Shown: in pieces, positions 1 through 64,000 of the stretch
Position numbering within the stretch: position 1 is the stretch's first letter
Layout of the letters: the number at the start of each line of letters is the position of its first letter
NCBI RefSeq assembly: GCF_004152845.1
Contig: NZ_SEON01000003.1
Span: 1 to 64,000 of the forward strand
From: Sphingobium fuliginis
GTDB lineage: Bacteria > Pseudomonadota > Alphaproteobacteria > Sphingomonadales > Sphingomonadaceae
Reading direction: 5' to 3'
DNA length: 64,000 nt
Made by a program: the position numbers and the translations under genes
The notes under the pieces: model-generated
Told to the model about the DNA's origin: nothing
What the model saw: the letters and a program-made list of their open reading frames with translations, nothing else
The model's database searches: none

Positions 1-50
1 AACTCCCGCAGCCGCTCCCACTGATCATCCCGCAGCACTTCGCCTTCCAC
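1..50 (-). CDS. IS5-family transposase, N-terminal fragment (cut by window edge)
   Basis: Only the first codons are inside the window. Reading the minus strand from a GTG at 50, with GGAGG five bases upstream (56-60), gives VEGEVLRDDQWERLRE. The RDDQWERLRE stretch resembles the N-terminus of the small IS5-type transposases common in sphingomonads. The rest of the gene would lie left of the window. The family call rests on about 16 residues, so it is tentative. Confidence 0.5.
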   Translation of the reverse strand, partial: MEGEVLRDDQWERLRE

Positions 51-103
51 GCCAGCCTCCAAAAGCCAGCCTTGAATCACAAATCCAAACCGTCGTGAAT
101 CCC
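1..103 (-). mobile_element. End of an IS5-like insertion sequence
   Basis: On the minus strand the region begins GGGATTCACGACGG, followed closely by a second GATTCA, and leads into the ribosome-binding site and GTG of the transposase fragment. This is the expected layout of an IS end: terminal inverted repeat, short leader, transposase. I place the outer boundary near 103. The matching far end and target duplication are outside the window. Confidence 0.45.
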
Positions 104-119
104 TAAAATGTCACTACTG

Positions 120-141
120 CCTAGAGCATCGTGCGGAAAAG
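120..141. repeat. Short dispersed motif CTAGAGCATCGTGCGGAAAAG
   Basis: The motif TAGAGCATcGTGCGGAAAAG resembles the AGAGCA...GGAAAA intergenic repeats scattered through alphaproteobacterial genomes. A related cluster sits at 16866-16958. Recognition is by resemblance only. Confidence 0.3.
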
Positions 142-205
142 CCTGTCCTGCATCTGTCGAAGGGTGGGAACCGGTTTCTGCCTGAAAGGATGCGGCATCA
201 GAAAT

Positions 206-249
206 CTGGAGCGCGCGACCGGCGTCCGACCTGACGCGGCGCGCTCCAG
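206..249 (-). terminator. Probable terminator of the glutaredoxin/MauE gene
   Basis: A perfect 11-bp stem, CTGGAGCGCGC (206-216) with GCGCGCTCCAG (239-249), lies ten bases beyond the stop codon of the minus-strand gene ending at 259. The T-tract after it on the minus strand is weak (ATTTCT), so termination may be partial. Confidence 0.5.
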
Positions 250-258
250 CCGATTCGG

Positions 259-1020
259 TCAATGCGCGGCCAGCATCCACAGCGCCATGGCGACCATCAT
301 GACATTCTCCGTCAGGGAGACGAAACCGAGCGGCACGTTGCCGCTGCCGCCGACGCAGGCGCATTTGAGTTCGCGCTTTTCGAGATAGACGGCCTTGAAA
401 ACCGAAACCGCACCGATCCCGCCGATGAAGAGCGCCACGGGGATCGACAGCCATTCGAGCGCACCCGCCAGCATCAGCACGCCTGCACCGAGTTCAAGGA
501 AGGGATAGACATATCCATAGGGGACAAGACGGCGGGCGAGCAGGTCGTAGTTCAGGAACATGGTCGCAAAGCGGTCCACATCCTGCAATTTCAGCATGGC
601 GAGCAGCATCATGGAGATCGCGATGAAGCGCTCCGCCGTCATGATGCCGATGAGCGGCATCTCCGTCAGCCAGTTGGTCGCCAAGGCAAGCAGGGCCGCG
701 ACCGCGAAGACGGCAAGGACCGGCCTGTAGCTTTTCGCCTGCGGATCGGCGACCGTCAGGCCGAAAAGGCGGCGAAGATCGTCATGGCCGCCGATCCTTT
801 GCCCGTCGATGAAGATCTGCGGCGTCGTTCCGACATTGTGCGCGGCCTTGAAGGCGTCGGTTTCGTCGCGGCTGGTAAGCCAGTGATCCTCGACCTCATA
901 ACCCTTGCGCTTCAGCAGCCATCTGGCCTTGAGTCCGAAGGGGCAGATGTGGCCAGGCATCACCATGCGGTAAAGGACGGCTTTGCCGGGAACTGGGGTG
1001 GAGGCGGCCACTGTGGTCAT
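259..1020 (-). CDS. Glutaredoxin domain fused to MauE/DoxX-type membrane protein
   Basis: A 253-residue protein likely to shuttle electrons or thiol equivalents at the inner membrane. Residues about 14-95 form a glutaredoxin-like domain with a single active-site cysteine (C26 in HICPFG) and a TPQIFIDG loop. The remainder has four to five hydrophobic segments of the MauE type, ending in a KCACVGG cysteine pair after the penultimate helix. The start at 1020 puts the protein right after a purine-rich AGAGAAAG; an in-frame extension to 1146 would read through the promoter and was discarded. The gene is divergent from a MerR regulator and has a mer-type promoter, so it is probably induced by a metal or thiol stress. 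The natural substrate is unknown. Confidence 0.75.
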   Translation of the reverse strand: MTTVAASTPVPGKAVLYRMVMPGHICPFGLKARWLLKRKGYEVEDHWLTSRDETDAFKAAHNVGTTPQIFIDGQRIGGHDDLRRLFGLTVADPQAKSYRPVLAVFAVAALLALATNWLTEMPLIGIMTAERFIAISMMLLAMLKLQDVDRFATMFLNYDLLARRLVPYGYVYPFLELGAGVLMLAGALEWLSIPVALFIGGIGAVSVFKAVYLEKRELKCACVGGSGNVPLGFVSLTENVMMVAMALWMLAAH

Positions 1021-1056
1021 CGCATCGCTTTCTCTTGAGAGGTTCGCTTCGCACCC

Positions 1057-1088
1057 CATATGGGGTCCGTACCACGGTCCGGAGTCAA
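1057..1088 (-). promoter_or_regulatory. MerR-type promoter/operator for the glutaredoxin/MauE gene
   Basis: On the minus strand TTGACT (1083-1088) is followed 20 bases later by CATATG (1057-1062). The long spacer contains the dyad TCCGGACC/GGTACGGA (1066-1083). This closely matches the layout of mercury operators, where an over-long 19-20 bp spacer carrying a CTCCGTAC-type dyad is untwisted by MerR. The dyad lies just before the merR start codon at 1091, so MerR bound there would also control its own gene. Confidence 0.75.
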
Positions 1089-1090
1089 GC

Positions 1091-1492
1091 ATGACGATGA
1101 CGATTTCCGGTCTGGCGCGCGCGGGCGGCGTCGGCGTCGAGACCATACGCTTCTATCAGCGGCGCGGCCTGCTGGATACGCCCGACCGGCCGGAAGGCGC
1201 CGGTCTTGCGGGCGGCGTGCGGCGCTATGGCGAGGAGGATGCACGGCGTCTGAGGTTCATCCGTTCGGCGCAGGCGGCCGGATTCACGCTGGACCAGATC
1301 GGGGAGTTGCTGCGGCTGGATGCGGGACAGGACCGCGCGCGGGCGCGTGAACTGGCGGCGGAGCGGCTGGCGGCGCTGGACCTGAAGATCGCGGAGCTGG
1401 AGACTGCACGGGACAGCCTGCGGCGACTTGCCAGCGCATGCCATGCCTCGCAGGAAGGCCCTTGCCCGATCATCTCCGCCTTTGAGGAGTAG
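1091..1492 (+). CDS. MerR-family transcriptional regulator
   Basis: A 133-residue regulator. The N-terminal winged helix (about residues 4-70, with TIRFYQRRGLL and GGVRRYGEED) is followed by a dimerisation helix (about 75-118) and a C-terminal CHASQEGPCP with two cysteines, as in mercury-responsive MerR. The earlier cysteine of the MerR metal site, expected at the start of the long helix, is absent (the region reads DAGQDRARAREL), so a mercury response is doubtful. The start at 1091 is used because an upstream in-frame ATG at 983 would read back through the operator. It is divergent from the glutaredoxin/MauE gene that it presumably controls. Confidence 0.8.
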   Translation: MTMTISGLARAGGVGVETIRFYQRRGLLDTPDRPEGAGLAGGVRRYGEEDARRLRFIRSAQAAGFTLDQIGELLRLDAGQDRARARELAAERLAALDLKIAELETARDSLRRLASACHASQEGPCPIISAFEE

Positions 1493-1499
1493 GGGGACC

Positions 1500-1970
1500 T
1501 CAGAAGCCGGCCATCAGCCCGTCGATCGCGCCCTGCAGGATGTAACTCGCGGCGAGCTTGTCCACCAGTTCACCTCGCCGCGCGCGGCTGGCATCCGCCT
1601 CCAGCAGCGTCCGCGTCACCGCCTGCGTCGACCAGCGCTCGTCCCACAGCAGGATCGGCAGGCCGAGGTCGGCGATGTTCCGGGCGAAGGCGCGGCTTGC
1701 CTGGCTGCGCGGGGATTCGCTGCCGTCCAGGTTGAGCGGCAGGCCGATCACCACGCCCTTCACCAATTGCTGTTCCATGAACGCCGCCAGCGCGACCTTG
1801 TCCTTGGTGAACTTGCCGCGGCTGACGGTATGGGCCGGGCTGGCGATCGACCATCCCGCATCGCACAGCGCAAGGCCGATCGTCTTGGTGCCCACGTCCA
1901 GCCCGATCAGGCGGCCGCCATGGGGCAGGGCTTCGCGGAAAACCGCGCGGTCGGCGGTAAGAATGGACAT
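1500..1970 (-). CDS. ruvX: Putative Holliday junction resolvase / pre-16S rRNA nuclease RuvX (YqgF)
   Basis: A 156-residue RNase H-fold protein of the YqgF/RuvX family, which acts in 16S rRNA 5'-end maturation and has been proposed to resolve Holliday junctions. Visible signatures are [13 protein letters not shown] with the first catalytic aspartate (D25), the [10 protein letters not shown] strand-turn, and LLWDERWST near the C-terminus. Length is normal for the family. It follows the DUF3089 gene with a two-base gap, indicating co-transcription. Confidence 0.9.
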
Positions 1971-1972
1971 GT

Positions 1973-3091
1973 CTATTTCTTCAGAAAGGCGGCCAGCCGC
2001 TGTTTCGCATCCTCGCGCACATCGGCCCAGAACAGCGCATAGTCATAGACGTGATAATTATTGCCCGGCAAGGTGAAGGGCCCCATGTCCACCGGCTCGC
2101 CGATCATCAGCACGCCGCTGGTGTCGCAGCGGGCGGGGACGATGCCGGGAACCAGCCGGGTCGGCTTGTCGGCATCCCGCGCGTCCAGCGTGCCGCGATT
2201 GGCGCTGGCGGGCGCGGCCCCGTTGAAGGCGCCGGTGATGGGATTGGTGCAGAGCATGTGCGTGCCCTTGTGCGGCCTGCCGGTGAAGCTCGGCTTGCGT
2301 TCGAAATTTTCGATCACCGCTGACGGATCGGCCGGTTCGGCATAGCTTTGCCAGCTCACGATGCAATGCGACTGCTGCCGCCGCGCGCAGGCGGGAAGTC
2401 CAAGCGCGGGCAGGTCGGCCTCTACCGAAATCGGCCAGCCCACGGCATAGACGGCGGCGATGCGGTCGGCGACCGGCTTGCCGGCGACCTGCTCCCGCAA
2501 CAGTTTGAGCAGATGGAGCGACCCCTGGCTATGGGCCGCGAGGATCAGCGGACCTTCGGGATTGGCTTTCAGGAATGCGGCAAAGGCTTGCGCAACATCG
2601 CGATAGGCTGCGGCGAGGGATTGCTCGCCAGCCGGCTTGTCGGTCAGGAACGCCCCGTAATTGGCCTGGCGGTAGCGAGGCGCCCAGACGGAACCCGCCG
2701 CGTTGAAGGCGCTCGCCTGATTCTGCACGAAGCGCCGCGCGGTGGCGAGGGATTCCTGGTCATCCAGCCGCATGTTCCAATGCGCGTCGCCCAGCGTGGT
2801 GATGTAGGAGGTCGGGTGAATGAAGAAGACCGTCGCCTTTTCCGCCGACGGCGCGTCCTTCACGCCTTCGGGAGTCCACAGGGCGGGGTTGTCCTTCACG
2901 ATGTCGGGCCGGGCGATCCACATCTTCGGATCGTCATAGGCGTTGGCGGGGAGCGGTTCGATTTGCGCGAAGGCTTCCCGAGGGACCATGACCGCGCGGA
3001 TCATCTGCATCCCCCAGATGCGATAGGCCAGCAATGCCGCGATCACCAGCACGATCAGGCCGGTTACGACATAGAGGAACTTGCGGGCCAA
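1973..3091 (-). CDS. DUF3089 alpha/beta-hydrolase-like protein
   Basis: A 372-residue protein with an N-terminal signal anchor (about residues 5-25, hydrophobic) and a DUF3089 domain of the alpha/beta-hydrolase class. The nucleophile elbow reads AAHSQGS. The family is widespread in sphingomonads and often annotated lipase-like, but no physiological substrate is established. It is transcribed just ahead of ruvX. Confidence 0.75.
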
Positions 3092-3205
3092 GGATTGCTC
3101 TCCCTAGTGATGGACTGTTTCTGTCTGGCGTAAGCCGCGAGCGTGCGCAAGGTCTCGGAGGATCGGGACTTGAAGCGGGCGTGGCCGGGTGGTAGCGGCG
3201 GGGCC

Positions 3206-3493
3206 ATGTCGATAGACCTTCAGACCGTGAAAAAGATCGCCAGCCTTTCGCGCATTTCGGTGACCGACGCCGAAGCGGAGGCGATGGTGCCCGAACTCAA
3301 CAACATCCTGGGCTGGGTGGAGCAATTGGGCGAGGTGGACGTGACCGGCGTGGAGCCGATGACCGCTGTCATCCCCAATCATCTGCGCCTGCGCGACGAT
3401 GTCGTCACCGACGGCAATGTTCGCGACAAGGTGCTGGCCAATGCGCCGCAGGCCGAACATGGCTTCTTCGCGGTTCCCAAAGTTATCGAATGA
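3206..3493 (+). CDS. gatC: Aspartyl/glutamyl-tRNA(Asn/Gln) amidotransferase subunit C
   Basis: This 95-residue small subunit stabilises GatA and helps bind GatB in the GatCAB complex, which converts misacylated Glu-tRNA(Gln) and Asp-tRNA(Asn) to the amide forms. The sequence shows the usual [10 protein letters not shown]...[11 protein letters not shown] opening and the VEPMTAV segment. The start at 3206 gives the family length; upstream in-frame codons from 3143 have no homologous character. It heads gatC-gatA-gatB. Confidence 0.93.
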
Positions 3494-3509
3494 GTGGGAA
3501 TCTTTCACC

Positions 3510-3585
3510 CGTTCGGGCTGAGCTTGTCGAAGCCCAGTCCTTTCTTGAAGAGAAGTGCGGCCCTTCGACAGGCTCAGGGCGAACG
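3510..3585. repeat. Sphingomonad palindromic repeat, copy 1 (gatC-gatA gap)
   Basis: A left arm CGTTCGGGCTGAGCTTGTCGAAG and a right arm CTTCGACAGGCTCAGGGCGAACG form a long imperfect inverted repeat around a spacer containing CTTTCTTGAAGAGAAGTG. Nearly the same unit occurs at 5091-5191 and 40953-41031. It would fold into a strong hairpin in the gat transcript and ends about ten bases before the gatA start. Confidence 0.9.
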
Positions 3586-3596
3586 GAAATTTGGGT

Positions 3597-5081
3597 ATGA
3601 CCAACCTTACTGATCTGACGGTCGCGGAAATCCGCGACGGCTTCCGCGCGGGCGACTTTTCGGCGCGCGAAGTGGCGGCGGCGTTCAATGCCAATGTCGC
3701 CGCCGCCAAGGCGCTGAACGCCTTCATCGTGGAAACGCCGGAAAAGGCGCTGGAAGCCGCCGACGCCGCCGACAGGGCGAGGGCTGCGGGCGAGGCGTTG
3801 AAGCCGCTTTCGGGCGTGCCGATCGGCATGAAGGATCTGTTCTGCACCGAAGGCGTGCAGACGACCGCCGCGAGCCACATGCTCGAAGGCTTCAAGCCCA
3901 CCTATGAATCCACGGTTTCGAAGAAGCTGTGGGACGCGGGCGCGGGCATGCTGGGCAAGCTCAACCTCGACCAGTTCGCCATGGGCTCTTCGAACGAGAC
4001 CAGCTATTACGGCAATGTGATCTCGCCCTGGCGGCGGGGCGGCGGCGACAATGCCGCGCTGGCGCCCGGCGGTTCCTCGGGCGGTTCTTCGGCGGCGATT
4101 TCGGCGCGGCTCTGCCCGGCGGCGACCGGCACCGATACGGGCGGCTCGATCCGCCAGCCTGCTGCCTTCACCGGCATTTCCGGCATCAAGCCGACCTATG
4201 GCCGCTGCTCCCGCTGGGGCATCGTCGCCTTCGCTTCTTCGCTGGATCAGGCCGGGCCGATGGCGCGGACGGTGCGCGACAATGCGATCCTGCTGGAAAG
4301 CATGGCGGGCTTCGATCCCAAGGATTCGACGTCGCTCGATCTGGCCGTGCCGCAGTGGGAAGCCAGCCTGTCGAGCGACCTTCGGGGCAAGAAGGTCGGC
4401 ATTCCCAGGGAGTATCGCCCCGATGGCCTGAACGCCGAAATTGCGGCGCTGTGGGACCGCGGCATCGAATGGCTGAAGGATGCGGGCGCCGAGGTTGTCG
4501 AAGTGTCGCTGCCGCATACGAAGTACGCGCTGCCGACCTATTATATCATCGCGCCGGCGGAGGCGTCATCGAACCTCGCCCGCTATGACGGCGTGCGTTA
4601 CGGCCAGCGCGACCTGCCCGATGGGGCGGGCCTCCAGGATATGTATGCCGCGACCCGCGCCGCCGGTTTCGGGCCGGAGGTCAAGCGCCGCATCATGATC
4701 GGCACCTATGTGCTGTCGGCGGGCTTCTACGACGCCTATTATACGCAGGCGCAGAAGGTTCGGGCGCTGATCGCCCGCGATTTCGACCAGGCCTTCGAGA
4801 AATGCGACCTGCTGCTGACGCCGACCGCGCCGAGCGCCTCCTTCGCGCTGGGCGAGAAGCAGGCCGATCCGCTGGCCATGTATCTGAACGACGTCTTCAC
4901 CGTGCCGGCTTCGCTGGCGGGACTGCCGGCGATAGCGGTGCCGGGCGGGCTGGACGCGCAAGGTCTGCCGCTGGGTCTCCAGATCATCGGCAAGGCGCTG
5001 GACGAGCAGACCGTGCTGAACGCGGGCCTCGCGATCGAGGAACGCGCGGGCTTTGCGGCGCGGCCGGAGAAATGGTGGTAA
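3597..5081 (+). CDS. gatA: Aspartyl/glutamyl-tRNA amidotransferase subunit A (amidase)
   Basis: A 494-residue glutaminase subunit of GatCAB, releasing ammonia from glutamine for tRNA-dependent amidation. The amidase-signature catalytic triad is intact: K79 in GMKDLF, the serine loop PGGSSGGSS (cis-serine about S160) and S184 in [11 protein letters not shown]. The start at 3597 follows the repeat; the frame is open upstream to 3555 only because the repeat itself is open in that frame. Second gene of the gat operon. Confidence 0.95.
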
Positions 5082-5090
5082 AGCAAACAC

Positions 5091-5191
5091 CGTTCGCCCT
5101 GTTGAAAGGAGCCGCTTGTCTCCTTGCAATGTCGAAGGGCCTCACTTCTCTTCAAGAAAGGACTGGGCTTCGACAGGCTCAGCCCGAACGG
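5091..5191. repeat. Sphingomonad palindromic repeat, copy 2, with an inserted small hairpin
   Basis: The right arm CTTCGACAGGCTCAGCCCGAACGG is intact, but the left arm is split. CGTTCGCCCTG is followed by about 28 extra bases before GTCGAAGGGCC resumes. The extra bases are themselves palindromic (AAGGAG...CTCCTT). The element fills the gatA-gatB gap and ends about ten bases before gatB. Confidence 0.85.
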
Positions 5192-5201
5192 AAAAAGAAA
5201 C

Positions 5202-6698
5202 ATGAGTGAATATCGCATCCAGGGCGCAACCGGCGAGTGGGAGGTCGTGATCGGCCTGGAAGTCCATGCGCAGGTGACGAGCCAGGCGAAGCTCTTTTCC
5301 GGCGCGGCCACCGCTTTCGGCGCGGAGCCGAACACGCAGGTGAGCCTGGTCGACGCGGCCATGCCCGGCATGCTGCCCGTGCCCAACCGCGAGTGCATCC
5401 GCCAGGCGGTGCGCACCGGCATGGCGATCAAGGCGCAGATCAACAAATGGTCGCGTTTCGACCGGAAGAACTATTTCTACGCGGACCTGCCGCAGGGCTA
5501 CCAGATCAGCCAGCTCTACCATCCGCTGGTGGGCGAGGGCGCGATCGAGATCAGCCTGGACGAGAAGAACCCCGATGCGCAGGTCAAGACGATCGGCATC
5601 GAGCGCATCCATGTCGAGCAGGACGCAGGCAAGCTGATGCACGACCAGCATCCGACGCGGTCCTATGTCGACCTGAACCGTTCGGGCGTGGCGCTGATGG
5701 AAATCGTGTCGAAGCCGGACATGCGCTCGCCTGCGGAGGCTGGCGCCTATCTGTCGAAGCTGCGGACGATCCTGCGCTATGTGGGGTCCTGCGACGGCAA
5801 TATGGATCAGGGCTCGATGCGCGCGGACGTCAACGTCTCGGTCCGCAAGCCGGGCGAGCCGTTCGGCACTCGCACCGAAACGAAGAATGTCAATTCCGTC
5901 CGCTTCGTCATGGCCGTGGTGGAACATGAGGCCAGCCGTCAGGTGGACGTGCTGGAGGCCGGCGGCAAGGTGGTGCAGGAAACCCGGCTCTACGACCCGG
6001 ACAAGAATGAAACGCGCTCCATGCGGTCGAAGGAAGACGCGCATGACTATCGCTATTTCCCCGATCCCGACCTGCTGCCGCTGGAACTGGACGACGCCTT
6101 CCTGGAGGAATGCCGCCAGTCGCTGCCTGAATTGCCTGACGCCAAGCGCCAGCGCTATGAGCAGGCGCTTGGCCTTTCCGCCTATAATGCCGCGACGCTG
6201 ACTGCCGACGCCGACACGGCGCGCTGGTTCGAGGCGCTGCTGGCCGAAGGCGCGCGCATCCAGAAGAAGAGCGAGGGCGAAGTCGCAAAGGCGTCCGCCA
6301 ACTGGCTGCTGTCGGAGCTTTACGGCGCGCTCAACCGCCTGGGCAAGACGCTGGAGGAAAGCCCCGTCAGCCCCGAAGAGGGCGCGGAACTGCTGGCCCT
6401 CATTGCCGACGGCACGATCAGCGGCACCATCGCCAAGCAGGTGTTCGAGATCATGCTCGAAACCGGCGACAGCGCGCCCAGGATCGTTGAGGAAAAGGGG
6501 CTGAAGCAGACCAGCGACACCGGCGCCATCGAGGCCGCGGTCGCCAAGGTGCTGGCCGACAATGCGGACAAGGTCGAACAGTATAAGGCGGGCAAGGAGG
6601 CGCTGTTCGGCTTCTTCGTCGGTCAGACGATGAAGGCCATGCAGGGCAAGGCCAATCCGCAGGTGGTGAATGAGTTGATCAGGAAGGCGCTGGCCTGA
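5202..6698 (+). CDS. gatB: Aspartyl/glutamyl-tRNA amidotransferase subunit B
   Basis: A 498-residue tRNA-binding kinase-like subunit of GatCAB, which phosphorylates the misacylated aminoacyl-tRNA before amidation. It opens with [13 protein letters not shown] and contains the conserved cradle segments [15 protein letters not shown] and [10 protein letters not shown], with a C-terminal YqeY-like helical domain. Full family length. The start at 5202 lies just after repeat copy 2. Confidence 0.95.
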
Positions 6699-6710
6699 TT
6701 GGTCCATTAT

Positions 6711-6740
6711 GAACGATGTCTGTTCCAGCAGACATCGTTC
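6711..6740 (+). terminator. Hairpin after gatB
   Basis: A perfect 12-bp stem, GAACGATGTCTG / CAGACATCGTTC with loop TTCCAG, starts 12 bases after the gatB stop. No U-tract follows (GATCTGTACC), so it may protect the 3' end or act as a weak terminator. Confidence 0.55.
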
Positions 6741-6829
6741 GATCTGTACCTAAGATGTTCTCTTTGCTAAGCCCTTGAGCAACAGCCGCCATGAGTCGGG
6801 GGACTTGGCTGTGTGCAGGGGGAACATTC

Positions 6830-7573
6830 ATGCGATTTGCGTTCGGCCACGCCATTTTGTGCCTTTTGCTCGGCTGCCTGTCGCCGGCCGTCATGGCGCA
6901 GGAAAAGTCCGCCGTACGGCAGGGCTTCCTGCTCGATCCGAATTCGACCAAAATCCTGTTGTTCAGGCCCAGGGTGACCGTTGGGAGCCAGTCGACCGCG
7001 GGCATGTTCGAACCCAATGCCGACTGGACGCAACAGGCGCGGGACAATCTGGATCTGGCCCTGGCGGAAGCGCAGCAGCGTCTGGGCAATGAGATTGTCG
7101 GTTCGGCCGATCCTGTGGGACAGCAGGCCGAAAGCTTGGCCGAATATCAGTCGCTCTTCGGCATCGTCGCGCAATCGGTGATCGAATTTCAGTTCTTCCC
7201 CGGCAATCGATTGCCAACGAAGAAGCGCGAAGGCGCGGCGTTCGACTGGACGCTGGGGCCCGGCGTATCCGCGCTCGCCGCCCGCTCGGGCGCGCGCTAT
7301 GGGCTGTTCATCTTTACGGAGGACCAGTTCGGATCGACCGGACGGAAGATTTTCCAGCTGTTCGCGGCCATGGGCGGCGTCGGCATCACCTCCGGCCAGC
7401 ATAAGGGCTTTGCAGGTCTGGTGGACCTTGCGAGCGGGGACCTGCTCTGGCTCAATGCGGACCTGCAGATGGGCGGCGATGTCCGGACCATGGAGGGCGC
7501 CCGCCGCCGCGTAACGCAGTTGCTGGAGGATTTCCCCGGCAGCACCCCCAGCCTTGCCGCTGCCGCCCAATGA
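6830..7573 (+). CDS. Secreted protein of unknown function, first gene of an M48-peptidase operon
   Basis: I do not recognise a family. The 247-residue product has a cleavable signal peptide (MRFAFGH then a leucine-rich core, cleavage likely after VMAQ). The mature part has few cysteines and no obvious catalytic motif. The start at 6830 is chosen because CAGGGGGAA provides a ribosome-binding site and the signal peptide then begins correctly. Its stop overlaps the start of the M48 peptidase gene (ATGA at 7570), indicating translational coupling and probably a shared envelope function. Confidence 0.65.
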   Translation: MRFAFGHAILCLLLGCLSPAVMAQEKSAVRQGFLLDPNSTKILLFRPRVTVGSQSTAGMFEPNADWTQQARDNLDLALAEAQQRLGNEIVGSADPVGQQAESLAEYQSLFGIVAQSVIEFQFFPGNRLPTKKREGAAFDWTLGPGVSALAARSGARYGLFIFTEDQFGSTGRKIFQLFAAMGGVGITSGQHKGFAGLVDLASGDLLWLNADLQMGGDVRTMEGARRRVTQLLEDFPGSTPSLAAAAQ

Positions 7574-8730
7574 CGGGCGCGTTGCTGAGGGCAATGGCGC
7601 TGCTGGCCTTGACTCTGCCGGTGGCGGCGGCGGCGGCCCGCGGGCCCGCCGATCTCCCGCCCTACGGCCAGGCCTATCAGCCGCAAGGGACGGACGAGCG
7701 TGGCCTGTGGATGCTGGCCGATGAGGATGAGCGGGAACTGCGCGACTCCAAATTCCTCATCGACGATCCGGCCCTGCAGGCCTATGTGGCTGGCGTCCTG
7801 TGCCGGGCTGTGGGTCAGGACCGATGTCGGGGCGTGCGCATCTATCTGGTCCGGGTCGCATCCTTCAACGCCAATATGGCCCCCAACGGCACGATGCAGG
7901 TCTGGAGCGGGCTCCTGCTGCGGGTTCGAAGCGAGGCGGAACTGGCGGCGGTACTTGGCCATGAGTTCGCTCATTTCGAGCTGCGACACAGCCTTTCAGG
8001 CTTCCGGAGGCAACGTTCAGCGACCGACATCGCCGCCTGGGCGGCCTTTCTGGGTCAATATGGCGCGACCGTGCAGCAGGCGGCGGTCGGCTCATTCTTC
8101 CAGTTCAACCGCGATCAGGAAAAACAGGCCGACCTGCTCTCGCTCAAATATGCGATCCAGTCCCCTTATTCGGCGCAGGCGGCGGCGCATGTCTGGCAGC
8201 GGCTCATGGATGAGGCGGATGCGACCGCGCTGGGGCGCAAACAGCGCAGCCAACGCTATGATCGTGTCGCCTTCTTCTCCACCCATCCGACCAATCTCGA
8301 TCGCGCGACCTATCTCGCGGCGCTGTCCGCCGATGTCGCGGCCAAGCCGGAGGGCGCGGAAAGCTATTCGGCGGCGCTTGCCAAATGGCTGCCGGATTTT
8401 CTGTCCGACCAGATGAAGCTCAACGATTTCGGCGGTACGGAATATCTGTTGTCGTCGCTGGCGGGGGAGCATTGGACCGCGCCCCTGCTGTTCGCGCGGG
8501 CCGAACTGTACCGCCAGCGCGGCAATCCGCGCGATCTGGCGGCGGCGGCCGATTTCTACCGATCGGCGCTCGCGGCGGACCCCGGCCTGGCGGAGGGCTG
8601 GCGCGGATTGGGTCTGTGCCTGATGCGCAACCGTCAGCGGACCGAAGGCGCGGATGCGCTCAAGAATTACATCCGGCTGCGTCCCCAGGCGGCCGATATT
8701 CCCATGCTCCAGACGATGACCGGCGAATAG
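7570..8730 (+). CDS. Periplasmic M48-family metalloprotease with C-terminal TPR-like repeats
   Basis: A 386-residue zinc protease. After a signal peptide (residues 1-24) it carries the HExxH motif GHEFAH (H131, E132, H135) and the third ligand glutamate in DQEKQAD (E184), the layout of BepA/LoiP-like M48 enzymes that degrade misfolded outer-membrane proteins. The last 90 residues look like tetratricopeptide helices (ADFYRSALAADPGLAEGWRG). It is coupled to the preceding secreted gene and followed by another secreted gene after eight bases. A role in envelope quality control is inference from the family. Confidence 0.85.
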   Translation: MTGALLRAMALLALTLPVAAAAARGPADLPPYGQAYQPQGTDERGLWMLADEDERELRDSKFLIDDPALQAYVAGVLCRAVGQDRCRGVRIYLVRVASFNANMAPNGTMQVWSGLLLRVRSEAELAAVLGHEFAHFELRHSLSGFRRQRSATDIAAWAAFLGQYGATVQQAAVGSFFQFNRDQEKQADLLSLKYAIQSPYSAQAAAHVWQRLMDEADATALGRKQRSQRYDRVAFFSTHPTNLDRATYLAALSADVAAKPEGAESYSAALAKWLPDFLSDQMKLNDFGGTEYLLSSLAGEHWTAPLLFARAELYRQRGNPRDLAAAADFYRSALAADPGLAEGWRGLGLCLMRNRQRTEGADALKNYIRLRPQAADIPMLQTMTGE

Positions 8731-8738
8731 GATTTCTC

Positions 8739-9359
8739 ATGGCGAAACGAATTTCATCTTTTCTGGCCGTGATCTGCACGGTTCTGGCGGCGCAGCCGCT
8801 GATGGCCGGCAATGCCCTGATGCCGGCGGGGACGTCCGTTGCCGTGGCCAAATCGACCCTGACCGTCACGCCGGACCGGGAGTGGAACCGCCTGTCCGCC
8901 CGTCCGGGCCGCAATTCGGAGACATGGACGCTGGACGGTGACGATCTGAACGGCGTCAATTTCTACAGTATCGAAACCGGGCGGACCTTGTTTCGGGAGG
9001 TGAGCAGGAAGACCAGGCCGCTGCCGCGCTTTTCCTCGACCATGTTGCTGACCGATATTCCTGCGCTGCTGGAAAATAGTTATCGCATCGCGCTTGGGAC
9101 GACGCTCTTTTCGATGACCGCCATCGAGCCTGCGACATTTCTGGGCGAAAAGGGCGTGCGCTTTTCCTACAGTTTCCGAAAGCAGATGGAGGATGTGTCG
9201 CGCAGCGGCGAAGCGGTGGGCGCCATCGTCAAGGGCAGGCTGTACCTGGTGACGTTCGATGCGCCGGCCATTCTCTATTTCGATCGGGACGTTCCAGCCT
9301 TTCGACAGATATGGTCCTCGGCCCGCCTCGAAACCCCTCCCGCTCTTGCGCGGCGCTGA
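8739..9359 (+). CDS. Secreted protein of unknown function, third gene of the M48 operon
   Basis: A 206-residue product with a signal peptide (MAKRISSFLAVICTVLAAQPLMAG). The rest is an unrecognised beta-rich domain with a phrase pattern (DREWNRL, GVRFSYSF, AILYFDRD) suggesting a small lipocalin- or LolA-like fold, which I cannot confirm. The start at 8739 is the first ATG after the peptidase stop and places the signal peptide at the N-terminus. The gene is closed by the terminator at 9374-9406. Confidence 0.6.
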   Translation: MAKRISSFLAVICTVLAAQPLMAGNALMPAGTSVAVAKSTLTVTPDREWNRLSARPGRNSETWTLDGDDLNGVNFYSIETGRTLFREVSRKTRPLPRFSSTMLLTDIPALLENSYRIALGTTLFSMTAIEPATFLGEKGVRFSYSFRKQMEDVSRSGEAVGAIVKGRLYLVTFDAPAILYFDRDVPAFRQIWSSARLETPPALARR

Positions 9360-9373
9360 CGGGGGATAGCGAA

Positions 9374-9406
9374 AAGGGGCGCTGCCGGGGGAAGGCAGCG
9401 CCCCTT
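9374..9406. terminator. Bidirectional terminator between the M48 operon and the autotransporter
   Basis: A 13-bp perfect stem AAGGGGCGCTGCC / GGCAGCGCCCCTT with a seven-base loop lies in the convergent gap. CCTTTA follows on the plus strand, and a run of T/C on the minus strand. It can serve both converging transcripts. Confidence 0.85.
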
Positions 9407-9507
9407 CCTTTACAGCCATGACACCGTTGGGAACCGGCTCATGTCATGGCGGATCGGCGGGCCGGGAGGGTCTGTGGGGTGTGGCCCGCCAATTCACTGC
9501 TAGGACG

Positions 9508-12500
9508 TCACAGGATGAAGTTAACCGTCGCCCGGAGGGAGAGGGCGACATGATTTTGTTGTTCCTCCGCCCCGAATTCGCCGCCGACGCGGAAAGTTTC
9601 GGTGCCGCCGATCAGCCGGGCGCGGCCGGTCCACCCGCTGGTGCGCTTGTCCGAGACCAGGGTGAAGTCCTCGCCACCGGCGAAATGGGCGGTGGTGTCG
9701 CCCAGTGATCCGCCGATGATCTGGCGCCGTCCACCCTCCAGCTCGAACCGCATCCAGCCATCCTCCCGATTGAGGCTGCCGAAATCGTAACCGACGGTGA
9801 CATTGCCGCTGGCGGTCAATTCGTCGCTGGTGCGGCCGTCGACGATCAGGTCAAAGGCAGCGCCGCCGCCCGTCTCGCCATAGCCGTCTTCCTTCAGGCG
9901 GTAATAATCGATGCTTGCCGCCGGACGCAGGGTGAAGCGGTTGAAGCGCATCTCATAGGAGCCACCCGCCGTTGCGGAGTAAAGCTTGCCCGACCAGTCG
10001 CCATCCGCCGTGCGCACGACATCGCCGGATTCGAAATGGCGGCTGCCCCGGAAATCCACATGGGCCGCCGACAAGCGGGCATAGGTCTGGAGCGGGCCGA
10101 AATCGCCCCGCCAGTGCGCCGCCAGTTCGAACTGGTCGGAATCCACCGCATTGTCGGTGCTGCCCGAAGAGTCGCTGCCATGGATATAGGCGAAGGATGC
10201 GCCCAGGGCGCCGATCCCAGTCAGATATTCGGCGCCGAAGCTCGCCCCCCAGCCGTTGATGTCGTAGGATGCGGTGTCGCCCACGCTCTTGGAACTGCCG
10301 AACGCCACCTGTTGCAGCCAGAAGCCCAGACGCCCGTCAGCCGTGCGGTAGATGCCGCCCGGATCGCCAAGGATGCGGGCGGTCGCGCGCGAACCGGCGG
10401 TCACCGCCTCGAACGTGCCGCCGGCATGGTCGGGCAGCATCTGTTGCAGATTGGCCTTCAGCGTGTCGCCGTCGGTGATGGCAAGATAGCTGCCCGCAAC
10501 GGCGCTGTCCTTGTCCAGCGCGTTGAAGATCGCGTCATAGGCTCGCGCCTGCGACCCGGTAAGGCCGAGTTCGGATACGGTCTTGGCCGCGATCGACAGC
10601 GTCACTTCCCCCGTCGCGGCGTTGCTGGCGATGGCGCCCTTGAACATATAGGGGATCAGCGTCGTGCTGGAGAGGGCGGGCGTGCCGCTCAACGATCCGG
10701 CGCGGACGATGACATAATCGCCCTCCGAACCGGCCACGCTGGTCAGGGTCGCCTTGACCTGCGATCCGCTGGCGAAGCTTGCGGCCCCCGCGACATTGTA
10801 GAGCGTGTTGGTGCCATTGGCCGTGTCGACCGTCACGCCGATGACGGAGGACCCGCCCACTGACAGCGAGGCGAGCGCGACCGTGCCCTTGTTGCCGGCG
10901 TTGAGGGTGCCGCCATTCATCACGACGGCGGTATTGCCGGCATTGCTGATCGCGCCGTTGAGAGTGGCGGTGCCGGAAAGGGTCAGCGTCGAGGCGCCGC
11001 CGCCGAAATCCACGCCGCCATTGATCTGCGCGCTTTCCGCCAGGCCAAGGCTGGAACCGTTCCCGCCCAGCGCCACATTACCCGTCAGGGTGGAGGAGCC
11101 GGACAGCGCCAGGCGGTTGCTGCCGCCGCCCAGGTCGACATTGCCCGCAATGCTGCCGGCGGAGATCGTCACGACGTCATTGCCCGATCCCAGCCGCACG
11201 TCGCCCGTGATCTTCGGCGCGCTTGCCGTGGCGGAGGCAAGCGACTGGGTCAGGGCGACGCCGTTGCCATTGGCGGTCATATCGATGGCGACGTTCGATC
11301 CGCTCTTGCCTCCAGTCGCAGAGATGGTGCCGGTGTTGGACAGGGACGACACCGTGCCGGAAGAATCGAGGATGGCGATGGCAGCGCCATCCTTGCTGCT
11401 GAGCGCCGTGGCGGAAATGGCGCCGCTGTTCACGATGGCGCGGCCCGTCGCGCCTGCGTCGATCACCAGCGCGCGTGCCGACGTGCCGGCGATGCTGGAG
11501 CCGGTCGCGCTCACCGCCCCGCCGATCTGGAGGGTGTCGGCCGTGGCGCCGCTGCCCAAACGAATGGCCGTCGCATTACTGTCATAGGATGTGGCGCCGA
11601 CCGATCCCGACACCAGCAGGCCCTTGGTCAGGGTGACATTGCCGCCCAGCCCGCCAATGGCGAGGCCGCTGGCGCTGACGCCGTCATAGACGCCATATCC
11701 GGCAATCGATCCCTTGACGATCAGGCCATAGCCCGAACTGTCCGCAGCCACCGGACCGATGGTCGTGGCCGCCGTGGCCGAACCGATCCGCACGGCAGCG
11801 GCGGAGCCATAGGTGATGATCGCGGCGGACCCTTCGCTGGCGTCGGTCAGCCCGTCATTGTCGACATCCGGCTTGGTGCTGTCCAGCGTCGGTGGAATGT
11901 CGAAGATGACGCCGCCCGTGACATTGCCGGCGATCGTCACGGCCGATCCGCCCTGGAGCAGATCGTCCGCATCCAGCTTGGAAGCGTCGCTCGGACGCGA
12001 AGTATAACGATAACCGGTGCTGGTGATCGTGCCCTGGATCTTGACCGCTCCGGTCACGTCCCCTTGCAGGGCAAGGCCGGTGCTGTTGGCGCCCGTGACG
12101 GCTGTCGTTCCGCGGATGGTGACATTGCCGGTGACCGCATTGGCCAGCACGCCATAGCCATTGTCGCCCACTACGCTGGTGGAGCCGCTGGTCGACAGAT
12201 TGCCGGTCAGCGACGCGTCGATGCGGATGCCGGCGGACTGATTGCCTTCGATGGTGATGGTGCCGCTGCTGTCGATATTGCCCATATGCGCCGCGCCCGG
12301 CTGGACCCAGATGCCATTGCGGTTCGAACCCTTGGCGAAGGGGCCGTCCAGGTCGCCGTCCTTGTCGTCGTCGGTGGGGGTATAGTCCTCGTCCAGCGTG
12401 ATCGTGCCGCTATGGGTGATGTTGCCGCTGGTGCCCGCCGCCGCGCGAATGCCGGTCGCGCCGTCCGCGCCGGAAATCTTGAGCGTGCCGGCATTGCTGA

Positions 12501-12717
12501 CCTTGTTGTTGCTGTCCTGGGTGATGGCGGTGCCGCCGGTCAGCGTGATCGATCCAGCGGAACTGACCGTGACGTCATCCGCGGCGCCATTGGCGACGGT
12601 GGAGGTGCGGACGGCGGTGGTGGTGGAAGAACCGATGGTGGTTTCCGCCGCCGCATCGGCCACCGTCAGGGCGGCCAGAACGGGAGCGATGGCCGTGCAG
12701 GCCAGTAGATTGCGCAT
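9508..12717 (-). CDS. Autotransporter (type Va) with beta-helical passenger
   Basis: This 1069-residue surface protein has a signal peptide (residues 1-25, cleavage after ADAAA). A long passenger of short G/N/S/T-rich beta-helix turns (ITLTGG, GNVTIRG, GDVRLGSGNDVV) is followed by a C-terminal autotransporter barrel of about 270 residues. Two Asp-rich loops (DDDKDGDLDG and DVDNDGLTDASEG) look like calcium sites of thrombospondin type-3 style. The chain ends NFIL, not in the usual Phe. It lies downstream of the TonB receptor on the same strand but 100 bases away, so co-transcription is possible. The passenger has no recognisable enzymatic domain; adhesion is the default guess. Confidence 0.85.
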   Translation of the reverse strand: MRNLLACTAIAPVLAALTVADAAAETTIGSSTTTAVRTSTVANGAADDVTVSSAGSITLTGGTAITQDSNNKVSNAGTLKISGADGATGIRAAAGTSGNITHSGTITLDEDYTPTDDDKDGDLDGPFAKGSNRNGIWVQPGAAHMGNIDSSGTITIEGNQSAGIRIDASLTGNLSTSGSTSVVGDNGYGVLANAVTGNVTIRGTTAVTGANSTGLALQGDVTGAVKIQGTITSTGYRYTSRPSDASKLDADDLLQGGSAVTIAGNVTGGVIFDIPPTLDSTKPDVDNDGLTDASEGSAAIITYGSAAAVRIGSATAATTIGPVAADSSGYGLIVKGSIAGYGVYDGVSASGLAIGGLGGNVTLTKGLLVSGSVGATSYDSNATAIRLGSGATADTLQIGGAVSATGSSIAGTSARALVIDAGATGRAIVNSGAISATALSSKDGAAIAILDSSGTVSSLSNTGTISATGGKSGSNVAIDMTANGNGVALTQSLASATASAPKITGDVRLGSGNDVVTISAGSIAGNVDLGGGSNRLALSGSSTLTGNVALGGNGSSLGLAESAQINGGVDFGGGASTLTLSGTATLNGAISNAGNTAVVMNGGTLNAGNKGTVALASLSVGGSSVIGVTVDTANGTNTLYNVAGAASFASGSQVKATLTSVAGSEGDYVIVRAGSLSGTPALSSTTLIPYMFKGAIASNAATGEVTLSIAAKTVSELGLTGSQARAYDAIFNALDKDSAVAGSYLAITDGDTLKANLQQMLPDHAGGTFEAVTAGSRATARILGDPGGIYRTADGRLGFWLQQVAFGSSKSVGDTASYDINGWGASFGAEYLTGIGALGASFAYIHGSDSSGSTDNAVDSDQFELAAHWRGDFGPLQTYARLSAAHVDFRGSRHFESGDVVRTADGDWSGKLYSATAGGSYEMRFNRFTLRPAASIDYYRLKEDGYGETGGGAAFDLIVDGRTSDELTASGNVTVGYDFGSLNREDGWMRFELEGGRRQIIGGSLGDTTAHFAGGEDFTLVSDKRTSGWTGRARLIGGTETFRVGGEFGAEEQQNHVALSLRATVNFIL

Positions 12718-12819
12718 GATGTCTCCTCTGCGTGCCGCGCCTCTTTCCGATGAGCGCGCATGCGGCGAAGACGGCGCGGGAACGCCTGTCCCGTCAGTTA
12801 AAAATAATGCGATGCAGGA

Positions 12820-15267
12820 TCAGAAGGCGAAATCCAGGCCAAGCCGGACAGTGCGCGGACGCAGCGGCGTCACATAATCCCCGCTAAGGTCGAAGGGCGT
12901 GCCCAGCGAGAAGCGGTTGCCGCTGCTGTCGAGCAGGTTGGTGAGGGAGAGCGACCATTGCACCGTCCCATGGGTCAGCGCCGCGCTGAGCGCCGTGTCC
13001 ACATAGTCGCCCTGTTCCCGGCCCAATATCGGCCCCACGCCCAGGCGCGACTTGCCGACATAGCGGGCCGATCCGCTGAGTTGGAGCCGCATGTCCCCTC
13101 CCATCGGCGCGCGATAGTCGAAGCCGACGCGGCCGCCCCAATTGGCGACATTGGGCAGGCTCAAGGACTGCCCCTCATAGGAGAGCAAGCGCAGGAATTG
13201 CGCCGGGCGGCTGAGGCGGCTGTCATTGTAGATGATGCTGCCGTCCAGCGTCAGCCGCGACGCGGGGCGGACGGCGACGCGCCCCTCCACCGTATAGATG
13301 CGCCCGTCCCCGATATTGGCGGTGGTGGGAATGCCGATCCGGTCGGTGACGTCGGCCTGGATGTCCCGCCATCTGGTATAGGCGACATTGCCCGTGACCG
13401 CGACCGGATCGATGCCCGGAATGCCCCTGCGGAAGCCCAGTTCCACCGTGGAGGCGCGGTCGTTGCGGAACCGCTGGATATGCTGGTCGTCGACAGCCAG
13501 CCCGCCGGGACGGAAACCCTGCTGGAACCGGGCATAGACGGTCGTCCCGGGCAAGGCGTCGGTCAGCAGGGAGAAGGAGGGGAGGAAGATCGTCTCGCTC
13601 CGGTTCGCCTGCGCCTCCGCGCGTGCGATGGCGGCAAGGGACAAGAGGGCGATGGGGTCCAGCACCTCGCCGGTCAGGCGGCTGTTGGTCAGTCGGCCGC
13701 CCACCGTGGCGATCAGGCCGCGCATGGGTTCGAACGACGCTTCGCCGAAGAGCGTCGCCTCGCGGATGCGGTTGTGCACGCCGGTCGAGGTCGCGGCCAT
13801 GCCCCGCCCGTACATCGGCACGCCGGGAATGACCTGCGGCTGCATCAGGGCCGTTCCATAGGAGGTCAGCGAACGCTGAATATCCGACGTGCTTTCCAGA
13901 TAGGATGCGCCCAATATCCAGCCCAGGCCATTGTCCAGGTCGCGGACGATGCGGTTTTCGGTCGAGAAGATGTCGACCTTGTTCCTTTGCCGGAACAGGG
14001 CGGCGGGCGCGTCCGCCCCGGCCATCTCATAAGGCGTCGCATCATAGCTTTCCGTCAATATGTTGCGCACGAAGCCGGTGGAGGAGACGAAGCGCAGATC
14101 GTCCCATTGCCGCTCCACCCGCAGATTGGCGAGCGCATAGTCGGACGAATAGGGCTGGGCGACGGCGGAAGCGCGCTTGAGGTCGCCTATCGCCTTCGCG
14201 GCATATTGCGCATCGTCGCCCTCGATCCGCTGGAAGACCCCGGTGAGGTCGATGGTCCAGTTCTCGTCCGGCGCGAAACGGAGCGCGGCGCGGCCGCCAT
14301 AGGTGCGGATGCGGTTGACGTCATGCCTGTCGCGCAGGACATCGTCGATATAGCCGCCGTCCTGCACGCCATAGCCGACGATGCGCAGCGCGATCTTCTC
14401 CGTCACGACCGGCAGGTTGATCGTCGCGGCCAGGTCGCCGCCCGGATCGCCATGCTGCGTCGCGCTGAGCCCGGCGGAGACCTGCCCGCCGGCGCGCACC
14501 AGGTTGGGCGCATTGGGGATCATGCGCACGATGCCGCCCAGCGATCCCGCGCCATATAGCGTGCCTTGCGGCCCTTCCAGCACCTCCACGCCCTGCATGT
14601 CGTAGAGCCGGAGGTCCGGGTCCGGCGCGGCGTAGTTGAGGCGCATGTCGCCCAGATATTGTCCCGTCGTCGCCTGGGTCGGTCCGGCAACGCCGGAGTC
14701 CGCGATGGCGCGGATGAACAGCTTGTTGCGGCCCGTGCCCGCATGGGTGGAGCTGAGGCTCGCCACGCGGAAGATCAGGCTGGCGGTGCCGCCGGCCGCC
14801 TCCCCGGCGGTGAAGGCGTCGTCGCCCACCACATCGACCATCCCGGCATAGCGGGGAAGCGGGGTGTCGCGCTTGGATGCGGTGACGATGATCTCGGCCG
14901 GTTCGGGCGCGGCTTGCGGAGCGGGTTGGGCGATGCGGGCGCGGGGCTGCTCGCGCACCACCGCCGGCGTCCGGACGATCCGCCAGGTGGTCGCGTCGAT
15001 ACGCCGGATGCTGGCGCCGCTGCCCTTGACCAGCCGCTTGAGCGCGGCTTCCACCGACAGGCGTCCCTCCACGGCGGGAGTGGCCACGCCCGCCAGCGAC
15101 TGGTCCGACATGCCGATGCTGGCCCCGGTCTGGCGGCCGAGCGCTATCACCGCCTCGCCCAGCCGTCCGGGGGCGATGCTGATCTGCTGTCTTTCCGCCG
15201 CTTGCCCAGGCGAAGCGGCCATCATGGCGAGGGCGGTGACGAACAGGACGTCAGCGTGGCGGGCCAT
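12820..15267 (-). CDS. TonB-dependent receptor with N-terminal STN signalling domain
   Basis: An 815-residue outer-membrane transporter. It has a signal peptide (1-23), a secretin/TonB short N-terminal domain (about 28-80, FDxA-like GRLGEAVIALGRQTGASI), a plug, and a 22-strand barrel ending GLDFAF with terminal Phe. The STN domain marks it as a transducer that signals through the adjacent FecR and FecI, as FecA does. Its start overlaps the fecR-like gene by 17 bases. The ligand is unknown; ferric siderophores are typical, though sphingomonads use such receptors for many substrates. Confidence 0.92.
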   Translation of the reverse strand: MARHADVLFVTALAMMAASPGQAAERQQISIAPGRLGEAVIALGRQTGASIGMSDQSLAGVATPAVEGRLSVEAALKRLVKGSGASIRRIDATTWRIVRTPAVVREQPRARIAQPAPQAAPEPAEIIVTASKRDTPLPRYAGMVDVVGDDAFTAGEAAGGTASLIFRVASLSSTHAGTGRNKLFIRAIADSGVAGPTQATTGQYLGDMRLNYAAPDPDLRLYDMQGVEVLEGPQGTLYGAGSLGGIVRMIPNAPNLVRAGGQVSAGLSATQHGDPGGDLAATINLPVVTEKIALRIVGYGVQDGGYIDDVLRDRHDVNRIRTYGGRAALRFAPDENWTIDLTGVFQRIEGDDAQYAAKAIGDLKRASAVAQPYSSDYALANLRVERQWDDLRFVSSTGFVRNILTESYDATPYEMAGADAPAALFRQRNKVDIFSTENRIVRDLDNGLGWILGASYLESTSDIQRSLTSYGTALMQPQVIPGVPMYGRGMAATSTGVHNRIREATLFGEASFEPMRGLIATVGGRLTNSRLTGEVLDPIALLSLAAIARAEAQANRSETIFLPSFSLLTDALPGTTVYARFQQGFRPGGLAVDDQHIQRFRNDRASTVELGFRRGIPGIDPVAVTGNVAYTRWRDIQADVTDRIGIPTTANIGDGRIYTVEGRVAVRPASRLTLDGSIIYNDSRLSRPAQFLRLLSYEGQSLSLPNVANWGGRVGFDYRAPMGGDMRLQLSGSARYVGKSRLGVGPILGREQGDYVDTALSAALTHGTVQWSLSLTNLLDSSGNRFSLGTPFDLSGDYVTPLRPRTVRLGLDFAF

Positions 15268-16201
15268 CCCCCTCCCTCAACAGCCAGCCGTCGCCCTGCC
15301 TGACGGCGCTGAGGCCCATCAGCGGCGCTGCCTGGCCAAAGAAGCGCGCCGGGTCGCGGTGCAGGCGGATCGTTCCGGTGAAGCGCATCGTCCCCGCGCC
15401 GGGGGTGGCGGTGAGCCGGACGCCCAGTGAGCGGGCGATGTCGGCGCTGATCTGCGTCACCGGGGCGTTCGCATAGGTGAGGCGGCCCTGACGCCAGCTT
15501 GCGACGGCGTCGGTGGCGACGTCCATGACGCGCAGGCCGTTCTCATCCTCCATCAGCGCGCGGCCGGCGGGCAGGGCGATGGCTTCCGCCTTCGGATTGT
15601 AGATGACCTCGCCCTCCGACACGCCGATGCGGGTCGCATTGCCGGCGCGGACGATGTTGAAGACGGTGCCCGCATCCTCGAACAGCGCGTCGCCCACGGT
15701 GACGCGGAAGGGATTGGCGGCGTCATGCCGGACGGTGAAGGCGGCCTCGCCGCTGTCGAGCGCCGCGAAGCGCGCGTCATGCCGGTCGAAGCGCATGGTC
15801 GTGCCGCCGTTCAGTTCGACGCGGGTGCCCTCGTCCAGCGCGACGGTGCGGGTTTCGCCGGGCCTGGTCGTGACGGTGTAGATGTCGCTGCGGTTCCACA
15901 TACCGACCGATATGGCCGCCACCAGCGCCGCCGCCACCGCCCCGCCGCCGATCAGCGATCGGGACCAGCGCCAGCCGCGCTCGCCCGCATCATTGGCCGG
16001 AGCGGCCATGGTCACGGGCTCCGTTGGAACGATCTCTGCCAGATCGGCATCCGCCGCCATCAATGCATCATAGGCGGGCGCATGCACGGGATCGGCCTCC
16101 AGCCATGCGGTGAAGGCTTCCCAATCGGCAAATTCGGGATCGCGCGTGCGGATGACCCATCCGAGCGCCTCCTCGTTCATCATGGCTTCAGCCCTGTTCA
16201 T
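15251..16201 (-). CDS. FecR-family anti-sigma/sigma-regulator
   Basis: A 316-residue inner-membrane regulator. The N-terminal cytoplasmic DUF4880 domain (EEALGWVIRTRDPEFADWEAFTAWLEADPVHAPAYD) is followed by one transmembrane helix (about 86-104) and a periplasmic FecR domain (TRPGETRTVALDEGTRVELNGGT) that contacts the receptor STN domain. The start at 16201 follows GAGGGG with a five-base spacer. Encoded between fecI-like and receptor genes, so it relays substrate binding to the sigma factor. Confidence 0.9.
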   Translation of the reverse strand: MNRAEAMMNEEALGWVIRTRDPEFADWEAFTAWLEADPVHAPAYDALMAADADLAEIVPTEPVTMAAPANDAGERGWRWSRSLIGGGAVAAALVAAISVGMWNRSDIYTVTTRPGETRTVALDEGTRVELNGGTTMRFDRHDARFAALDSGEAAFTVRHDAANPFRVTVGDALFEDAGTVFNIVRAGNATRIGVSEGEVIYNPKAEAIALPAGRALMEDENGLRVMDVATDAVASWRQGRLTYANAPVTQISADIARSLGVRLTATPGAGTMRFTGTIRLHRDPARFFGQAAPLMGLSAVRQGDGWLLREGDGPPR

Positions 16202-16238
16202 GTCAGCCCCTCATCTGAGCCAGACGCCGCCGCCTTCC

Positions 16239-16751
16239 TCATTCCGTATCCATTTTCTGCTTGAGGGCGATCATGGCGCGATAGGCCTTTTGCAGATCCT
16301 TCTCCACGGTGGTGAGGCTGACGCCCAGTTCCTCCGCGATCAGCCTTTGCCCGACGCCCTCCAGGCGGAAGCGCCGGAACACCAGCTCGACGCGCGGCCC
16401 CAGGGATTGCAGCACGGCGCGCGCCTCCTCCAGCCGTTCGTTCAGGATCAGCCGTTCGTCCACGGCGATGTCCTCCGACGGGTCGGCCATCACGCCGCCC
16501 GCACCCTCCGCCCAATCCTGCTCGCGCCGTTCGCGGCGGGTGGCGGAACGATAGCGGTCCAGCATCAGGTTGTTCGCCATGCGGTAGAGATAGGGCAGGG
16601 GATCGGCAATCGGCCCCAGATCCTTCTCCTCCAGCTTCATCCACATGTCCTGCAACAGATCCTCGGACTCGTCGCCCGCGCCGCGCGCGCGCAGGAACCG
16701 CAGCAGGGCGGGCCGGTTGTTCAGGAAGATGGCGGATAGGCCGGTAGCCAT
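16239..16751 (-). CDS. FecI-type ECF RNA polymerase sigma factor
   Basis: A 170-residue ECF sigma factor of the iron-transport class. Region 2 shows ESEDLLQDMWMKL and YLYRMANNLMLDRYR; region 4 has GQRLIAEELGVSLTTVEKDLQKAYR. The start at 16751 gives normal length; a further in-frame extension to 16841 adds a non-homologous tail. It heads the minus-strand set fecI-fecR-receptor and probably drives the receptor promoter. Confidence 0.88.
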   Translation of the reverse strand: MATGLSAIFLNNRPALLRFLRARGAGDESEDLLQDMWMKLEEKDLGPIADPLPYLYRMANNLMLDRYRSATRRERREQDWAEGAGGVMADPSEDIAVDERLILNERLEEARAVLQSLGPRVELVFRRFRLEGVGQRLIAEELGVSLTTVEKDLQKAYRAMIALKQKMDTE

Positions 16752-16865
16752 GAAGAGCTTGCGTCCAGTGGGATCAGGCGGTTGCCATAATGGGCCGATG
16801 AAGGCGTTGCAACGGGCAAGCGGCCCATGGGATATTGCCATTTACCTCCGGCCATGCCTGATCGG

Positions 16866-16958
16866 GAGCATTTCCGGATTGACCGTTTGAGGTCGGCGGC
16901 TCGGAAAATGCGGCATCGAAAGACAAGAGCATTTTCCCTCATGGTGAAATTGCTCTAG
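16866..16958. repeat. Cluster of GAGCATTTTCC-type intergenic repeats
   Basis: GAGCATTTCCG (16866-16876) and CGGAAAATGC (about 16902-16911) form an imperfect inverted repeat. AGAGCATTTTCC (16926-16937) and GAAATTGCTCTAG (16946-16958) form a second pair. Such AGAGCATTTTCC units are common between genes in alphaproteobacteria. This is otherwise the empty space between the divergent fecI and serine hydrolase genes, and I see no convincing promoter in it. Confidence 0.5.
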
Positions 16959-16987
16959 GGGCAGCGGGCAGGCCGGCAGGAGGATCG

Positions 16988-18193
16988 ATGCAGCTTATCG
17001 GGCAGGTGGATGTGGAGGCGGCGCGGGCATCCGGCATGGATGCCGGGAAATTGCAGGCGCAGGCCGCCTTCGTTCATGAACGCTATGTCGTCCCGGGCAA
17101 GCTGCCCCATATGCAATGGCTCCTTTCGCGTGACGAACGACCCATCGTCTCGGTCCGCAGCGGTGCCGCACGCGCGACCGGCGAGCCGCTTGGGGATAAC
17201 GCCCTTTACCGCATCGCCTCCATGACCAAGCCGGTGACCTCGGTCGCCTTCATGATGCTGGTGGAGCAGGGGCTGGTGGCGCTGGACGATCCGGTGACGA
17301 AGATATTGCCGGAATTCGCCGATCTCGCCGTCGGGGCCGATGGGGCGGATCGGATGCGCCGCCCGATGCTGATGATCGACCTGCTGCGGCACACATCGGG
17401 CCTCACTTATGGTTTGCAGCGGCAGACGGCCATCGACGCGCGTTACCGTGAACTCGGCCTCGACGAGTTCCAGCAGAAACGCAGTTCCGACGAATTCATC
17501 GCCGCGCTGGCCGCGCTGCCGCTGGAATTCTCGCCGGGTGAGCGGTGGAATTATTCGGTGTCCACCGATGTGCTGGGCGTCGTGGTGGAGCGGCTGAGCG
17601 GCCTCGACCTGGAGCGATTTTTCCGCGAGCGCATCTTCGATCCGCTGGGCATGCCGGACACATTCTTCGAATTGCCGGAGGATCGCGCCGGGCGGATGAC
17701 GGACGCCTGGCAATGGGCGCAGGACGGCACGCTGTCGCTCTACGACCGGGGCGAACGCAGCGGGTGGCGCCGGCCGCTCAAGCTGCGTTCGGGGGGCGGG
17801 GGCCTCATCTCCTGCACGGCGGATTATCATCGCTTCGCCCGCATGTTGCTGCGCGGCGGCGAACTGGACGGCGTGCGGCTGCTGAAGCCGGAAACGGTCG
17901 CGGCGATGCATGCCAATCATCTGCCGGGCGGGGGCGATCTCGCCAGCCTGTCCTCCTCCATGTTCAGCGAGGCGGATTATGCGGGCGTGGGCTTCGGCCT
18001 CGGCTTCGCGACCGATCTCAGGACGCAGGAATATTATTGGGGCGGCGTGTTCTCGACATTCTTCTTCATCGATCCGGTGGAGCGGCTGATCGGCATTTTC
18101 ATGACCCAGCATTTTCCCTCAAGCATCCATCCGGTCCGTCGCGAGTTGAGGCAGGGTGTTCGCCATGCCATCATCGAGAGCCGCGCCGATTAA
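16988..18193 (+). CDS. Serine hydrolase of the beta-lactamase/esterase (class C-like) family
   Basis: A 401-residue protein with the penicillin-binding-fold signature SxxK (S78-M-T-K81) and the second motif YSV (NYSVSTDVLG). It lacks a signal peptide and is probably cytoplasmic. Such EstB-like proteins cleave short-chain esters or unknown amides and rarely act on beta-lactams. It stands just upstream of the glycogen operon with an 88-base gap; no functional link is evident. Confidence 0.85.
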   Translation: MQLIGQVDVEAARASGMDAGKLQAQAAFVHERYVVPGKLPHMQWLLSRDERPIVSVRSGAARATGEPLGDNALYRIASMTKPVTSVAFMMLVEQGLVALDDPVTKILPEFADLAVGADGADRMRRPMLMIDLLRHTSGLTYGLQRQTAIDARYRELGLDEFQQKRSSDEFIAALAALPLEFSPGERWNYSVSTDVLGVVVERLSGLDLERFFRERIFDPLGMPDTFFELPEDRAGRMTDAWQWAQDGTLSLYDRGERSGWRRPLKLRSGGGGLISCTADYHRFARMLLRGGELDGVRLLKPETVAAMHANHLPGGGDLASLSSSMFSEADYAGVGFGLGFATDLRTQEYYWGGVFSTFFFIDPVERLIGIFMTQHFPSSIHPVRRELRQGVRHAIIESRAD

Positions 18194-18281
18194 TTGCTGC
18201 GCTGCAAAATTTGCTGTTGGCGAGCCTCGGGACGGCGTGCCATCATCGCGCCCGGACTCGAAGGCGAAAAGGGGCACGTTT

Positions 18282-20750
<2,469 letters not shown>

Positions 20751-20768
20751 CGCGAGGCCGGAACTAGC

Positions 20769-22931
20769 GTGGGCTTGACCCCGGAACAGATCGCCCGCCT
20801 GCTGGAGGGGCGGGAGGACGATCCGTTCGCGACGCTTGGCGTCCATCCGGCGGAAAAGGGCTTCACCGCCTGCGTCTTCCTGCCCGATGCGGTGAGGGTC
20901 GATGCCTATAGGCTGGACGGCAAGGCCGCAGGCGCGCTGGACCGGGTCCATCCGGCAGGGCTGTTCTTCGGCAAGGTTGCCCTGCGCAAGCGCCAGCCCC
21001 TGCGCTATCGGGCGACCTATGCCGATGGCGGCGAATATACGCTGATCGATCCCTACAGCTTCGGCCCGGTGCTGGGGCCGATGGACGATTATTATTTTGC
21101 CGAAGGGTCTCATGCCCGGCTGTTCGACAAGATGGGCGCGCACCTCATCACCCATGAAGGGGTGGGGGGCACGCATTTCGCGGTCTGGGCGCCCAATGCG
21201 CAGCGGGTGTCGGTGGTGGGCGACTTCAACCGCTGGGACGGACGCCGGGCGCCGATGCGGCGGCGGCAGGATGCGGGAATATGGGAAATCTTCCTGCCCG
21301 AAGTGGGGGTGGGCAGCGCCTATAAATATGAGATTGTCGGGCCTGACGGGACGGTCCTGCCGCTGAAGGCCGATCCCTTCGCCTTCCGCTCCGAACTGCG
21401 GCCCGCCACGGCCTCCATCGTGGCGGCGGTGCCCGACCATGACTGGGGCGATGAGCGCCACCGCGACTATTGGCAAAGGGCCGATCCGCGCCGCGAACCC
21501 ATTTCCGTCTATGAGGTGCACGCCGGTTCATGGCAGCGCGACGATGATGGAAATTTCCTGAGTTGGGATGACCTTGCCCACCGGCTGATCCCCTATGTGG
21601 TCGGCATGGGCTTCACCCATATCGAATTCCTGCCGATCAGCGAATTTCCCTATGATCCTAGCTGGGGCTATCAGACCACGGGCCTTTACGCGCCGACCGC
21701 GCGCTTTGGCGATCCGGAAGGCTTTGCCCGCTTCGTCGACGGCGCGCACCGGGCGGGAGTGGGCGTGATCCTCGACTGGGTGCCCGCCCATTTCCCGACC
21801 GACGCCCACGGGCTGGCCCATTTCGACGGCACCGCCCTTTATGAACATGCCGATCCGCGCAAGGGCTTCCATCCCGACTGGAACACGGCGATCTACAATT
21901 TCGGCCGGCGGGAGGTGGCGCAATATCTGGTCAACAACGCCCTCTTCTGGGCGGAGCGCTACCATGTCGACGGGCTTCGCGTCGATGCCGTCGCCTCGAT
22001 GCTCTACCTCGATTACAGCCGCAAGGAAGGGGAGTGGATTCCCAACAGCCAGGGCGGGCGGGAAAATGTGGAGGCGGTCGATTTCCTGCGGCAGATGAAC
22101 AAGGCGCTCTACGGCACCCATGCCGGCGTCATGACCATTGCCGAGGAGTCGACGAGCTGGCCGAAAGTGTCCCACCCCGTCCATGAAGGGGGCCTGGGCT
22201 TCGGTTTCAAATGGAATATGGGCTTCATGCACGACACGCTGCGTTATCTGGCGCGCGATCCGGTGCACCGCGCCCATCATCATGACGACATCACCTTCGG
22301 CCTGCTCTACGCCTTTACGGAGAATTTCGTGCTGGCGCTCAGCCATGACGAGGTGGTGCATGGCAAGGCGTCCCTGCTGCACAAGATGCCGGGCGACGAC
22401 TGGCAGAAATTCGCGACCCTGCGCGCCTATTACGCCATGATGTGGGGCTATCCGGGCAAGAAGCTGCTGTTCATGGGGCAGGAATTCGCGCAGCGGGCCG
22501 AATGGAGCGAGGCGCGGGCGCTCGACAGGCACCTGCTCGATCACGCGCCGCATCGGGGCGTGCAGTTGCTGGTGAGCGACCTCAACCGCCTCTATCGTTC
22601 TCGCCCGGCGCTGCATGCCCGCGATTGCGAGCCGGAGGGTTTCGAATGGGTGCTGGTCGACGCGGCGGCGGATTCGGTCTTCGCCTGGGTCCGTCGCGCG
22701 CCCGGCGTATCGCCCATCGTCGTCATCAGCCATTTCACGCCGACCTTGCGCCACGGCTACAGGATGCGCCTGCCCTCCGGCGGCCGCTGGCGCGAGATCA
22801 TCAACAGCGATGCGGCGGATTATGGCGGCAGCGGCGCGGGAAATATGGGAATTGTCGTCGCGGATGAGGAAGGATGGGCCAATGTCACCATTCCGCCGCT
22901 TGGAACGTTGATGCTGGAACTGGACTATTGA
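20769..22931 (+). CDS. glgB: 1,4-alpha-glucan branching enzyme
   Basis: A 720-residue GH13 enzyme that makes the alpha-1,6 branches of glycogen. It has an N-terminal carbohydrate-binding module ([25 protein letters not shown]) and a catalytic barrel with nucleophile D406 ([10 protein letters not shown]) and acid/base E459 (TIAEESTSW), then a C-terminal beta domain. It starts with GTG, 18 bases after glgP. Confidence 0.95.
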
Positions 22932-22981
22932 AACCGACGGGCGGAAACCGAGCGCTCGCGAGCATGAAGGAGAAGAGGGCG

Positions 22982-24241
22982 ATGCAGCCAAGACACCAGC
23001 CGATCGCCCGTGACGCCATGGCCTATGTTCTGGCCGGCGGCAGGGGCAGTCGCCTGGCCGAGTTGACCGACCGGCGCGCCAAGCCCGCGGTGCATTTCGG
23101 GGGCAAGGCGCGGATCATCGACTTCGCCCTTTCCAACGCGCTCAACAGCGGCATCAGGCGCATCGGCGTCGCGACGCAATATAAGGCGCATTCGCTGATC
23201 CGGCATCTGCAGCGCGGCTGGAACTTCTTCCGGACGGAGCGTAACGAGAGCTTCGACATCCTGCCCGCCAGCCAGCGCGTGTCGGAAAGCCAATGGTATG
23301 AGGGCACGGCCGATGCGGTGTTCCAGAATATCGACATCATCGAAAGCTATGCGCCGGAATATATGGTCATCCTGGCGGGCGACCATGTGTACAAGATGGA
23401 CTATGAGCTGATGCTCCAGCAGCATGTCGACAGCGGCGCGGACGTCACCGTCGGCTGCATGGAGGTGCCGGTGAAGGAAGCCAGCGGCTTCGGCGTCATG
23501 CATGTGGACGAGCAGGACGTGATCACCGCCTTTGTCGAGAAGCCGAAGAACCCGCCGCACATTCCCGGCAGCCCGGGCATGGCGCTGGCGTCCATGGGCA
23601 TCTATGTCTTCCGCACCGCCCTTTTGATCGAGGAACTGCGGCGCGATGCGGACGATCCGGACAGCAAGCGCGATTTCGGGGGCGACATCATCCCGCACAT
23701 CGTCAAGCATGGCAAAGCCGTCGCTCACCGCTTCTCCAGCAGTTGCGTCCGCGCAGAGAGCGAACCTGTGCCCTATTGGCGCGACGTCGGCACCATCGAC
23801 GCCTATTGGCAGGCCAATATCGACCTGACCGACGTGGTGCCCTCGCTCGACCTCTACGACCGGAGCTGGCCGCTCTGGACCTATTCCGAAGTCACCCCGC
23901 CGGCGAAATTCGTGCACAATGAGGAGGGACGGCGCGGTTCCGCCACATCCTCCCTGATCGCGGGCGGGTGCATCGTGTCGGGATCGTCGCTCCACCGCAG
24001 CCTGTTGTTCACCGGGGTGCGCACGCACAGCTTCTCGTCCGTGACGGAAAGCGTCATCATGCCCGACTGCGTGATCGGGCGCGGTGCGCGGCTGCACAAA
24101 TGCGTGCTGGATTCAGGCGTGATCATCCCGCCCGGCCTGATCGTCGGAGAACATCCGGAGCATGACGCGCAGCGTTTCCGACGGACCGAAAGCGGCGTGA
24201 CGCTGATCACCCAATATATGATCGAGCGGCTGGCGGACTGA
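22982..24241 (+). CDS. glgC: Glucose-1-phosphate adenylyltransferase
   Basis: A 419-residue enzyme forming ADP-glucose from ATP and glucose-1-phosphate, the committed step of glycogen synthesis. The nucleotide-binding segment [12 protein letters not shown] and the fructose-1,6-bisphosphate/glucose-phosphate regions [15 protein letters not shown] and [10 protein letters not shown] are intact, with a C-terminal left-handed helix domain. The start at 22982 follows GGAGAAGAGGG; an ATG at 22964 is possible. Confidence 0.95.
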
Positions 24242-24256
24242 AACTTGGGCGGGGGA

Positions 24257-25705
24257 ATGGCGATGCGGGTGCTTTCGGTCACGTCCGAAATCTATCCGCT
24301 GGTGAAGACCGGGGGGCTGGCCGATGTGGCGGGTGCCTTGCCGGGCGCGCTGGCGGGGCATGGCATTGGGGTCAGGACGCTGGTGCCGGGCTATCCGGCG
24401 GTTCTTTCGCGCCTGGGCAAGGCGAAGCTGCTGCGCCGTTATGACGCGCTGTTCGGCGCGCCGGCGGCGGTGCTGGCGGCGAAGCTGGGCGACCTCGACC
24501 TGCTGGTGCTGGATGCCCCGGACTTCTTCGCGCGGGAAGGCGGCCCCTATGGCGATGCGGGCGGCGGCGAATGGCCCGATAACTGGAAACGCTTCGCCGC
24601 CCTGTCGCGTGCCGGGGCGGACATGGCGGCCGAAGGGGTGAAGGGCTGGCGGCCCGACCTGGTCCATGCGCATGACTGGCAGGCGGCGATGACCGCCGCC
24701 TATATGCGCTTCGGGCCGGCTCACGCCGTGCCCAGGGTGGTGACGATCCACAACCTTGCCTTCCAGGGACGTTTCGGCGCGGATGTCTTTCCCCAGCTCG
24801 GCCTGCCGCCCGAAGCCTGGGGCGTGGACGGGGTCGAATATTATGGCGGCACGGGCTATCTGAAGGCAGGGCTTGTCTCGGCCGATGCCATCACCACCGT
24901 CAGCCCCACCTATGCCGACGAAATCCGCTCCCCGATGCATGGCATGGGGCTGGACGGCCTGATCAACGGCCGGTCCGACAGGCTGCACGGCATATTGAAC
25001 GGCGTCGATACCGCCATATGGGACCCCGCCGCCGATCCCCTGATCGCCAAACCCTTCAGCGCGCGGGCGCTGGGCGGGCGCGGCGCCAGCCGCCGCGTCC
25101 TCGAAACGCAGTTCGGCCTCGACCGCGACGACGCGCCGATCTTCATCATCGTCAGCCGCCTCACCTGGCAGAAGGGCATGGACATGGTGATGGACGCCAT
25201 CGACCATCTGGTGGGGCTGGGCGGCAAGCTTGCCCTTCTGGGGTCGGGCGACCATCCGCTGGAGGGCGCGTTCCTGGCGGCGGCGGACCGGCATCGCGGG
25301 CGGGTGGGCGCTCGGATCGGCTATGACGAGCCGCTGTCGCACCTGATGCAGGCGGGGGCCGACGCCATATTGATCCCTTCCCGCTTCGAACCTTGCGGCC
25401 TGACCCAGCTTTACGGCCTTCGCTATGGCTGCGTGCCGGTGGTGGCGCGGGTCGGCGGGCTGGCGGACACGGTGATCGACGCCAATGAGGCTGCCGTCGG
25501 CGCGGGCGTGGCGACCGGCATCGTCTTCCCGCCGTCCGATCCGCTGGCGCTGCATGGAGCGATTGCGCGCACCATCCGGCTTCATGCGCATCGGCCGACA
25601 TGGCAGGCGATGCAGCGCGCCGGCATGCGCGCCGATTTCTCCTGGACCCACAGCGCGGCGCGCTATGCGGAACTGTTCCGCGCACTGGTCCGGACCACCG
25701 CATGA
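24257..25705 (+). CDS. glgA: Glycogen synthase (ADP-glucose)
   Basis: A 482-residue GT5 glycosyltransferase extending alpha-1,4 chains from ADP-glucose. It begins MRVLSVTSEIYPLVKTGGLADVAGALP with the ADP-binding KTGGL (K17) and has the C-terminal EPCGLTQLYGLRYG active-site loop. I use the ATG at 24257; an ATG at 24263 is equally plausible, and both follow a GGGCGGGGG run. Its stop overlaps the glgX start. Confidence 0.94.
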   Translation: MAMRVLSVTSEIYPLVKTGGLADVAGALPGALAGHGIGVRTLVPGYPAVLSRLGKAKLLRRYDALFGAPAAVLAAKLGDLDLLVLDAPDFFAREGGPYGDAGGGEWPDNWKRFAALSRAGADMAAEGVKGWRPDLVHAHDWQAAMTAAYMRFGPAHAVPRVVTIHNLAFQGRFGADVFPQLGLPPEAWGVDGVEYYGGTGYLKAGLVSADAITTVSPTYADEIRSPMHGMGLDGLINGRSDRLHGILNGVDTAIWDPAADPLIAKPFSARALGGRGASRRVLETQFGLDRDDAPIFIIVSRLTWQKGMDMVMDAIDHLVGLGGKLALLGSGDHPLEGAFLAAADRHRGRVGARIGYDEPLSHLMQAGADAILIPSRFEPCGLTQLYGLRYGCVPVVARVGGLADTVIDANEAAVGAGVATGIVFPPSDPLALHGAIARTIRLHAHRPTWQAMQRAGMRADFSWTHSAARYAELFRALVRTTA

Positions 25706-27570
25706 GCCCGCAGCCGCTGGGTCCGGGCATGCACGGCCGCGGAACCCGTTTCCGGGTCCATGCGCCCGACGCGGACCGGCTCTGGCTGTGCCTGTTCGAT
25801 GCCCGGGATCGCGAAACGCGCCTGACCATGGCAAGGGAGGGCGAGGACATCTGGTCCGTCAATGCGCCCGGCGTGGGGGAGGGCGCCCGCTATGGCCTGC
25901 GCGCCGACGGTCCCTTTGATCCGGATGCGGGGCTGTGGTTCGATCCGGACAAGCTGCTGCTCGATCCCTATGCGCCTGCCATCGACCGGCCGTTCGCCTA
26001 TGATCCGATGCTGGCCGCACCGCGCGGCAAAGGCAGCGACACGGCAGGCTTGATGCCCAAGGGGGTGGTGTCCGCGCCGTTTCCCTTGGTGCCCCCGGAA
26101 CCGCCGATCTTCCGGTCCGGCGGGCTGATCTATGAGGTGCAGGTCCGCGGCTTCACCATGCTGCATCCCGACATTCCGGAGGCGCAGCGCGGCACCATCG
26201 CGGCCCTTGGGCACCCCGCCGTGATCGAACATCTGCGCCGCCTGCACGTCTCCGCCATCGAACTGATGCCGATCAACGCCTGGATCGACGAACGGCATCT
26301 GGCGCCGCTGGGACTGCGCAATGCCTGGGGTTATAATCCGGTCAGCTATTTCGCGCTCGATCCCCGGCTGGCGCCGGGCGGCATGGCGGAACTGCGTGGC
26401 GCGGTGGATGCGCTGCATGCGGCCGGGATCGGCGTGATCCTCGACATGGTCTATAATCATGACGGGGAAAGCGACCGCGAGGGCCCGACCCTGTCGCTCC
26501 GCGGCCTGGATGCGCGCAGCTATTTCCGGCATGAACCCGATGGCCGCCTGATCAACGATACGGGCACGGGCAACAGCATCGACTGCAACCATCCCGTCGC
26601 GCAGCGGCTGATCCTGGCGTCGCTGCGCCATTTCGTCGGCTTAGCGGGAGTCGACGGCTTCCGCTTCGACCTCGCTCCCGCGCTGGGGCGCCTGCCGACG
26701 GGTTTCGACAGCGAGGCGCCATTGCTGAGGGCCATGCGCGACGATCCGCTGCTGTCCGACCGCATCCTGATCGCGGAACCGTGGGACATCGGCCCCGGCG
26801 GTTATCAGCTCGGCCGTTTCGGGGCGCGCTGGCTGGAATGGAACGACCGCTATCGCGACGATATGCGCCGCTTCTGGCGCGGGGATCGCGGTATGACCGG
26901 CGCGCTCGCGACCCGCATCGCGGGATCGTCCGACATTTTCCATGCCGATCCGGCAACGCGCACCGTCAATTTTCTGGCCGCCCATGACGGCTTCACGCTG
27001 GCGGATGTGACCGCCTATGACCATCGCCACAACGAAGCCAATGGCGAGCAGAACCGCGACGGCCATGGCGAAAATTTCAGCTGGAACAACGGCATCGAGG
27101 GCGCGACCGCCGATCAGGCCATTCGGGCAGCGCGGCGGCGCGACATCAAGGCGCTGCTCGGCACGCTATTCTGTTCGCGCGGCGCGATCATGCTCACCGC
27201 AGGCGACGAGTTCGGCCGGACGCAGCAGGGCAACAACAACGCCTATGCGCAGGATAATGCAATCGGCTGGGTCGACTGGCAGGGCCGCGACCGGGACATA
27301 GAGGCGCATGCGTTCGCGCTTGCCGACATGCGGGCGTCGACGCCGGACTTCAGCGACGCGGGCTGGCTCTCGGAAACGGATGTCGAGTGGCTCGACGAGC
27401 GGGGACAGCCGATGACCGTCGCGCAATGGGAAGATCCGGATCGCCGCTGCCTGGCCATGCGCTTCCGGCGATCGGGCTTCACCGTCTTCATCAATGGCGG
27501 CGACTGGCCGCATGACTTCGGCGGGGTGCACATTCCCGCCCGAACGGTCCTACCCATCCCGGCTGAATAG
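25702..27570 (+). CDS. glgX: Glycogen debranching enzyme
   Basis: A 622-residue GH13 isoamylase-type enzyme that hydrolyses the limit branches left by GlgP. It has an N-terminal CBM48-like domain, GYNPVSYFAL, nucleophile D323 (GFRFDLAP) and acid/base E359 (LIAEPWDIGPGGYQLG). It is slightly short of the roughly 650-700 residues typical of GlgX, with the loss at the C-terminus. The start overlaps glgA (ATGA). Its last 21 bases overlap the convergent thiolase gene. Confidence 0.94.
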   Translation: MSPQPLGPGMHGRGTRFRVHAPDADRLWLCLFDARDRETRLTMAREGEDIWSVNAPGVGEGARYGLRADGPFDPDAGLWFDPDKLLLDPYAPAIDRPFAYDPMLAAPRGKGSDTAGLMPKGVVSAPFPLVPPEPPIFRSGGLIYEVQVRGFTMLHPDIPEAQRGTIAALGHPAVIEHLRRLHVSAIELMPINAWIDERHLAPLGLRNAWGYNPVSYFALDPRLAPGGMAELRGAVDALHAAGIGVILDMVYNHDGESDREGPTLSLRGLDARSYFRHEPDGRLINDTGTGNSIDCNHPVAQRLILASLRHFVGLAGVDGFRFDLAPALGRLPTGFDSEAPLLRAMRDDPLLSDRILIAEPWDIGPGGYQLGRFGARWLEWNDRYRDDMRRFWRGDRGMTGALATRIAGSSDIFHADPATRTVNFLAAHDGFTLADVTAYDHRHNEANGEQNRDGHGENFSWNNGIEGATADQAIRAARRRDIKALLGTLFCSRGAIMLTAGDEFGRTQQGNNNAYAQDNAIGWVDWQGRDRDIEAHAFALADMRASTPDFSDAGWLSETDVEWLDERGQPMTVAQWEDPDRRCLAMRFRRSGFTVFINGGDWPHDFGGVHIPARTVLPIPAE

Positions 27571-28737
27571 GAAGGCGGTCGATTTGGCGAGGCCGTTGGA
27601 GATCGTCGCCAACGCCCGCGAGGCCCCCGGCACCTGCCGCTCGCCCGCACGGTCCGTGACCTGCGCGACCGCCTCGGCAAGCTGGGTCATGCCGTGCAGC
27701 CGCCCTTCGCCCAGCGCTCCGCCGCCCGTATTGATCGGCAGGCGCCCGTCCGGATCGCCATGCCCCTCGCGCAGGAAGGCCAGTCCTTCGCCGTCGCGGC
27801 AGAAGCCCATGCCCTCCAGCCAGGTCAGCACCAGCACGCTGAAACCGTCATAAAGCTGCGCATTGTCCACATCCGCCGGGGACAGGCCGGTCGCCTCCCA
27901 CAGCCGGCGCGCCACATCCTTCGCGCCGTCCCACATATCCTCAAGGTTCATCGGCGTGCCTCCCGCGCCCTGATGGGCGGAGGCCGCGAAGCCGGTGAGC
28001 AAGGCAGGCGGCCGGCGCAAATGCCGCGCCCGTTGGGTGGAGGTCAGGATCATCGCGCAGCAGCCATCGACCGGAATGTCGCAATCGAGGATGGATATGG
28101 GATCGGCGATCATCCGGGCGGCGAGATAATCCTCCATCGTGATCGTCTTGCCTCGCCAATAGGCATTGGGGTTGCGTTGCGCATTGGCGCGGTTCCGGGC
28201 GATATAAGGCGCGAAATCCGCCCGGTCATAACCATGAAGCGCAAAATAGCGGCGCAGCGCCACGGCGGCCCAGGCCGGCGGCATGCTGAAGCCATAGGGC
28301 GCCAGATACTGGTCGCCTCCCACCGCATGGGCCGATTCGAAATTCACATAGCGCCCGTCGGGCACATGCAGCGCGCGATAGACCAGCACATGGTCGCAAA
28401 GCCCGCCTGATATGGCGAGCGCGCCGTCGATGACGCTCTGCGTCACCATGCCGTTGGTGGAGCCGATCCACCGGATGGCCGGAGCGACCCCCAGCAATCC
28501 CGCCAGATACCAGGGCGTCACGACGTCGATCCCTTCGTCCACGCCCTTGCGCCCGCCATAGCGCGGCATGGCGGGGGATGTGGCGATGCCGTCCAGATCG
28601 CCGCGCCGCAATCCGGCATCGGCCAGCGCGGCGTCGCACGCCTCCAGCGTCAGCGCGGCCAGGCTCCGGTCCGACCGGCGTTCCAGCCTGCTATAGCCCA
28701 GCCCGGCGACGGCCACCTCGTCCCGATGGTCCCACAT
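27550..28737 (-). CDS. Lipid-transfer (Ltp/SCP-x) thiolase-like protein lacking the catalytic cysteine; probable acyl-CoA aldolase
   Basis: This 395-residue protein has the thiolase fold (AVAGLGYSRLERRSDRS...TLEACDAALADAG). Where thiolases carry the nucleophilic cysteine it reads GSTNGMVTQ, and the GHP motif near the C-terminus is replaced by NTGGGALGEGRLHG. Cysteine-less Ltp proteins such as Ltp2 cleave beta-hydroxyacyl-CoA side chains by retro-aldol reaction with a DUF35 partner. The next gene upstream encodes exactly such a DUF35 protein. Last gene of a three-gene minus operon; its end overlaps glgX by 21 bases. Substrate unknown. Confidence 0.8.
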   Translation of the reverse strand: MWDHRDEVAVAGLGYSRLERRSDRSLAALTLEACDAALADAGLRRGDLDGIATSPAMPRYGGRKGVDEGIDVVTPWYLAGLLGVAPAIRWIGSTNGMVTQSVIDGALAISGGLCDHVLVYRALHVPDGRYVNFESAHAVGGDQYLAPYGFSMPPAWAAVALRRYFALHGYDRADFAPYIARNRANAQRNPNAYWRGKTITMEDYLAARMIADPISILDCDIPVDGCCAMILTSTQRARHLRRPPALLTGFAASAHQGAGGTPMNLEDMWDGAKDVARRLWEATGLSPADVDNAQLYDGFSVLVLTWLEGMGFCRDGEGLAFLREGHGDPDGRLPINTGGGALGEGRLHGMTQLAEAVAQVTDRAGERQVPGASRALATISNGLAKSTAFLFSRDG

Positions 28738-28739
28738 GG

Positions 28740-29174
28740 TCAGCGCGCCGGGCCGAACTGCACCAGCGTGCAGTCCTTGGTCACATCCTCGAACCGCGCT
28801 TCGAGGGGGAGGCCGATGCGCAGCGCATCGGCGGCGATGTCCACAAGGTTGCCGCTCATCAACAGGCGCGCCTGCTCCTCCAGTTCGACCACCGCCAGGA
28901 TGACGGGCAGCCGGTCGCGAAAGCCGGGCGAGGGCGGGTCGTGCAGCACGGTCCAGCTATGCAGCGTCGCGCGTCCCGATAGCGGCGTGAAGCCCAAACC
29001 GGCGCCGCCGCAGTTCCGGCAGGCGACCTCCGGCGGATAGGCCATCCAGCCGCAGGCGTCGCATTTCTGCATATGCAGCTCGTGCCGCCGCGCCGCAGCC
29101 CAGAAGGGTTCCGAAAGCGGATCGGGAAGGGGAAGCGGCCGTTGCGGGCAGGCGGCTTGCGGCATCGGTTTCAT
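28740..29174 (-). CDS. DUF35 zinc-ribbon/OB-fold acyl-CoA-binding protein
   Basis: A 144-residue protein with an N-terminal helix, a rubredoxin-like zinc ribbon (KCDACG and CRNCGG) and an OB fold (GRATLHSWTVLHDPP). DUF35 proteins partner Ltp-type thiolases and, as in ChsH2, activate them for aldol cleavage of acyl-CoAs. It sits two bases from the Ltp-type gene, and its start overlaps the enoyl-CoA hydratase stop (ATGA at 29171). The start at 29174 is set by this overlap and by the family length. Confidence 0.85.
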   Translation of the reverse strand: MKPMPQAACPQRPLPLPDPLSEPFWAAARRHELHMQKCDACGWMAYPPEVACRNCGGAGLGFTPLSGRATLHSWTVLHDPPSPGFRDRLPVILAVVELEEQARLLMSGNLVDIAADALRIGLPLEARFEDVTKDCTLVQFGPAR

Positions 29175-29941
29175 GAGCCCCCGAAATGCGGCGGCCGTTT
29201 CTCCCGCGCAGCCGCCAAGCCTTCCCAATGGTCCTGCGTCGTCGCCATCAGCGGCTGCATGGCGAATTCCAGTTCCAGATATTGATCCAGCGACAGGCCC
29301 GGCGCGGCCTCGAACTGCCGCTTCGCCATGCCGATCGCCAGCGTAGGCCCCTCGGCCAGGGATGCCCCCAGTTCCAGCGCACGCGCCATCAGCGCTTCGC
29401 TTTCCACCAGTTCCAGCACCAGCCCCAGCCGCAAAGCCTCCTGCGCGTCGACCATGCGGGCGGAATAGACGATTTCCTTGGCGCGCATCGGCCCGACCAA
29501 CCGGCTGAGCTGCCACACGGCGCCTGCGTCCGGCACATATCCGATCCGCGCAAAGCTCTGGCAGAAGCGCGCTTGCGGCGTGGCGATGACGATGTCGCAG
29601 GCCAGCGCCAGGCTCCAGCCGGCGCCTACGCAGGCGCCGTCCACCGCCGCGATCACCGGCTTGCGGATGCCGGCGACCGCCTTCACCATCCGGTGCAGCC
29701 AGCGCATCCGGCGCAGGAAGGCGGCCGTGCCCTGATGGCCCATGTCGCCGGTATCCGCGCCGGAGCAATATTGCCCGTTCGCGCCCGTCAGGATGACGGC
29801 GCGGACATCCTCATCCTCCGCCAGATCGTCGAAGGCGCGCCAGATTTCCTCCCGCATGGCCATGGTGAAGGCGTTCGCCCGTCCGGGCTGATCGAGCGTC
29901 ACGATGCCGACGCGGCCCTGGCTTGCGATCCGGACGGTCAT
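29171..29941 (-). CDS. Enoyl-CoA hydratase/isomerase, PaaG-like
   Basis: A 256-residue crotonase-fold protein. The oxyanion-hole segments GANGQYCSGAD and ACVGAGWSLALACD are present, but both glutamates of classical hydratases are missing (WSL in place of CEL; FARIGYVPDAG in place of PEI...). An aspartate in VPDAG matches PaaG-type isomerases, so double-bond isomerisation fits better than hydration. The start at 29941 follows the family N-terminus MTVRIAS. First gene of the minus operon with DUF35 and the Ltp-type thiolase. Confidence 0.82.
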   Translation of the reverse strand: MTVRIASQGRVGIVTLDQPGRANAFTMAMREEIWRAFDDLAEDEDVRAVILTGANGQYCSGADTGDMGHQGTAAFLRRMRWLHRMVKAVAGIRKPVIAAVDGACVGAGWSLALACDIVIATPQARFCQSFARIGYVPDAGAVWQLSRLVGPMRAKEIVYSARMVDAQEALRLGLVLELVESEALMARALELGASLAEGPTLAIGMAKRQFEAAPGLSLDQYLELEFAMQPLMATTQDHWEGLAAAREKRPPHFGGS

Positions 29942-29991
29942 GACGGGGCGCTGCGGCGCACGTCCTTCTCCTAAATATGATCTTTGGTGCA

Positions 29992-30021
29992 ATATTAAAT
30001 GGGGAAATTCCGTCCTGTCAA
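29992..30021 (-). promoter_or_regulatory. Sigma-70-type promoter of the hydratase-DUF35-thiolase operon
   Basis: On the minus strand TTGACA (30016-30021) and TAATAT (29992-29997) are separated by 18 bases, a near-consensus pair about 50 bases before the first gene. An operator half-site, TTGCACCAAAG, begins at the -10 box (29983-29993), so a repressor there would block the polymerase. Confidence 0.6.
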
Positions 30022-30049
30022 TCGCTGAGTCGCGTTGACAACGGCACAA

Positions 30050-30069
30050 TATTGCACGATGGTGCAATA
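30050..30069. promoter_or_regulatory. Operator palindrome, site B
   Basis: TATTGCAC-GATG-GTGCAATA is a perfect palindrome with 8-bp arms, lying between the divergent hydratase and PQQ-dehydrogenase genes. Its core, TTGCAC-N4-GTGCAA, recurs with small changes at 32256-32271, 33061-33076 and 34630-34653. It is the best candidate for the binding sequence of the TetR regulator at 32327-33058. Confidence 0.65.
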
Positions 30070-30110
30070 AAAGGCGGCATTTGGGCGCCCCGACGGAGGA
30101 TGGGAGATCG

Positions 30111-32162
30111 ATGAGGAAGGCAGGTTTTACGGTCATGGCGGCGGGCGCCGCGCTGCTCGCGCTCTCCACGGGGGTGGTTTCCCGCTCGGCGGAGAGCGCG
30201 TCTCCGGCCGGGGCCAACTGGTCCAGCTTCGGCGGCGACGACAAGGAACAGCATTACAGCCCGCTCGCGCAGATCCGGGAGCAGAATGTCGGAAAGCTCG
30301 GCCTTGCCTGGTCCTATGATGTCGACAGTTTCGACAGCTATACCCAGCCTCTGGCCGTCAATGGCGTCATCTATTTCGCGGTAGGACTCAGCGTCGTTCA
30401 CGCGGTCGATGCGCGAACCGGCAAGCTGCTATGGCAATATGATCCCGACGTCGCCAGTCAACCGGAAGCCAAATGGCGGATGCGCGCGGGATGGGGCACG
30501 CGGGGCATCGCCTATAAGGACGGCACCGTCTTCACCGCCACCCGCGAAGGCCGCCTGATCGCGATAGACGCCGGGACGGGCAAGCCGCGCTGGTCGGTCA
30601 AGACGCTGGACGAGGCGGAGGGCGGCTATATCACCGGCCCGCCATGGGTCGCCGGCGACAAGGTGGTGATCGGCTTCGGGGGCGCGGACTACAGTCCGAC
30701 GCGTGGCTATGTCACCGCCTATGACATCAAGACCGGCAAGAAAGCCTGGCGCTGGTATGTCGTGCCCGGCGATCCGGCCAAGGGTTTCGAGAACAAGGCG
30801 ATGGAGGCAGCCGCCAAGACCTGGAGTGGCGAATGGTGGAAATGGGGCGGGGGCGGCTCCGTCTGGCACGCCATGGCCTATGACGCAAAATATGACCGCA
30901 TCTATATCGGCACCGGCAACGGCTTTCCGTGGAACATCAAGATCCGCAGCCCCGGCGGCGGCGACAATCTCTACCTCTCCTCCATCGTCGCGCTGGACGT
31001 GAAGACCGGCGAATATGTCTGGCACTATCAGGTCAATCCTGAAAACAGCCATGACTGGAACGACGCCATGGACATCGAACTGGCCGATGTCATGATCGGC
31101 GGCCGGATGCGGTCCGTGCTGCTGCACGCGCCGAAGAACGGCTTCTTCTATGCCATCGACCGCGAAACCGGCAAGTTCATCCAGGCGGGCGAGTTCGCCA
31201 GGCAGAATTGGGCCAAGCGCATCGATCCCGTGACGGGGCGGCCGGAGATCAACCCGGAGGCGCAATATCCCGACGGCAAGCCGTTCATGATGTACCCCTT
31301 CCCCAATGGCGCGCACGGCATACAGGCCATGTCGTTCAGCCCGAAGACGGGCTACAGCTATATCCCGGTGATGGAGGGCGGCCGGGTCTTCGTCGATCCG
31401 GCCAATGTGAAGGGCTGGACGTACAAGCCCGGCATGATGGTGAATACCGGCCTGGGGGCTCCGCCCGCCAACCTCGTCCCGCCCGCCGCGACGAGCAAGC
31501 TGGTCGCCTATGACGTCGCCAACAACAGGATCGCCTGGTCCGTGCCCCAGCCGGGCGTGTTCAACGGCGGCACGCTGGCGACGGCGGGCAATCTGGTGTT
31601 CCAGGGCACCAATGACGGCATGTTCAACGCCTTTTCCGCGACGACGGGGCGCAAGCTCTGGTCCTGGCCGGCGCAGAACGGCATACTTTCCGCGCCGATC
31701 AGCTATTCGGTCGGCGGCCGGCAATATGTCAGCGTCATCACCGGCTTCCGCAGCAGCTTCGCCAATTCGCCCAATTGGGATTATCGCCAGCAGCAGCGGC
31801 GATTGCTGACCTTCACCATCGGCGGGGCCCGGAAGCTGCCCAGGGTCGATCCCGTGGACGAACCGATCCAGGACGATCCAGCCTTCGTGGTGGACGCCGA
31901 CAAGGCGAAAGTGGGGGCGGGCATCTACAACAGCAGCTGCATCATCTGCCATGGCTCGGGCATGGTCGCGGGCGGCGCGGCGCCGGACCTGCGCAAGTCG
32001 GGCGTGCCGCTGGACGCTGAAACCTTCAGGTCGGTGGTGCATGACGGTGCCCTGATGTCGCGGGGCATGGGGTCCTTCGCGCAGTTGAGCGACGCGGAAC
32101 TGGAGGGGCTACGGCACTATATCCGTCAGCGCGCGCGCGAAACCGCGCCCAAGGGCAAGTGA
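30111..32162 (+). CDS. PQQ-dependent dehydrogenase with C-terminal heme c domain (quinohemoprotein alcohol dehydrogenase type)
   Basis: A 683-residue periplasmic enzyme: signal peptide (about 1-30), eight-bladed PQQ propeller (Trp-docking repeats such as TGKLLWQYD, TGKKAWRWY, TGEYVWHYQ), then cytochrome c with CIICH (C610, C613, H614). The catalytic aspartate is retained in NSHDWND, with Asn two residues on where lanthanide enzymes have Asp. The vicinal Cys-Cys of classical enzymes is absent; the heme cysteines are the only ones in the protein. It would oxidise an alcohol and pass electrons to the respiratory chain. A strong GGAGGATGGGAG precedes the ATG. A second, similar enzyme is encoded at 44697-46784. 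No PQQ biosynthesis gene is in the window. Confidence 0.88.
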   Translation: MRKAGFTVMAAGAALLALSTGVVSRSAESASPAGANWSSFGGDDKEQHYSPLAQIREQNVGKLGLAWSYDVDSFDSYTQPLAVNGVIYFAVGLSVVHAVDARTGKLLWQYDPDVASQPEAKWRMRAGWGTRGIAYKDGTVFTATREGRLIAIDAGTGKPRWSVKTLDEAEGGYITGPPWVAGDKVVIGFGGADYSPTRGYVTAYDIKTGKKAWRWYVVPGDPAKGFENKAMEAAAKTWSGEWWKWGGGGSVWHAMAYDAKYDRIYIGTGNGFPWNIKIRSPGGGDNLYLSSIVALDVKTGEYVWHYQVNPENSHDWNDAMDIELADVMIGGRMRSVLLHAPKNGFFYAIDRETGKFIQAGEFARQNWAKRIDPVTGRPEINPEAQYPDGKPFMMYPFPNGAHGIQAMSFSPKTGYSYIPVMEGGRVFVDPANVKGWTYKPGMMVNTGLGAPPANLVPPAATSKLVAYDVANNRIAWSVPQPGVFNGGTLATAGNLVFQGTNDGMFNAFSATTGRKLWSWPAQNGILSAPISYSVGGRQYVSVITGFRSSFANSPNWDYRQQQRRLLTFTIGGARKLPRVDPVDEPIQDDPAFVVDADKAKVGAGIYNSSCIICHGSGMVAGGAAPDLRKSGVPLDAETFRSVVHDGALMSRGMGSFAQLSDAELEGLRHYIRQRARETAPKGK

Positions 32163-32202
32163 CGCGGATGCAGGCCCCACCCGCTTTACGGGCGCATGGC
32201 AG

Positions 32203-32230
32203 CCCCGCTTCGCCTTCGGGCGGGGCGGGG
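32203..32230 (+). terminator. Probable terminator after the first PQQ dehydrogenase
   Basis: CCCCGC-TT-CGCC pairs with GGCG-GG-GCGGGG around a TTCG loop, followed by TT. It begins 40 bases after the stop and separates the dehydrogenase from the tetR gene. Confidence 0.65.
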
Positions 32231-32255
32231 TTCATGCGTCATGAAGACGATGAAT

Positions 32256-32271
32256 TTGCACCATCATCCAA
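32256..32271. promoter_or_regulatory. Operator-like site C upstream of tetR
   Basis: TTGCAC-CATC-ATCCAA matches the core of the palindrome at 30050-30069 with one clear mismatch per right arm. It shares the left context ATGAATTTGCAC with the site at 33058. Located 56 bases before the tetR start, it would allow autoregulation. Confidence 0.5.
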
Positions 32272-32326
32272 TCCCGCTATGATCCCGGCACTTGGGATGA
32301 GTGTTGGGCAATGAAGGCGAGCGATC

Positions 32327-33058
32327 TTGGCGAGTAAAGCGAACGAAGAATTGAAGGAAGGCGGAGAGCGGCCGCAGACCTATTCCAGTCCGGCGATTAT
32401 CGAGCGCCGCCGCCGGATTTTGGAGGAAACCCGGAAGGTTATCGCTGAACAGGGCATTGCCGCGCTCAGCATGAATGAGATCGGCCAGCGCGCCGGCGTT
32501 GCCAAGCGAACCCTCTACAACGCCTTCCAGACTCGCGAACGGATGATCGCGTCGGCGATTCAGGAATATTTCGACGAATATGTGAGCCGCATCGCCTATT
32601 CCAGCGAACCCGGCACGATGCAGCACAATCTGGAGCGCATGATCTCCGTCGTGCAGCGGAACCGGAAGATCCGCAATTATATCAAGGCGATCATGGCGCT
32701 CTATTTCAGTTCCGATGTCGACCATGACATCTGGGCGGCGATGCATTCGCCCGCGGTCCACCATAACCGCCAGTGGATCGAGGTGCTGGAGGCGAAGAAG
32801 CAGCTCCAGCCCTGGGTCGAGGTCGACAAGCTGGTCGAGGATCTGGTGCGATTCGAATATGCGACGATCAACGACTGGGCGCAGGGGCGGATTCCCGACG
32901 ACCAGATCATCGTGCGGCTGGTCGGAAGCTATCTGACATCCTTGCTGGGCGCGCTGAAGGGCGCGGCCCGCAAGGATGTGGAGGCGCTGATCAAGGACAT
33001 ATCCGACCGCGGCATGGACGCCCTGCCGATGCCCCAGCGTCCCAAGGTGGCGGCATGA
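32327..33058 (+). CDS. TetR-family transcriptional regulator (first)
   Basis: A 243-residue regulator with an N-terminal TetR helix-turn-helix (about residues 28-75; ALSMNEIGQRAGVAKRTLYNAF) and a larger ligand-binding domain. The only usable start is TTG at 32327, preceded by AAGGCGAG; ATG codons at 32279 and 32311 are stopped or out of frame. Palindromes TTGCAC-N4-RTSCAA flank it on both sides and recur in neighbouring promoters, making it the likely local regulator. The inducer is probably an acyl-CoA or pathway alcohol; this is inference. Confidence 0.85.
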   Translation: MASKANEELKEGGERPQTYSSPAIIERRRRILEETRKVIAEQGIAALSMNEIGQRAGVAKRTLYNAFQTRERMIASAIQEYFDEYVSRIAYSSEPGTMQHNLERMISVVQRNRKIRNYIKAIMALYFSSDVDHDIWAAMHSPAVHHNRQWIEVLEAKKQLQPWVEVDKLVEDLVRFEYATINDWAQGRIPDDQIIVRLVGSYLTSLLGALKGAARKDVEALIKDISDRGMDALPMPQRPKVAA

Positions 33059-33079
33059 ATTTGCACATGGATGCAAATT
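33058..33079. promoter_or_regulatory. Operator palindrome, site D
   Basis: AATTTGCA-CATGGA-TGCAAATT has perfect 8-bp arms and contains TTGCAC-ATGG-ATGCAA (33061-33076). It starts on the last base of the tetR stop codon and ends just before TTGAAG, a possible -35 with TAGTCA 17 bases on. Site E is followed by the same TTACTTG. Confidence 0.65.
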
Positions 33080-33154
33080 TACTTGAAGAGTCGCGCGCTG
33101 TCGGCTAGTCAGTTCCTGCCCCTGGCGAAAGGGCGGGAATGGAGAGCGAGAGAG

Positions 33155-33964
33155 ATGAACGCGGTGAGCGAAACCCCCGAATTGCTGCTCTTGTCTGAGG
33201 ATCAGGGGATCGCGCATATCGTCCTCAACCGGCCCCGCGCGAAGAACACCGTGTCCTTCGCCATGTGGGAGCAGTTTTCCGCCGCGCTCGACGCGCTTGA
33301 GAATGCGACGCCCGCGCGTTTGCTCATCATCAGCGGGGCGGAGGATTATTTCAGCAATGGCGGCGACGTGAAGCTGCCGCCCGCAAGGGGGGAAGGCGCG
33401 CTGGCGCTGGCGGCGCGGCTGGAAATGGGACAGCGGATCATCGGCCGCTTGCGAGCGCTGCCCATTCCAACGGTCGCGGCGGTGGAGGGCGGCGCGTTCG
33501 GCGTGTCGTGGAGCCTCGCCATGGCCTGCGACATGATCTTCGCGGCGGACAATGCCCGTTTCGGCGCGCCCTTCCTGGAATTCGGCCTCGTTCCCGATGG
33601 CGGCGCGGCCTGGTTCCTGACCAGGCAACTGGGCCGGGCCCGGGCGGCGGAGATCGTCTTTTCGGGGCGGACGCTGGATGCGGCGGAGGCGCTGTCGCTC
33701 GGCCTCGTCAGCCGCGTGGTGAAGCCGGGCAGCGCGGTGGAGGAGGCTCTGGCGCTCGGCCGGACGATCGGTGACGGCAATCGCCATGCCGTCGAACTGA
33801 CCAAGCGGCTGCTCCAGCAGGCGGAAAGCGGCGATCTGGCGACGGCCCACGCGCTGGAACTGGCCTATTGCCACATCTGCCAGGCGGGCGAGGAAGTGCC
33901 CCGCGCCCGCGAACGCTTCAAGGCGCGCGCCGCCGCGAAAGCCGCCGCCAGGGCCGCGGAATAA
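33155..33964 (+). CDS. Enoyl-CoA hydratase/isomerase family protein
   Basis: A 269-residue crotonase-fold protein. The CoA/oxyanion segments SGAEDYFSNGGDVKL and EGGAFGVSWSLAMACD are clear. Both hydratase glutamates are replaced (WSL; FGAPFLEFG), while VPDGG offers the aspartate seen in PaaG-like isomerases, as in the 29171-29941 protein. The start at 33155 follows a GGAGAGCGAGAGAG leader. Sixteen bases upstream of the flavin reductase gene, so co-transcribed. Confidence 0.82.
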   Translation: MNAVSETPELLLLSEDQGIAHIVLNRPRAKNTVSFAMWEQFSAALDALENATPARLLIISGAEDYFSNGGDVKLPPARGEGALALAARLEMGQRIIGRLRALPIPTVAAVEGGAFGVSWSLAMACDMIFAADNARFGAPFLEFGLVPDGGAAWFLTRQLGRARAAEIVFSGRTLDAAEALSLGLVSRVVKPGSAVEEALALGRTIGDGNRHAVELTKRLLQQAESGDLATAHALELAYCHICQAGEEVPRARERFKARAAAKAAARAAE

Positions 33965-33979
33965 CGGAGGGTCCGACCC

Positions 33980-34630
33980 ATGCAGTTCGACATGCGCGCC
34001 CTTCCGATGGTCACGCGGTACAAGATCGTCAATTCGACCATCACGCCGCGCCCGATCGCCTGGATCACCAGCCAATCCGCCGAAGGCATCGTGAATGCCG
34101 CACCCTACAGCTTCTTCAACTGCGTAGGCACCGAGCCGCCGCTGGTTGCGCTGGGGCTGCTGAAGGAACCGGTGTCCCGGGGGCTGAAGAACACCGCGTC
34201 CAACATCATCGCGACGGGCGAGTTCGTCGTGAACCTCGTCTGCGAGGCGGACGCCGAAAGGATGAACCTCTGCAGCGTCGACGCGCCCGCCGACGTCAGC
34301 GAGATCGACTATGCCGGCATCCAGACCGCGCCGTCGGAGCTGGTCGCGCCGCCGCGCATCGCCACCAGCCCGGTCAGCTTCGAATGCCGCAAGGTCGCCG
34401 CGATGGACATCGGCGCGATGCAGACGGTGGTCATCGGCGAAATCCTGATGGCCCATATCCGCGACGAGTTCATCACCGACCGGGAACGGGTCTATTTCGA
34501 CACGCCCGCGATGAAGCTGATCGGCCGGACCCATGGCAGCGGCTGGTATGTCCGCAATGGCGACAGTTTCCAGATGGACCGGCCCCGCTACGACCCGTCG
34601 CGCATGGCGAAGGACAGGGCGGCGGAATGA
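33980..34630 (+). CDS. Flavin reductase-like (DIM6/NTAB family) FMN-binding protein
   Basis: A 216-residue split-barrel flavoprotein. The opening segment IVNSTITPRPIAWITSQSAEGIVNAAPYSFFN is typical of NAD(P)H:FMN reductases of this family. It could supply reduced FMN to the luciferase-like oxidoreductase encoded at 37205-38212, or act alone. Follows the hydratase gene closely, with GGAGGGTCC before the ATG. Confidence 0.82.
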   Translation: MQFDMRALPMVTRYKIVNSTITPRPIAWITSQSAEGIVNAAPYSFFNCVGTEPPLVALGLLKEPVSRGLKNTASNIIATGEFVVNLVCEADAERMNLCSVDAPADVSEIDYAGIQTAPSELVAPPRIATSPVSFECRKVAAMDIGAMQTVVIGEILMAHIRDEFITDRERVYFDTPAMKLIGRTHGSGWYVRNGDSFQMDRPRYDPSRMAKDRAAE

Positions 34631-34653
34631 ATTTGAACCCATGGTGCAAAATT
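34630..34653. promoter_or_regulatory. Operator-like site E upstream of the CoA-transferase operon
   Basis: AATTTGAACC-CAT-GGTGCAAAATT is an imperfect palindrome that begins on the last base of the flavin reductase stop codon, exactly as site D follows tetR. The flanks ATGAATTTG...TTACTTG are shared with site D. It lies 130 bases before the CoA-transferase gene and marks the start of a new transcription unit. Confidence 0.55.
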
Positions 34654-34782
34654 ACTTGCGCTTGGGGCCGAACTGGTGTTTTCTGCATCAAAGATCATTT
34701 TTCGATCCGTCGGACGATGTGAAGCCATAAGATAATTCCGCAAAAAAAGGCAGCGGGCCGCGCCCGCCATAGGAGTGATGAG

Positions 34783-37179
34783 ATGCCCGGTCCCCTGGAT
34801 CATCTGACCGTCATTGAACTGGCGGACCAAATGCCTGTCGCCATTGCCGCCATGCTGCTGGCGGACCATGGCGCCGACGTTTTGAAGGTGGAGCCGAAAG
34901 GCGGCGCCTTCTTCGCCCACGACCTCAGCCGCAAGGCCTGGGACCGGTCGAAGCGCAGCGTCGAACTGGATGTGCGGGAAGCCGGCGGCCTCCAGGCGTT
35001 GCGCGGCCTGCTGCAAGGCGCGGACATCTTCATCCACGCGCTGGAAGAGAAGGATGCGGCCGCCCTCGGCCTCGACAGTGAAAGCCTGGGACGCGATTTC
35101 CCCGAACTGGTGGTCTGCGCGCTCACCGCTTATGGTTCGGACACGCCCTTTGCCGATCGGCCCCATGGCGAATCCCTCGCTGCCGCGCTGCTCGGGACGA
35201 TGATCGACCGCTCCAGCAGCTTCCGCCCCGGCCCGGTCTATCTCGGCCATCCGGCGCTGCATTATGGGCAGGCCTTCCTCGGCGTGATCGGCGCGCTGTC
35301 GGCCATCCGCGCCCGCCGCCATATCGGCAAGGGGCAGCAGGTGGAGGCATCCCTGCTCGACGCCATGCTGGCCCAGTCACCGATGAACAACTGGTGGCAG
35401 GAAGAGGGGATCAGCTACATCAAGGCGGGCGATTCCGGCGCGGTGGACCGTTTCGGCAAGACCCGGCTGGTGACGGGCATGTTCGAATGTGCGGACGGCC
35501 TTTATCTCCAGATGCATACCGGCGGGCAGGGCGGCTTCAAGGCGGCGATGGACGTGCTGGGCTTTGGCGACCGTATCCAGACCGTGACCGCGCCGGAAAT
35601 GTCGGTGCCGCTGACCGACGAGGAATATCATATCGCCCGCGTCGAGATTTTCGACGCCTTCAAGACCCGGCCGCGCGCCGAATGGATCACCATGTTCCAG
35701 GCGGCGGACGTGGCGGCGCTGCCGGTGCTGGAGCCCGCCGAAGTGCTGCTGGACGAACAGGTGGAGTTTGTCGGCCAGCGCATATCGATGCCGGACAAGG
35801 ATTTCGGCACCATCTACCAGGCTGCGCCCGCCGTGCGCATGGCCAATGCCCCCGCCGCCGCGCCCCGTCCCGCGCCGGAAGTGGGCGCGGACAATGAAGC
35901 GCTGACGGACCTGATCGCCCGCCGCCGCACCGCGCTCGCCGCCGACGGCAAGCCGCTCGACCGGCCGCTGGAAAGCATCAAGGTGGTCGACTTCTCCTCC
36001 TTCTTCGCGGTCGGCTATGGCGGTCGTCTGCTGTCCGACCTTGGCGCCGACGTCATCAAGGTGGAGACCCCCGGCGGCGACCAGATGCGCCCGCTGCCCG
36101 ACTGTTTCGACGCCGCCCAACGCGGCAAGCGCGACATCGTGCTCAACCTCAAACATCCCGAAGCGCTCGAAGCGGCATTGAAGCTGGTGGCGACGGCCGA
36201 TGTCGTCACGCACAACCTTCGCCCCGGCAAGGCGGACAAGCTCGGCATCGGCTATGAGGCGCTGTCGAAGCTCAACCCGCGCCTGCTCTACGTCTATCTG
36301 CCCGGCTACGGCTCCCGGGGGCCGAAGTCGCTGCTCAAGAGCTTTGCGCCGCTGGTGTCGGGCTGGACCGGCCTGCTCTATGAGGGCGGCGGCGAAGGCA
36401 ATCCGCCGACCCGCGCCGTGTTCGGCAATGAGGATTATAATAACGGTTTCCTCGGCGCGGCGGGCATTTTGATGGGCCTTGAACATCGCGCCGTCACCGG
36501 CCGGGGCGATTATATGGAAATCCCGCAGCTTCATTCCAGCCTGTGGACCACGTCCGAACATTTCCTCGATGCCGACAGGAAGGTCGTCTACGGCTTCCGG
36601 CTGGACAAGGAACAGGCGGGCTTCAACGCGCTCGACCGGATTTACCGGACCGCTGACGGCTGGCTCTGCATCTCCTGCCGTTCGGACGAACGTTTCGCCG
36701 CGCTCGCCAAGGCCGTGGGGCAGGAGCAATGGCTTGCCGATCCCCGCTTCGCCACGCCCCGCGACCGGTCCGCCAACGACGCGGCGCTGCTGGACGCGCT
36801 GAAGCCCTTTTTCGCGGACAAGAGCAGCGCAGACGCCCACGCCCTGCTGGAAGCGGCCGGCGCGCCGAGCGAGATCGCCCGCGAAACGAGCTGGGTCCGG
36901 GAGGCACTCTGGCAGGAGTGGGCGACGGCCAGCAACCGCGTGATCGAGAATTTCGACTCCATGTATGGCCATGTCCGCCAGTTCGGCAGCTTCATGCATT
37001 TCAGCCGCACGCCGGGCCTTGCCAAAGGCTCCGCCCCGCGCCTCGGCGAACATACGCGGCAGATATTGGGCGAGATCGGCTATTCGGATGCCGAGATCGA
37101 CGCGCTGATCGACAGCGGCAGGGCGATGCAGGCTGCGGATGTGAAGGGCCGCATCCAGTCCCGCGTCTCCGCCGCCTGA
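34783..37179 (+). CDS. Tandem-domain CaiB/BaiF (class III) CoA-transferase
   Basis: This 798-residue protein carries two complete class III CoA-transferase domains (about 1-370 and 390-790). Each opens with the CoA-binding pattern (LADHGADVLKVEPKGG; LSDLGADVIKVETPGG). The C-terminal half keeps a candidate catalytic aspartate (FGNEDYNNGFLG), whereas the matching place in the N-terminal half reads LGHPALHYGQAFLG, so only one half may be active. Such enzymes move CoA between carboxylic acids. First gene of a plus-strand set of four. Substrate unknown. Confidence 0.87.
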   Translation: MPGPLDHLTVIELADQMPVAIAAMLLADHGADVLKVEPKGGAFFAHDLSRKAWDRSKRSVELDVREAGGLQALRGLLQGADIFIHALEEKDAAALGLDSESLGRDFPELVVCALTAYGSDTPFADRPHGESLAAALLGTMIDRSSSFRPGPVYLGHPALHYGQAFLGVIGALSAIRARRHIGKGQQVEASLLDAMLAQSPMNNWWQEEGISYIKAGDSGAVDRFGKTRLVTGMFECADGLYLQMHTGGQGGFKAAMDVLGFGDRIQTVTAPEMSVPLTDEEYHIARVEIFDAFKTRPRAEWITMFQAADVAALPVLEPAEVLLDEQVEFVGQRISMPDKDFGTIYQAAPAVRMANAPAAAPRPAPEVGADNEALTDLIARRRTALAADGKPLDRPLESIKVVDFSSFFAVGYGGRLLSDLGADVIKVETPGGDQMRPLPDCFDAAQRGKRDIVLNLKHPEALEAALKLVATADVVTHNLRPGKADKLGIGYEALSKLNPRLLYVYLPGYGSRGPKSLLKSFAPLVSGWTGLLYEGGGEGNPPTRAVFGNEDYNNGFLGAAGILMGLEHRAVTGRGDYMEIPQLHSSLWTTSEHFLDADRKVVYGFRLDKEQAGFNALDRIYRTADGWLCISCRSDERFAALAKAVGQEQWLADPRFATPRDRSANDAALLDALKPFFADKSSADAHALLEAAGAPSEIARETSWVREALWQEWATASNRVIENFDSMYGHVRQFGSFMHFSRTPGLAKGSAPRLGEHTRQILGEIGYSDAEIDALIDSGRAMQAADVKGRIQSRVSAA

Positions 37180-37204
37180 CACGATAAAGAGAGGAATCGC
37201 CAAG

Positions 37205-38212
37205 GTGCAACTCAACCTTCGCTACGACATGAACCGCCCGGATTTCGGCGCGCCGCATCCGCTGCTGTACCGCACCGCGATCGAGCAGGCGCAATGGGCC
37301 GACGGGCTTGGCTTCACCCAGGTCTTCCTGGCCGAACATCATGGCGCGGAGGGCGGCTATTGCCCGTCCTCCATGATCCAGGCCGCTTCGATCCTTGGCG
37401 CTACACAGAATATCGTCGCGCATCTTTCCGCCCTGGTGGTGACGATGCACGATCCGCTGCGCCTGGCCGAAGACCTCGCCGTGCTCGACAATATCGCGCC
37501 GGGCCGCATCTGGCTCACGGCGGGCATGGGCTATCGCCCGCATGAATTCGAGATGTTCGACCGCGACATCGGCAAGCGGCTCGCCATCATGAATGAGGCG
37601 ATGGCGACGCTGAAGAACGCCTGGACCGGCGAGCCCTTCGAATTTCGCGGCCGCACCGTCCGCGTGACGCCCGCGCCCGCCACGCCGGGCGGCCCGAAAA
37701 TCTACATGGGCGGCTCGACCGACAAGTCCGCCATCCGTGCGGCCAAGGGCGGCTATCAATATTTCCCCGGCCATCCGGACCTCTTCACGCTCTACAAGGA
37801 GGAGCGGGCAAAGGCCGGCTTCGGACCGCCGGAGGAGCTGCGCAAGCCCGCCGCCAGCTTCCTCTACGTCTCGGACGATCCGGACCGCGACTGGCCGCTG
37901 GTGGCGCCGCATGTCGCCTATGCGACCAACACCTATGCGCAGTGGGCGCAGGAACGCGGCACCGGCCAGACCCGCTACAGCGCGGCCGAAACGATCGAAG
38001 GGCTGAAGGCCATGCCCAATATCAAGCTGCTGACGCCGGACGAATGTTTCGCTTATCTCAAGGATCTGGGACGCGGCACGGCGGTCACGTTCCACGCGCT
38101 GCTGGGCGGGCTGGACCCCGAAGTCTCCTGGCGCAGCCTGCGCCTGTTCGAGAAGGAAGTGCTGCCCCGGCTCAAGGCGGAGCCGGGCCTGCTGGAAATT
38201 CCGGGAGAATGA
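37205..38212 (+). CDS. Luciferase-like (LLM) flavin- or F420-dependent oxidoreductase
   Basis: A 335-residue TIM-barrel protein of the bacterial luciferase superfamily (FTQVFLAEHHG, LAEDLAVLDNIAPGRIWLTAGMGY, GGPKIYMGGSTDKSA). Members use either FMNH2 or reduced F420. A flavin reductase gene 2.6 kb upstream favours FMNH2; FbiC and F420:NADP reductase genes at 53575-56638 favour F420. Sequence alone does not settle it. Starts with GTG after AGAGAGGAATCGCCAAG. Its stop overlaps the next gene (ATGA). Confidence 0.83.
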   Translation: MQLNLRYDMNRPDFGAPHPLLYRTAIEQAQWADGLGFTQVFLAEHHGAEGGYCPSSMIQAASILGATQNIVAHLSALVVTMHDPLRLAEDLAVLDNIAPGRIWLTAGMGYRPHEFEMFDRDIGKRLAIMNEAMATLKNAWTGEPFEFRGRTVRVTPAPATPGGPKIYMGGSTDKSAIRAAKGGYQYFPGHPDLFTLYKEERAKAGFGPPEELRKPAASFLYVSDDPDRDWPLVAPHVAYATNTYAQWAQERGTGQTRYSAAETIEGLKAMPNIKLLTPDECFAYLKDLGRGTAVTFHALLGGLDPEVSWRSLRLFEKEVLPRLKAEPGLLEIPGE

Positions 38213-38853
38213 GCATGGAGCAGAACCGTCGCGGCACGCTGGCCGCCATGCTGGCCGTTCCTTTCGGACTGGCCGCGGTGGGTCAGGCTTCGGCCGCACC
38301 CGCAAAAGGGAAAGACAAGCCGATGAGCATGGCCGAGCGTCTGGATGTGATCGAATCCAGGCATGCGATCACTGAATTGCTCCATGCCTATGCCCGATCC
38401 AACGACCGGGCGGACGAGGCCTTGCTGCGCTCGCTCTTCTGGCCGGAATCGACGCATAAACATGGGAAGTTCGAAGGCAAATCCTCCGATTTCGTGGGTT
38501 TCGCCTTCAAGATCATCTCGGGGCTCAAATATGCCTGCCACCATATCTCGAACGTCTCGGTCGAGGTGAAGGGGGATAAGGCCTTCTCCGAATGCTATTA
38601 TTTCGCGCAGCATCGCCGCGACCGGAAGGATGGCATGGGCGAGGAGGATGTCTTCTTCCAGGGCCGCTATCTCGACGATCTGGAACGGCGCAACGGTGTG
38701 TGGAAGATCATCCGCCGCCGCGGCCTGTCGGATTACACCTCGCCCGCTTTCCCGTCGGAAATCCCCTATGCGCAATGGCCGGCGGGGCAGCATAGCGAGA
38801 AATATCCGAGCGACGATTATTACAAGATGCGCCAACAGTTCCTGGGGAACTGA
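38209..38853 (+). CDS. SnoaL/NTF2-like protein with twin-arginine-type signal
   Basis: A 214-residue protein. Residues 1-30 look like an export signal with NRRGTLAAM and an alanine-rich core (cleavage near QASAA), possibly Tat-dependent. Residues 45-190 form an NTF2-like cone of the SnoaL_4 type (AITELLHAYARSNDRADEALLRSLFWPES), a fold used by dehydratases, isomerases and lyases of small hydrophobic substrates. Coupled to the LLM gene by a four-base overlap. The exact reaction is unknown. Confidence 0.75.
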   Translation: MSMEQNRRGTLAAMLAVPFGLAAVGQASAAPAKGKDKPMSMAERLDVIESRHAITELLHAYARSNDRADEALLRSLFWPESTHKHGKFEGKSSDFVGFAFKIISGLKYACHHISNVSVEVKGDKAFSECYYFAQHRRDRKDGMGEEDVFFQGRYLDDLERRNGVWKIIRRRGLSDYTSPAFPSEIPYAQWPAGQHSEKYPSDDYYKMRQQFLGN

Positions 38854-38856
38854 CCG

Positions 38857-39837
38857 ATGCGGGCGCTGCTGTGCGAACATCATGGGCCGCCGGAAGAACT
38901 GCATTTCGCGGATGTGCCCGTTCCGGAACCGAAGGCGGGCGAAATCCGCTTCCGGGTGAAGGCCGCCAGCGTCAATTTCCCCGACGCGCTGATGATCCAG
39001 AACCTGTACCAGAGGCAGCCCCCTTTGCCCTTCATTCCGGGCAGCGAGGCGGCGGGCATCATCGATGCATTGGGGGAGGGCGTCACCGGCTTTCGCATCG
39101 GGGACAGGGTGGCGACCATCCCCTTCGAAGGCGCCTTCGCTGAATTTGCGATAGCGCCTGCTTTCCGTACCGCCATGATCCCGGAGGGGATGGGGTTCGA
39201 CGTGGCGGCGGGCTTCACCATGGTCTATGCGACGGCGCTCCACGGCTTGCGCCAGCGCGGCCGGTTGCAGCCGGGCGAGACGCTGCTGGTGCTGGGCGCT
39301 GCGGGCGGCGTCGGCCTCGCGGCGGTCGAGGTCGGCAAGCGGATGGGCGCGCATGTGATCGCCGCCGCCTCGACGGAGGAGAAGCTCGCCCTTGCCCGCG
39401 CCCATGGCGCTGACGAGACGGTTAACTATGCGCAGGACGATCTCAAGCAGGCGGTGAAGGCCCTGACGGGCGAACGCGGCGTCGATGTGATCTTCGATCC
39501 GGTCGGCGGCGCGCTGGCGGAACCCGCCTTTCGCACCATGGGCTGGGACGGGCGCTATCTGGTCGTGGGCTTCGCGGCGGGGACGATCCCGGCAATCCCG
39601 CTCAACCTGCCGCTGGTGAAGACGGCGGCCATCATCGGCGTGACCTGGGGAGTGCACAGTCGCGTCGAACCGGACATCCATGCGGAAAATATGGCGCAGC
39701 TCTATCGCTGGTATGAGGAGGGCGGCCTGCGCCCCGAAGTCAGCAAGCGCTTCTCCTTCGAGGAAAGCTGTGAGGCGATCCGCTGGATGATGGACCGGAA
39801 GGTGCAGGGCAAGATCGTGATCGAGCTGGCGAGCTAA
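38857..39837 (+). CDS. Zinc-free medium-chain reductase, NADPH:quinone oxidoreductase type
   Basis: A 326-residue MDR-superfamily protein with an N-terminal GroES-like domain (FIPGSEAAGIIDALGEGV) and a Rossmann domain (LVLGAAGGVGLAAVEVGKRMGA). The zinc ligands of alcohol dehydrogenases are absent, as in quinone oxidoreductases and enoyl reductases. In this setting it may reduce an enone or enoyl intermediate. Last gene of the plus-strand set; converges with the lactonase operon. Confidence 0.85.
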   Translation: MRALLCEHHGPPEELHFADVPVPEPKAGEIRFRVKAASVNFPDALMIQNLYQRQPPLPFIPGSEAAGIIDALGEGVTGFRIGDRVATIPFEGAFAEFAIAPAFRTAMIPEGMGFDVAAGFTMVYATALHGLRQRGRLQPGETLLVLGAAGGVGLAAVEVGKRMGAHVIAAASTEEKLALARAHGADETVNYAQDDLKQAVKALTGERGVDVIFDPVGGALAEPAFRTMGWDGRYLVVGFAAGTIPAIPLNLPLVKTAAIIGVTWGVHSRVEPDIHAENMAQLYRWYEEGGLRPEVSKRFSFEESCEAIRWMMDRKVQGKIVIELAS

Positions 39838-39885
39838 GCTTCCCGACAGAGCGACGTGCTCCTGCCTTTGCGGAAGTATGTCGCT

Positions 39886-41058
39886 TTAAGCCGCAGGCCA
39901 GTTCGCCAACGGCAGGCCCGCAATATCCGTCCGCGCCTTCACCACCACGCCGCTTGCCCGCGAGACGACGTAAAGGTCGCGCAAATCCGCTCCGCCCCAG
40001 CAAAGATTGGTCGGGCTGGAGAGCATTCTGCCTTCGGGATCATGGACAATATCCACCTTCCGCCCATCCGGCGTGATCGCAACGATCCGATTGGCGAAGG
40101 GCAGCGTCACCCAAAGATTGCCCGCCGCATCGAAAGCGATGCCGTCGCAATAACCCAGATCCGCGCGCTCAGCCGCCGCCATAGCGCGAATGTCCTTCGC
40201 CTGATGGTCCGCGATCACGACACCCAATTGCGGCCCATAATCCTGCGGATCGATGAGCGATCCGTCCGCCTGCCGCCGCCAGCGCCTTATGCGCCCTTCA
40301 GCGGTCAGCGATGCATAAACAAAGCGCTCCTCACGATCGAGGCAGAGACCGTTCACCCCCCGCAGAGCGCGCGCGACGATGGCGGCCTTGCCATCGGGCG
40401 CGACCCTGTAGATGAAGCCGGCGGGCGTGGTCGTGCCGATATTGCCGATAGGCCCCCAACTGCTGTGCGTGCAGTAAATGTCGCCATTGCGCGCCGTCGC
40501 CGGACCGTTGGAGGCGACCAACTGCCGCCCCTCCAGTTCCGACACCAGCGTCTCGACCGTTCCCGTCGCGACATCGATCCGCTGCAATGGCCCCGGCCCC
40601 TTGTTGAGCAGGCCCATATTGGCGACGATGACGCGGCCCTCCCGGTCGACCGCCACGCCATTGGGCGCGAGAGCCTGACCGATCTGCCGCAATGCGCCAT
40701 CCCGCTCCAGCACGCCGATGGCGCCACCGCCATTGGAGATGAACAGGCGGCCATCGGGGCTGCTCGCTATGCCTTCGGGAGCATCGAGGCCATCTCGGAC
40801 GAGGGTGAAATCGGTGAGGGTGAAGGGCTTTGGCGGTGTGGCGCGTCCTATCCCAGCGGATGGCGCGCAACTGGCGAGAGTGATGCTTGCCCCGCCCAAT
40901 AGAATTTCCCGCCGTGTCAGAGAGAGTTTGGATAATTTATCACCACCTCTCCCCGTTCGGGCTGAGCCTGTCGAAGCCCCTTTCTTTCGTGAAGAGAAGT
41001 GAAGCCCTTCGACAAGCTCAGGGCGAACGGGGGAGAGGTCGGAGAATCGTTTCGTCAT
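39886..41058 (-). CDS. SMP-30/gluconolactonase-family lactonase with repeat-derived N-terminus
   Basis: A 390-residue six-bladed propeller of the SMP-30/LRE family (GLDAPEGIASSPDGRLFISN, ASNGPATARNGDIYCT, GVNGLCLDREERFVYAS), which hydrolyses lactones with a divalent metal. An export signal with TRREILLGG and a LASC lipobox begins only near residue 48. The 40 residues before it are translated from the palindromic repeat at 40953-41031. The ATG at 41058 overlaps the upstream stop (ATGA), so this long form looks genuine. Last gene of the ten-gene minus operon; a lactone-opening role fits the hydroxyacyl-CoA enzymes upstream. Confidence 0.8.
   Translation of the reverse strand: MTKRFSDLSPVRPELVEGLHFSSRKKGASTGSARTGRGGDKLSKLSLTRREILLGGASITLASCAPSAGIGRATPPKPFTLTDFTLVRDGLDAPEGIASSPDGRLFISNGGGAIGVLERDGALRQIGQALAPNGVAVDREGRVIVANMGLLNKGPGPLQRIDVATGTVETLVSELEGRQLVASNGPATARNGDIYCTHSSWGPIGNIGTTTPAGFIYRVAPDGKAAIVARALRGVNGLCLDREERFVYASLTAEGRIRRWRRQADGSLIDPQDYGPQLGVVIADHQAKDIRAMAAAERADLGYCDGIAFDAAGNLWVTLPFANRIVAITPDGRKVDIVHDPEGRMLSSPTNLCWGGADLRDLYVVSRASGVVVKARTDIAGLPLANWPAA
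40953..41031. repeat. Sphingomonad palindromic repeat, copy 3, inside a coding sequence
   Basis: CCGTTCGGGCTGAGCCTGTCGAAG and CTTCGACAAGCTCAGGGCGAACGG flank CTTTCTTTCGTGAAGAGAAGTG, almost identical to copy 1 at 3510-3585. Here the unit lies within the 5' end of the lactonase gene and stays open in that frame, encoding VRPELVEG...STGSARTG. Confidence 0.88.
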
Positions 41059-41483
41059 TCCTTCATCACCCCCACAGGCGCAAAGCCGGCGATCTTGTGA
41101 TCCCCCGCCTGCACGGGCTGGAACCTCAACCGCATCCCGCAGCGCGGTTCCACGCCTTCAGCGCCAACCAGCAGCCCCGGCACCCGCACGCCCGGCGCAT
41201 CGTCCGGCTCGAACATAACGACGGTGAAGGGCACCTCCGCCTTATGATCCCCGGGCAGCAGGCTGCGGATCACGGTGGTGAAGGTGTAAGCGCTGCCCTC
41301 CGGCGAAACCGGCCGCCATTCCAGCACGGCGTCGGGCTTTCCGGGAATGACCTCGGGCGGATACCATATCCATTCCCCCGTCCCGGCGTCGGCGGTGATG
41401 CGCAGTTCGCCCGCTTCCAGCCCGTCATAATAGCCCTGGAACAGCGGATCTTCGATCTTGGGGGGATAAATAGGAATGCCCAT
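41055..41483 (-). CDS. DUF35 OB-fold protein without zinc-ribbon cysteines
   Basis: A 142-residue partner-type protein for the adjacent Ltp thiolase. The OB fold (AYTFTTVIRSLLPGDHKAEVPFTVVMFEPDD) is recognisable, but where DUF35 proteins have the CxxC pairs it reads GEWIWYPPEV, so no zinc can be bound there. Its paralogue at 28740-29174 keeps all four cysteines. Three bases separate it from the thiolase gene; it overlaps the lactonase gene by four. Confidence 0.78.
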   Translation of the reverse strand: MGIPIYPPKIEDPLFQGYYDGLEAGELRITADAGTGEWIWYPPEVIPGKPDAVLEWRPVSPEGSAYTFTTVIRSLLPGDHKAEVPFTVVMFEPDDAPGVRVPGLLVGAEGVEPRCGMRLRFQPVQAGDHKIAGFAPVGVMKE

Positions 41484-41486
41484 GGA

Positions 41487-42638
41487 TCAGCTCCGCGCCA
41501 ATATGGTGGTGGAATGATTGTTGCCGCCAAGCCCTGCGACGGCGCAGAGCTTCGCGTCCGGCACCTGCCGTTCGCCCTCTTGCCCGCGCAACTGCCGAAC
41601 GGCCTCGATCAGCAGGTTCATGCCCGGCACATAGCCGCCCGACATGTGCCCGCCGCTGGTGTTGATCGGCATCCGCCCGCCCGGCATCCCATGTCCCGCC
41701 GCATAGAAGCGCGGCCCTTCGCCCCGCTCGCACAGGCCCAGCATCTCCGTCTGCACCAACGCGGAGATGGTGAAGCCGTCATAAATCTGCGCGAGGTCCA
41801 GATCCTTGGGATCGCAGCCCGCCATGGCATAGGCGAGCTTCGCGGAAACCTCGCCGGGAAAGTCGTAGGTGCAGGGCGTCTGGGTGAACAGCACCCCCTG
41901 CGGCCAGTTGTTGAAGCCCAGCCCCAGCCCCTGCACGCTCACAACCGGATGCGGCATATCCCGCGCTTCCTCAATGGCGCTCACCACATAGGCGCCGCCG
42001 CCATCGGTGGTGAGGCAGCAATCCGCCGCCCGCAAAGGCGTCGAGATCATGGGCGACTGGCGATAGGCTTCGAGGTCCATCGGATCGCGCCGCTGCGCGC
42101 CCGGCGTCAGCACCGCCCAGGCGCGATAGGTCATGGGGATGGATGCCTGCTCCTCCTCCGTCATGCCATATTCATGGGCATAGCGGTTAGCCATGGTCGC
42201 GAAATAGGTGGGCTGGCCGAAGAAGCCGACCGGCATTTCGATCCCCGCCTTTTGCGGTTCGCGCGCATGGAAGCCATAGACGCCGCCCGGCTTGGTCGAC
42301 TGGATCGCATAGGGCACCAGCACATGCCGGGCCAGACCCGCCTCGATCGCCATCTGCGCCAGTTGCAGCGCCTGCCCCGACGTCGCCGTGCCGCCCACGC
42401 TGTCGGTGGTGGCGCAGAAACGCTTCTCCCCTGCGCCGATGGCAAAGGCGACCTCGTCCGACCCATGCCCCGCATATTTGTTGGAGATATAGCCGTCTAT
42501 GTCCTTGGGCGTCAGGCCCGCATCGGCAATCGCCGCCAGACTGGCGCGGGTCATCATCTTCATGACGCCCTCCTCGCCCTTGCGCAGGAAGGGGGTTTCA
42601 CCGACTCCGGTGATGGCGATGCGGTCTCCTCTGATCAT
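41487..42638 (-). CDS. Second Ltp/SCP-x thiolase-like protein lacking the catalytic cysteine
   Basis: A 383-residue thiolase-fold protein. The nucleophile position reads DSVGGTATSG with no cysteine, and the GHP motif is replaced by NTSGGHMSGGYVPG. It is paired with a DUF35 protein like the 27550-29174 pair, so retro-aldol cleavage of a beta-hydroxyacyl-CoA is more likely than thiolysis. It differs clearly from the first pair, so the two probably act on different intermediates. Start overlaps the FadB-type stop (42635-42638). Confidence 0.8.
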   Translation of the reverse strand: MIRGDRIAITGVGETPFLRKGEEGVMKMMTRASLAAIADAGLTPKDIDGYISNKYAGHGSDEVAFAIGAGEKRFCATTDSVGGTATSGQALQLAQMAIEAGLARHVLVPYAIQSTKPGGVYGFHAREPQKAGIEMPVGFFGQPTYFATMANRYAHEYGMTEEEQASIPMTYRAWAVLTPGAQRRDPMDLEAYRQSPMISTPLRAADCCLTTDGGGAYVVSAIEEARDMPHPVVSVQGLGLGFNNWPQGVLFTQTPCTYDFPGEVSAKLAYAMAGCDPKDLDLAQIYDGFTISALVQTEMLGLCERGEGPRFYAAGHGMPGGRMPINTSGGHMSGGYVPGMNLLIEAVRQLRGQEGERQVPDAKLCAVAGLGGNNHSTTILARS

Positions 42639-44710
42639 GCGTCCTTGAACCCCTTGCCCTCAGCCACCAGCCGCTCGATCAACGGGGAGGAGCTGAACGC
42701 CTCGCCATGCGCGGCCTCCAGCGCCTTCAGTTTTTCGAGAACGACCGGCAGACCCTGCAAATCAGCCCAGAACATCGGCCCGCCACGATATTTCGGCCAG
42801 CCATAACCCGTGATCCAGACAATATCGATGTCCGACGCCCGCGATGCGATGCCTTCGTCCAGAATCCGCGCCCCCTCATTCACCATGGCGAACAGGATGC
42901 GGTCGTGGATTTCCTCGTCGCTCACCGCGCGCCGGGCAATGCCCTGTTTTGCGGCGAAGTCCTCGATGACCTGCATGGCGACGGTGGAGGGCGTTTGCCT
43001 GCGGTTCTCGTCATAATCATAATAGCCGCCCTTCGTCTTCTGCCCATGGCGGCCCATCTCGTTGAGGATTTCCCGCACATTGGCGGAACTGGTCGCCTCG
43101 CGGTTCCAGCCGACATCCAGCCCCACCAGATCGCGCATCTGGAAATGCCCCATGGCAAAGCCGAAGTCATACAGCACCTTGTCCACCGCCCAGGGTGTCG
43201 CGCCCTCCAGCACCAGTCGGTCCGCCTGTGCATTCCGCGCCGCAAGGATGCGGTTCCCGACAAAGCCGAAGCCATTGCCCACCAGCACGCCGATCTTGCC
43301 GATGGTCTTGGCGAGCTTCATCGCGGTCACGATGATCTCGGGCCTGGTGTCCTTGGTGCGCACCACCTCCAGCAGCTTCATCACATTGGCGGGCGAGAAG
43401 AAGTGCAGCCCGACCACGCTTTCCGGCCGGGACGTAGCGGCGGCGATGTCGTCAATGTCGAGATAGCTGGTGTTGGTAGCCAGGATCGCGCCGGGCCTGG
43501 CGATCCTGTCGAGCTTGCCGAAAACCTCCCGCTTCACGTCGAGATTTTCGAACACCGCCTCGATGATCAGGTCGCAGTCGGCCAAATCCTCCATCGCCAC
43601 CGATCCGGTCAGCAGGCCCATGCGGGTTTCGACATCCTCGGGCTTCATCCTGCCCTTCTTCGCGGTGGTTTCATAATTGCCGCGAATGATCTTGAGGCCG
43701 CGGTCGAGCGTTTCCTGCTTCGCCTCGACGATGGTCACGGGGATGCCGACATTGGCGAAGTTCATCGCAATGCCGCCGCCCATGGTGCCCGCGCCGATCA
43801 CCCCCACCTTGGCGATGGGCAGGGTCGGCGTGTCGGCGGCAAGCCCCACGATCTTGGCCGCCTGCCGCTCCGCGAAAAAGACATGGCGCTGGGCGGCGGA
43901 CTGGCTGTCGGCCTGAAGCTCATTGAACAGTTCGCGCTCATAGGCCATGCCTTCGTCAAAGGGCTTCTCCAGCGCGGCCTCGATGCAGCGGATGATATGC
44001 TCCGGCGCCTTGAAGCCCCGGAATTTCTTCGCATTGGCCTTGCGGAAGTCCGCGAAGATTTCCGGCTTGCCGCGCGCTTCGTCCAGTTTCTCGCTACGGT
44101 CCCGGACCTTGAGCAGCGGGCGCCCCTCGTCCAGAAGGCGCTGGGCGAAGCCGATGGCGTCAGCGCGCAGATTGCCTTCCGCCGCCAGTTCATCGACCAG
44201 CCCCATCTCCTTCGCGGCCCTCGCGCCGACCGGCGCGCCGGACGTGATGAGGTCGAGCGCCTTTTCCACCCCGACAATGCGCGGCAGACGCTGCGTGCCG
44301 CCAGCACCGGGCAGCAGGCCCAGATTGACCTCCGGCAACCCGCATTTGGCCGAAGGCACGGCGATGCGATAATGCGCCACCAGCGCCAGCTCCAGCCCGC
44401 CGCCCAGCGCCGTGCCATGGATCGCGGCGATCACCGGTTTGGTCGCATTCTCCACGATCAGTTGCAGGTTGCGCAGCGAGGGTTCGACCTGCGGCTTGCC
44501 GAATTCGGTGATGTCCGCCCCGGCGAAGAAGGTGCGCCCCTCGCAGATCAGCACCATGGCGCCCACGCCGTTATCCCCGATGGCTGTCTGCACCGCGCCC
44601 GCGACGCCCTGCCGCACGGCGTTGGAGAGCGCGTTCACCGGCGGCGAATTGACCGTGATGACCGCGATGGGACCGTCCACCTCATAGGTGACGACGTCAT
44701 TGACCTTCAT
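42635..44710 (-). CDS. Bifunctional enoyl-CoA hydratase/3-hydroxyacyl-CoA dehydrogenase (FadB/FadJ type)
   Basis: A 691-residue beta-oxidation enzyme. The N-terminal crotonase domain keeps both hydratase glutamates ([26 protein letters not shown]). The middle Rossmann domain has [17 protein letters not shown], and the dehydrogenase active-site histidine lies in [15 protein letters not shown]. It would hydrate an enoyl-CoA and oxidise it to 3-ketoacyl-CoA. Its stop and start overlap both neighbours in the minus operon. Confidence 0.92.
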
Positions 44711-46784
44711 TCAAGCCTCTATGTGTCTGGGCGCCCGGCTTGCCTGCGGCTTGCGCAGCCAGCACTTCACGAGCGCGTTGGCGGAAATAATGTTGAAGAC
44801 CTTCGATCTCTGCGTCGGTCAGTTCTTCGAAGCGCGGCATGCCCCGCTCGCGCAAAATGCCCTTGTGCAGCACCTGCTCGAAACTGGCCTTGTCGACCGG
44901 CACGCCCGATTGCAGCAGGTCAGGGGCTGCGCCGCCCGACACGGCATTGGCGCCGTGGCAGATGGAACAACGCTGACCGAACACGCCCGCGCCGATGGCG
45001 GCCTTGGCAGGATCGACGGCGAAATCCGGCATGTCGATCACCGGCGTTTCCACGGGCTGGACGGGCGGCAGGCTGGCCTTGCCATCGAGCGAGAAGGTGA
45101 GGACGCGCCATTGCTGCGTGCGATAATTCCATTCCCGCCCCATGCCGGTGGCGCTGGGGAAGCGGGAACCGGCGATCACCGTCACATATTGCCGCCCACG
45201 CGCTCTGTAGGTGATCGGCTGCGCCATCACCGCCGTCTGCGCGTCGAAGGACCAGAGCGGCCTGCCGCTGTTCGCCGCATAGGCCATGAACCTGCCAGCC
45301 GCATTGCCCTGGAACAGCAGATTGCCCGCCGTGGTCGCCGTGCCGCCGCCGCCTCTGATGCCGGGCATGGGCACGCGCCATGCCTCGCTCTGCGTCACCG
45401 GATTCCAGGCCAGCAGGAAGCTGGTCGCGGGCCGGTCCGGCGCCACGCCCGCAGGCGGCGCGCCCGTGCCGACGCTGATGCGCTGGCCGTCCAGATGCTT
45501 CCAGCCCTGCAACGGCTCGGCCGGATCGATATAGACCCGCCCCTGATCCATGGTCGGGATGTAGACCAGCCCCGTCCCCGGATTGAACGACATCGCCTCG
45601 ATATTATGCGCGCCGAAGGGGGAGGGGTAGACGATCGCCGCCTTGCCGCCCGGATAGCGCGCCGCCGGATTCTCGACGGGCCGCCCGCTCTTGACGTCGA
45701 TGCCGCTGGCCCAATTGACCGGCACGATATTGCGGGCGGAGATCAGCTTCCCCGTCTCCCGGTCGATCACATAGAAGAAGCCGTTTTTCGGCGCGTGCAT
45801 TAGCACGTCGCGCTCTTTCCCGCCGATCTTGAGCCGGGCCAGCTCGATGTCCATCGCGCTGTTGAAGTCCCATGTCTCGCCGGGATTGGTCTGATAGTGC
45901 CAGACATATTCGCCGGTATCCGCGTCCAGCGCGACGATGGAGCAGAGGAAGAGATTATCCCCGCCACCCGGCGAGCGGATCTTCTGATTCCACGGAGAAC
46001 CATTGCCGACCCCGATATAGATGCGGTTATATTTGGGGTCGTAGGCCATGGCGTTCCATGCCGTCCCGCCACCGCCATATTTCCACCACTGGCCGGTCCA
46101 CGTCCGGGCAGCCATCGCCATCGCCTTGTTCTCGAACCCCAGCTTGGGATCGCCCGGCACGGTATGGAAGCGCCAGAGCTGCTTCCCCGTCTTCTGGTCA
46201 TAGGCGGTCACATAGCCCCGGATCGGCGCGAAGTCCGCGCCGCCATGGCCGATGATGACCTTCCCCTTGAACACCCAGGGCGCGCCGGTGACGTAGCGCT
46301 CGTCATCCTTGCCGATGGTCTGCGCGGTCCAGACGGGATGGCCGGATCGGGCGTTGATCGCGATCAGCCGCCCGTCGATGGTCCCGGTGAAGACCATGCC
46401 ATTATCATAGGCGATGCCGCGAATGCCCCAGGCGGCGCGCATCTTCTGCCCGGCGACCTTCCAGCTTTGCGGGTCGTAGGTCCACAGTTCCCGCCCGGTC
46501 GAGGCATCCAGCGCATGGATGACGCTATAGCCCGAGGCGTAATAGAGGATGCCGTTCACCGCGATGGGCGCGGAAAGGCTCGACCCGCCGCCGCTGATGT
46601 CATGATACCAGGCGAGCTTCAGCTTGCCGACATTGCCGTCGTTGATCTCGGTAAGCGGACTATAGTGGTTCTCATCGATCCCACCATAGCCCGGCCAATC
46701 GCTCCCATCACGCCTCGCCTCACCCGAAGGCGCGCAGGCGGCGAGCAACAGCAGCAGGGGCAGAACACAACGCATGAAACTCAC
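44697..46784 (-). CDS. Second PQQ-dependent dehydrogenase with C-terminal heme c domain
   Basis: A 695-residue quinohemoprotein with a lipoprotein-type signal (LLLLAAC, lipidation near C17), PQQ propeller (TGRELWTYDPQ, TGKQLWRFHT, TGEYVWHYQ) and CSICH heme site (C606, C609, H610). The catalytic aspartate is in ETWDFNS with Asn at the lanthanide-diagnostic position. Like the 30111-32162 enzyme it lacks the vicinal Cys-Cys near RAAWGIRG. Membrane tethering would place it near the respiratory chain. The start overlaps the acyl-CoA synthetase stop (ATGA at 46781); its 3' end overlaps the FadB-type gene by 14 bases. Confidence 0.87.
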   Translation of the reverse strand: MSFMRCVLPLLLLLAACAPSGEARRDGSDWPGYGGIDENHYSPLTEINDGNVGKLKLAWYHDISGGGSSLSAPIAVNGILYYASGYSVIHALDASTGRELWTYDPQSWKVAGQKMRAAWGIRGIAYDNGMVFTGTIDGRLIAINARSGHPVWTAQTIGKDDERYVTGAPWVFKGKVIIGHGGADFAPIRGYVTAYDQKTGKQLWRFHTVPGDPKLGFENKAMAMAARTWTGQWWKYGGGGTAWNAMAYDPKYNRIYIGVGNGSPWNQKIRSPGGGDNLFLCSIVALDADTGEYVWHYQTNPGETWDFNSAMDIELARLKIGGKERDVLMHAPKNGFFYVIDRETGKLISARNIVPVNWASGIDVKSGRPVENPAARYPGGKAAIVYPSPFGAHNIEAMSFNPGTGLVYIPTMDQGRVYIDPAEPLQGWKHLDGQRISVGTGAPPAGVAPDRPATSFLLAWNPVTQSEAWRVPMPGIRGGGGTATTAGNLLFQGNAAGRFMAYAANSGRPLWSFDAQTAVMAQPITYRARGRQYVTVIAGSRFPSATGMGREWNYRTQQWRVLTFSLDGKASLPPVQPVETPVIDMPDFAVDPAKAAIGAGVFGQRCSICHGANAVSGGAAPDLLQSGVPVDKASFEQVLHKGILRERGMPRFEELTDAEIEGLQHYFRQRAREVLAAQAAGKPGAQTHRGLNEGQ

Positions 46785-48316
46785 CCTCCGATGGTGCGAT
46801 CAGAAGGCCAGAAGCGCTGGCGCAGCGCCTTCTTGTTGACCTTGCCCATGATGGTGCGGCCGATGTCGTCGACCATCTCATAGCCGCGCGGGCATTTATA
46901 CCCGGCCAGATTCGCCCGGCAGAAGGCGTTGAGTTCCTCAGCCGTAGGCGGATCGCCCGCGTCCTTGGGAATGACCAGCGCCCGCGCTTCCTCGCCCATT
47001 TCGGCATTGGGCGCGGCCACCACGGCGACGTCCGCGACCTTGGGATGGCGCAGCAGCACATGCTCGGATTCAGCGGGGTAAATATTCACCCCACCGCTCA
47101 CGATCATGTCGGACACCCGGTCGGTGATGAAGAGATAGCCCTCCTCATCGACATAGCCCATCTCACCCAGCGTGAAGACGCCCGGCGCGATATGCGCAGC
47201 GGCGGTCTTCTCCGGATCGCCGCGATAGACGATGCCGTAACCGCTCGTGTCGCGGAAATAGACCTGACCGACCTCATTGGGACCGAGTATCCGCCCATCC
47301 TCGCCATAAATAACCGTCTCGAACGGCGCGAGCGCCCTGCCGACGGAGCCCGGCCGCTCCAGCCATTCCTGCGAGGTGATGAAGGTGGTCGACCCTGCCT
47401 CGGTCCCGCCATAGGCCTCCACCAGCACCGGCCCGAACCAGTCGATCATCGCCTGCTTCACCGCACGTGGACAGGCCGCCCCGGTATGGGCAAGCCGCTG
47501 GATGCTCGACACGTCATATTTCGCCCGCACCTCTTCCGGCAATGCCAGCATCCGCTGGAAATGGGTCGGCACCATCACGGAGCCTTTGACCTTATATTTC
47601 TCGATCAGCGCCAGCGTCCTTTCCGCATCGAAATGCTCGACGGTGATAAGGCTCATCCCGCCGAAGACATTGCGCGCCATGCCCAGCGGCCCGGTATGAT
47701 AAAGCGGCCCCACGGCAATGCCCGGCGAGGGCGTGATCTTCGGCCGGATCGCTTCGGCCAGGGCCTTCACGGTCGCGACGCGAGGGAAATATTGCGGCGG
47801 CGTCTCGGTCGCCTTGGGCCGTCCGGTCGTGCCGGAAGTATAGTGGAGATGCGGCAGCGGCGGCACATCATGGTCCGGCTCTTGCGCCGAAGCCGCCGCC
47901 AGCCACTCCTCCCAATGGATGACGCCTTCCCGATCCGGGCAGCGCCAGCCGATCACGGTCCCGACGCCCGCTTCCCCCGCGGCGGCAAGTCCCGCCTCCA
48001 TCGTCTCCGGCCCGACGAGCAGCGCCACCGCGCCGCTGTCCTTCAAAATATAGGCCGCCTCCGAAGGCGTCAGGTGAAAGCTCACCGGCACGCTCGAAAT
48101 GCCCGCTTCCAGGCAGGCGACATAGGCGATCACCGTCTCCGCGCTATTGGGCGCGAACACCGCCACGCGCCGTTCGGTGAGGTCCAGCCCGTTCAGCGCA
48201 TTGGCCGCCCGGTTGAGCCGTTCGTCCAACTGGTGCCAGTCATAGGTCACCCGCTCGTCGGCAAGAGCAAGCTGGTCGCGGCGCGCGGGATCGACCCCGC
48301 CGATGGTCAAAGACAT
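46781..48316 (-). CDS. AMP-forming acyl-CoA synthetase
   Basis: A 511-residue ANL-superfamily enzyme that activates a carboxylic acid to its CoA thioester through an acyl-adenylate. The P-loop TSGTTGRPK, the A5 motif YGGTEAG, the hinge LGEMGYVDEEGYLFITDR and the catalytic lysine region GRTIMGKVNKKALR are all intact. Embedded in the minus operon, it is the probable CoA-activation step for the substrate carried by the neighbouring MFS protein. Confidence 0.92.
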   Translation of the reverse strand: MSLTIGGVDPARRDQLALADERVTYDWHQLDERLNRAANALNGLDLTERRVAVFAPNSAETVIAYVACLEAGISSVPVSFHLTPSEAAYILKDSGAVALLVGPETMEAGLAAAGEAGVGTVIGWRCPDREGVIHWEEWLAAASAQEPDHDVPPLPHLHYTSGTTGRPKATETPPQYFPRVATVKALAEAIRPKITPSPGIAVGPLYHTGPLGMARNVFGGMSLITVEHFDAERTLALIEKYKVKGSVMVPTHFQRMLALPEEVRAKYDVSSIQRLAHTGAACPRAVKQAMIDWFGPVLVEAYGGTEAGSTTFITSQEWLERPGSVGRALAPFETVIYGEDGRILGPNEVGQVYFRDTSGYGIVYRGDPEKTAAAHIAPGVFTLGEMGYVDEEGYLFITDRVSDMIVSGGVNIYPAESEHVLLRHPKVADVAVVAAPNAEMGEEARALVIPKDAGDPPTAEELNAFCRANLAGYKCPRGYEMVDDIGRTIMGKVNKKALRQRFWPSDRTIGG

Positions 48317-49653
48317 CAGACGTCCTTTCGGGAAGCAATGGCCGGCGCGAGGTATCTCAGCGCCATGCGGAAGGAGATGAGGGCAAGGATGGAACTGACC
48401 GTGACCACGACCGCCAGCGACCGGCCCAGCGCGCCCTCGTCATGGAACACATATTGGGTCAGCGCTGCGACGATGGCGGGCCCCGCGCCTTGGCCCAATA
48501 TGGTGAAGACGAACAGGAAGGACGCCAGCATCCGCGACCGGATCGTCGCTGGCGCGATCAGCCCCATGACCGAGGAAACATAGACCATGAAAGGCACGGT
48601 GATGAACTGCGCCACGCAATAGCAGGCGAGGAAGACATAGGGGTTCGTCGCGAAGAACATGTAGGCGATCACCGGCAGGAAACCCAGGATCAGCCAGCCG
48701 TAGAAGCGCAGATGCGCGTCCTTCATGCCCCGCGCGAACAGCTTGTCCACGATCCACCCGTTCACCACCAGCGACACGGCGGACACGATGTTCATCAGGC
48801 TCAGCGCAAAGCCATATTGCACCGGCTTCCACCCGAAATGCCGCTCGATATAGGCGGGAACCCAGTTGGTCATGGAATAGCCGCACATGGCGAGGGCGGA
48901 CGTGCCCACCAGCATCAGCGCCAGCAGCTTCCAGTTCTGCGTGACGAAGGCTTTGATCAGTCCCTTCTGCTCCCCGTTCGCGGCGGTACCGGGCGTACGG
49001 CGGCGGCCCGGATCGGGGAAGGTGAACAGCAGCAGGGCGAGCAATATGCCCGGCACGCCGACCATCATCATGACCAACTGCCAGGGCTGGGCAGGGCCAT
49101 GGAAGGGAATATGGATGCCGCTATGCGCCGTCGCAAAGGCGATGGCGACGCCGCCCAGCGCAAAGGCCGTGGCCGATCCCACCTTGCCCGCCGTCTGGAA
49201 GGTCGACGTCGCCCGCGTCAGCAGGTGCGAAGGAAAGGCGTCGGCAATCAGCGAATAGGCGGCGGGCAGCAATGCCGCCTCCCCGATCCCGACGAAGATG
49301 CGCCCGATCAGCAGCGCCTCATAGCTTTGCGCAAAGCCGCAGGCCGTGGTCGCGACCCCCCATATCACCACGCCGCCGAAGATGATCCAGCGCCGGGAAA
49401 ACCGATCCGAAGCCCAACCCAAGGGTAGGCCGAAAATCGCATAGAAGATCGCGAAGGAGGTCGAGGTGATCATGCTGATCTGCACATCGGACAGCAGCAG
49501 ATGCGCCTTGATCGGCGTCACCAGCATCGACACGATCAGCCGGTCGACCCAGCTCAGCACATAGAGCCCGAACAGAACCGCCACCATCCACCAGGCGCTG
49601 CCAAGGCCCGGATTGGTCCGGCTGTCATTCTGGTTCCGGGCGCTCATCAGCAT
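48316..49653 (-). CDS. Major facilitator superfamily transporter
   Basis: A 445-residue inner-membrane carrier with twelve predicted helices, the loop 2-3 motif GWASDRFSRR, and the spinster-like opening WVDRLIVSMLVTPIKAHLLLSDVQISM. It probably imports an organic acid that feeds the operon. I start at the ATG at 49653 after AAGGCGAGG; an in-frame TTG at 49674 and an ATG at 49647 also exist. It overlaps the synthetase start by one base. Confidence 0.85.
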   Translation of the reverse strand: MLMSARNQNDSRTNPGLGSAWWMVAVLFGLYVLSWVDRLIVSMLVTPIKAHLLLSDVQISMITSTSFAIFYAIFGLPLGWASDRFSRRWIIFGGVVIWGVATTACGFAQSYEALLIGRIFVGIGEAALLPAAYSLIADAFPSHLLTRATSTFQTAGKVGSATAFALGGVAIAFATAHSGIHIPFHGPAQPWQLVMMMVGVPGILLALLLFTFPDPGRRRTPGTAANGEQKGLIKAFVTQNWKLLALMLVGTSALAMCGYSMTNWVPAYIERHFGWKPVQYGFALSLMNIVSAVSLVVNGWIVDKLFARGMKDAHLRFYGWLILGFLPVIAYMFFATNPYVFLACYCVAQFITVPFMVYVSSVMGLIAPATIRSRMLASFLFVFTILGQGAGPAIVAALTQYVFHDEGALGRSLAVVVTVSSILALISFRMALRYLAPAIASRKDV

Positions 49654-49679
49654 GATCCTCGCCTTTCCGCTCAAAATCT

Positions 49680-50906
49680 TCAGCGCACCGGCAGTTCGTT
49701 CAGTTCAGCGATCTTGAGCTTGCCAAGCTGCGCCATATGCACCTCGTCCGGACCGTCCGCGAAGCGCAGGTAGCGTGCATTCATGAAGGCGGCGGCGGGC
49801 GGGAAATCGCTCGACATGCCGATGCCGCCGAACACCTGCATCGCGCGATCCGCCACCGTCTGGGTCATGCGCGGCGCGACGATCTTGATGGCGGCGATCA
49901 GGTCCTTGGCGACCTTGTTGCCATAGCGGTCCATCGCATCGGCGGCCTTCAGCGTCAGCAACCGCGCCTGCTCGATCTCGCAGAAGGAGAGGGCGATGTC
50001 CTGCCGGATGCTGCCCTGATCGGCCAGCTTCCGCCCGAAGGCGACGCGGTTCTCCACCCGTCGCGCCATATATTCCAGCGCCCGCTGCGCCTGCCCGATC
50101 AGGCGCATGCAGTGATGGATGCGCCCCGGCCCCAGGCGACCCTGCGCGATCTCGAACCCGCGCCCTTCGCCCAGGATCAGATTGGCCTTGGGCACGCGCA
50201 CATCCTTGAAGACCATCTCCGCATGGCCGCCGGGCGAATGAACCGCATTCATGACGTCGAGCGGACGGACGATCTCGATGCCGGGCGTGCCGGCGGGAAT
50301 CAGAATCTGCGAATGCTGCCTGTGGCGCGGCCCGTCATTGGGCGTCTTGCCCAGCAGGATGAATATCTTCGTATGGGGATCGAGCGCCCCCGAAATCCAC
50401 CATTTGCGGCCATTGATGACATAATCGTCGCCGTCCGCGATGACGGTGGTGGCGACATTGGTGGCGTCCGAAGAAGCCACCTCCGGCTCCGTCATCACAT
50501 AGGAGGAGCGGATCGTGCCATCCAGCAGCGGCTTCAGCCACTTCTCCTGCTGCTCCGGCGTGCCATAGCGCGCCAACACCTCCATATTGCCCGTGTCCGG
50601 CGCGGAGCAGTTGAAATATTCCGAAGACCCGATCACCCGGCCCATGATCTCGGCCAGCGGCGCATATTCCAGATTGGTGAGGCCGGGACTCCATTCGCCA
50701 TATTCATGCGGCAGGAACAGGTTCCACAGGCCCGCTTCCTTCGCCTTCGCCTTGATCTCCTCCGTCCCCGGCCAGCGCTTCCACAGGTTCGCGGGGTCAT
50801 GGTGGAAATGGTCGCGCTCCTTCTCGATCGGATAGACATGGGCGTCCATGAAATCGATGAGCCGCTCCCGCAGCGCCTTCACCTTGTCGGAATATTCGAA
50901 ATCCAT
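49680..50906 (-). CDS. Acyl-CoA dehydrogenase, ACAD10/11 type
   Basis: A 408-residue flavoenzyme with the FAD/substrate loop [16 protein letters not shown] and the C-terminal [10 protein letters not shown], a phrase characteristic of the ACAD10/11 group. In that group, and in LvaC of levulinate catabolism, the protein does not desaturate a plain acyl-CoA but eliminates phosphate from a 4-phosphoacyl-CoA to give an enoyl-CoA. An APH-type kinase, the partner of that reaction, is two genes upstream. The functional extension to this protein is inference. Confidence 0.87.
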
Positions 50907-50929
50907 CGCTCGATCCTTCTCGGATAAAT

Positions 50930-51691
50930 TCAGCTAAGGGTGAGGCCGCCGTCCACGACCAGCGTCTGCCCGCAAATGTAACCGGCAAGGGGGGAGGCGA
51001 GGAAAAGCGCCACTCCCGCCATTTCCTCCACCGATCCAAAGCGGCCCATGGGTATCCGGGCCAGGGCGCGCTCCCGCCGCTCGTCATTGTCCATCGTCAC
51101 CTTGGTCATCTTGGTGTCGACCAGGCTGGGCGCGATGCCGTTGACGCGGATGCCGTCGCCCGCCCAGGCAATCGCCAGCGCCCGCGCCAGATTGACCGCG
51201 CCCGCCTTCGACGCCGCATAGGCCGGATTGCCGAACGTCGCCTTGAACGCGCCGATGGAGCTGACGACGATGATCGTCCCTTTGGCGGCGGCCAGCGCCT
51301 CCCGGCAGAGGTTGGAAATATGCAGGATGGAGTCGAGATTGACCGCCATCACCTTGTTCCAGCCCTCGGCCTGGAATTCCTGCCGCCGGTAGAGGACCGT
51401 GCCCTGCGAATGGATCAGCACGTCCAGCCTGTCGAAAGGCACCGGCGTCGCCGCAATCGCCGCCGCATCGCTGACGTCGACCTGCGTATAGCCGACGCCT
51501 TCAAGGTCCGACCCTTCCTCGCCCGCATAGTCCGCCGCGCTCGCCCGCGTGCCCCAGACATGGACCTGCGCGCCCCGCTGGCGGAAGGCCTGCGCCATGC
51601 CGTTGCCGATGCCGCTCGATCCGCCGACCACCAGCACCGTCTTCCCGGTGAAGTCGAGTTCGTTGGTCAAAGGAAATTCCCTCTCATGCAT
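50930..51691 (-). CDS. Short-chain dehydrogenase/reductase
   Basis: A 253-residue classical SDR: nucleotide motif [13 protein letters not shown], active-site serine in VVSSIGA, catalytic YAASK, and C-terminal GQTLVVDGG. It probably oxidises or reduces a hydroxyl/keto intermediate. Situated between the APH-type kinase and the acyl-CoA dehydrogenase, the same company that LvaD keeps. The ATG at 51691 directly follows the upstream stop; a TTG at 51670 after GAGAGGGAA is an alternative start. Confidence 0.87.
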
Positions 51692-51692
51692 G

Positions 51693-52739
51693 TCAGCGGA
51701 TCAGCGCCTCAGCGCGTTCGAACAGATGGATGGCGCGGCTATGCAGCCTGTCGCCGGTCTCGCGCGGCGCCTTCCCGGCGCAGGCGCGGGCATGGGTGCC
51801 CTCCAGCAATATGCCGAGCTTGTAGCAGGCCAGCACATGATACCAGTCGACCGCAGACAGATCGCGCGCCGACCCTTCGGCATAGCGCGTCACCAGTTCC
51901 CCGGCGCTCGGAAAACCGTCCCACGGCCTGACCGATACGGTGCTTTCCGACTTCCCGTCCGGCCAAGTGGCCAGCACCCAACCCAGGTCCAGCAGCGGAT
52001 CGCCAATGGTCGCCAGTTCCCAGTCGATGATCGCCGCCAGTTCCGGCCCATCCTTGCGATACATCACATTGGCCAGATGATAGTCGCCATGCATGATGCC
52101 GGGCGTGAACCGGTCCGGCCTATGCCGCTCCAGCCAGTCCCCGACCGCGCCGACCGAAGGCAGCGCTTGCGGCCCCGTCCACCCGTCAAACTCGCCATAG
52201 CCCGCAAGTTGCGACCGCCAGCGATCCACCTGCCGCCCGAGGAAATTCTCCGGCTTTCCGAAATCGCTCAATCCCAGCGCCTGATGATCCTGCGCGCCCA
52301 GCGCCGCGATGCCGTCCACCAGCGCCAGCCCCATGGCATGGCGCATCGCGGGCGAACCGGCATGCGGTTCCGGCAATTGCCCGACCGGATTGAAACCGTC
52401 CACCGGCTCCATCAGGTAAAAGGCGACGCCCATCACGCTCTCATCGCCGCAATCCGCGATCAGCCCCGGATGCGGCACGTTCGTCCCGGCCAAAGCGCGC
52501 AGCAGCCGCGCCTCCCGCCGCATCGTCTCATTGCTGTTCGGGCGGGGATGCGCAGGGGGGCGGCGGAACACATAGTCGCGCCCGTCGCGGCTGAAGCGCA
52601 GCAGGATATTCTGCGTCCCTCCCGCGAGCGGCGTCACGTCCGTCAGCGGGCCGGAGCCAAGTCCCCGGTCCGTCATCCACGCCGTCAGCGACTCGATGTC
52701 GACCGTAGGTCCCGATGCTGATTCCACGGACGATTTCAC
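51693..52739 (-). CDS. APH-fold phosphotransferase (LvaA / ACAD10-11 kinase-domain type)
   Basis: A 348-residue aminoglycoside-phosphotransferase-fold kinase with Brenner motif HGDYHLANVMY and metal motif IIDWELATIGDPLLDLGW. The RPNSNETMRREARLL N-lobe matches the group that phosphorylates 4-hydroxyacyl-CoAs and not antibiotics: LvaA in Pseudomonas and the kinase domain of mammalian ACAD10/11. First gene of the ten-gene minus operon, divergent from tetR-fbiC. Antibiotic resistance is unlikely given the neighbours. Confidence 0.85.
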   Translation of the reverse strand: MKSSVESASGPTVDIESLTAWMTDRGLGSGPLTDVTPLAGGTQNILLRFSRDGRDYVFRRPPAHPRPNSNETMRREARLLRALAGTNVPHPGLIADCGDESVMGVAFYLMEPVDGFNPVGQLPEPHAGSPAMRHAMGLALVDGIAALGAQDHQALGLSDFGKPENFLGRQVDRWRSQLAGYGEFDGWTGPQALPSVGAVGDWLERHRPDRFTPGIMHGDYHLANVMYRKDGPELAAIIDWELATIGDPLLDLGWVLATWPDGKSESTVSVRPWDGFPSAGELVTRYAEGSARDLSAVDWYHVLACYKLGILLEGTHARACAGKAPRETGDRLHSRAIHLFERAEALIR

Positions 52740-52767
52740 TAGGGCATCCCTCGCTTTTCTCGACTGT

Positions 52768-52796
52768 TCGACCGTCGATTAGATCAATTGGATAAT
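52768..52796 (+). promoter_or_regulatory. Probable promoter/operator of the tetR-fbiC unit
   Basis: GATAAT (52791-52796) is a good -10 box. A weak -35 (TTCGAC) lies about 18 bases upstream, overlapping the small perfect palindrome TCGAC-C-GTCGA (52768-52778), a candidate site for the second TetR. The 98-base gap between the divergent genes must hold both promoters. Confidence 0.4.
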
Positions 52797-52836
52797 GCAC
52801 TTGACGAACGCTCTTGGCAATGAGAAAAATGCACAC

Positions 52837-53556
52837 ATGGTCAGACTTCAACTCGCCAGGGCCGATGATGCCGCTCGCAGCGCCGCTGCCGGGCAGATCA
52901 AGAAAGTCGCGTTGCGCCTGTTCGCGGAACGGGGCGTCGACGGCGTCACCGTGCGGGAGATCGCAGCGGCGGCGGGGCAGAAGAATCACGGCGCGGTCGG
53001 CTATTATTTCGGGTCGAAGGAAGCCTTGGTCCGCGCCATCGTCATGGACGGCGCGGTGGCGCTGGATCGCGAACGCAATGCCGCGCTGGACTTGCTGGAG
53101 GAGCAGGGCGGCCCCCGCACCATCCGGCAGGTGGTGAACATCCTGATAGAGCCGGTGCTGGGCCTGTCGGACGATCATTATGTCCAGTTCATCGTGATCT
53201 TCGCCATGACGCACAGGGACATGATGCTGGACGCGATCGATCCGGCGTGGAACCGCGCCTATGGCCGCTGTCTCGACCATCTGCGCCGACTGATGCCCCA
53301 TCTGCCGCCCGCGCTTCAGAACCAGCGCTTCGTCTTCATGGGCGCCTATATCAGCGCCGTGCTTTCCGCGCGGCAGCGCGCCCTGGCCGACCGCAGCCGC
53401 GCGCATCCCATGTGGGGCAGCGAATCCAGCCTCGAACATTTCATGCAGTCGCTGGTCGCCCTGCTGGACGCGCCGGCCGACCTTCCGAAGGACATGCTGG
53501 CACGGATCGGTGGAGCAGGGGCCGCGATCCCGGAGCCGCCGGGGCCGGTCGGCTGA
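52837..53556 (+). CDS. TetR-family transcriptional regulator (second)
   Basis: A 239-residue regulator with the helix-turn-helix VTVREIAAAAGQKNHGAVGYYFGSKEALV (about residues 35-65) and an all-helical ligand domain. The ATG at 52837 is preferred because the ATG at 52795 overlaps the -10 box. It heads tetR-fbiC-npdG-thiolase and is divergent from the ten-gene catabolic operon, so it is placed to control both from one intergenic region. Confidence 0.85.
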   Translation: MVRLQLARADDAARSAAAGQIKKVALRLFAERGVDGVTVREIAAAAGQKNHGAVGYYFGSKEALVRAIVMDGAVALDRERNAALDLLEEQGGPRTIRQVVNILIEPVLGLSDDHYVQFIVIFAMTHRDMMLDAIDPAWNRAYGRCLDHLRRLMPHLPPALQNQRFVFMGAYISAVLSARQRALADRSRAHPMWGSESSLEHFMQSLVALLDAPADLPKDMLARIGGAGAAIPEPPGPVG

Positions 53557-53574
53557 GAAGGGCGCAAGGACAAG

Positions 53575-55983
53575 ATGATGGAGAGGATGATGACAGGCAG
53601 GGACGGGATGAGCGGACAGGCGGCGGCATTGCTGGACATGCCCTTGGCCGACCTGCTCGCCGCCGCCTCCGCGCTGCGCGATGAGGGCCATGGCCGGGTG
53701 CAGAGCTGGTCGCGCAAGGTTTTCATTCCGCTGACCCAGCTTTGCCGCAATCTTTGCCATTATTGCACCTTCTCCCAGCCGCCCCGGCCCGGCGAGAACG
53801 TCTATATGACCCGCGAGCAAGTGCTGGCCGTCGCCCGCGCGGGCAGGGCGGCGGGCTGCACCGAGGCGCTGTTCACGCTGGGCGACAAGCCGGAGTTGCG
53901 CTTCGCCGCGGCGGGGGAGGAACTGGTGCGGCTGGGGCATGCGAGCACCATTTCCTATCTCATCGAAATGGCCGCGCTGGTGCGGGATGAAACCGGCCTG
54001 CTCCCGCATATCAATGCCGGGGTGATGACCCGCGAGGAAATGGCTGCGCTCCGCCGCGTATCCGTGTCGCAAGGCCTGATGCTGGAGTCCGTTTCCGACC
54101 GCCTCTGCCGGAAAGGCGGCGCGCATTATCGCTCGCCCGACAAGGAACCGGCGGCGCGGCTGGAGACGATCCGCTTGGCGGGCGAACTGCACATTCCCTT
54201 CACCACCGGCATATTGATCGGCATCGGTGAAACCCGCGCGGAGCGGATCGAAGCGCTGGAAGCGATCCGCGACCTGCACCAGCGCTACGGCCATATCCAG
54301 GAAGTCATCGTCCAGAATTTCCGCGCCAAGGAACGCACGGTGATGGCCCATGCGCCCGAACCGGACATGGACGAACTGCTCTGGACCATCGCCGCCGCCC
54401 GCCTGATCCTGGGGCCGCAGATGAACATCCAGGCGCCGCCGAACCTGTCGGCCGCCGATTTCCCGCGCCTGCTGTCGGCGGGGATCAACGATTGGGGCGG
54501 GGTCTCGCCGGTCACGCCCGACCATGTGAACCCCGAAGCGCCCTGGCCGGAAGTCGAACGCCTACGCATGGCGACCGAAGGGGAGGGGCGGATGCTCGTC
54601 GCCCGCCTGCCGGTCTATCCCGCCTATGCGCAGGACAATGCGCGCTGGCAGGACAAGGCGATGGTGCGCCACATCCTCGCCCATGCCGATGCGGAGGGCT
54701 TCGCTCGCGAGGACAGATGGTCCCCCGGCATAGCGCTGGAGCCCCGCATCACGCGTCCCTCGACCCTGCCGGTCGATCCCAGGATCGCCGCCATCGTCGA
54801 CCGCGCCATGGCGGGCGCCCTGCTGGATGAAGAGGAGATCGCGACCCTCTTCTCCGCCCGCGAAACCGACCTTGAACATATTTGCGACAGCGCCGATGCC
54901 TTGCGCGAACAGGTGATGGGCGACGCCATCACCTATGTCGTGAACCGCAACATCAACTATACCAATATCTGCCTTTATAAATGCAGCTTCTGCGCCTTCT
55001 CCAAGGGCGACAAGGCGGAGCAACTGCGCGGCAAGCCCTATGATCTCGATCTTGAGGAAGTCCTCCGCCGCACCCGGGAGGCATGGGATCGCGGCGGCAC
55101 GGAAGTCTGCCTGCAAGGCGGCATCCACCCCCATTATACCGGCGAGACCTATCTGGGCCTCGCCAAAGCCGTCCGCGCCGCCGTGCCGGAGATGCACATC
55201 CACGCCTTCTCGCCGCTGGAGGTATCGCAAGGCGCGGCGACATTGGGCCTGACGGTCGAACAATTCCTCACCCGCTTGAAGGAGGCGGGTCTCGACACGC
55301 TCCCCGGCACGGCGGCGGAGATATTGGACGATGAGGTCCGCGCCATCATCTGCCCCGACAAGCTCGACACCGATCAATGGCTGGACGTCATCGAAACCGC
55401 GCACAAAGTCGGTTTTCGCACCACCGCCACCATCATGTTCGGCCATGTCGACACGCCCCGCCACTGGGCGCGCCATCTGATCCGCATCCGCGACCTGCAA
55501 CGCCGCACCGGCGGCTTCACCGAATTCGTGCCGCTGCCCTTCGTCCATATGGAAGCGCCCATGGGCCTGCGTGGCGAGGCGCGCCACGGCCCGACCTTCC
55601 GCGAAGTCCGGCTGATGCACGCCGTCGCCCGCCTCGCGCTGCACCCGCATATCCGCTCGATCCAGACAAGCTGGGTCAAGCTGGGCGAGGAGGGGGTGAA
55701 GGCCTGTCTCACTTCCGGCGCGAATGACCTTGGCGGCACGCTGATGAACGAGAGCATCTCCCGCGCAGCAGGAACGCAGCATGGCCAGGAAATGCCCCCC
55801 GCCGCAATGGAGGCGCTGATCCGCTCGCTCGGCCGCACCCCGCGCCAGCGCAGCACCGCCTATGGCGCGGTCGCGCAGCCTATTCACGACCGCGGCATGG
55901 ATGCCGCGGAACTCACGCCCATGATCCTCACGCCTCCGCGCAGGCGTCAAAAAGAACAGGAGAGTTTAGCCTATGCAGAATGA
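53575..55983 (+). CDS. fbiC: FO synthase, fused CofG/CofH (7,8-didemethyl-8-hydroxy-5-deazariboflavin synthase)
   Basis: An 802-residue protein with two radical-SAM domains that together build the deazaflavin chromophore FO of cofactor F420 from tyrosine and a ribityl-uracil. The N-terminal CofG domain has CRNLCHYC (C57, C61, C64); the C-terminal CofH domain has CLYKCSFC (C466, C470, C473). The fused form is the one known from mycobacteria. It lies 18 bases after tetR and overlaps the F420:NADP reductase gene by 11. None of the genes that turn FO into F420 (cofC/fbiD, cofD/fbiA, cofE/fbiB) is in the window, so they must be elsewhere or FO itself is the product. Confidence 0.93.
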   Translation: MMERMMTGRDGMSGQAAALLDMPLADLLAAASALRDEGHGRVQSWSRKVFIPLTQLCRNLCHYCTFSQPPRPGENVYMTREQVLAVARAGRAAGCTEALFTLGDKPELRFAAAGEELVRLGHASTISYLIEMAALVRDETGLLPHINAGVMTREEMAALRRVSVSQGLMLESVSDRLCRKGGAHYRSPDKEPAARLETIRLAGELHIPFTTGILIGIGETRAERIEALEAIRDLHQRYGHIQEVIVQNFRAKERTVMAHAPEPDMDELLWTIAAARLILGPQMNIQAPPNLSAADFPRLLSAGINDWGGVSPVTPDHVNPEAPWPEVERLRMATEGEGRMLVARLPVYPAYAQDNARWQDKAMVRHILAHADAEGFAREDRWSPGIALEPRITRPSTLPVDPRIAAIVDRAMAGALLDEEEIATLFSARETDLEHICDSADALREQVMGDAITYVVNRNINYTNICLYKCSFCAFSKGDKAEQLRGKPYDLDLEEVLRRTREAWDRGGTEVCLQGGIHPHYTGETYLGLAKAVRAAVPEMHIHAFSPLEVSQGAATLGLTVEQFLTRLKEAGLDTLPGTAAEILDDEVRAIICPDKLDTDQWLDVIETAHKVGFRTTATIMFGHVDTPRHWARHLIRIRDLQRRTGGFTEFVPLPFVHMEAPMGLRGEARHGPTFREVRLMHAVARLALHPHIRSIQTSWVKLGEEGVKACLTSGANDLGGTLMNESISRAAGTQHGQEMPPAAMEALIRSLGRTPRQRSTAYGAVAQPIHDRGMDAAELTPMILTPPRRRQKEQESLAYAE

Positions 55984-56638
55984 AGCTCTGGCGAGCATCG
56001 CCGTCCTCGGCGGCACCGGCAAGGAAGGCGGCGGCCTCGCCCTCCGCTGGGCGCATAAGGGCCATAAAGTGATCATCGGCAGCCGCACCGCCGAACGCGC
56101 GCAGGAAGCCGCCGCCCAGATGAACGAAGTTCTGGGCGAGGGCGCCATCACCGGCGCCGCCAACCCGGACGCCGCCGCGCAGGCCGACATCGTCGTCCTC
56201 GCGGTTCCCTATGCTGCGCAGCAATCGACGGTGAAGGACGTCGAACCGGCGCTGGCGGGCAAGATATTGATCGACGTGACCGTACCTCTGGTCCCGCCCA
56301 AAGTCAGCCGCGTGCAACTGCCCGAAGGCGGCTCCGCCGTCGAAGCCGTGCAGAAAATGCTGGGCGAGGGGGTCCGCGTCGTCTCCGCCTTCCAGAATAT
56401 CAGCGCCCATCACCTGACCAGGCTGGACGAGGAAATCGAATGCGACGTCCTGGTCTGCGCCGACGACAGCGAAGCCGCCGACACGGTGGTCGCGCTGGCG
56501 CAGGAAATCGGCCTGCGCGCCTGGAATGCAGGCCCGCTGTGCAATTCGGTCGTGGCGGAGGGGCTGACCTCCGTCCTGATCGCCCTCAACCGCAAATATA
56601 AAGTCCCCGGCTCCGGCATCCGCATCACCGGCGTCTAA
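55973..56638 (+). CDS. npdG: NADPH-dependent F420 reductase
   Basis: A 221-residue Rossmann protein with the dinucleotide motif VLGGTGKEGGGLALRWA and NADP-selecting GSRTAERAQ. It exchanges hydride between NADP(H) and F420. The tail LTSVLIALNRKYKVPGSGIRITGV is typical of this family. The gene overlaps fbiC, so cofactor assembly and its reduction are translated together. This supports a working deazaflavin pool serving the catabolic genes around it. Confidence 0.9.
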   Translation: MQNEALASIAVLGGTGKEGGGLALRWAHKGHKVIIGSRTAERAQEAAAQMNEVLGEGAITGAANPDAAAQADIVVLAVPYAAQQSTVKDVEPALAGKILIDVTVPLVPPKVSRVQLPEGGSAVEAVQKMLGEGVRVVSAFQNISAHHLTRLDEEIECDVLVCADDSEAADTVVALAQEIGLRAWNAGPLCNSVVAEGLTSVLIALNRKYKVPGSGIRITGV

Positions 56639-56652
56639 ACAGGAGAAGATTG

Positions 56653-57825
56653 ATGGCAGAAGCCTATATCGCCGCCGTCGCCCGCAGCGCCGGCGGCAAG
56701 CGGGGCGGCCGCCTCGCCGCCGTCCACCCCGCCGATCTCGCGGGCAAAGTCCTTGCAGGCCTTGTCGAACGATCCGGCATCGATCCCTCCGCCGTAGAAG
56801 ATGTCATCATGGGCTGCGCCTGCCCCGGCGGCGAGCAGGGCGCGAATATAGCCCGCAACGCTGTCCTTGCGTCAGGCCTGCCCGAATCCGTCCCCGGCAC
56901 CCATGTCGACCGCCAATGCGGTTCCTCGCAACAGGCGCTGCACTTCGCCGCCGCGACGGTGATGTCCGGCGTGCAGGATGTGGTGATCGCCGCCGGCGTC
57001 GAAAGCATGACCCGCGTGCCCATGGGCCTGCCCTGGACGCTGCCCGCCAAGCACGGCTTCGGCTCCTATCGCAGCCCCGGCATCGAGGCGCGCTACCCGA
57101 ACCAGCCCTTCAGCCAGTTCGGCGGCGCGGAGATGCTGGCGAAGAAATATGGCCTGACCCGCGATGTGCTGGACGCCTATTCGCTCGAAAGCCATCGCCG
57201 CGCCGCCGCCGCGACGCAGGCGGGCAAGTTCGATGCAGAGATCATTCCCCTCGAAGTCGTCACCCCGGAAGGCGAAACGGTCGTCCACAAGGTCGACGAA
57301 GGCATACGCTTCGACGCCAGCCTGGACAGGATCGCCAGCGTCAAGCTGCTGGCCGAAGGCGGCGTAATCTCCGCCGCCAGCGCCAGCCAGATCTGCGACG
57401 GCGCCGCCGCGCTGCTCGTGGTCAACGAAGCGGGCCTGAAGGCGCACGGCCTGACCCCGCTGGCCCGCGTGCACCAGATGACGGTGCTCGGCCACGATCC
57501 CGTCATCATGCTGGAAGCGCCTATTCCCGCGACCGAAAAGGCGCTTGCCCGGGCGGGGATGAAGCTTTCCGACATCGATCTTTATGAGGTCAACGAAGCC
57601 TTCGCCCCGGTGCCGCTCGCCTGGACGCAAGTGCTGGACGCCAATCCCGCCCGGCTCAATGTCCATGGCGGCGCGATCGCGCTTGGCCATCCGCTGGGCG
57701 GATCGGGCGCCAAGCTGATGGCGACGCTGGTCAGCGCTCTCCACGACCGGCGCGCCCGCTATGGGCTGCAAACCATGTGCGAAGCAGGCGGCATGGCCAA
57801 TGTGACCATAGTGGAAAGGCTCTGA
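56653..57825 (+). CDS. Acetyl-CoA acetyltransferase-type thiolase
   Basis: A 390-residue thiolase with a complete active site: nucleophile C89 (VDRQCGSSQQ), NEAFA, GHP histidine (IALGHPLGGSG) and second cysteine (MCEAGGMAN). In contrast to the two Ltp-type proteins of this locus it should carry out true thiolytic cleavage of 3-ketoacyl-CoA. The start at 56653 follows AGGAGAAG; a TTG three bases upstream is ignored. Fourth gene of the tetR-fbiC unit. Confidence 0.9.
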   Translation: MAEAYIAAVARSAGGKRGGRLAAVHPADLAGKVLAGLVERSGIDPSAVEDVIMGCACPGGEQGANIARNAVLASGLPESVPGTHVDRQCGSSQQALHFAAATVMSGVQDVVIAAGVESMTRVPMGLPWTLPAKHGFGSYRSPGIEARYPNQPFSQFGGAEMLAKKYGLTRDVLDAYSLESHRRAAAATQAGKFDAEIIPLEVVTPEGETVVHKVDEGIRFDASLDRIASVKLLAEGGVISAASASQICDGAAALLVVNEAGLKAHGLTPLARVHQMTVLGHDPVIMLEAPIPATEKALARAGMKLSDIDLYEVNEAFAPVPLAWTQVLDANPARLNVHGGAIALGHPLGGSGAKLMATLVSALHDRRARYGLQTMCEAGGMANVTIVERL

Positions 57826-57842
57826 CGAGACGGAACGACGGA

Positions 57843-57862
57843 GTGCGGGCGCCCTCCCGCAC
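57843..57862 (+). terminator. Hairpin after the thiolase
   Basis: GTGCGGG pairs with CCCGCAC around CGCCCT, 18 bases after the stop. No U-tract follows, so it may be a weak or Rho-dependent end, or the first element of the structured leader that follows. Confidence 0.45.
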
Positions 57863-57873
57863 CCAAAATGCTG

Positions 57874-57965
57874 AACCGCGAGAGAAAGGCCCCGCATGGC
57901 GATAATCGCCAATGCGGTGAACCGAGGCTGTGCGTCGAAACGCTCCGGGAACCAGACGCACGGTT
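57874..57965 (+). ncRNA. Candidate structured RNA leader
   Basis: Three nested helices can be drawn. A closing AACC/GGTT (57874-57877 with 57962-57965) encloses an 11-bp hairpin CCGCAT-GGCGA / TCGCC-A-ATGCGG (57892-57917) and a 7-bp hairpin GTGCGTC / GACGCAC (57930-57936 with 57955-57961) with a purine-rich loop. It ends about 37 bases before a 35-codon membrane ORF with a good ribosome-binding site, the position of a cis-regulatory leader. I do not recognise a known riboswitch class. Confidence 0.4.
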
Positions 57966-58002
57966 AAGCCGTTCATCTTCCAGAAAGAAATGGAGAGGGC
58001 AG

Positions 58003-58110
58003 ATGGACGACGCTCTGAAGCCTGATGCCATGTTCGGCATTTTGTTCGGCCTGTTGGTTTCAATCGAAATATGGTGCTTCGCCGCGCTCGTGATCAAGGC
58101 GGTCGAGTGA
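58003..58110 (+). CDS. Small membrane protein of unknown function (35 residues)
   Basis: A very short gene. The product begins MDDALKPDA and is mostly one transmembrane helix (MFGILFGLLVSIEIWCFAALVI) ending KAVE. GGAGAGGGCAG lies directly before the ATG at an ideal distance, which supports translation. It follows the candidate structured leader at 57874-57965 and is the last gene before the integrated element. Too short to assign a family. Confidence 0.5.
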   Translation: MDDALKPDAMFGILFGLLVSIEIWCFAALVIKAVE

Positions 58111-58144
58111 GGCCGGATTGAAGCGGCGATCCCCACTAAGGTGG

Positions 58145-58196
58145 TGGTGAGCCCTGCTGGATTCGAACCAGCGACCTACTGATTAAAAGTTAGCTG
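58145..58196 (-). other. attL: 3' half of a tRNA-Lys(UUU) gene at the left end of an integrated element
   Basis: On the minus strand the anticodon loop CTTTTAA (anticodon TTT, 58185-58187) is followed by a complete T-arm (GCTGG-TTCGAAT-CCAGC), acceptor strand AGGGCTC, discriminator A and encoded CCA ending at 58145. The 5' half (GAGCCCT acceptor, D-arm) is missing on the right, where integrase sequence begins. Integration into a tRNA 3' end leaves just such a fragment at one end and a rebuilt tRNA at the other, here beyond 64000. Confidence 0.82.
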
Positions 58197-58328
58197 GTCA
58201 GGTCTAGGACTTCTGCGGGGTTCGCGCAACCTGTATGGCGTAAAGCCGCGAATGCTTATCCCTCCGTTTCCTTGATGTTCTCTCTCGTTCCCGCTAATGT
58301 GCTTACTGAGAGAAGGGCTAGTAAGCAC

Positions 58329-59594
58329 ATGGCGACAGGCACGATCAACAAGGCCACTGTGGATGCCACGCATCCCGGCGCAACCGACAAGATGCTATGG
58401 GACGACAAGATCAAGGGCTACGGGCTGAAGGTCACGCCAGCCGGTGCCAAGATTTACCTGTTCCAGTATCGGATCGGGGGCAGGGGGGCGAAGACGCGCC
58501 GCTACACCATCGGTAAGCACGGCGCGCTCACCCCGGAAAAAGCGCGGCGAGAGGCCGACAGGCTCCATATCCTGATCCGGCAGGGAATCGATCCGCAGGC
58601 GGAGAAGCAGGACCGCCAGCGCAAGGCCGTCGATCTCGCCTTCTCCGATTATGCCGACAGGTTTGTTGAGGAGTGCTTGAAGGTCCGCTGGAAGCGGTCC
58701 CACAAAGACGGCGAGAGCCTGCTGCGCCTTTATGCAAAGCCGGTCCTCGGGTCAAAGCCGCTGCCGGACATCACCCGCGCCGATATTCGCGCAGTCCTTG
58801 CGCCTGCCCGAAGGAAGCTGGCGACGTGCCGCAACCTGTTCGCCGTTCTGCGGCGCCTTTTCCGCTGGGCGGTCAGCGAAGGCGATCTTCATTCATCTCC
58901 GCTCGATGGGGTTGAGGCTCCAGCCCTTCCGCAAAAGCGCGACCGCTTTCTGTCGGATGACGAATTGCGGCTTGTCTGGCTTGGGACCGAGAAGATGGAA
59001 TTTCCCTTCGCTTCTTTGTTCCGGTTGCTGATAATTACCGGGCAACGGGTCGAAGAGGTCGCCGGGCTGGAATGGTCGGAACTGGATCGATCGGCGGCTA
59101 TGTGGTCGCTGCCCGCCGAACGGGCCAAAAATGGCGAGGCGTCACAGGTGCCTTTGTCCGACCTCGCAATGGTAGAACTGGATTCGCTGTCGAAAGGCAA
59201 GAAGGGCAAGTGGCCACGGTCAGGGCTGGTTTTCACCACCACCGGGGAAACTCCTGTCAGCGGGTTCTCTCGCGCCAAGAGGCGCGTGGATAGGGAAGCC
59301 GGGGCGCTAGGCGCGAAGGAAGAGGAGCCTATCAAGATCGCGCCATGGCGGCTTCATGATCTGCGCCGGACATTGGCGACAGGGATGCAGCGGCTTGGGG
59401 TCCGGTTCGAAGTGACCGAAGCAATCCTGAACCATGTCAGCGGCGCGAAGTCCGGCGTTGCCGGCGTGTACCAGCGTCATGATTGGGGTCCGGAAAAGCG
59501 ATCCGCGCTCGATGCGTGGGCGGCGCATATTGCCAAGCTCCTGACCCCCACTGATAAGACCAATGTTGTTCCGCTCGCGGCTGCGCGGGCGTGA
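58329..59594 (+). CDS. Tyrosine site-specific recombinase (integrase) of the DUF4102/P4 type
   Basis: A 421-residue integrase with an N-terminal DUF4102 arm-binding domain (DKIKGYGLKVTPAGAKIYLFQYRIGGR), a SAM-like core-binding domain, and a catalytic domain with ITGQRVEEVAGLEW (first Arg), WRLHDLRRT (His-x-x-Arg) and the tyrosine in GVYQRHDW. The ATG at 58329 gives the usual start; upstream in-frame codons from 58272 lack homology. It lies next to the split tRNA-Lys, which is its presumed attachment site. Confidence 0.92.
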   Translation: MATGTINKATVDATHPGATDKMLWDDKIKGYGLKVTPAGAKIYLFQYRIGGRGAKTRRYTIGKHGALTPEKARREADRLHILIRQGIDPQAEKQDRQRKAVDLAFSDYADRFVEECLKVRWKRSHKDGESLLRLYAKPVLGSKPLPDITRADIRAVLAPARRKLATCRNLFAVLRRLFRWAVSEGDLHSSPLDGVEAPALPQKRDRFLSDDELRLVWLGTEKMEFPFASLFRLLIITGQRVEEVAGLEWSELDRSAAMWSLPAERAKNGEASQVPLSDLAMVELDSLSKGKKGKWPRSGLVFTTTGETPVSGFSRAKRRVDREAGALGAKEEEPIKIAPWRLHDLRRTLATGMQRLGVRFEVTEAILNHVSGAKSGVAGVYQRHDWGPEKRSALDAWAAHIAKLLTPTDKTNVVPLAAARA

Positions 59595-59687
59595 CAGATG
59601 GCGCGGCTAGGTTTGGCCGCCGAAAAGCTGGCTCCGCACCAGCCTGCCGCGCCGTCAACGCCAATGCGGATCGCCAGCGGAGGCGAG

Positions 59688-60539
59688 ATGAATAAGTGGA
59701 AGAACTATCGGCTGCATCATCAGGTGCCGCCCGGCTACAAATCGATACCAGAGGTGTTTGAAATTCTGGGTCGCGTCATCTTTGATGCGGATCGATGGGG
59801 AGGGCATTGGGAGCAATGGACCAGCACTGAAGCTGCGGGCATTGCATCCCTATCGCCAGCGGAGGCTGGACGGCACAATGATGTGCTCTACTGGATGCAC
59901 CGGCTCGCGGCTGCGGGCATTCTCCGGTTTTATATGCAAGACCCTAATGGCGAGCCGCGACCGGTTAAAAGAGAAAGGTGGAACTGCCCTGCCGATGTGG
60001 CGCGGGACCGGATTTATGCATGTGCTATGAACTCCATGGGCGGATACTTGATGCAGCGGCCGACGAGTCCGAAAGACCTGGCGGTCTATAATCAACGCTT
60101 TGATATTCCGATCTTCGTTGAAGATGAGAGCCTTATGCATGCTGCGCAAGGCATCCGAATTGAACCCCATCGGGAGGGTAGGTCGCAGGATAGTGACGTG
60201 ACGCTGCACGTGGCCGACAGCTTTATGGACCGCCTCAAAAGGCAAATATCTGTGACCGTGGAAAACGCCGATGGGTCATTGACGTCACTTAAGTCGGATC
60301 GTTCCGGTGGGGCAGGCCGTCCCTCATCCATGCACATCGTTCTGGCGCTCTTCGCGAACCGCTGCGCGTCAGGCGAAGTGGATTTATCTAGCGTCAAAGC
60401 TGAGGCTTCGGCCCTGCATCAACTCTTCAAGGGCGACCCAAGCAATGCCGGACTTCGGGCGCCGGGAGTGGGAACGATAGAGAACAATATTCGAGAAGGT
60501 TATCGCCACCACAAAGAAGGCGTTGTGTCCACGGAATAG
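59688..60539 (+). CDS. Hypothetical protein of the integrated element
   Basis: I do not recognise this 283-residue protein. It has no signal or membrane segment and is rich in charged residues; the last 80 residues (GAGRPSSMHIVLALFANRCASGEVDLSSVKAEASALHQLF) look helical and could bind DNA or a partner. The start at 59688 is chosen for GGAGGCGAG just upstream; the frame is open to 59598 without a ribosome-binding site. AT content is higher than in the chromosomal genes, in keeping with transfer. Confidence 0.6.
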   Translation: MNKWKNYRLHHQVPPGYKSIPEVFEILGRVIFDADRWGGHWEQWTSTEAAGIASLSPAEAGRHNDVLYWMHRLAAAGILRFYMQDPNGEPRPVKRERWNCPADVARDRIYACAMNSMGGYLMQRPTSPKDLAVYNQRFDIPIFVEDESLMHAAQGIRIEPHREGRSQDSDVTLHVADSFMDRLKRQISVTVENADGSLTSLKSDRSGGAGRPSSMHIVLALFANRCASGEVDLSSVKAEASALHQLFKGDPSNAGLRAPGVGTIENNIREGYRHHKEGVVSTE

Positions 60540-60598
60540 CCACGAAAATCACCATGAAATGAAATGGCGACGGCAATTTCATGCCGTCTATTTCGTGG
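60540..60598 (+). terminator. Nested hairpin after the hypothetical gene
   Basis: Outer arms CCACGAAA (60540-60547) and TTTCGTGG (60591-60598) are perfect; an inner hairpin GACGGCA / TGCCGTC (60569-60588) sits within. It starts on the base after the stop codon. It may end transcription or mark a regulatory site before the AlpA-like gene. Confidence 0.45.
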
Positions 60599-60659
60599 GT
60601 TAGCTGTCCCTGAATGTCCCTCCATTCCCCTCGCATTCCCGCGAGGGCTGGAGGTTAAA

Positions 60660-60863
60660 ATGCAGAGCCAGAATAAACTTCTCACGGAATCTGATCTCGC
60701 GGACCGCTGGGGCATTGCTCGAAAAACTCTCGCCAATCAGCGTTGTCGCGGTGATGGCCCGCCGTTCATCAAGCTAGGCCGTCTGGTGCGCTATGACCCT
60801 GCCCAGGCCGATGCGTGGGCCGCTAAGCGCCAGTACAATTCGACCAGCGAGGTTGCCGCCTGA
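60660..60863 (+). CDS. AlpA/excisionase-like helix-turn-helix protein
   Basis: A 67-residue protein with one winged helix-turn-helix of the AlpA/MerR-like type (LLTESDLADRWGIARKTLANQRCRGDGPPFIKLGRLVRYDPAQADAW condensed here by its ends). GGAGGTTAAA before the ATG sets the start at 60660. In P4-like elements such proteins regulate integrase or act as excisionases. It opens a tight series of overlapping small genes. Confidence 0.8.
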   Translation: MQSQNKLLTESDLADRWGIARKTLANQRCRGDGPPFIKLGRLVRYDPAQADAWAAKRQYNSTSEVAA

Positions 60864-61076
60864 ATGCCGCTCGTTACGGCACGGTGCGCCGATAGCACCC
60901 CAAAACGAAAGGGCCGCCCCGGCAAGAACGGCCCCCTCAAAAACACTCTCAACAGCACAGACAAGGATAAGGGTTCAGACTGGCGGGCGCAACTGCTGAT
61001 GCAGCGCCACCACGTTTTGCCCAGCGTTGGCGACCTGATCCTGTCCCTCCATTTCGGGGAGGGACGTCATGCCTAA
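60864..61076 (+). CDS. Small basic hypothetical protein
   Basis: A 70-residue product whose ATG directly follows the AlpA-like stop (TGAATG), suggesting coupled translation. The first half is lysine/proline-rich (PKRKGRPGKNGPLKN); the second half has an amphipathic stretch. No family recognised. Its 3' end overlaps the next gene by eight bases. Confidence 0.45.
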   Translation: MPLVTARCADSTPKRKGRPGKNGPLKNTLNSTDKDKGSDWRAQLLMQRHHVLPSVGDLILSLHFGEGRHA

Positions 61077-61353
61077 TCCCCAAATGGTCACGCCCGAAGC
61101 GGCGGAAATGCTGTCGATCATGCTGCATGAGATTGTCCTTCCGGATGGTTGGGATGTGTCGGGCTTCTGGCTCGAATCCGCCCAGCAACTCGCGCAGTTT
61201 CTTGCCGACCATCGCGGCAAGATTGGCCTTGAGGATGCTGCCATGCTGGCCGGGATCGGCGGCATGCTCGTCGTCATGGCAAAGCGCGAGCGGGAAGCAT
61301 CTGCCGCCGCTGGCGCATTCCTTCGCGGTGAAGGAGGCGCTGGCAATGCCTGA
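61069..61353 (+). CDS. Small hypothetical protein
   Basis: A 94-residue helical protein (AAEMLSIMLHEIVLPDGWDVSGFWLESAQQLAQFLADHRG). GGGAGGGACGTC precedes the ATG. Unrecognised; overlaps both neighbours, so part of one operon. Confidence 0.55.
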   Translation: MPNPQMVTPEAAEMLSIMLHEIVLPDGWDVSGFWLESAQQLAQFLADHRGKIGLEDAAMLAGIGGMLVVMAKREREASAAAGAFLRGEGGAGNA

Positions 61354-61537
61354 CCATATCGTCATCAGCAAGGCCGCGATCGGTGGCCGCTTCATCGTCA
61401 GCTTTGAGCCGCGCTCGGTCTCATGGCCCAGCCTTGAATTTCGCCAGCACGACGAAGCTAAGCGCTGCGCCGATGCCCGGCACGCTGCCCATGGCTGGCC
61501 CATCATCGACCAGACAGCGGAAGGGGGCGAGGCATGA
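61346..61537 (+). CDS. Small hypothetical protein
   Basis: A 63-residue product (MPDHIVISKAAIGGRFIVSFEP...). The start at 61346 overlaps the upstream stop by eight bases, follows GAAGGAGG within that gene, and gives a compact soluble protein. Function unknown. Confidence 0.5.
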   Translation: MPDHIVISKAAIGGRFIVSFEPRSVSWPSLEFRQHDEAKRCADARHAAHGWPIIDQTAEGGEA

Positions 61538-61734
61538 TGGCCCCCTTCATCGACCATAGCGCCGCGGCCCTGGCGCTTCTCAACCGTGGCGAGCGCCTGA
61601 CGCGGAAGGCTGGTTCCTTCCTCGGTCAACTCGCCGTCGATCCCACGCCCATGACCCCGGCGCAGGCTGAATGGCTTGCCAAGCTGCTCGACCGGGCCGG
61701 GCTTCCTCCTGTCGAGGGAGATGAAAATGTCTGA
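61534..61734 (+). CDS. Small hypothetical protein
   Basis: A 66-residue product (SAAALALLNRGERLTRKAGSFLGQLAVD then MTPAQAEWLAKLLDRAGLP). The last half resembles the short helical tail found beside phage or plasmid primase genes, but I cannot name a family. Start overlaps the upstream stop (ATGA). Confidence 0.5.
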   Translation: MMAPFIDHSAAALALLNRGERLTRKAGSFLGQLAVDPTPMTPAQAEWLAKLLDRAGLPPVEGDENV

Positions 61735-62116
61735 TCTTTTCGACCGTGAATTCCATGCGAGCCGTGCAGGCGGCTATTCCTCTCCCGGCCATGTCTATCC
61801 GAACAATGCTGGCTTCAAGGGAACGGCGGAAACAGGCCGGGAAGCCGCCGAAGCGATCAATGGGAGGCTGGGCGGCCTTCAGCGTCGAGTGTTCGATGCG
61901 GTGAAGGGCCGTGGCACTAATGGGCTGACCCCGGAAGAGGCGGCGGATTTGCTTGCCGAAAGTCGCGTGTCCGTCCAGCCTCGCTTTTCGGAACTGAAGG
62001 CCAAGGGCCTGATTGCAGATAGCGGCAAGCGCCGGATGAATCCCTCCAGCCGCAAGAGGGCGGTGGTCTGGGTGATCCGGGAACTGGCTCCGAAGATGGA
62101 GGCGGACCATGGGTGA
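61727..62116 (+). CDS. Winged-helix-like small protein
   Basis: A 129-residue protein whose second half (RRVFDAVKGRGTNGLTPEEAADLLAESRVSVQPRFSELKAKGLI) reads as a winged helix-turn-helix, so DNA binding is likely. ATG codons at 61721 and 61727 both follow GTCGAGGGAG. Overlaps both neighbours. Confidence 0.6.
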   Translation: MSDLFDREFHASRAGGYSSPGHVYPNNAGFKGTAETGREAAEAINGRLGGLQRRVFDAVKGRGTNGLTPEEAADLLAESRVSVQPRFSELKAKGLIADSGKRRMNPSSRKRAVVWVIRELAPKMEADHG

Positions 62117-62381
62117 TGTCGTCGCCTTCGTCCGTCCCGATGCAGCGCAAGAGCCTGCGGCGGGCGGAACCATTCATATCTGGATGGGGGACCCCCAGCA
62201 TTTCGAGATCGGGCACGAAAGCCGCTCCGGGAATAGCTGGGGATTTTTCTCAACCTTCAACAGCGCGGAGGCGGCCATAGGTGCCGCCCACCGGCTGAAC
62301 CGCGAGGAATTGGACGGGAAAGCAGAGGTTTATATCCCTGATGCTATCCTGGCCCATATGGCGGGAGGCGTCGGGCGATGA
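62109..62381 (+). CDS. Small hypothetical protein
   Basis: A 90-residue acidic soluble protein (IHIWMGDPQHFEIGHESRSGNSWGFFSTFNSAEAAI). Unrecognised. Overlaps the upstream gene by eight bases and the primase start by four (ATGA at 62378). Confidence 0.5.
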   Translation: MGDVVAFVRPDAAQEPAAGGTIHIWMGDPQHFEIGHESRSGNSWGFFSTFNSAEAAIGAAHRLNREELDGKAEVYIPDAILAHMAGGVGR

Positions 62382-63400
62382 GGGAATTTTCCTACTCGGC
62401 TACTCCTGCCTATCGTGCGGGGCCGATGAAACAACAAACGGTCGTGGCTGGTCACTATTCCAGATATGGCGCCAAGTGGGGACGCGCCGAACTGCCCCCG
62501 ATAGACTTCGATCGGCTGCGCGGGGCCAATCCCTTGGCGGCCGTGGCCGGGGCAGCGGTTAAACTGGTGCGGGCGGGCAATCTGCTGAAAGGCGCGTGCC
62601 CGTTTCATGAGGACAATTCGCCCTCGTTCACGGTCTATCCGGACCAGCGGTATCACTGCTTCGGCTGCGGCGCGCATGGCGATGTGGTGGATTTTGTCAT
62701 GGCCCTGCATCGTGTCGGCTATGGCGAAGCGCTTTCCCTGCTCGATGGCGGTCAGCTTCCGAAAGTCCCGGTTCGCGAGCCTTCGGGCGATGATCGCGAG
62801 AGGCAGCAGCGGATAGACGAGGCGGCCGCGATCTGGGCCAATTCCGGTCCTCTGTCGGGCACCCCTGCGGAGACCTATCTGCGCCGCCGTGCCATCACCA
62901 TTCCGCTGCCCGACTGCCTCCGCTTTGCGCGGCTCCGGTTCAGGAATGCATGTCGCCCCTGCCTCGTGGCGCTGGTGCAGTCGCCTAACGGCGATCCTCA
63001 GGCCGTTCATCGTATCTTTCTCACCGAATCCGGGGGGAAGGCTGATCTGCCAGGCGGGAAGGTAAAATTCAGTCTGGGCGTGCTGGCCGGGGGCGCGATC
63101 CGCCTTAGCCCTGTCGCTCCGGAGATGGGGCTGTGCGCGAGCGTGGAGGATGGCTTGAGCCTGATCGAACTGACCGCGCTTCCTGTCTGGGCGGTGACGG
63201 GCGATCCATCCATGGACAAGCTGTTCTTGCCCGATGCGGTGCGTTCAGTCGTGATCGGGCACGATGCCGACCAATCCGGCCGGGACGCTGCCGAGAGGAC
63301 GGCGCAGCGCCATCTGGCTCGCGGACTGCGCGTCCGGACTCTGGCGCCGCTCGACGGCTTCAAGGATTTTAACGCGGAACTGATGGAGGCGCGAAAATGA
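62378..63400 (+). CDS. CHC2 zinc-finger/Toprim DNA primase
   Basis: A 340-residue element-encoded primase. The zinc finger is CPFH...CFGC (C74, H77, C94, C97), and a Toprim domain occupies the C-terminal third, with the glutamate in CASVEDGLSL and the DxD-like pair in IGHDADQSGRD. It is shorter than chromosomal DnaG and lacks the helicase-binding tail. It is coupled to the ATPase gene downstream by a four-base overlap, together forming a replication module. Confidence 0.88.
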   Translation: MREFSYSATPAYRAGPMKQQTVVAGHYSRYGAKWGRAELPPIDFDRLRGANPLAAVAGAAVKLVRAGNLLKGACPFHEDNSPSFTVYPDQRYHCFGCGAHGDVVDFVMALHRVGYGEALSLLDGGQLPKVPVREPSGDDRERQQRIDEAAAIWANSGPLSGTPAETYLRRRAITIPLPDCLRFARLRFRNACRPCLVALVQSPNGDPQAVHRIFLTESGGKADLPGGKVKFSLGVLAGGAIRLSPVAPEMGLCASVEDGLSLIELTALPVWAVTGDPSMDKLFLPDAVRSVVIGHDADQSGRDAAERTAQRHLARGLRVRTLAPLDGFKDFNAELMEARK

Positions 63401-64000
63401 GCGCATCTCCTGCGGCGCGGCTCGATCGCGCAAACGAAGTCAGCCTGTCCCCGGCTCCTGTCGCTGAACTGCTGCCGCTTGCAGACCTGAACATCTGGGC
63501 GGTGACGCAGGCCACGCCAAAGCCGTTCATCATGCCGGGTTTCATCCCTTCTGGAGAATTGACCCTCCTGACCGGCGCGGGCGGCGCGAACAAATCCACC
63601 TTCGGCCACCAGCTTGCCACATGCTGCGCTGCTGGCGTTCCTATGCTGGGCCGGGAGGTTCAGCAATGCAGCGCGCTCTATATCACATGCGAAGATGATG
63701 AGGGGCGGCTCCATTGGGTGCAGGAGGGCATTTGCAGGGCGCTGGGGCTGCATCTGTCCGACCTGACGGGGAAACTGCACCTGTCGAGCCTCCGGGGCCG
63801 CCTAGGCAATGTTCTGGGCGCATTTGATGACCGGGGCGTCCTTCATCCGCTGGATACCTTCCTGTCGCTGAAAGCTACCCTGATGAAGACGGGGGCGCGG
63901 TTGCTGGTTCTCGACAATGCTGCCCACCTTTTCGGCGGGAACGAGAATGACCGACAACAGGTGACGCAGTTCGTCAATCTGCTCTATTCGCTGTGCCTTG
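63397..64000 (+). CDS. RepA-like AAA ATPase/helicase (cut by window edge)
   Basis: The first 201 codons of a RecA-fold ATPase. The Walker A motif GAGGANKST (K66) and Walker B LLVLDNAAH are present, and the spacing matches hexameric replicative helicases of the RSF1010 RepA type. The C-terminal part is outside the window. With the upstream primase it would load and prime replication of the excised element. Confidence 0.83.
   Translation, partial: MSASPAARLDRANEVSLSPAPVAELLPLADLNIWAVTQATPKPFIMPGFIPSGELTLLTGAGGANKSTFGHQLATCCAAGVPMLGREVQQCSALYITCEDDEGRLHWVQEGICRALGLHLSDLTGKLHLSSLRGRLGNVLGAFDDRGVLHPLDTFLSLKATLMKTGARLLVLDNAAHLFGGNENDRQQVTQFVNLLYSLCL

Follow-up and report, generated by a model that had tools for sequence, protein, structure and literature searches.

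Picrate is degraded by an aerobic pathway in which the hydride comes from F420H2 via an enzyme of the LLM fold, according to the available part of a 2021 review on F420 (PMC8498797), a table of which also gives the NADPH-driven reduction of F420 by Fno in Rhodococcus. Trace amounts of F420 are reported there for the alphaproteobacterial producers Oligotropha and Paracoccus (PMC8498797, available part). The same part of the review regards the reason for F420 in Proteobacteria as an open question, and by 2021 it counted no bacterial F420-dependent enzyme that had been tested other than those of Actinobacteria. A Thermomicrobium enzyme structure dated 2025 came up in our comparisons. In the SAR202 group of the Chloroflexi, LLM-fold enzymes and CaiB/BaiF transferases were proposed to break down recalcitrant compounds (PMC5395668, available part). 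The chemistry of ACAD10/ACAD11 and of LvaA/LvaC on 4-hydroxyacyl-CoA has been described as well (PMC12440821, available part). Our literature search covered titles and the beginnings of abstracts of openly available papers; none of the papers listed describes a link between F420 and a sphingomonad catabolic operon, and the available part of a review on steroid degradation gave no F420 lead.

In the window analyzed here (the whole stretch of 64,000 nucleotides), genes for the synthesis and reduction of F420 lie divergent to a catabolic operon. A gene for a TetR-family regulator (52837..53556, plus strand; PF00440, PF17939) is followed on the same strand by fbiC (53575..55983), npdG (55973..56638) and a gene for an acetyl-CoA C-acyltransferase (thiolase; 56650..57825). 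fbiC encodes a fused FO synthase of 802 amino acids with CofG and CofH domains that scores above the cut-offs of NF006687, TIGR03550 and TIGR03551. The profile search with the bifunctional CofGH model NF006687 gave 1146 bits (cut-off 1018), and both radical-SAM CX3CX2C motifs, at residues 57 and 466, are present in one chain. The start of npdG, which encodes an NADPH:F420 oxidoreductase (NpdG/Fno; TIGR01915, 227.7, cut-off 149.8), overlaps the end of fbiC by 11 bp, and the thiolase ORF (NF005077, 693, cut-off 590) starts 11 bp 3' of npdG. A gene of the npdG type is also located within the picrate gene cluster. These data confirm the first-pass annotation, which had described a TetR gene followed by a fused fbiC, here found to be full-length, and npdG, the two sharing 11 bp, with a thiolase following. 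It had also placed a ten-gene operon across a gap of 98 bp; the operon was found, and the gap between the divergent GTG at 52739 and the TetR ATG at 52837 measures 97 bp. The longest TetR ORF begins at 52795, and ATG 52837 is the start conserved in three related loci (L008, L009, L133).

The operon starts at 52739 and extends on the minus strand to 39886, its neighbouring genes being separated by -14 to +23 bp. The ten genes encode an APH-family kinase (APH51, 51693..52739; PF01636), a short-chain dehydrogenase (50930..51691; 193 bits with the best SDR model, under the cut-offs given), an acyl-CoA dehydrogenase of the ACAD10/11 type (ACAD49, 49680..50906), an MFS transporter (48316..49674; MFS models, below cut-off), an acyl-CoA synthetase (46781..48316; PRK12406, 378 bits, below the cut-off of 701) and a PQQ-dependent alcohol dehydrogenase with a cytochrome c domain (44697..46784; TIGR03075, 491.3, cut-off 480.05; PedF-like C-terminus). 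A FadB/FadJ-type bifunctional enoyl-CoA hydratase/3-hydroxyacyl-CoA dehydrogenase (42635..44710; FadJ model, 481.6 bits, below cut-off), an SCP2-type thiolase/aldolase (41487..42638; PRK06158, 251.9 bits, below cut-off), its ChsH2/DUF35 OB-fold partner (41055..41483; PF01796, 27.8 bits, cut-off 27.1) and an SMP-30/gluconolactonase-like protein (39886..41058; PF08450, 98.8 bits) complete the operon. Beyond it, genes on the plus strand encode a zinc/quinone-type oxidoreductase (38857..39837; TIGR02824, 229.7 bits, below cut-off), a SnoaL-like protein (38215..38853; PF13577), the luciferase-like oxidoreductase LLM37 (37205..38212), the two-domain CaiB-type CoA transferase CaiB34 (34783..37179; CaiB models, below cut-off), a flavin reductase-like protein (33980..34630; PF01613), an enoyl-CoA hydratase family protein (33071..33964; PF00378), a second TetR-family regulator (32327..33058; PF00440) and a second PQQ-dependent dehydrogenase (30081..32162; PF01011). 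The divergent operon probably encodes a CoA-linked pathway degrading some carbon compound.

ACAD49 matches the ACAD11 structures 2wbi and 8v3u with E-values of about 1e-117 to 1e-119, the next match after the ACAD11 entries being at 1e-41. APH51 resembles the kinase domain of ACAD11 (PDB 8v3v, E 8.7e-25). For both proteins, the top-ranked match is one that is unnamed or annotated as 'putative'. By homology, the head of the operon is a predicted split ACAD11-type 4-hydroxyacyl-CoA kinase/dehydrogenase pair.

The fbiC gene of the window is the only CofG match above cut-off in a profile search of the whole genome. The genes cofC, cofD and cofE are absent from the window, and the first-pass annotation had concluded that they are located elsewhere or that free FO is the cofactor. 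The whole-genome search decided for the former: cofE, cofD and cofC are grouped on another contig (C1), with profile scores of 259.5 (cut-off 180.65), 311.9 (257.45) and 130.7 (105), respectively. With FbiC, NpdG, CofC, CofD and CofE all above curated cut-offs, the F420 gene set is complete, and the genome is predicted from its genes to encode the full F420 pathway. Since these three genes are present elsewhere in the genome, full F420 can be made beyond free FO, and free FO as the end product is rejected. The CofE on contig C1 has 252 amino acids and is too short to contain the FbiB C-terminal domain.

The intergenic region (52740..52836) contains a conserved block, seen as invariant columns in a 9-way alignment. 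Promoter-like sites on the plus strand (52801-52830) and the minus strand (52820-52792) overlap within it; a scan of 5.8 kb detected four such sites with 0.5 expected, three of them inside this gap. A TGCAA-N-TTGCA-like repeat is present in L008 and L133 and as an imperfect copy in the window, and TetR operator palindromes are only partly kept across the relatives compared. Both arms are probably driven from one overlapping divergent promoter region under TetR control, and the sequence suggests co-expression of fbiC-npdG with the operon.

The reading that we favor, and hold to be somewhat probable, is that fbiC-npdG is the cofactor-supply unit of the CoA-linked catabolic locus and that F420H2 drives at least one of its steps, most probably via LLM37. 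FbiC would synthesize FO, CofC, CofD and CofE would convert it to F420, and NpdG would reduce F420 with NADPH. F420H2 would then power at least one pathway step, most probably through LLM37, which would work by hydride transfer, as a reductase or dehydrogenase, and not as an oxygenase. The ACAD11/LvaA-LvaC-like pair of kinase and dehydrogenase would pass a 4-hydroxyacyl-CoA into beta-oxidation, and the supply arm and the catabolic arm would be governed from their common promoter region, probably by the TetR protein. The cofactor identity of LLM37, the substrate, the direction of the step and the regulation are what we infer here.

LLM37 is the likeliest F420 user, a candidate suggested by the co-occurrence of its family with fbiC. 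It has the LLM TIM-barrel fold, and its AF2 model has a pLDDT of 91.8. Our comparison set comprised 397 genomes of the same bacterial family (taken as Sphingomonadaceae) and, beyond it, genomes of the wider class (taken as Alphaproteobacteria), both assigned via named relatives. Members of the LLM37 family are accompanied by fbiC in 21/22 genomes of the bacterial family and in all 11 other genomes of the class, against a background of 9 in 69 LLM37-negative genomes, most of them drawn as every fourth of 297 and thus not sampled randomly by lineage (5/26 at a genome size of at least 3.5 Mb). Altogether, 32 of 33 distinct genomes with LLM37 contain fbiC, the exception (G346) being 98% complete. 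For an FMN-type control LLM the proportion was 29/66 (difference p 9e-6). The Arg at the GxG motif of luciferase-type FMN enzymes, which we take to be the FMN phosphate binder, is absent from all 29 LLM37-family rows.

Alternatively, LLM37 could be an ordinary, Baeyer-Villiger-like FMNH2 monooxygenase fed by the flavin reductase (33980..34630), with F420 used by another, unrecognised pathway enzyme. LLM37 scores below the cut-offs of all named F420 LLM subfamilies (best TIGR03619, 81.0 vs 166.9), its nearest solved structures are FMN users, and FMN-type enzymes come first in both structure and profile rankings. A flavin reductase-like gene is present in the cluster, and the SMP-30 gene, which resembles lactonases, and the pair resembling ACAD11 would match a pathway in which a lactone is formed and then opened to give a hydroxy acid. 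The other F420 enzyme may have a parallel in Sandaracinobacteroides (L011), whose fbiC unit has an LLM above the TIGR03619 cut-off 3.6 kb after npdG; a homologue of it is present in G201, in which no LLM37 was found. However, G201 has the flavin reductase without LLM37, a search of the flanks of seven loci that contain LLM37 relatives found no homologue of either query flavin reductase, and fbiC accompanies LLM37 relatives in other families too (11/11). Furthermore, none of the nine other LLMs among the ten of this genome passes any F420 model: five (L090, L091, L092, L093, L095) score above the NtaA/DmoA FMN model, one (L096) above the MsnO8 model, and three (L088, L089, L097) are closest to alkanesulfonate monooxygenase, below cut-off. 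We regard this alternative as unlikely.

Among the 397 family genomes, fbiC was found in 57, spread over 27 of 96 genera, so that the earlier statement that F420 is rare in Proteobacteria has to be softened. Orthologues that share 77% identity or more with ACAD49 occur in 11 family genomes, all of which contain fbiC; in the next tier (64-73% identity) fbiC is present in 1 of 21. Further sphingomonad genera show the same arrangement, with fbiC beside the same operon genes in 5 of 80 loci (L008, L009, L010, L011, L013), these 80 being the best of 588 confirmed. In a second placement, fbiC of another lineage is divergent from CaiB34-LLM37 (G320, G362, G084) or located beside CaiB34 (G206). A single clade for the two placement groups was rejected (p-AU 8e-76, test on 48 hand-picked rows of 120). 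In the 120-row tree (137 fbiC sequences from 144 loci, 18 removed as duplicates, L011 among them), the sequences linked to the operon do not form a single clean clade and require five changes, with close operon-less relatives intermixed; G308 was scored as operon-linked, although its fbiC and operon pieces are on separate small contigs.

These data support a tie of F420 synthesis and reduction to the divergent operon beyond local chance. A general role of F420, for example in detoxifying reductions, with fbiC-npdG merely adjoining the operon and co-inherited with large catabolic islands, is quite improbable. In its favor, an ACAD49 match of at least 77% is absent from 46 of the 57 genomes with fbiC, the control LLM is also enriched with fbiC, and a genome of the same genus (G331) retains fbiC-npdG, whereas leftover scraps show that its catabolic cluster was deleted. 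Against it, two distinct fbiC lineages have come to lie beside the same pathway, the operon ACAD occurs without fbiC in none of 11 genomes, the only fbiC of the genome is at the operon while cofEDC are elsewhere, and the promoter block is conserved. Since G331 lost the operon and kept fbiC-npdG, F420 probably has further uses besides the operon; in G011 the TetR-thiolase unit lacks fbiC, which is on a different contig. Of the dedicated F420 step proposed in the first-pass annotation, the tie to the operon is supported by recurrence, by 11/11 vs 57/397 and by the promoter block, a support that does not extend to exclusive dedication. That free FO is the relevant product, as the cofactor itself or as a photolyase antenna (a known function of FO), would fit the absence of cofC, cofD and cofE from the window but is very improbable, with cofE, cofD and cofC adjacent on contig C1 above cut-off and located within the fbiC unit itself in L008 and L013 (cofE and cofD in L009).

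Under the favored reading of fbiC-npdG as a supply unit, the pairing with the operon hints at the role of F420 in these bacteria, and the locus provides a pathway, a promoter and a candidate enzyme that lend themselves to a direct test in the culturable relatives Sphingobium scionense, Novosphingobium sp. SG707 and Sandaracinobacteroides sayramensis. In Sphingobium scionense DSM 19371 the stretch covered by the analysis contains no LLM37. The chances appear about even that LLM37 founds an unrecognised F420H2 clade within the luciferase/Baeyer-Villiger branch normally read as FMN-dependent, and that F420 synthesis is retained and co-regulated in aerobic Alphaproteobacteria because they degrade one particular class of compounds by a CoA-linked route via LLM37. 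If LLM37 uses F420, proteins now annotated as FMN monooxygenases would need rereading.

Among the known systems closest to the proposal is the picrate npd system of Rhodococcus and Nocardioides, an aerobic catabolism that uses F420H2 through an LLM-fold enzyme. That system belongs to Actinobacteria and acts on a nitroaromatic substrate, whereas the locus described here is alphaproteobacterial and CoA-linked and has the chromophore synthase itself in the unit. The SAR202 expansions of FMN/F420-type monooxygenases likewise combine LLM-fold enzymes with CaiB transferases; the available part of PMC5395668 describes no fbiC-operon link, and here a single LLM lies beside a two-domain CaiB. For F420 of Oligotropha and Paracoccus the available part of PMC8498797 assigns no role, whereas a concrete pathway is proposed here. 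Mammalian ACAD10/ACAD11 and the lva operon, which encodes the kinase LvaA and the dehydrogenase LvaC, share the kinase and ACAD pair, a likeness to LvaA/LvaC that is drawn via ACAD11. In contrast to the lva operon, the locus is longer and adds PQQ dehydrogenases, an SCP2 thiolase/ChsH2 pair, a CaiB transferase, an LLM and the F420 genes.

The genome (4.6 Mb in 21 contigs, 99.99% complete) carries fbiC and npdG in the window, which is the start of contig C15. Both proteins exceed the cut-offs of their models (fbiC, 53575-55983, bifunctional CofGH model, 1146 against 1018; npdG, 55973-56638, TIGR01915, 227.7 against 149.8), and the 11-bp overlap between the genes claimed in the first-pass annotation was confirmed. 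A TetR gene is located 18 bp upstream of fbiC and a thiolase gene 11 bp downstream of npdG. The divergent ten-gene catabolic operon described earlier was also borne out, except that the gap is 97 bp and not 98 bp. The operon (52739 to 39886) is tightly packed with spacings of -14 to +23 bp and encodes an APH-family kinase (51693-52739), an SDR, an acyl-CoA dehydrogenase (ACAD, 49680-50906), an MFS transporter, an acyl-CoA synthetase, a PQQ dehydrogenase, a FadB-like protein, an SCP2 thiolase, a ChsH2 OB-fold protein and an SMP-30-like protein. To its left, the plus strand encodes a second PQQ dehydrogenase, a second TetR, an enoyl-CoA hydratase, a flavin reductase-like protein, a two-domain CaiB transferase (34783-37179), a luciferase-like protein (LLM37, 37205-38212), a SnoaL protein and an oxidoreductase.

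Besides the SCP2-thiolase/ChsH2 pair of the operon (41055-42638), the window has a second pair of this type (27553-29768) some 11 kb away, suggesting two chain-cleavage steps. The region 18156-27570, which separates the left flank from the catabolic locus, is occupied by genes for glycogen metabolism: a phosphorylase, a branching enzyme, a nucleotidyltransferase and an alpha-amylase-family protein. The gene of a tyrosine integrase (58272-59594; Arm-DNA-binding and catalytic domains) starts about 450 bp past the thiolase. The catabolic genes following the thiolase in Sphingobium scionense (L008: ACAD, enoyl-CoA hydratase, SDR, CaiB) are found here on contig C17 (L187, 7534-12123), 90-92% identical.

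In a nine-way alignment of the gap, invariant columns form a single block, GAT.AT.C.CTTGAC and then C.ATG; it coincides with overlapping promoter-like sites directed rightward (52801-52830) and leftward (52820-52792). The block is kept in L010, L013, L118 and L119, where no homologue of the window's TetR gene was hit. The proposal that fbiC and the operon are under the same switch is to this extent supported at the level of sequence.

Among the fbiC loci fetched from named genomes (best 80 of 588 confirmed), five have fbiC beside the same operon genes: L008, L009 (Novosphingobium), L010 (Sphingobium MAG), L011 (Sandaracinobacteroides) and L013 (Sphingomonas MAG). In the family, fbiC is present in 57 of 397 genomes. 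Eleven of the 397 encode an orthologue of the operon's ACAD at 77% identity or more, and all of them have fbiC; in the next tier (64-73%) fbiC was found in one of 21 further genomes. In four of these 11 (G000, G212, G133, G201), fbiC and the kinase gene are neighbours on a single contig; in three more (G320, G362, G084), fbiC adjoins the CaiB transferase gene, with the ACAD within about 21 kb. The pieces are spread over split small contigs in G308 and G206, fbiC is on a different contig in G011, and no linkage of fbiC to the operon was observed in G156. In the tree, the fbiC adjoining the CaiB transferase and LLM37 genes (G320, G362, G084) or the CaiB transferase gene only (G206) belongs to a different lineage from the kinase-side fbiC; a single clade for both groups was rejected (p-AU 8e-76, 48 of 120 tree rows). 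Two separate lineages of fbiC therefore adjoin the same pathway, and hitch-hiking would hardly account for this double placement.

The first-pass annotation saw no cofC, cofD or cofE homologue in the window and left two alternatives, genes elsewhere or free FO as the cofactor; the genome-wide check found all three on contig C1 (L006, 8005-10279), with cofD and cofE adjacent and cofC beside them, each product exceeding its NCBIfam cut-off. The 20-kb surroundings of this set contain no fbiC, and the only CofG match above cut-off in the genome is the window's fbiC. In L008 and L013, cofE, cofD and cofC follow npdG within the fbiC unit (both CofC above cut-off), as do cofE and cofD in L009; in L008 and L009 the cof genes precede the thiolase. 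FbiC is about 89% identical to that of L008, whereas CofE and CofD of contig C1 are only about 50% identical to its copies and nearer to a set that accompanies another fbiC lineage in G273 (CofD 85%, CofE 73%, CofC 63%). The contig C1 set is thus apparently xenologous and the F420 pathway of this genome looks chimeric; cofEDC seem to have been lost from one locus, and the sole fbiC would be under the catabolic promoter.

F420 can be worth retaining without this operon, since G331, of the same genus, kept fbiC-npdG after an apparent loss of the cluster. Its locus (L113, 10217-19316) matches the window up to 18289. Of what follows it retains only 32383-32504, a 122-bp remnant of the second TetR gene, and 53645-56709, with fbiC and npdG (92 and 96% identical) and the initial bases of the thiolase gene; beyond this it matches L007 from 13999 onward. 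About 60 kb is reduced to little more than fbiC-npdG, and the remnants suggest that the cluster was once present and that a deletion spared these genes.

LLM37 is a candidate F420H2-dependent enzyme. Its protein family (E up to 1e-40) is represented in 22 of the 397 genomes of the bacterial family, 21 of them with fbiC (exception G346). Among 309 genomes drawn from the class, 11 outside the family carry it, all with fbiC, compared with nine of 69 LLM37-negative genomes (p 1.6e-8, kinship ignored), or five of 26 when these are restricted to at least 3.5 Mb (p 5e-6, kinship ignored). Lifestyle accounts for part of this co-occurrence, since a control search with one of the FMN-type LLMs of the source genome gave fbiC in 29 of 66 cases, above the base of 57/397; the LLM37 family still exceeds this control (21/22 vs 29/66, p 9e-6, kinship ignored). 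No homologue of the two query flavin reductases was found in the flanks of any of seven loci with LLM37 relatives, and the remaining nine LLMs encoded by the genome all fell short of the F420 models. The Arg at the GxG motif, present in Vibrio luciferase, RslO1 and Enhygromyxa luciferase, is absent in 29 of 29 aligned family members and likewise in PuwE and 8k74. At least one LLM-family ORF, often directly adjoining fbiC, occurs in 68 of 114 fetched stretches (L008-L087 and L113-L146, nearly all fbiC loci). One in Sandaracinobacteroides sayramensis (L011, 16644-17618) exceeds the TIGR03619 F420 cut-off (207.6 against 166.9); its gene is separated from the upstream npdG by genes for an aldehyde dehydrogenase and a PQQ-like protein. 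Homologues of this LLM and of both these proteins occur in G201 (65-82%).

Against solved structures, the operon's ACAD matches ACAD11 at about 1e-117 to 1e-119, bettered only by one putative ACAD (1.4e-121), and the next structure follows at 1e-41. The adjacent kinase matches the ACAD11 kinase domain (8.7e-25), ranking below two entries whose titles read 'putative acyl-CoA dehydrogenase' and 'aminoglycoside phosphotransferase'. According to a published account, kinase/ACAD pairs of mammals and of the lva operon phosphorylate 4-hydroxyacyl-CoA and convert it to enoyl-CoA (PMC12440821). By analogy with these pairs, the pathway here probably passes through a 4-hydroxy- or 4-oxo-acyl-CoA.
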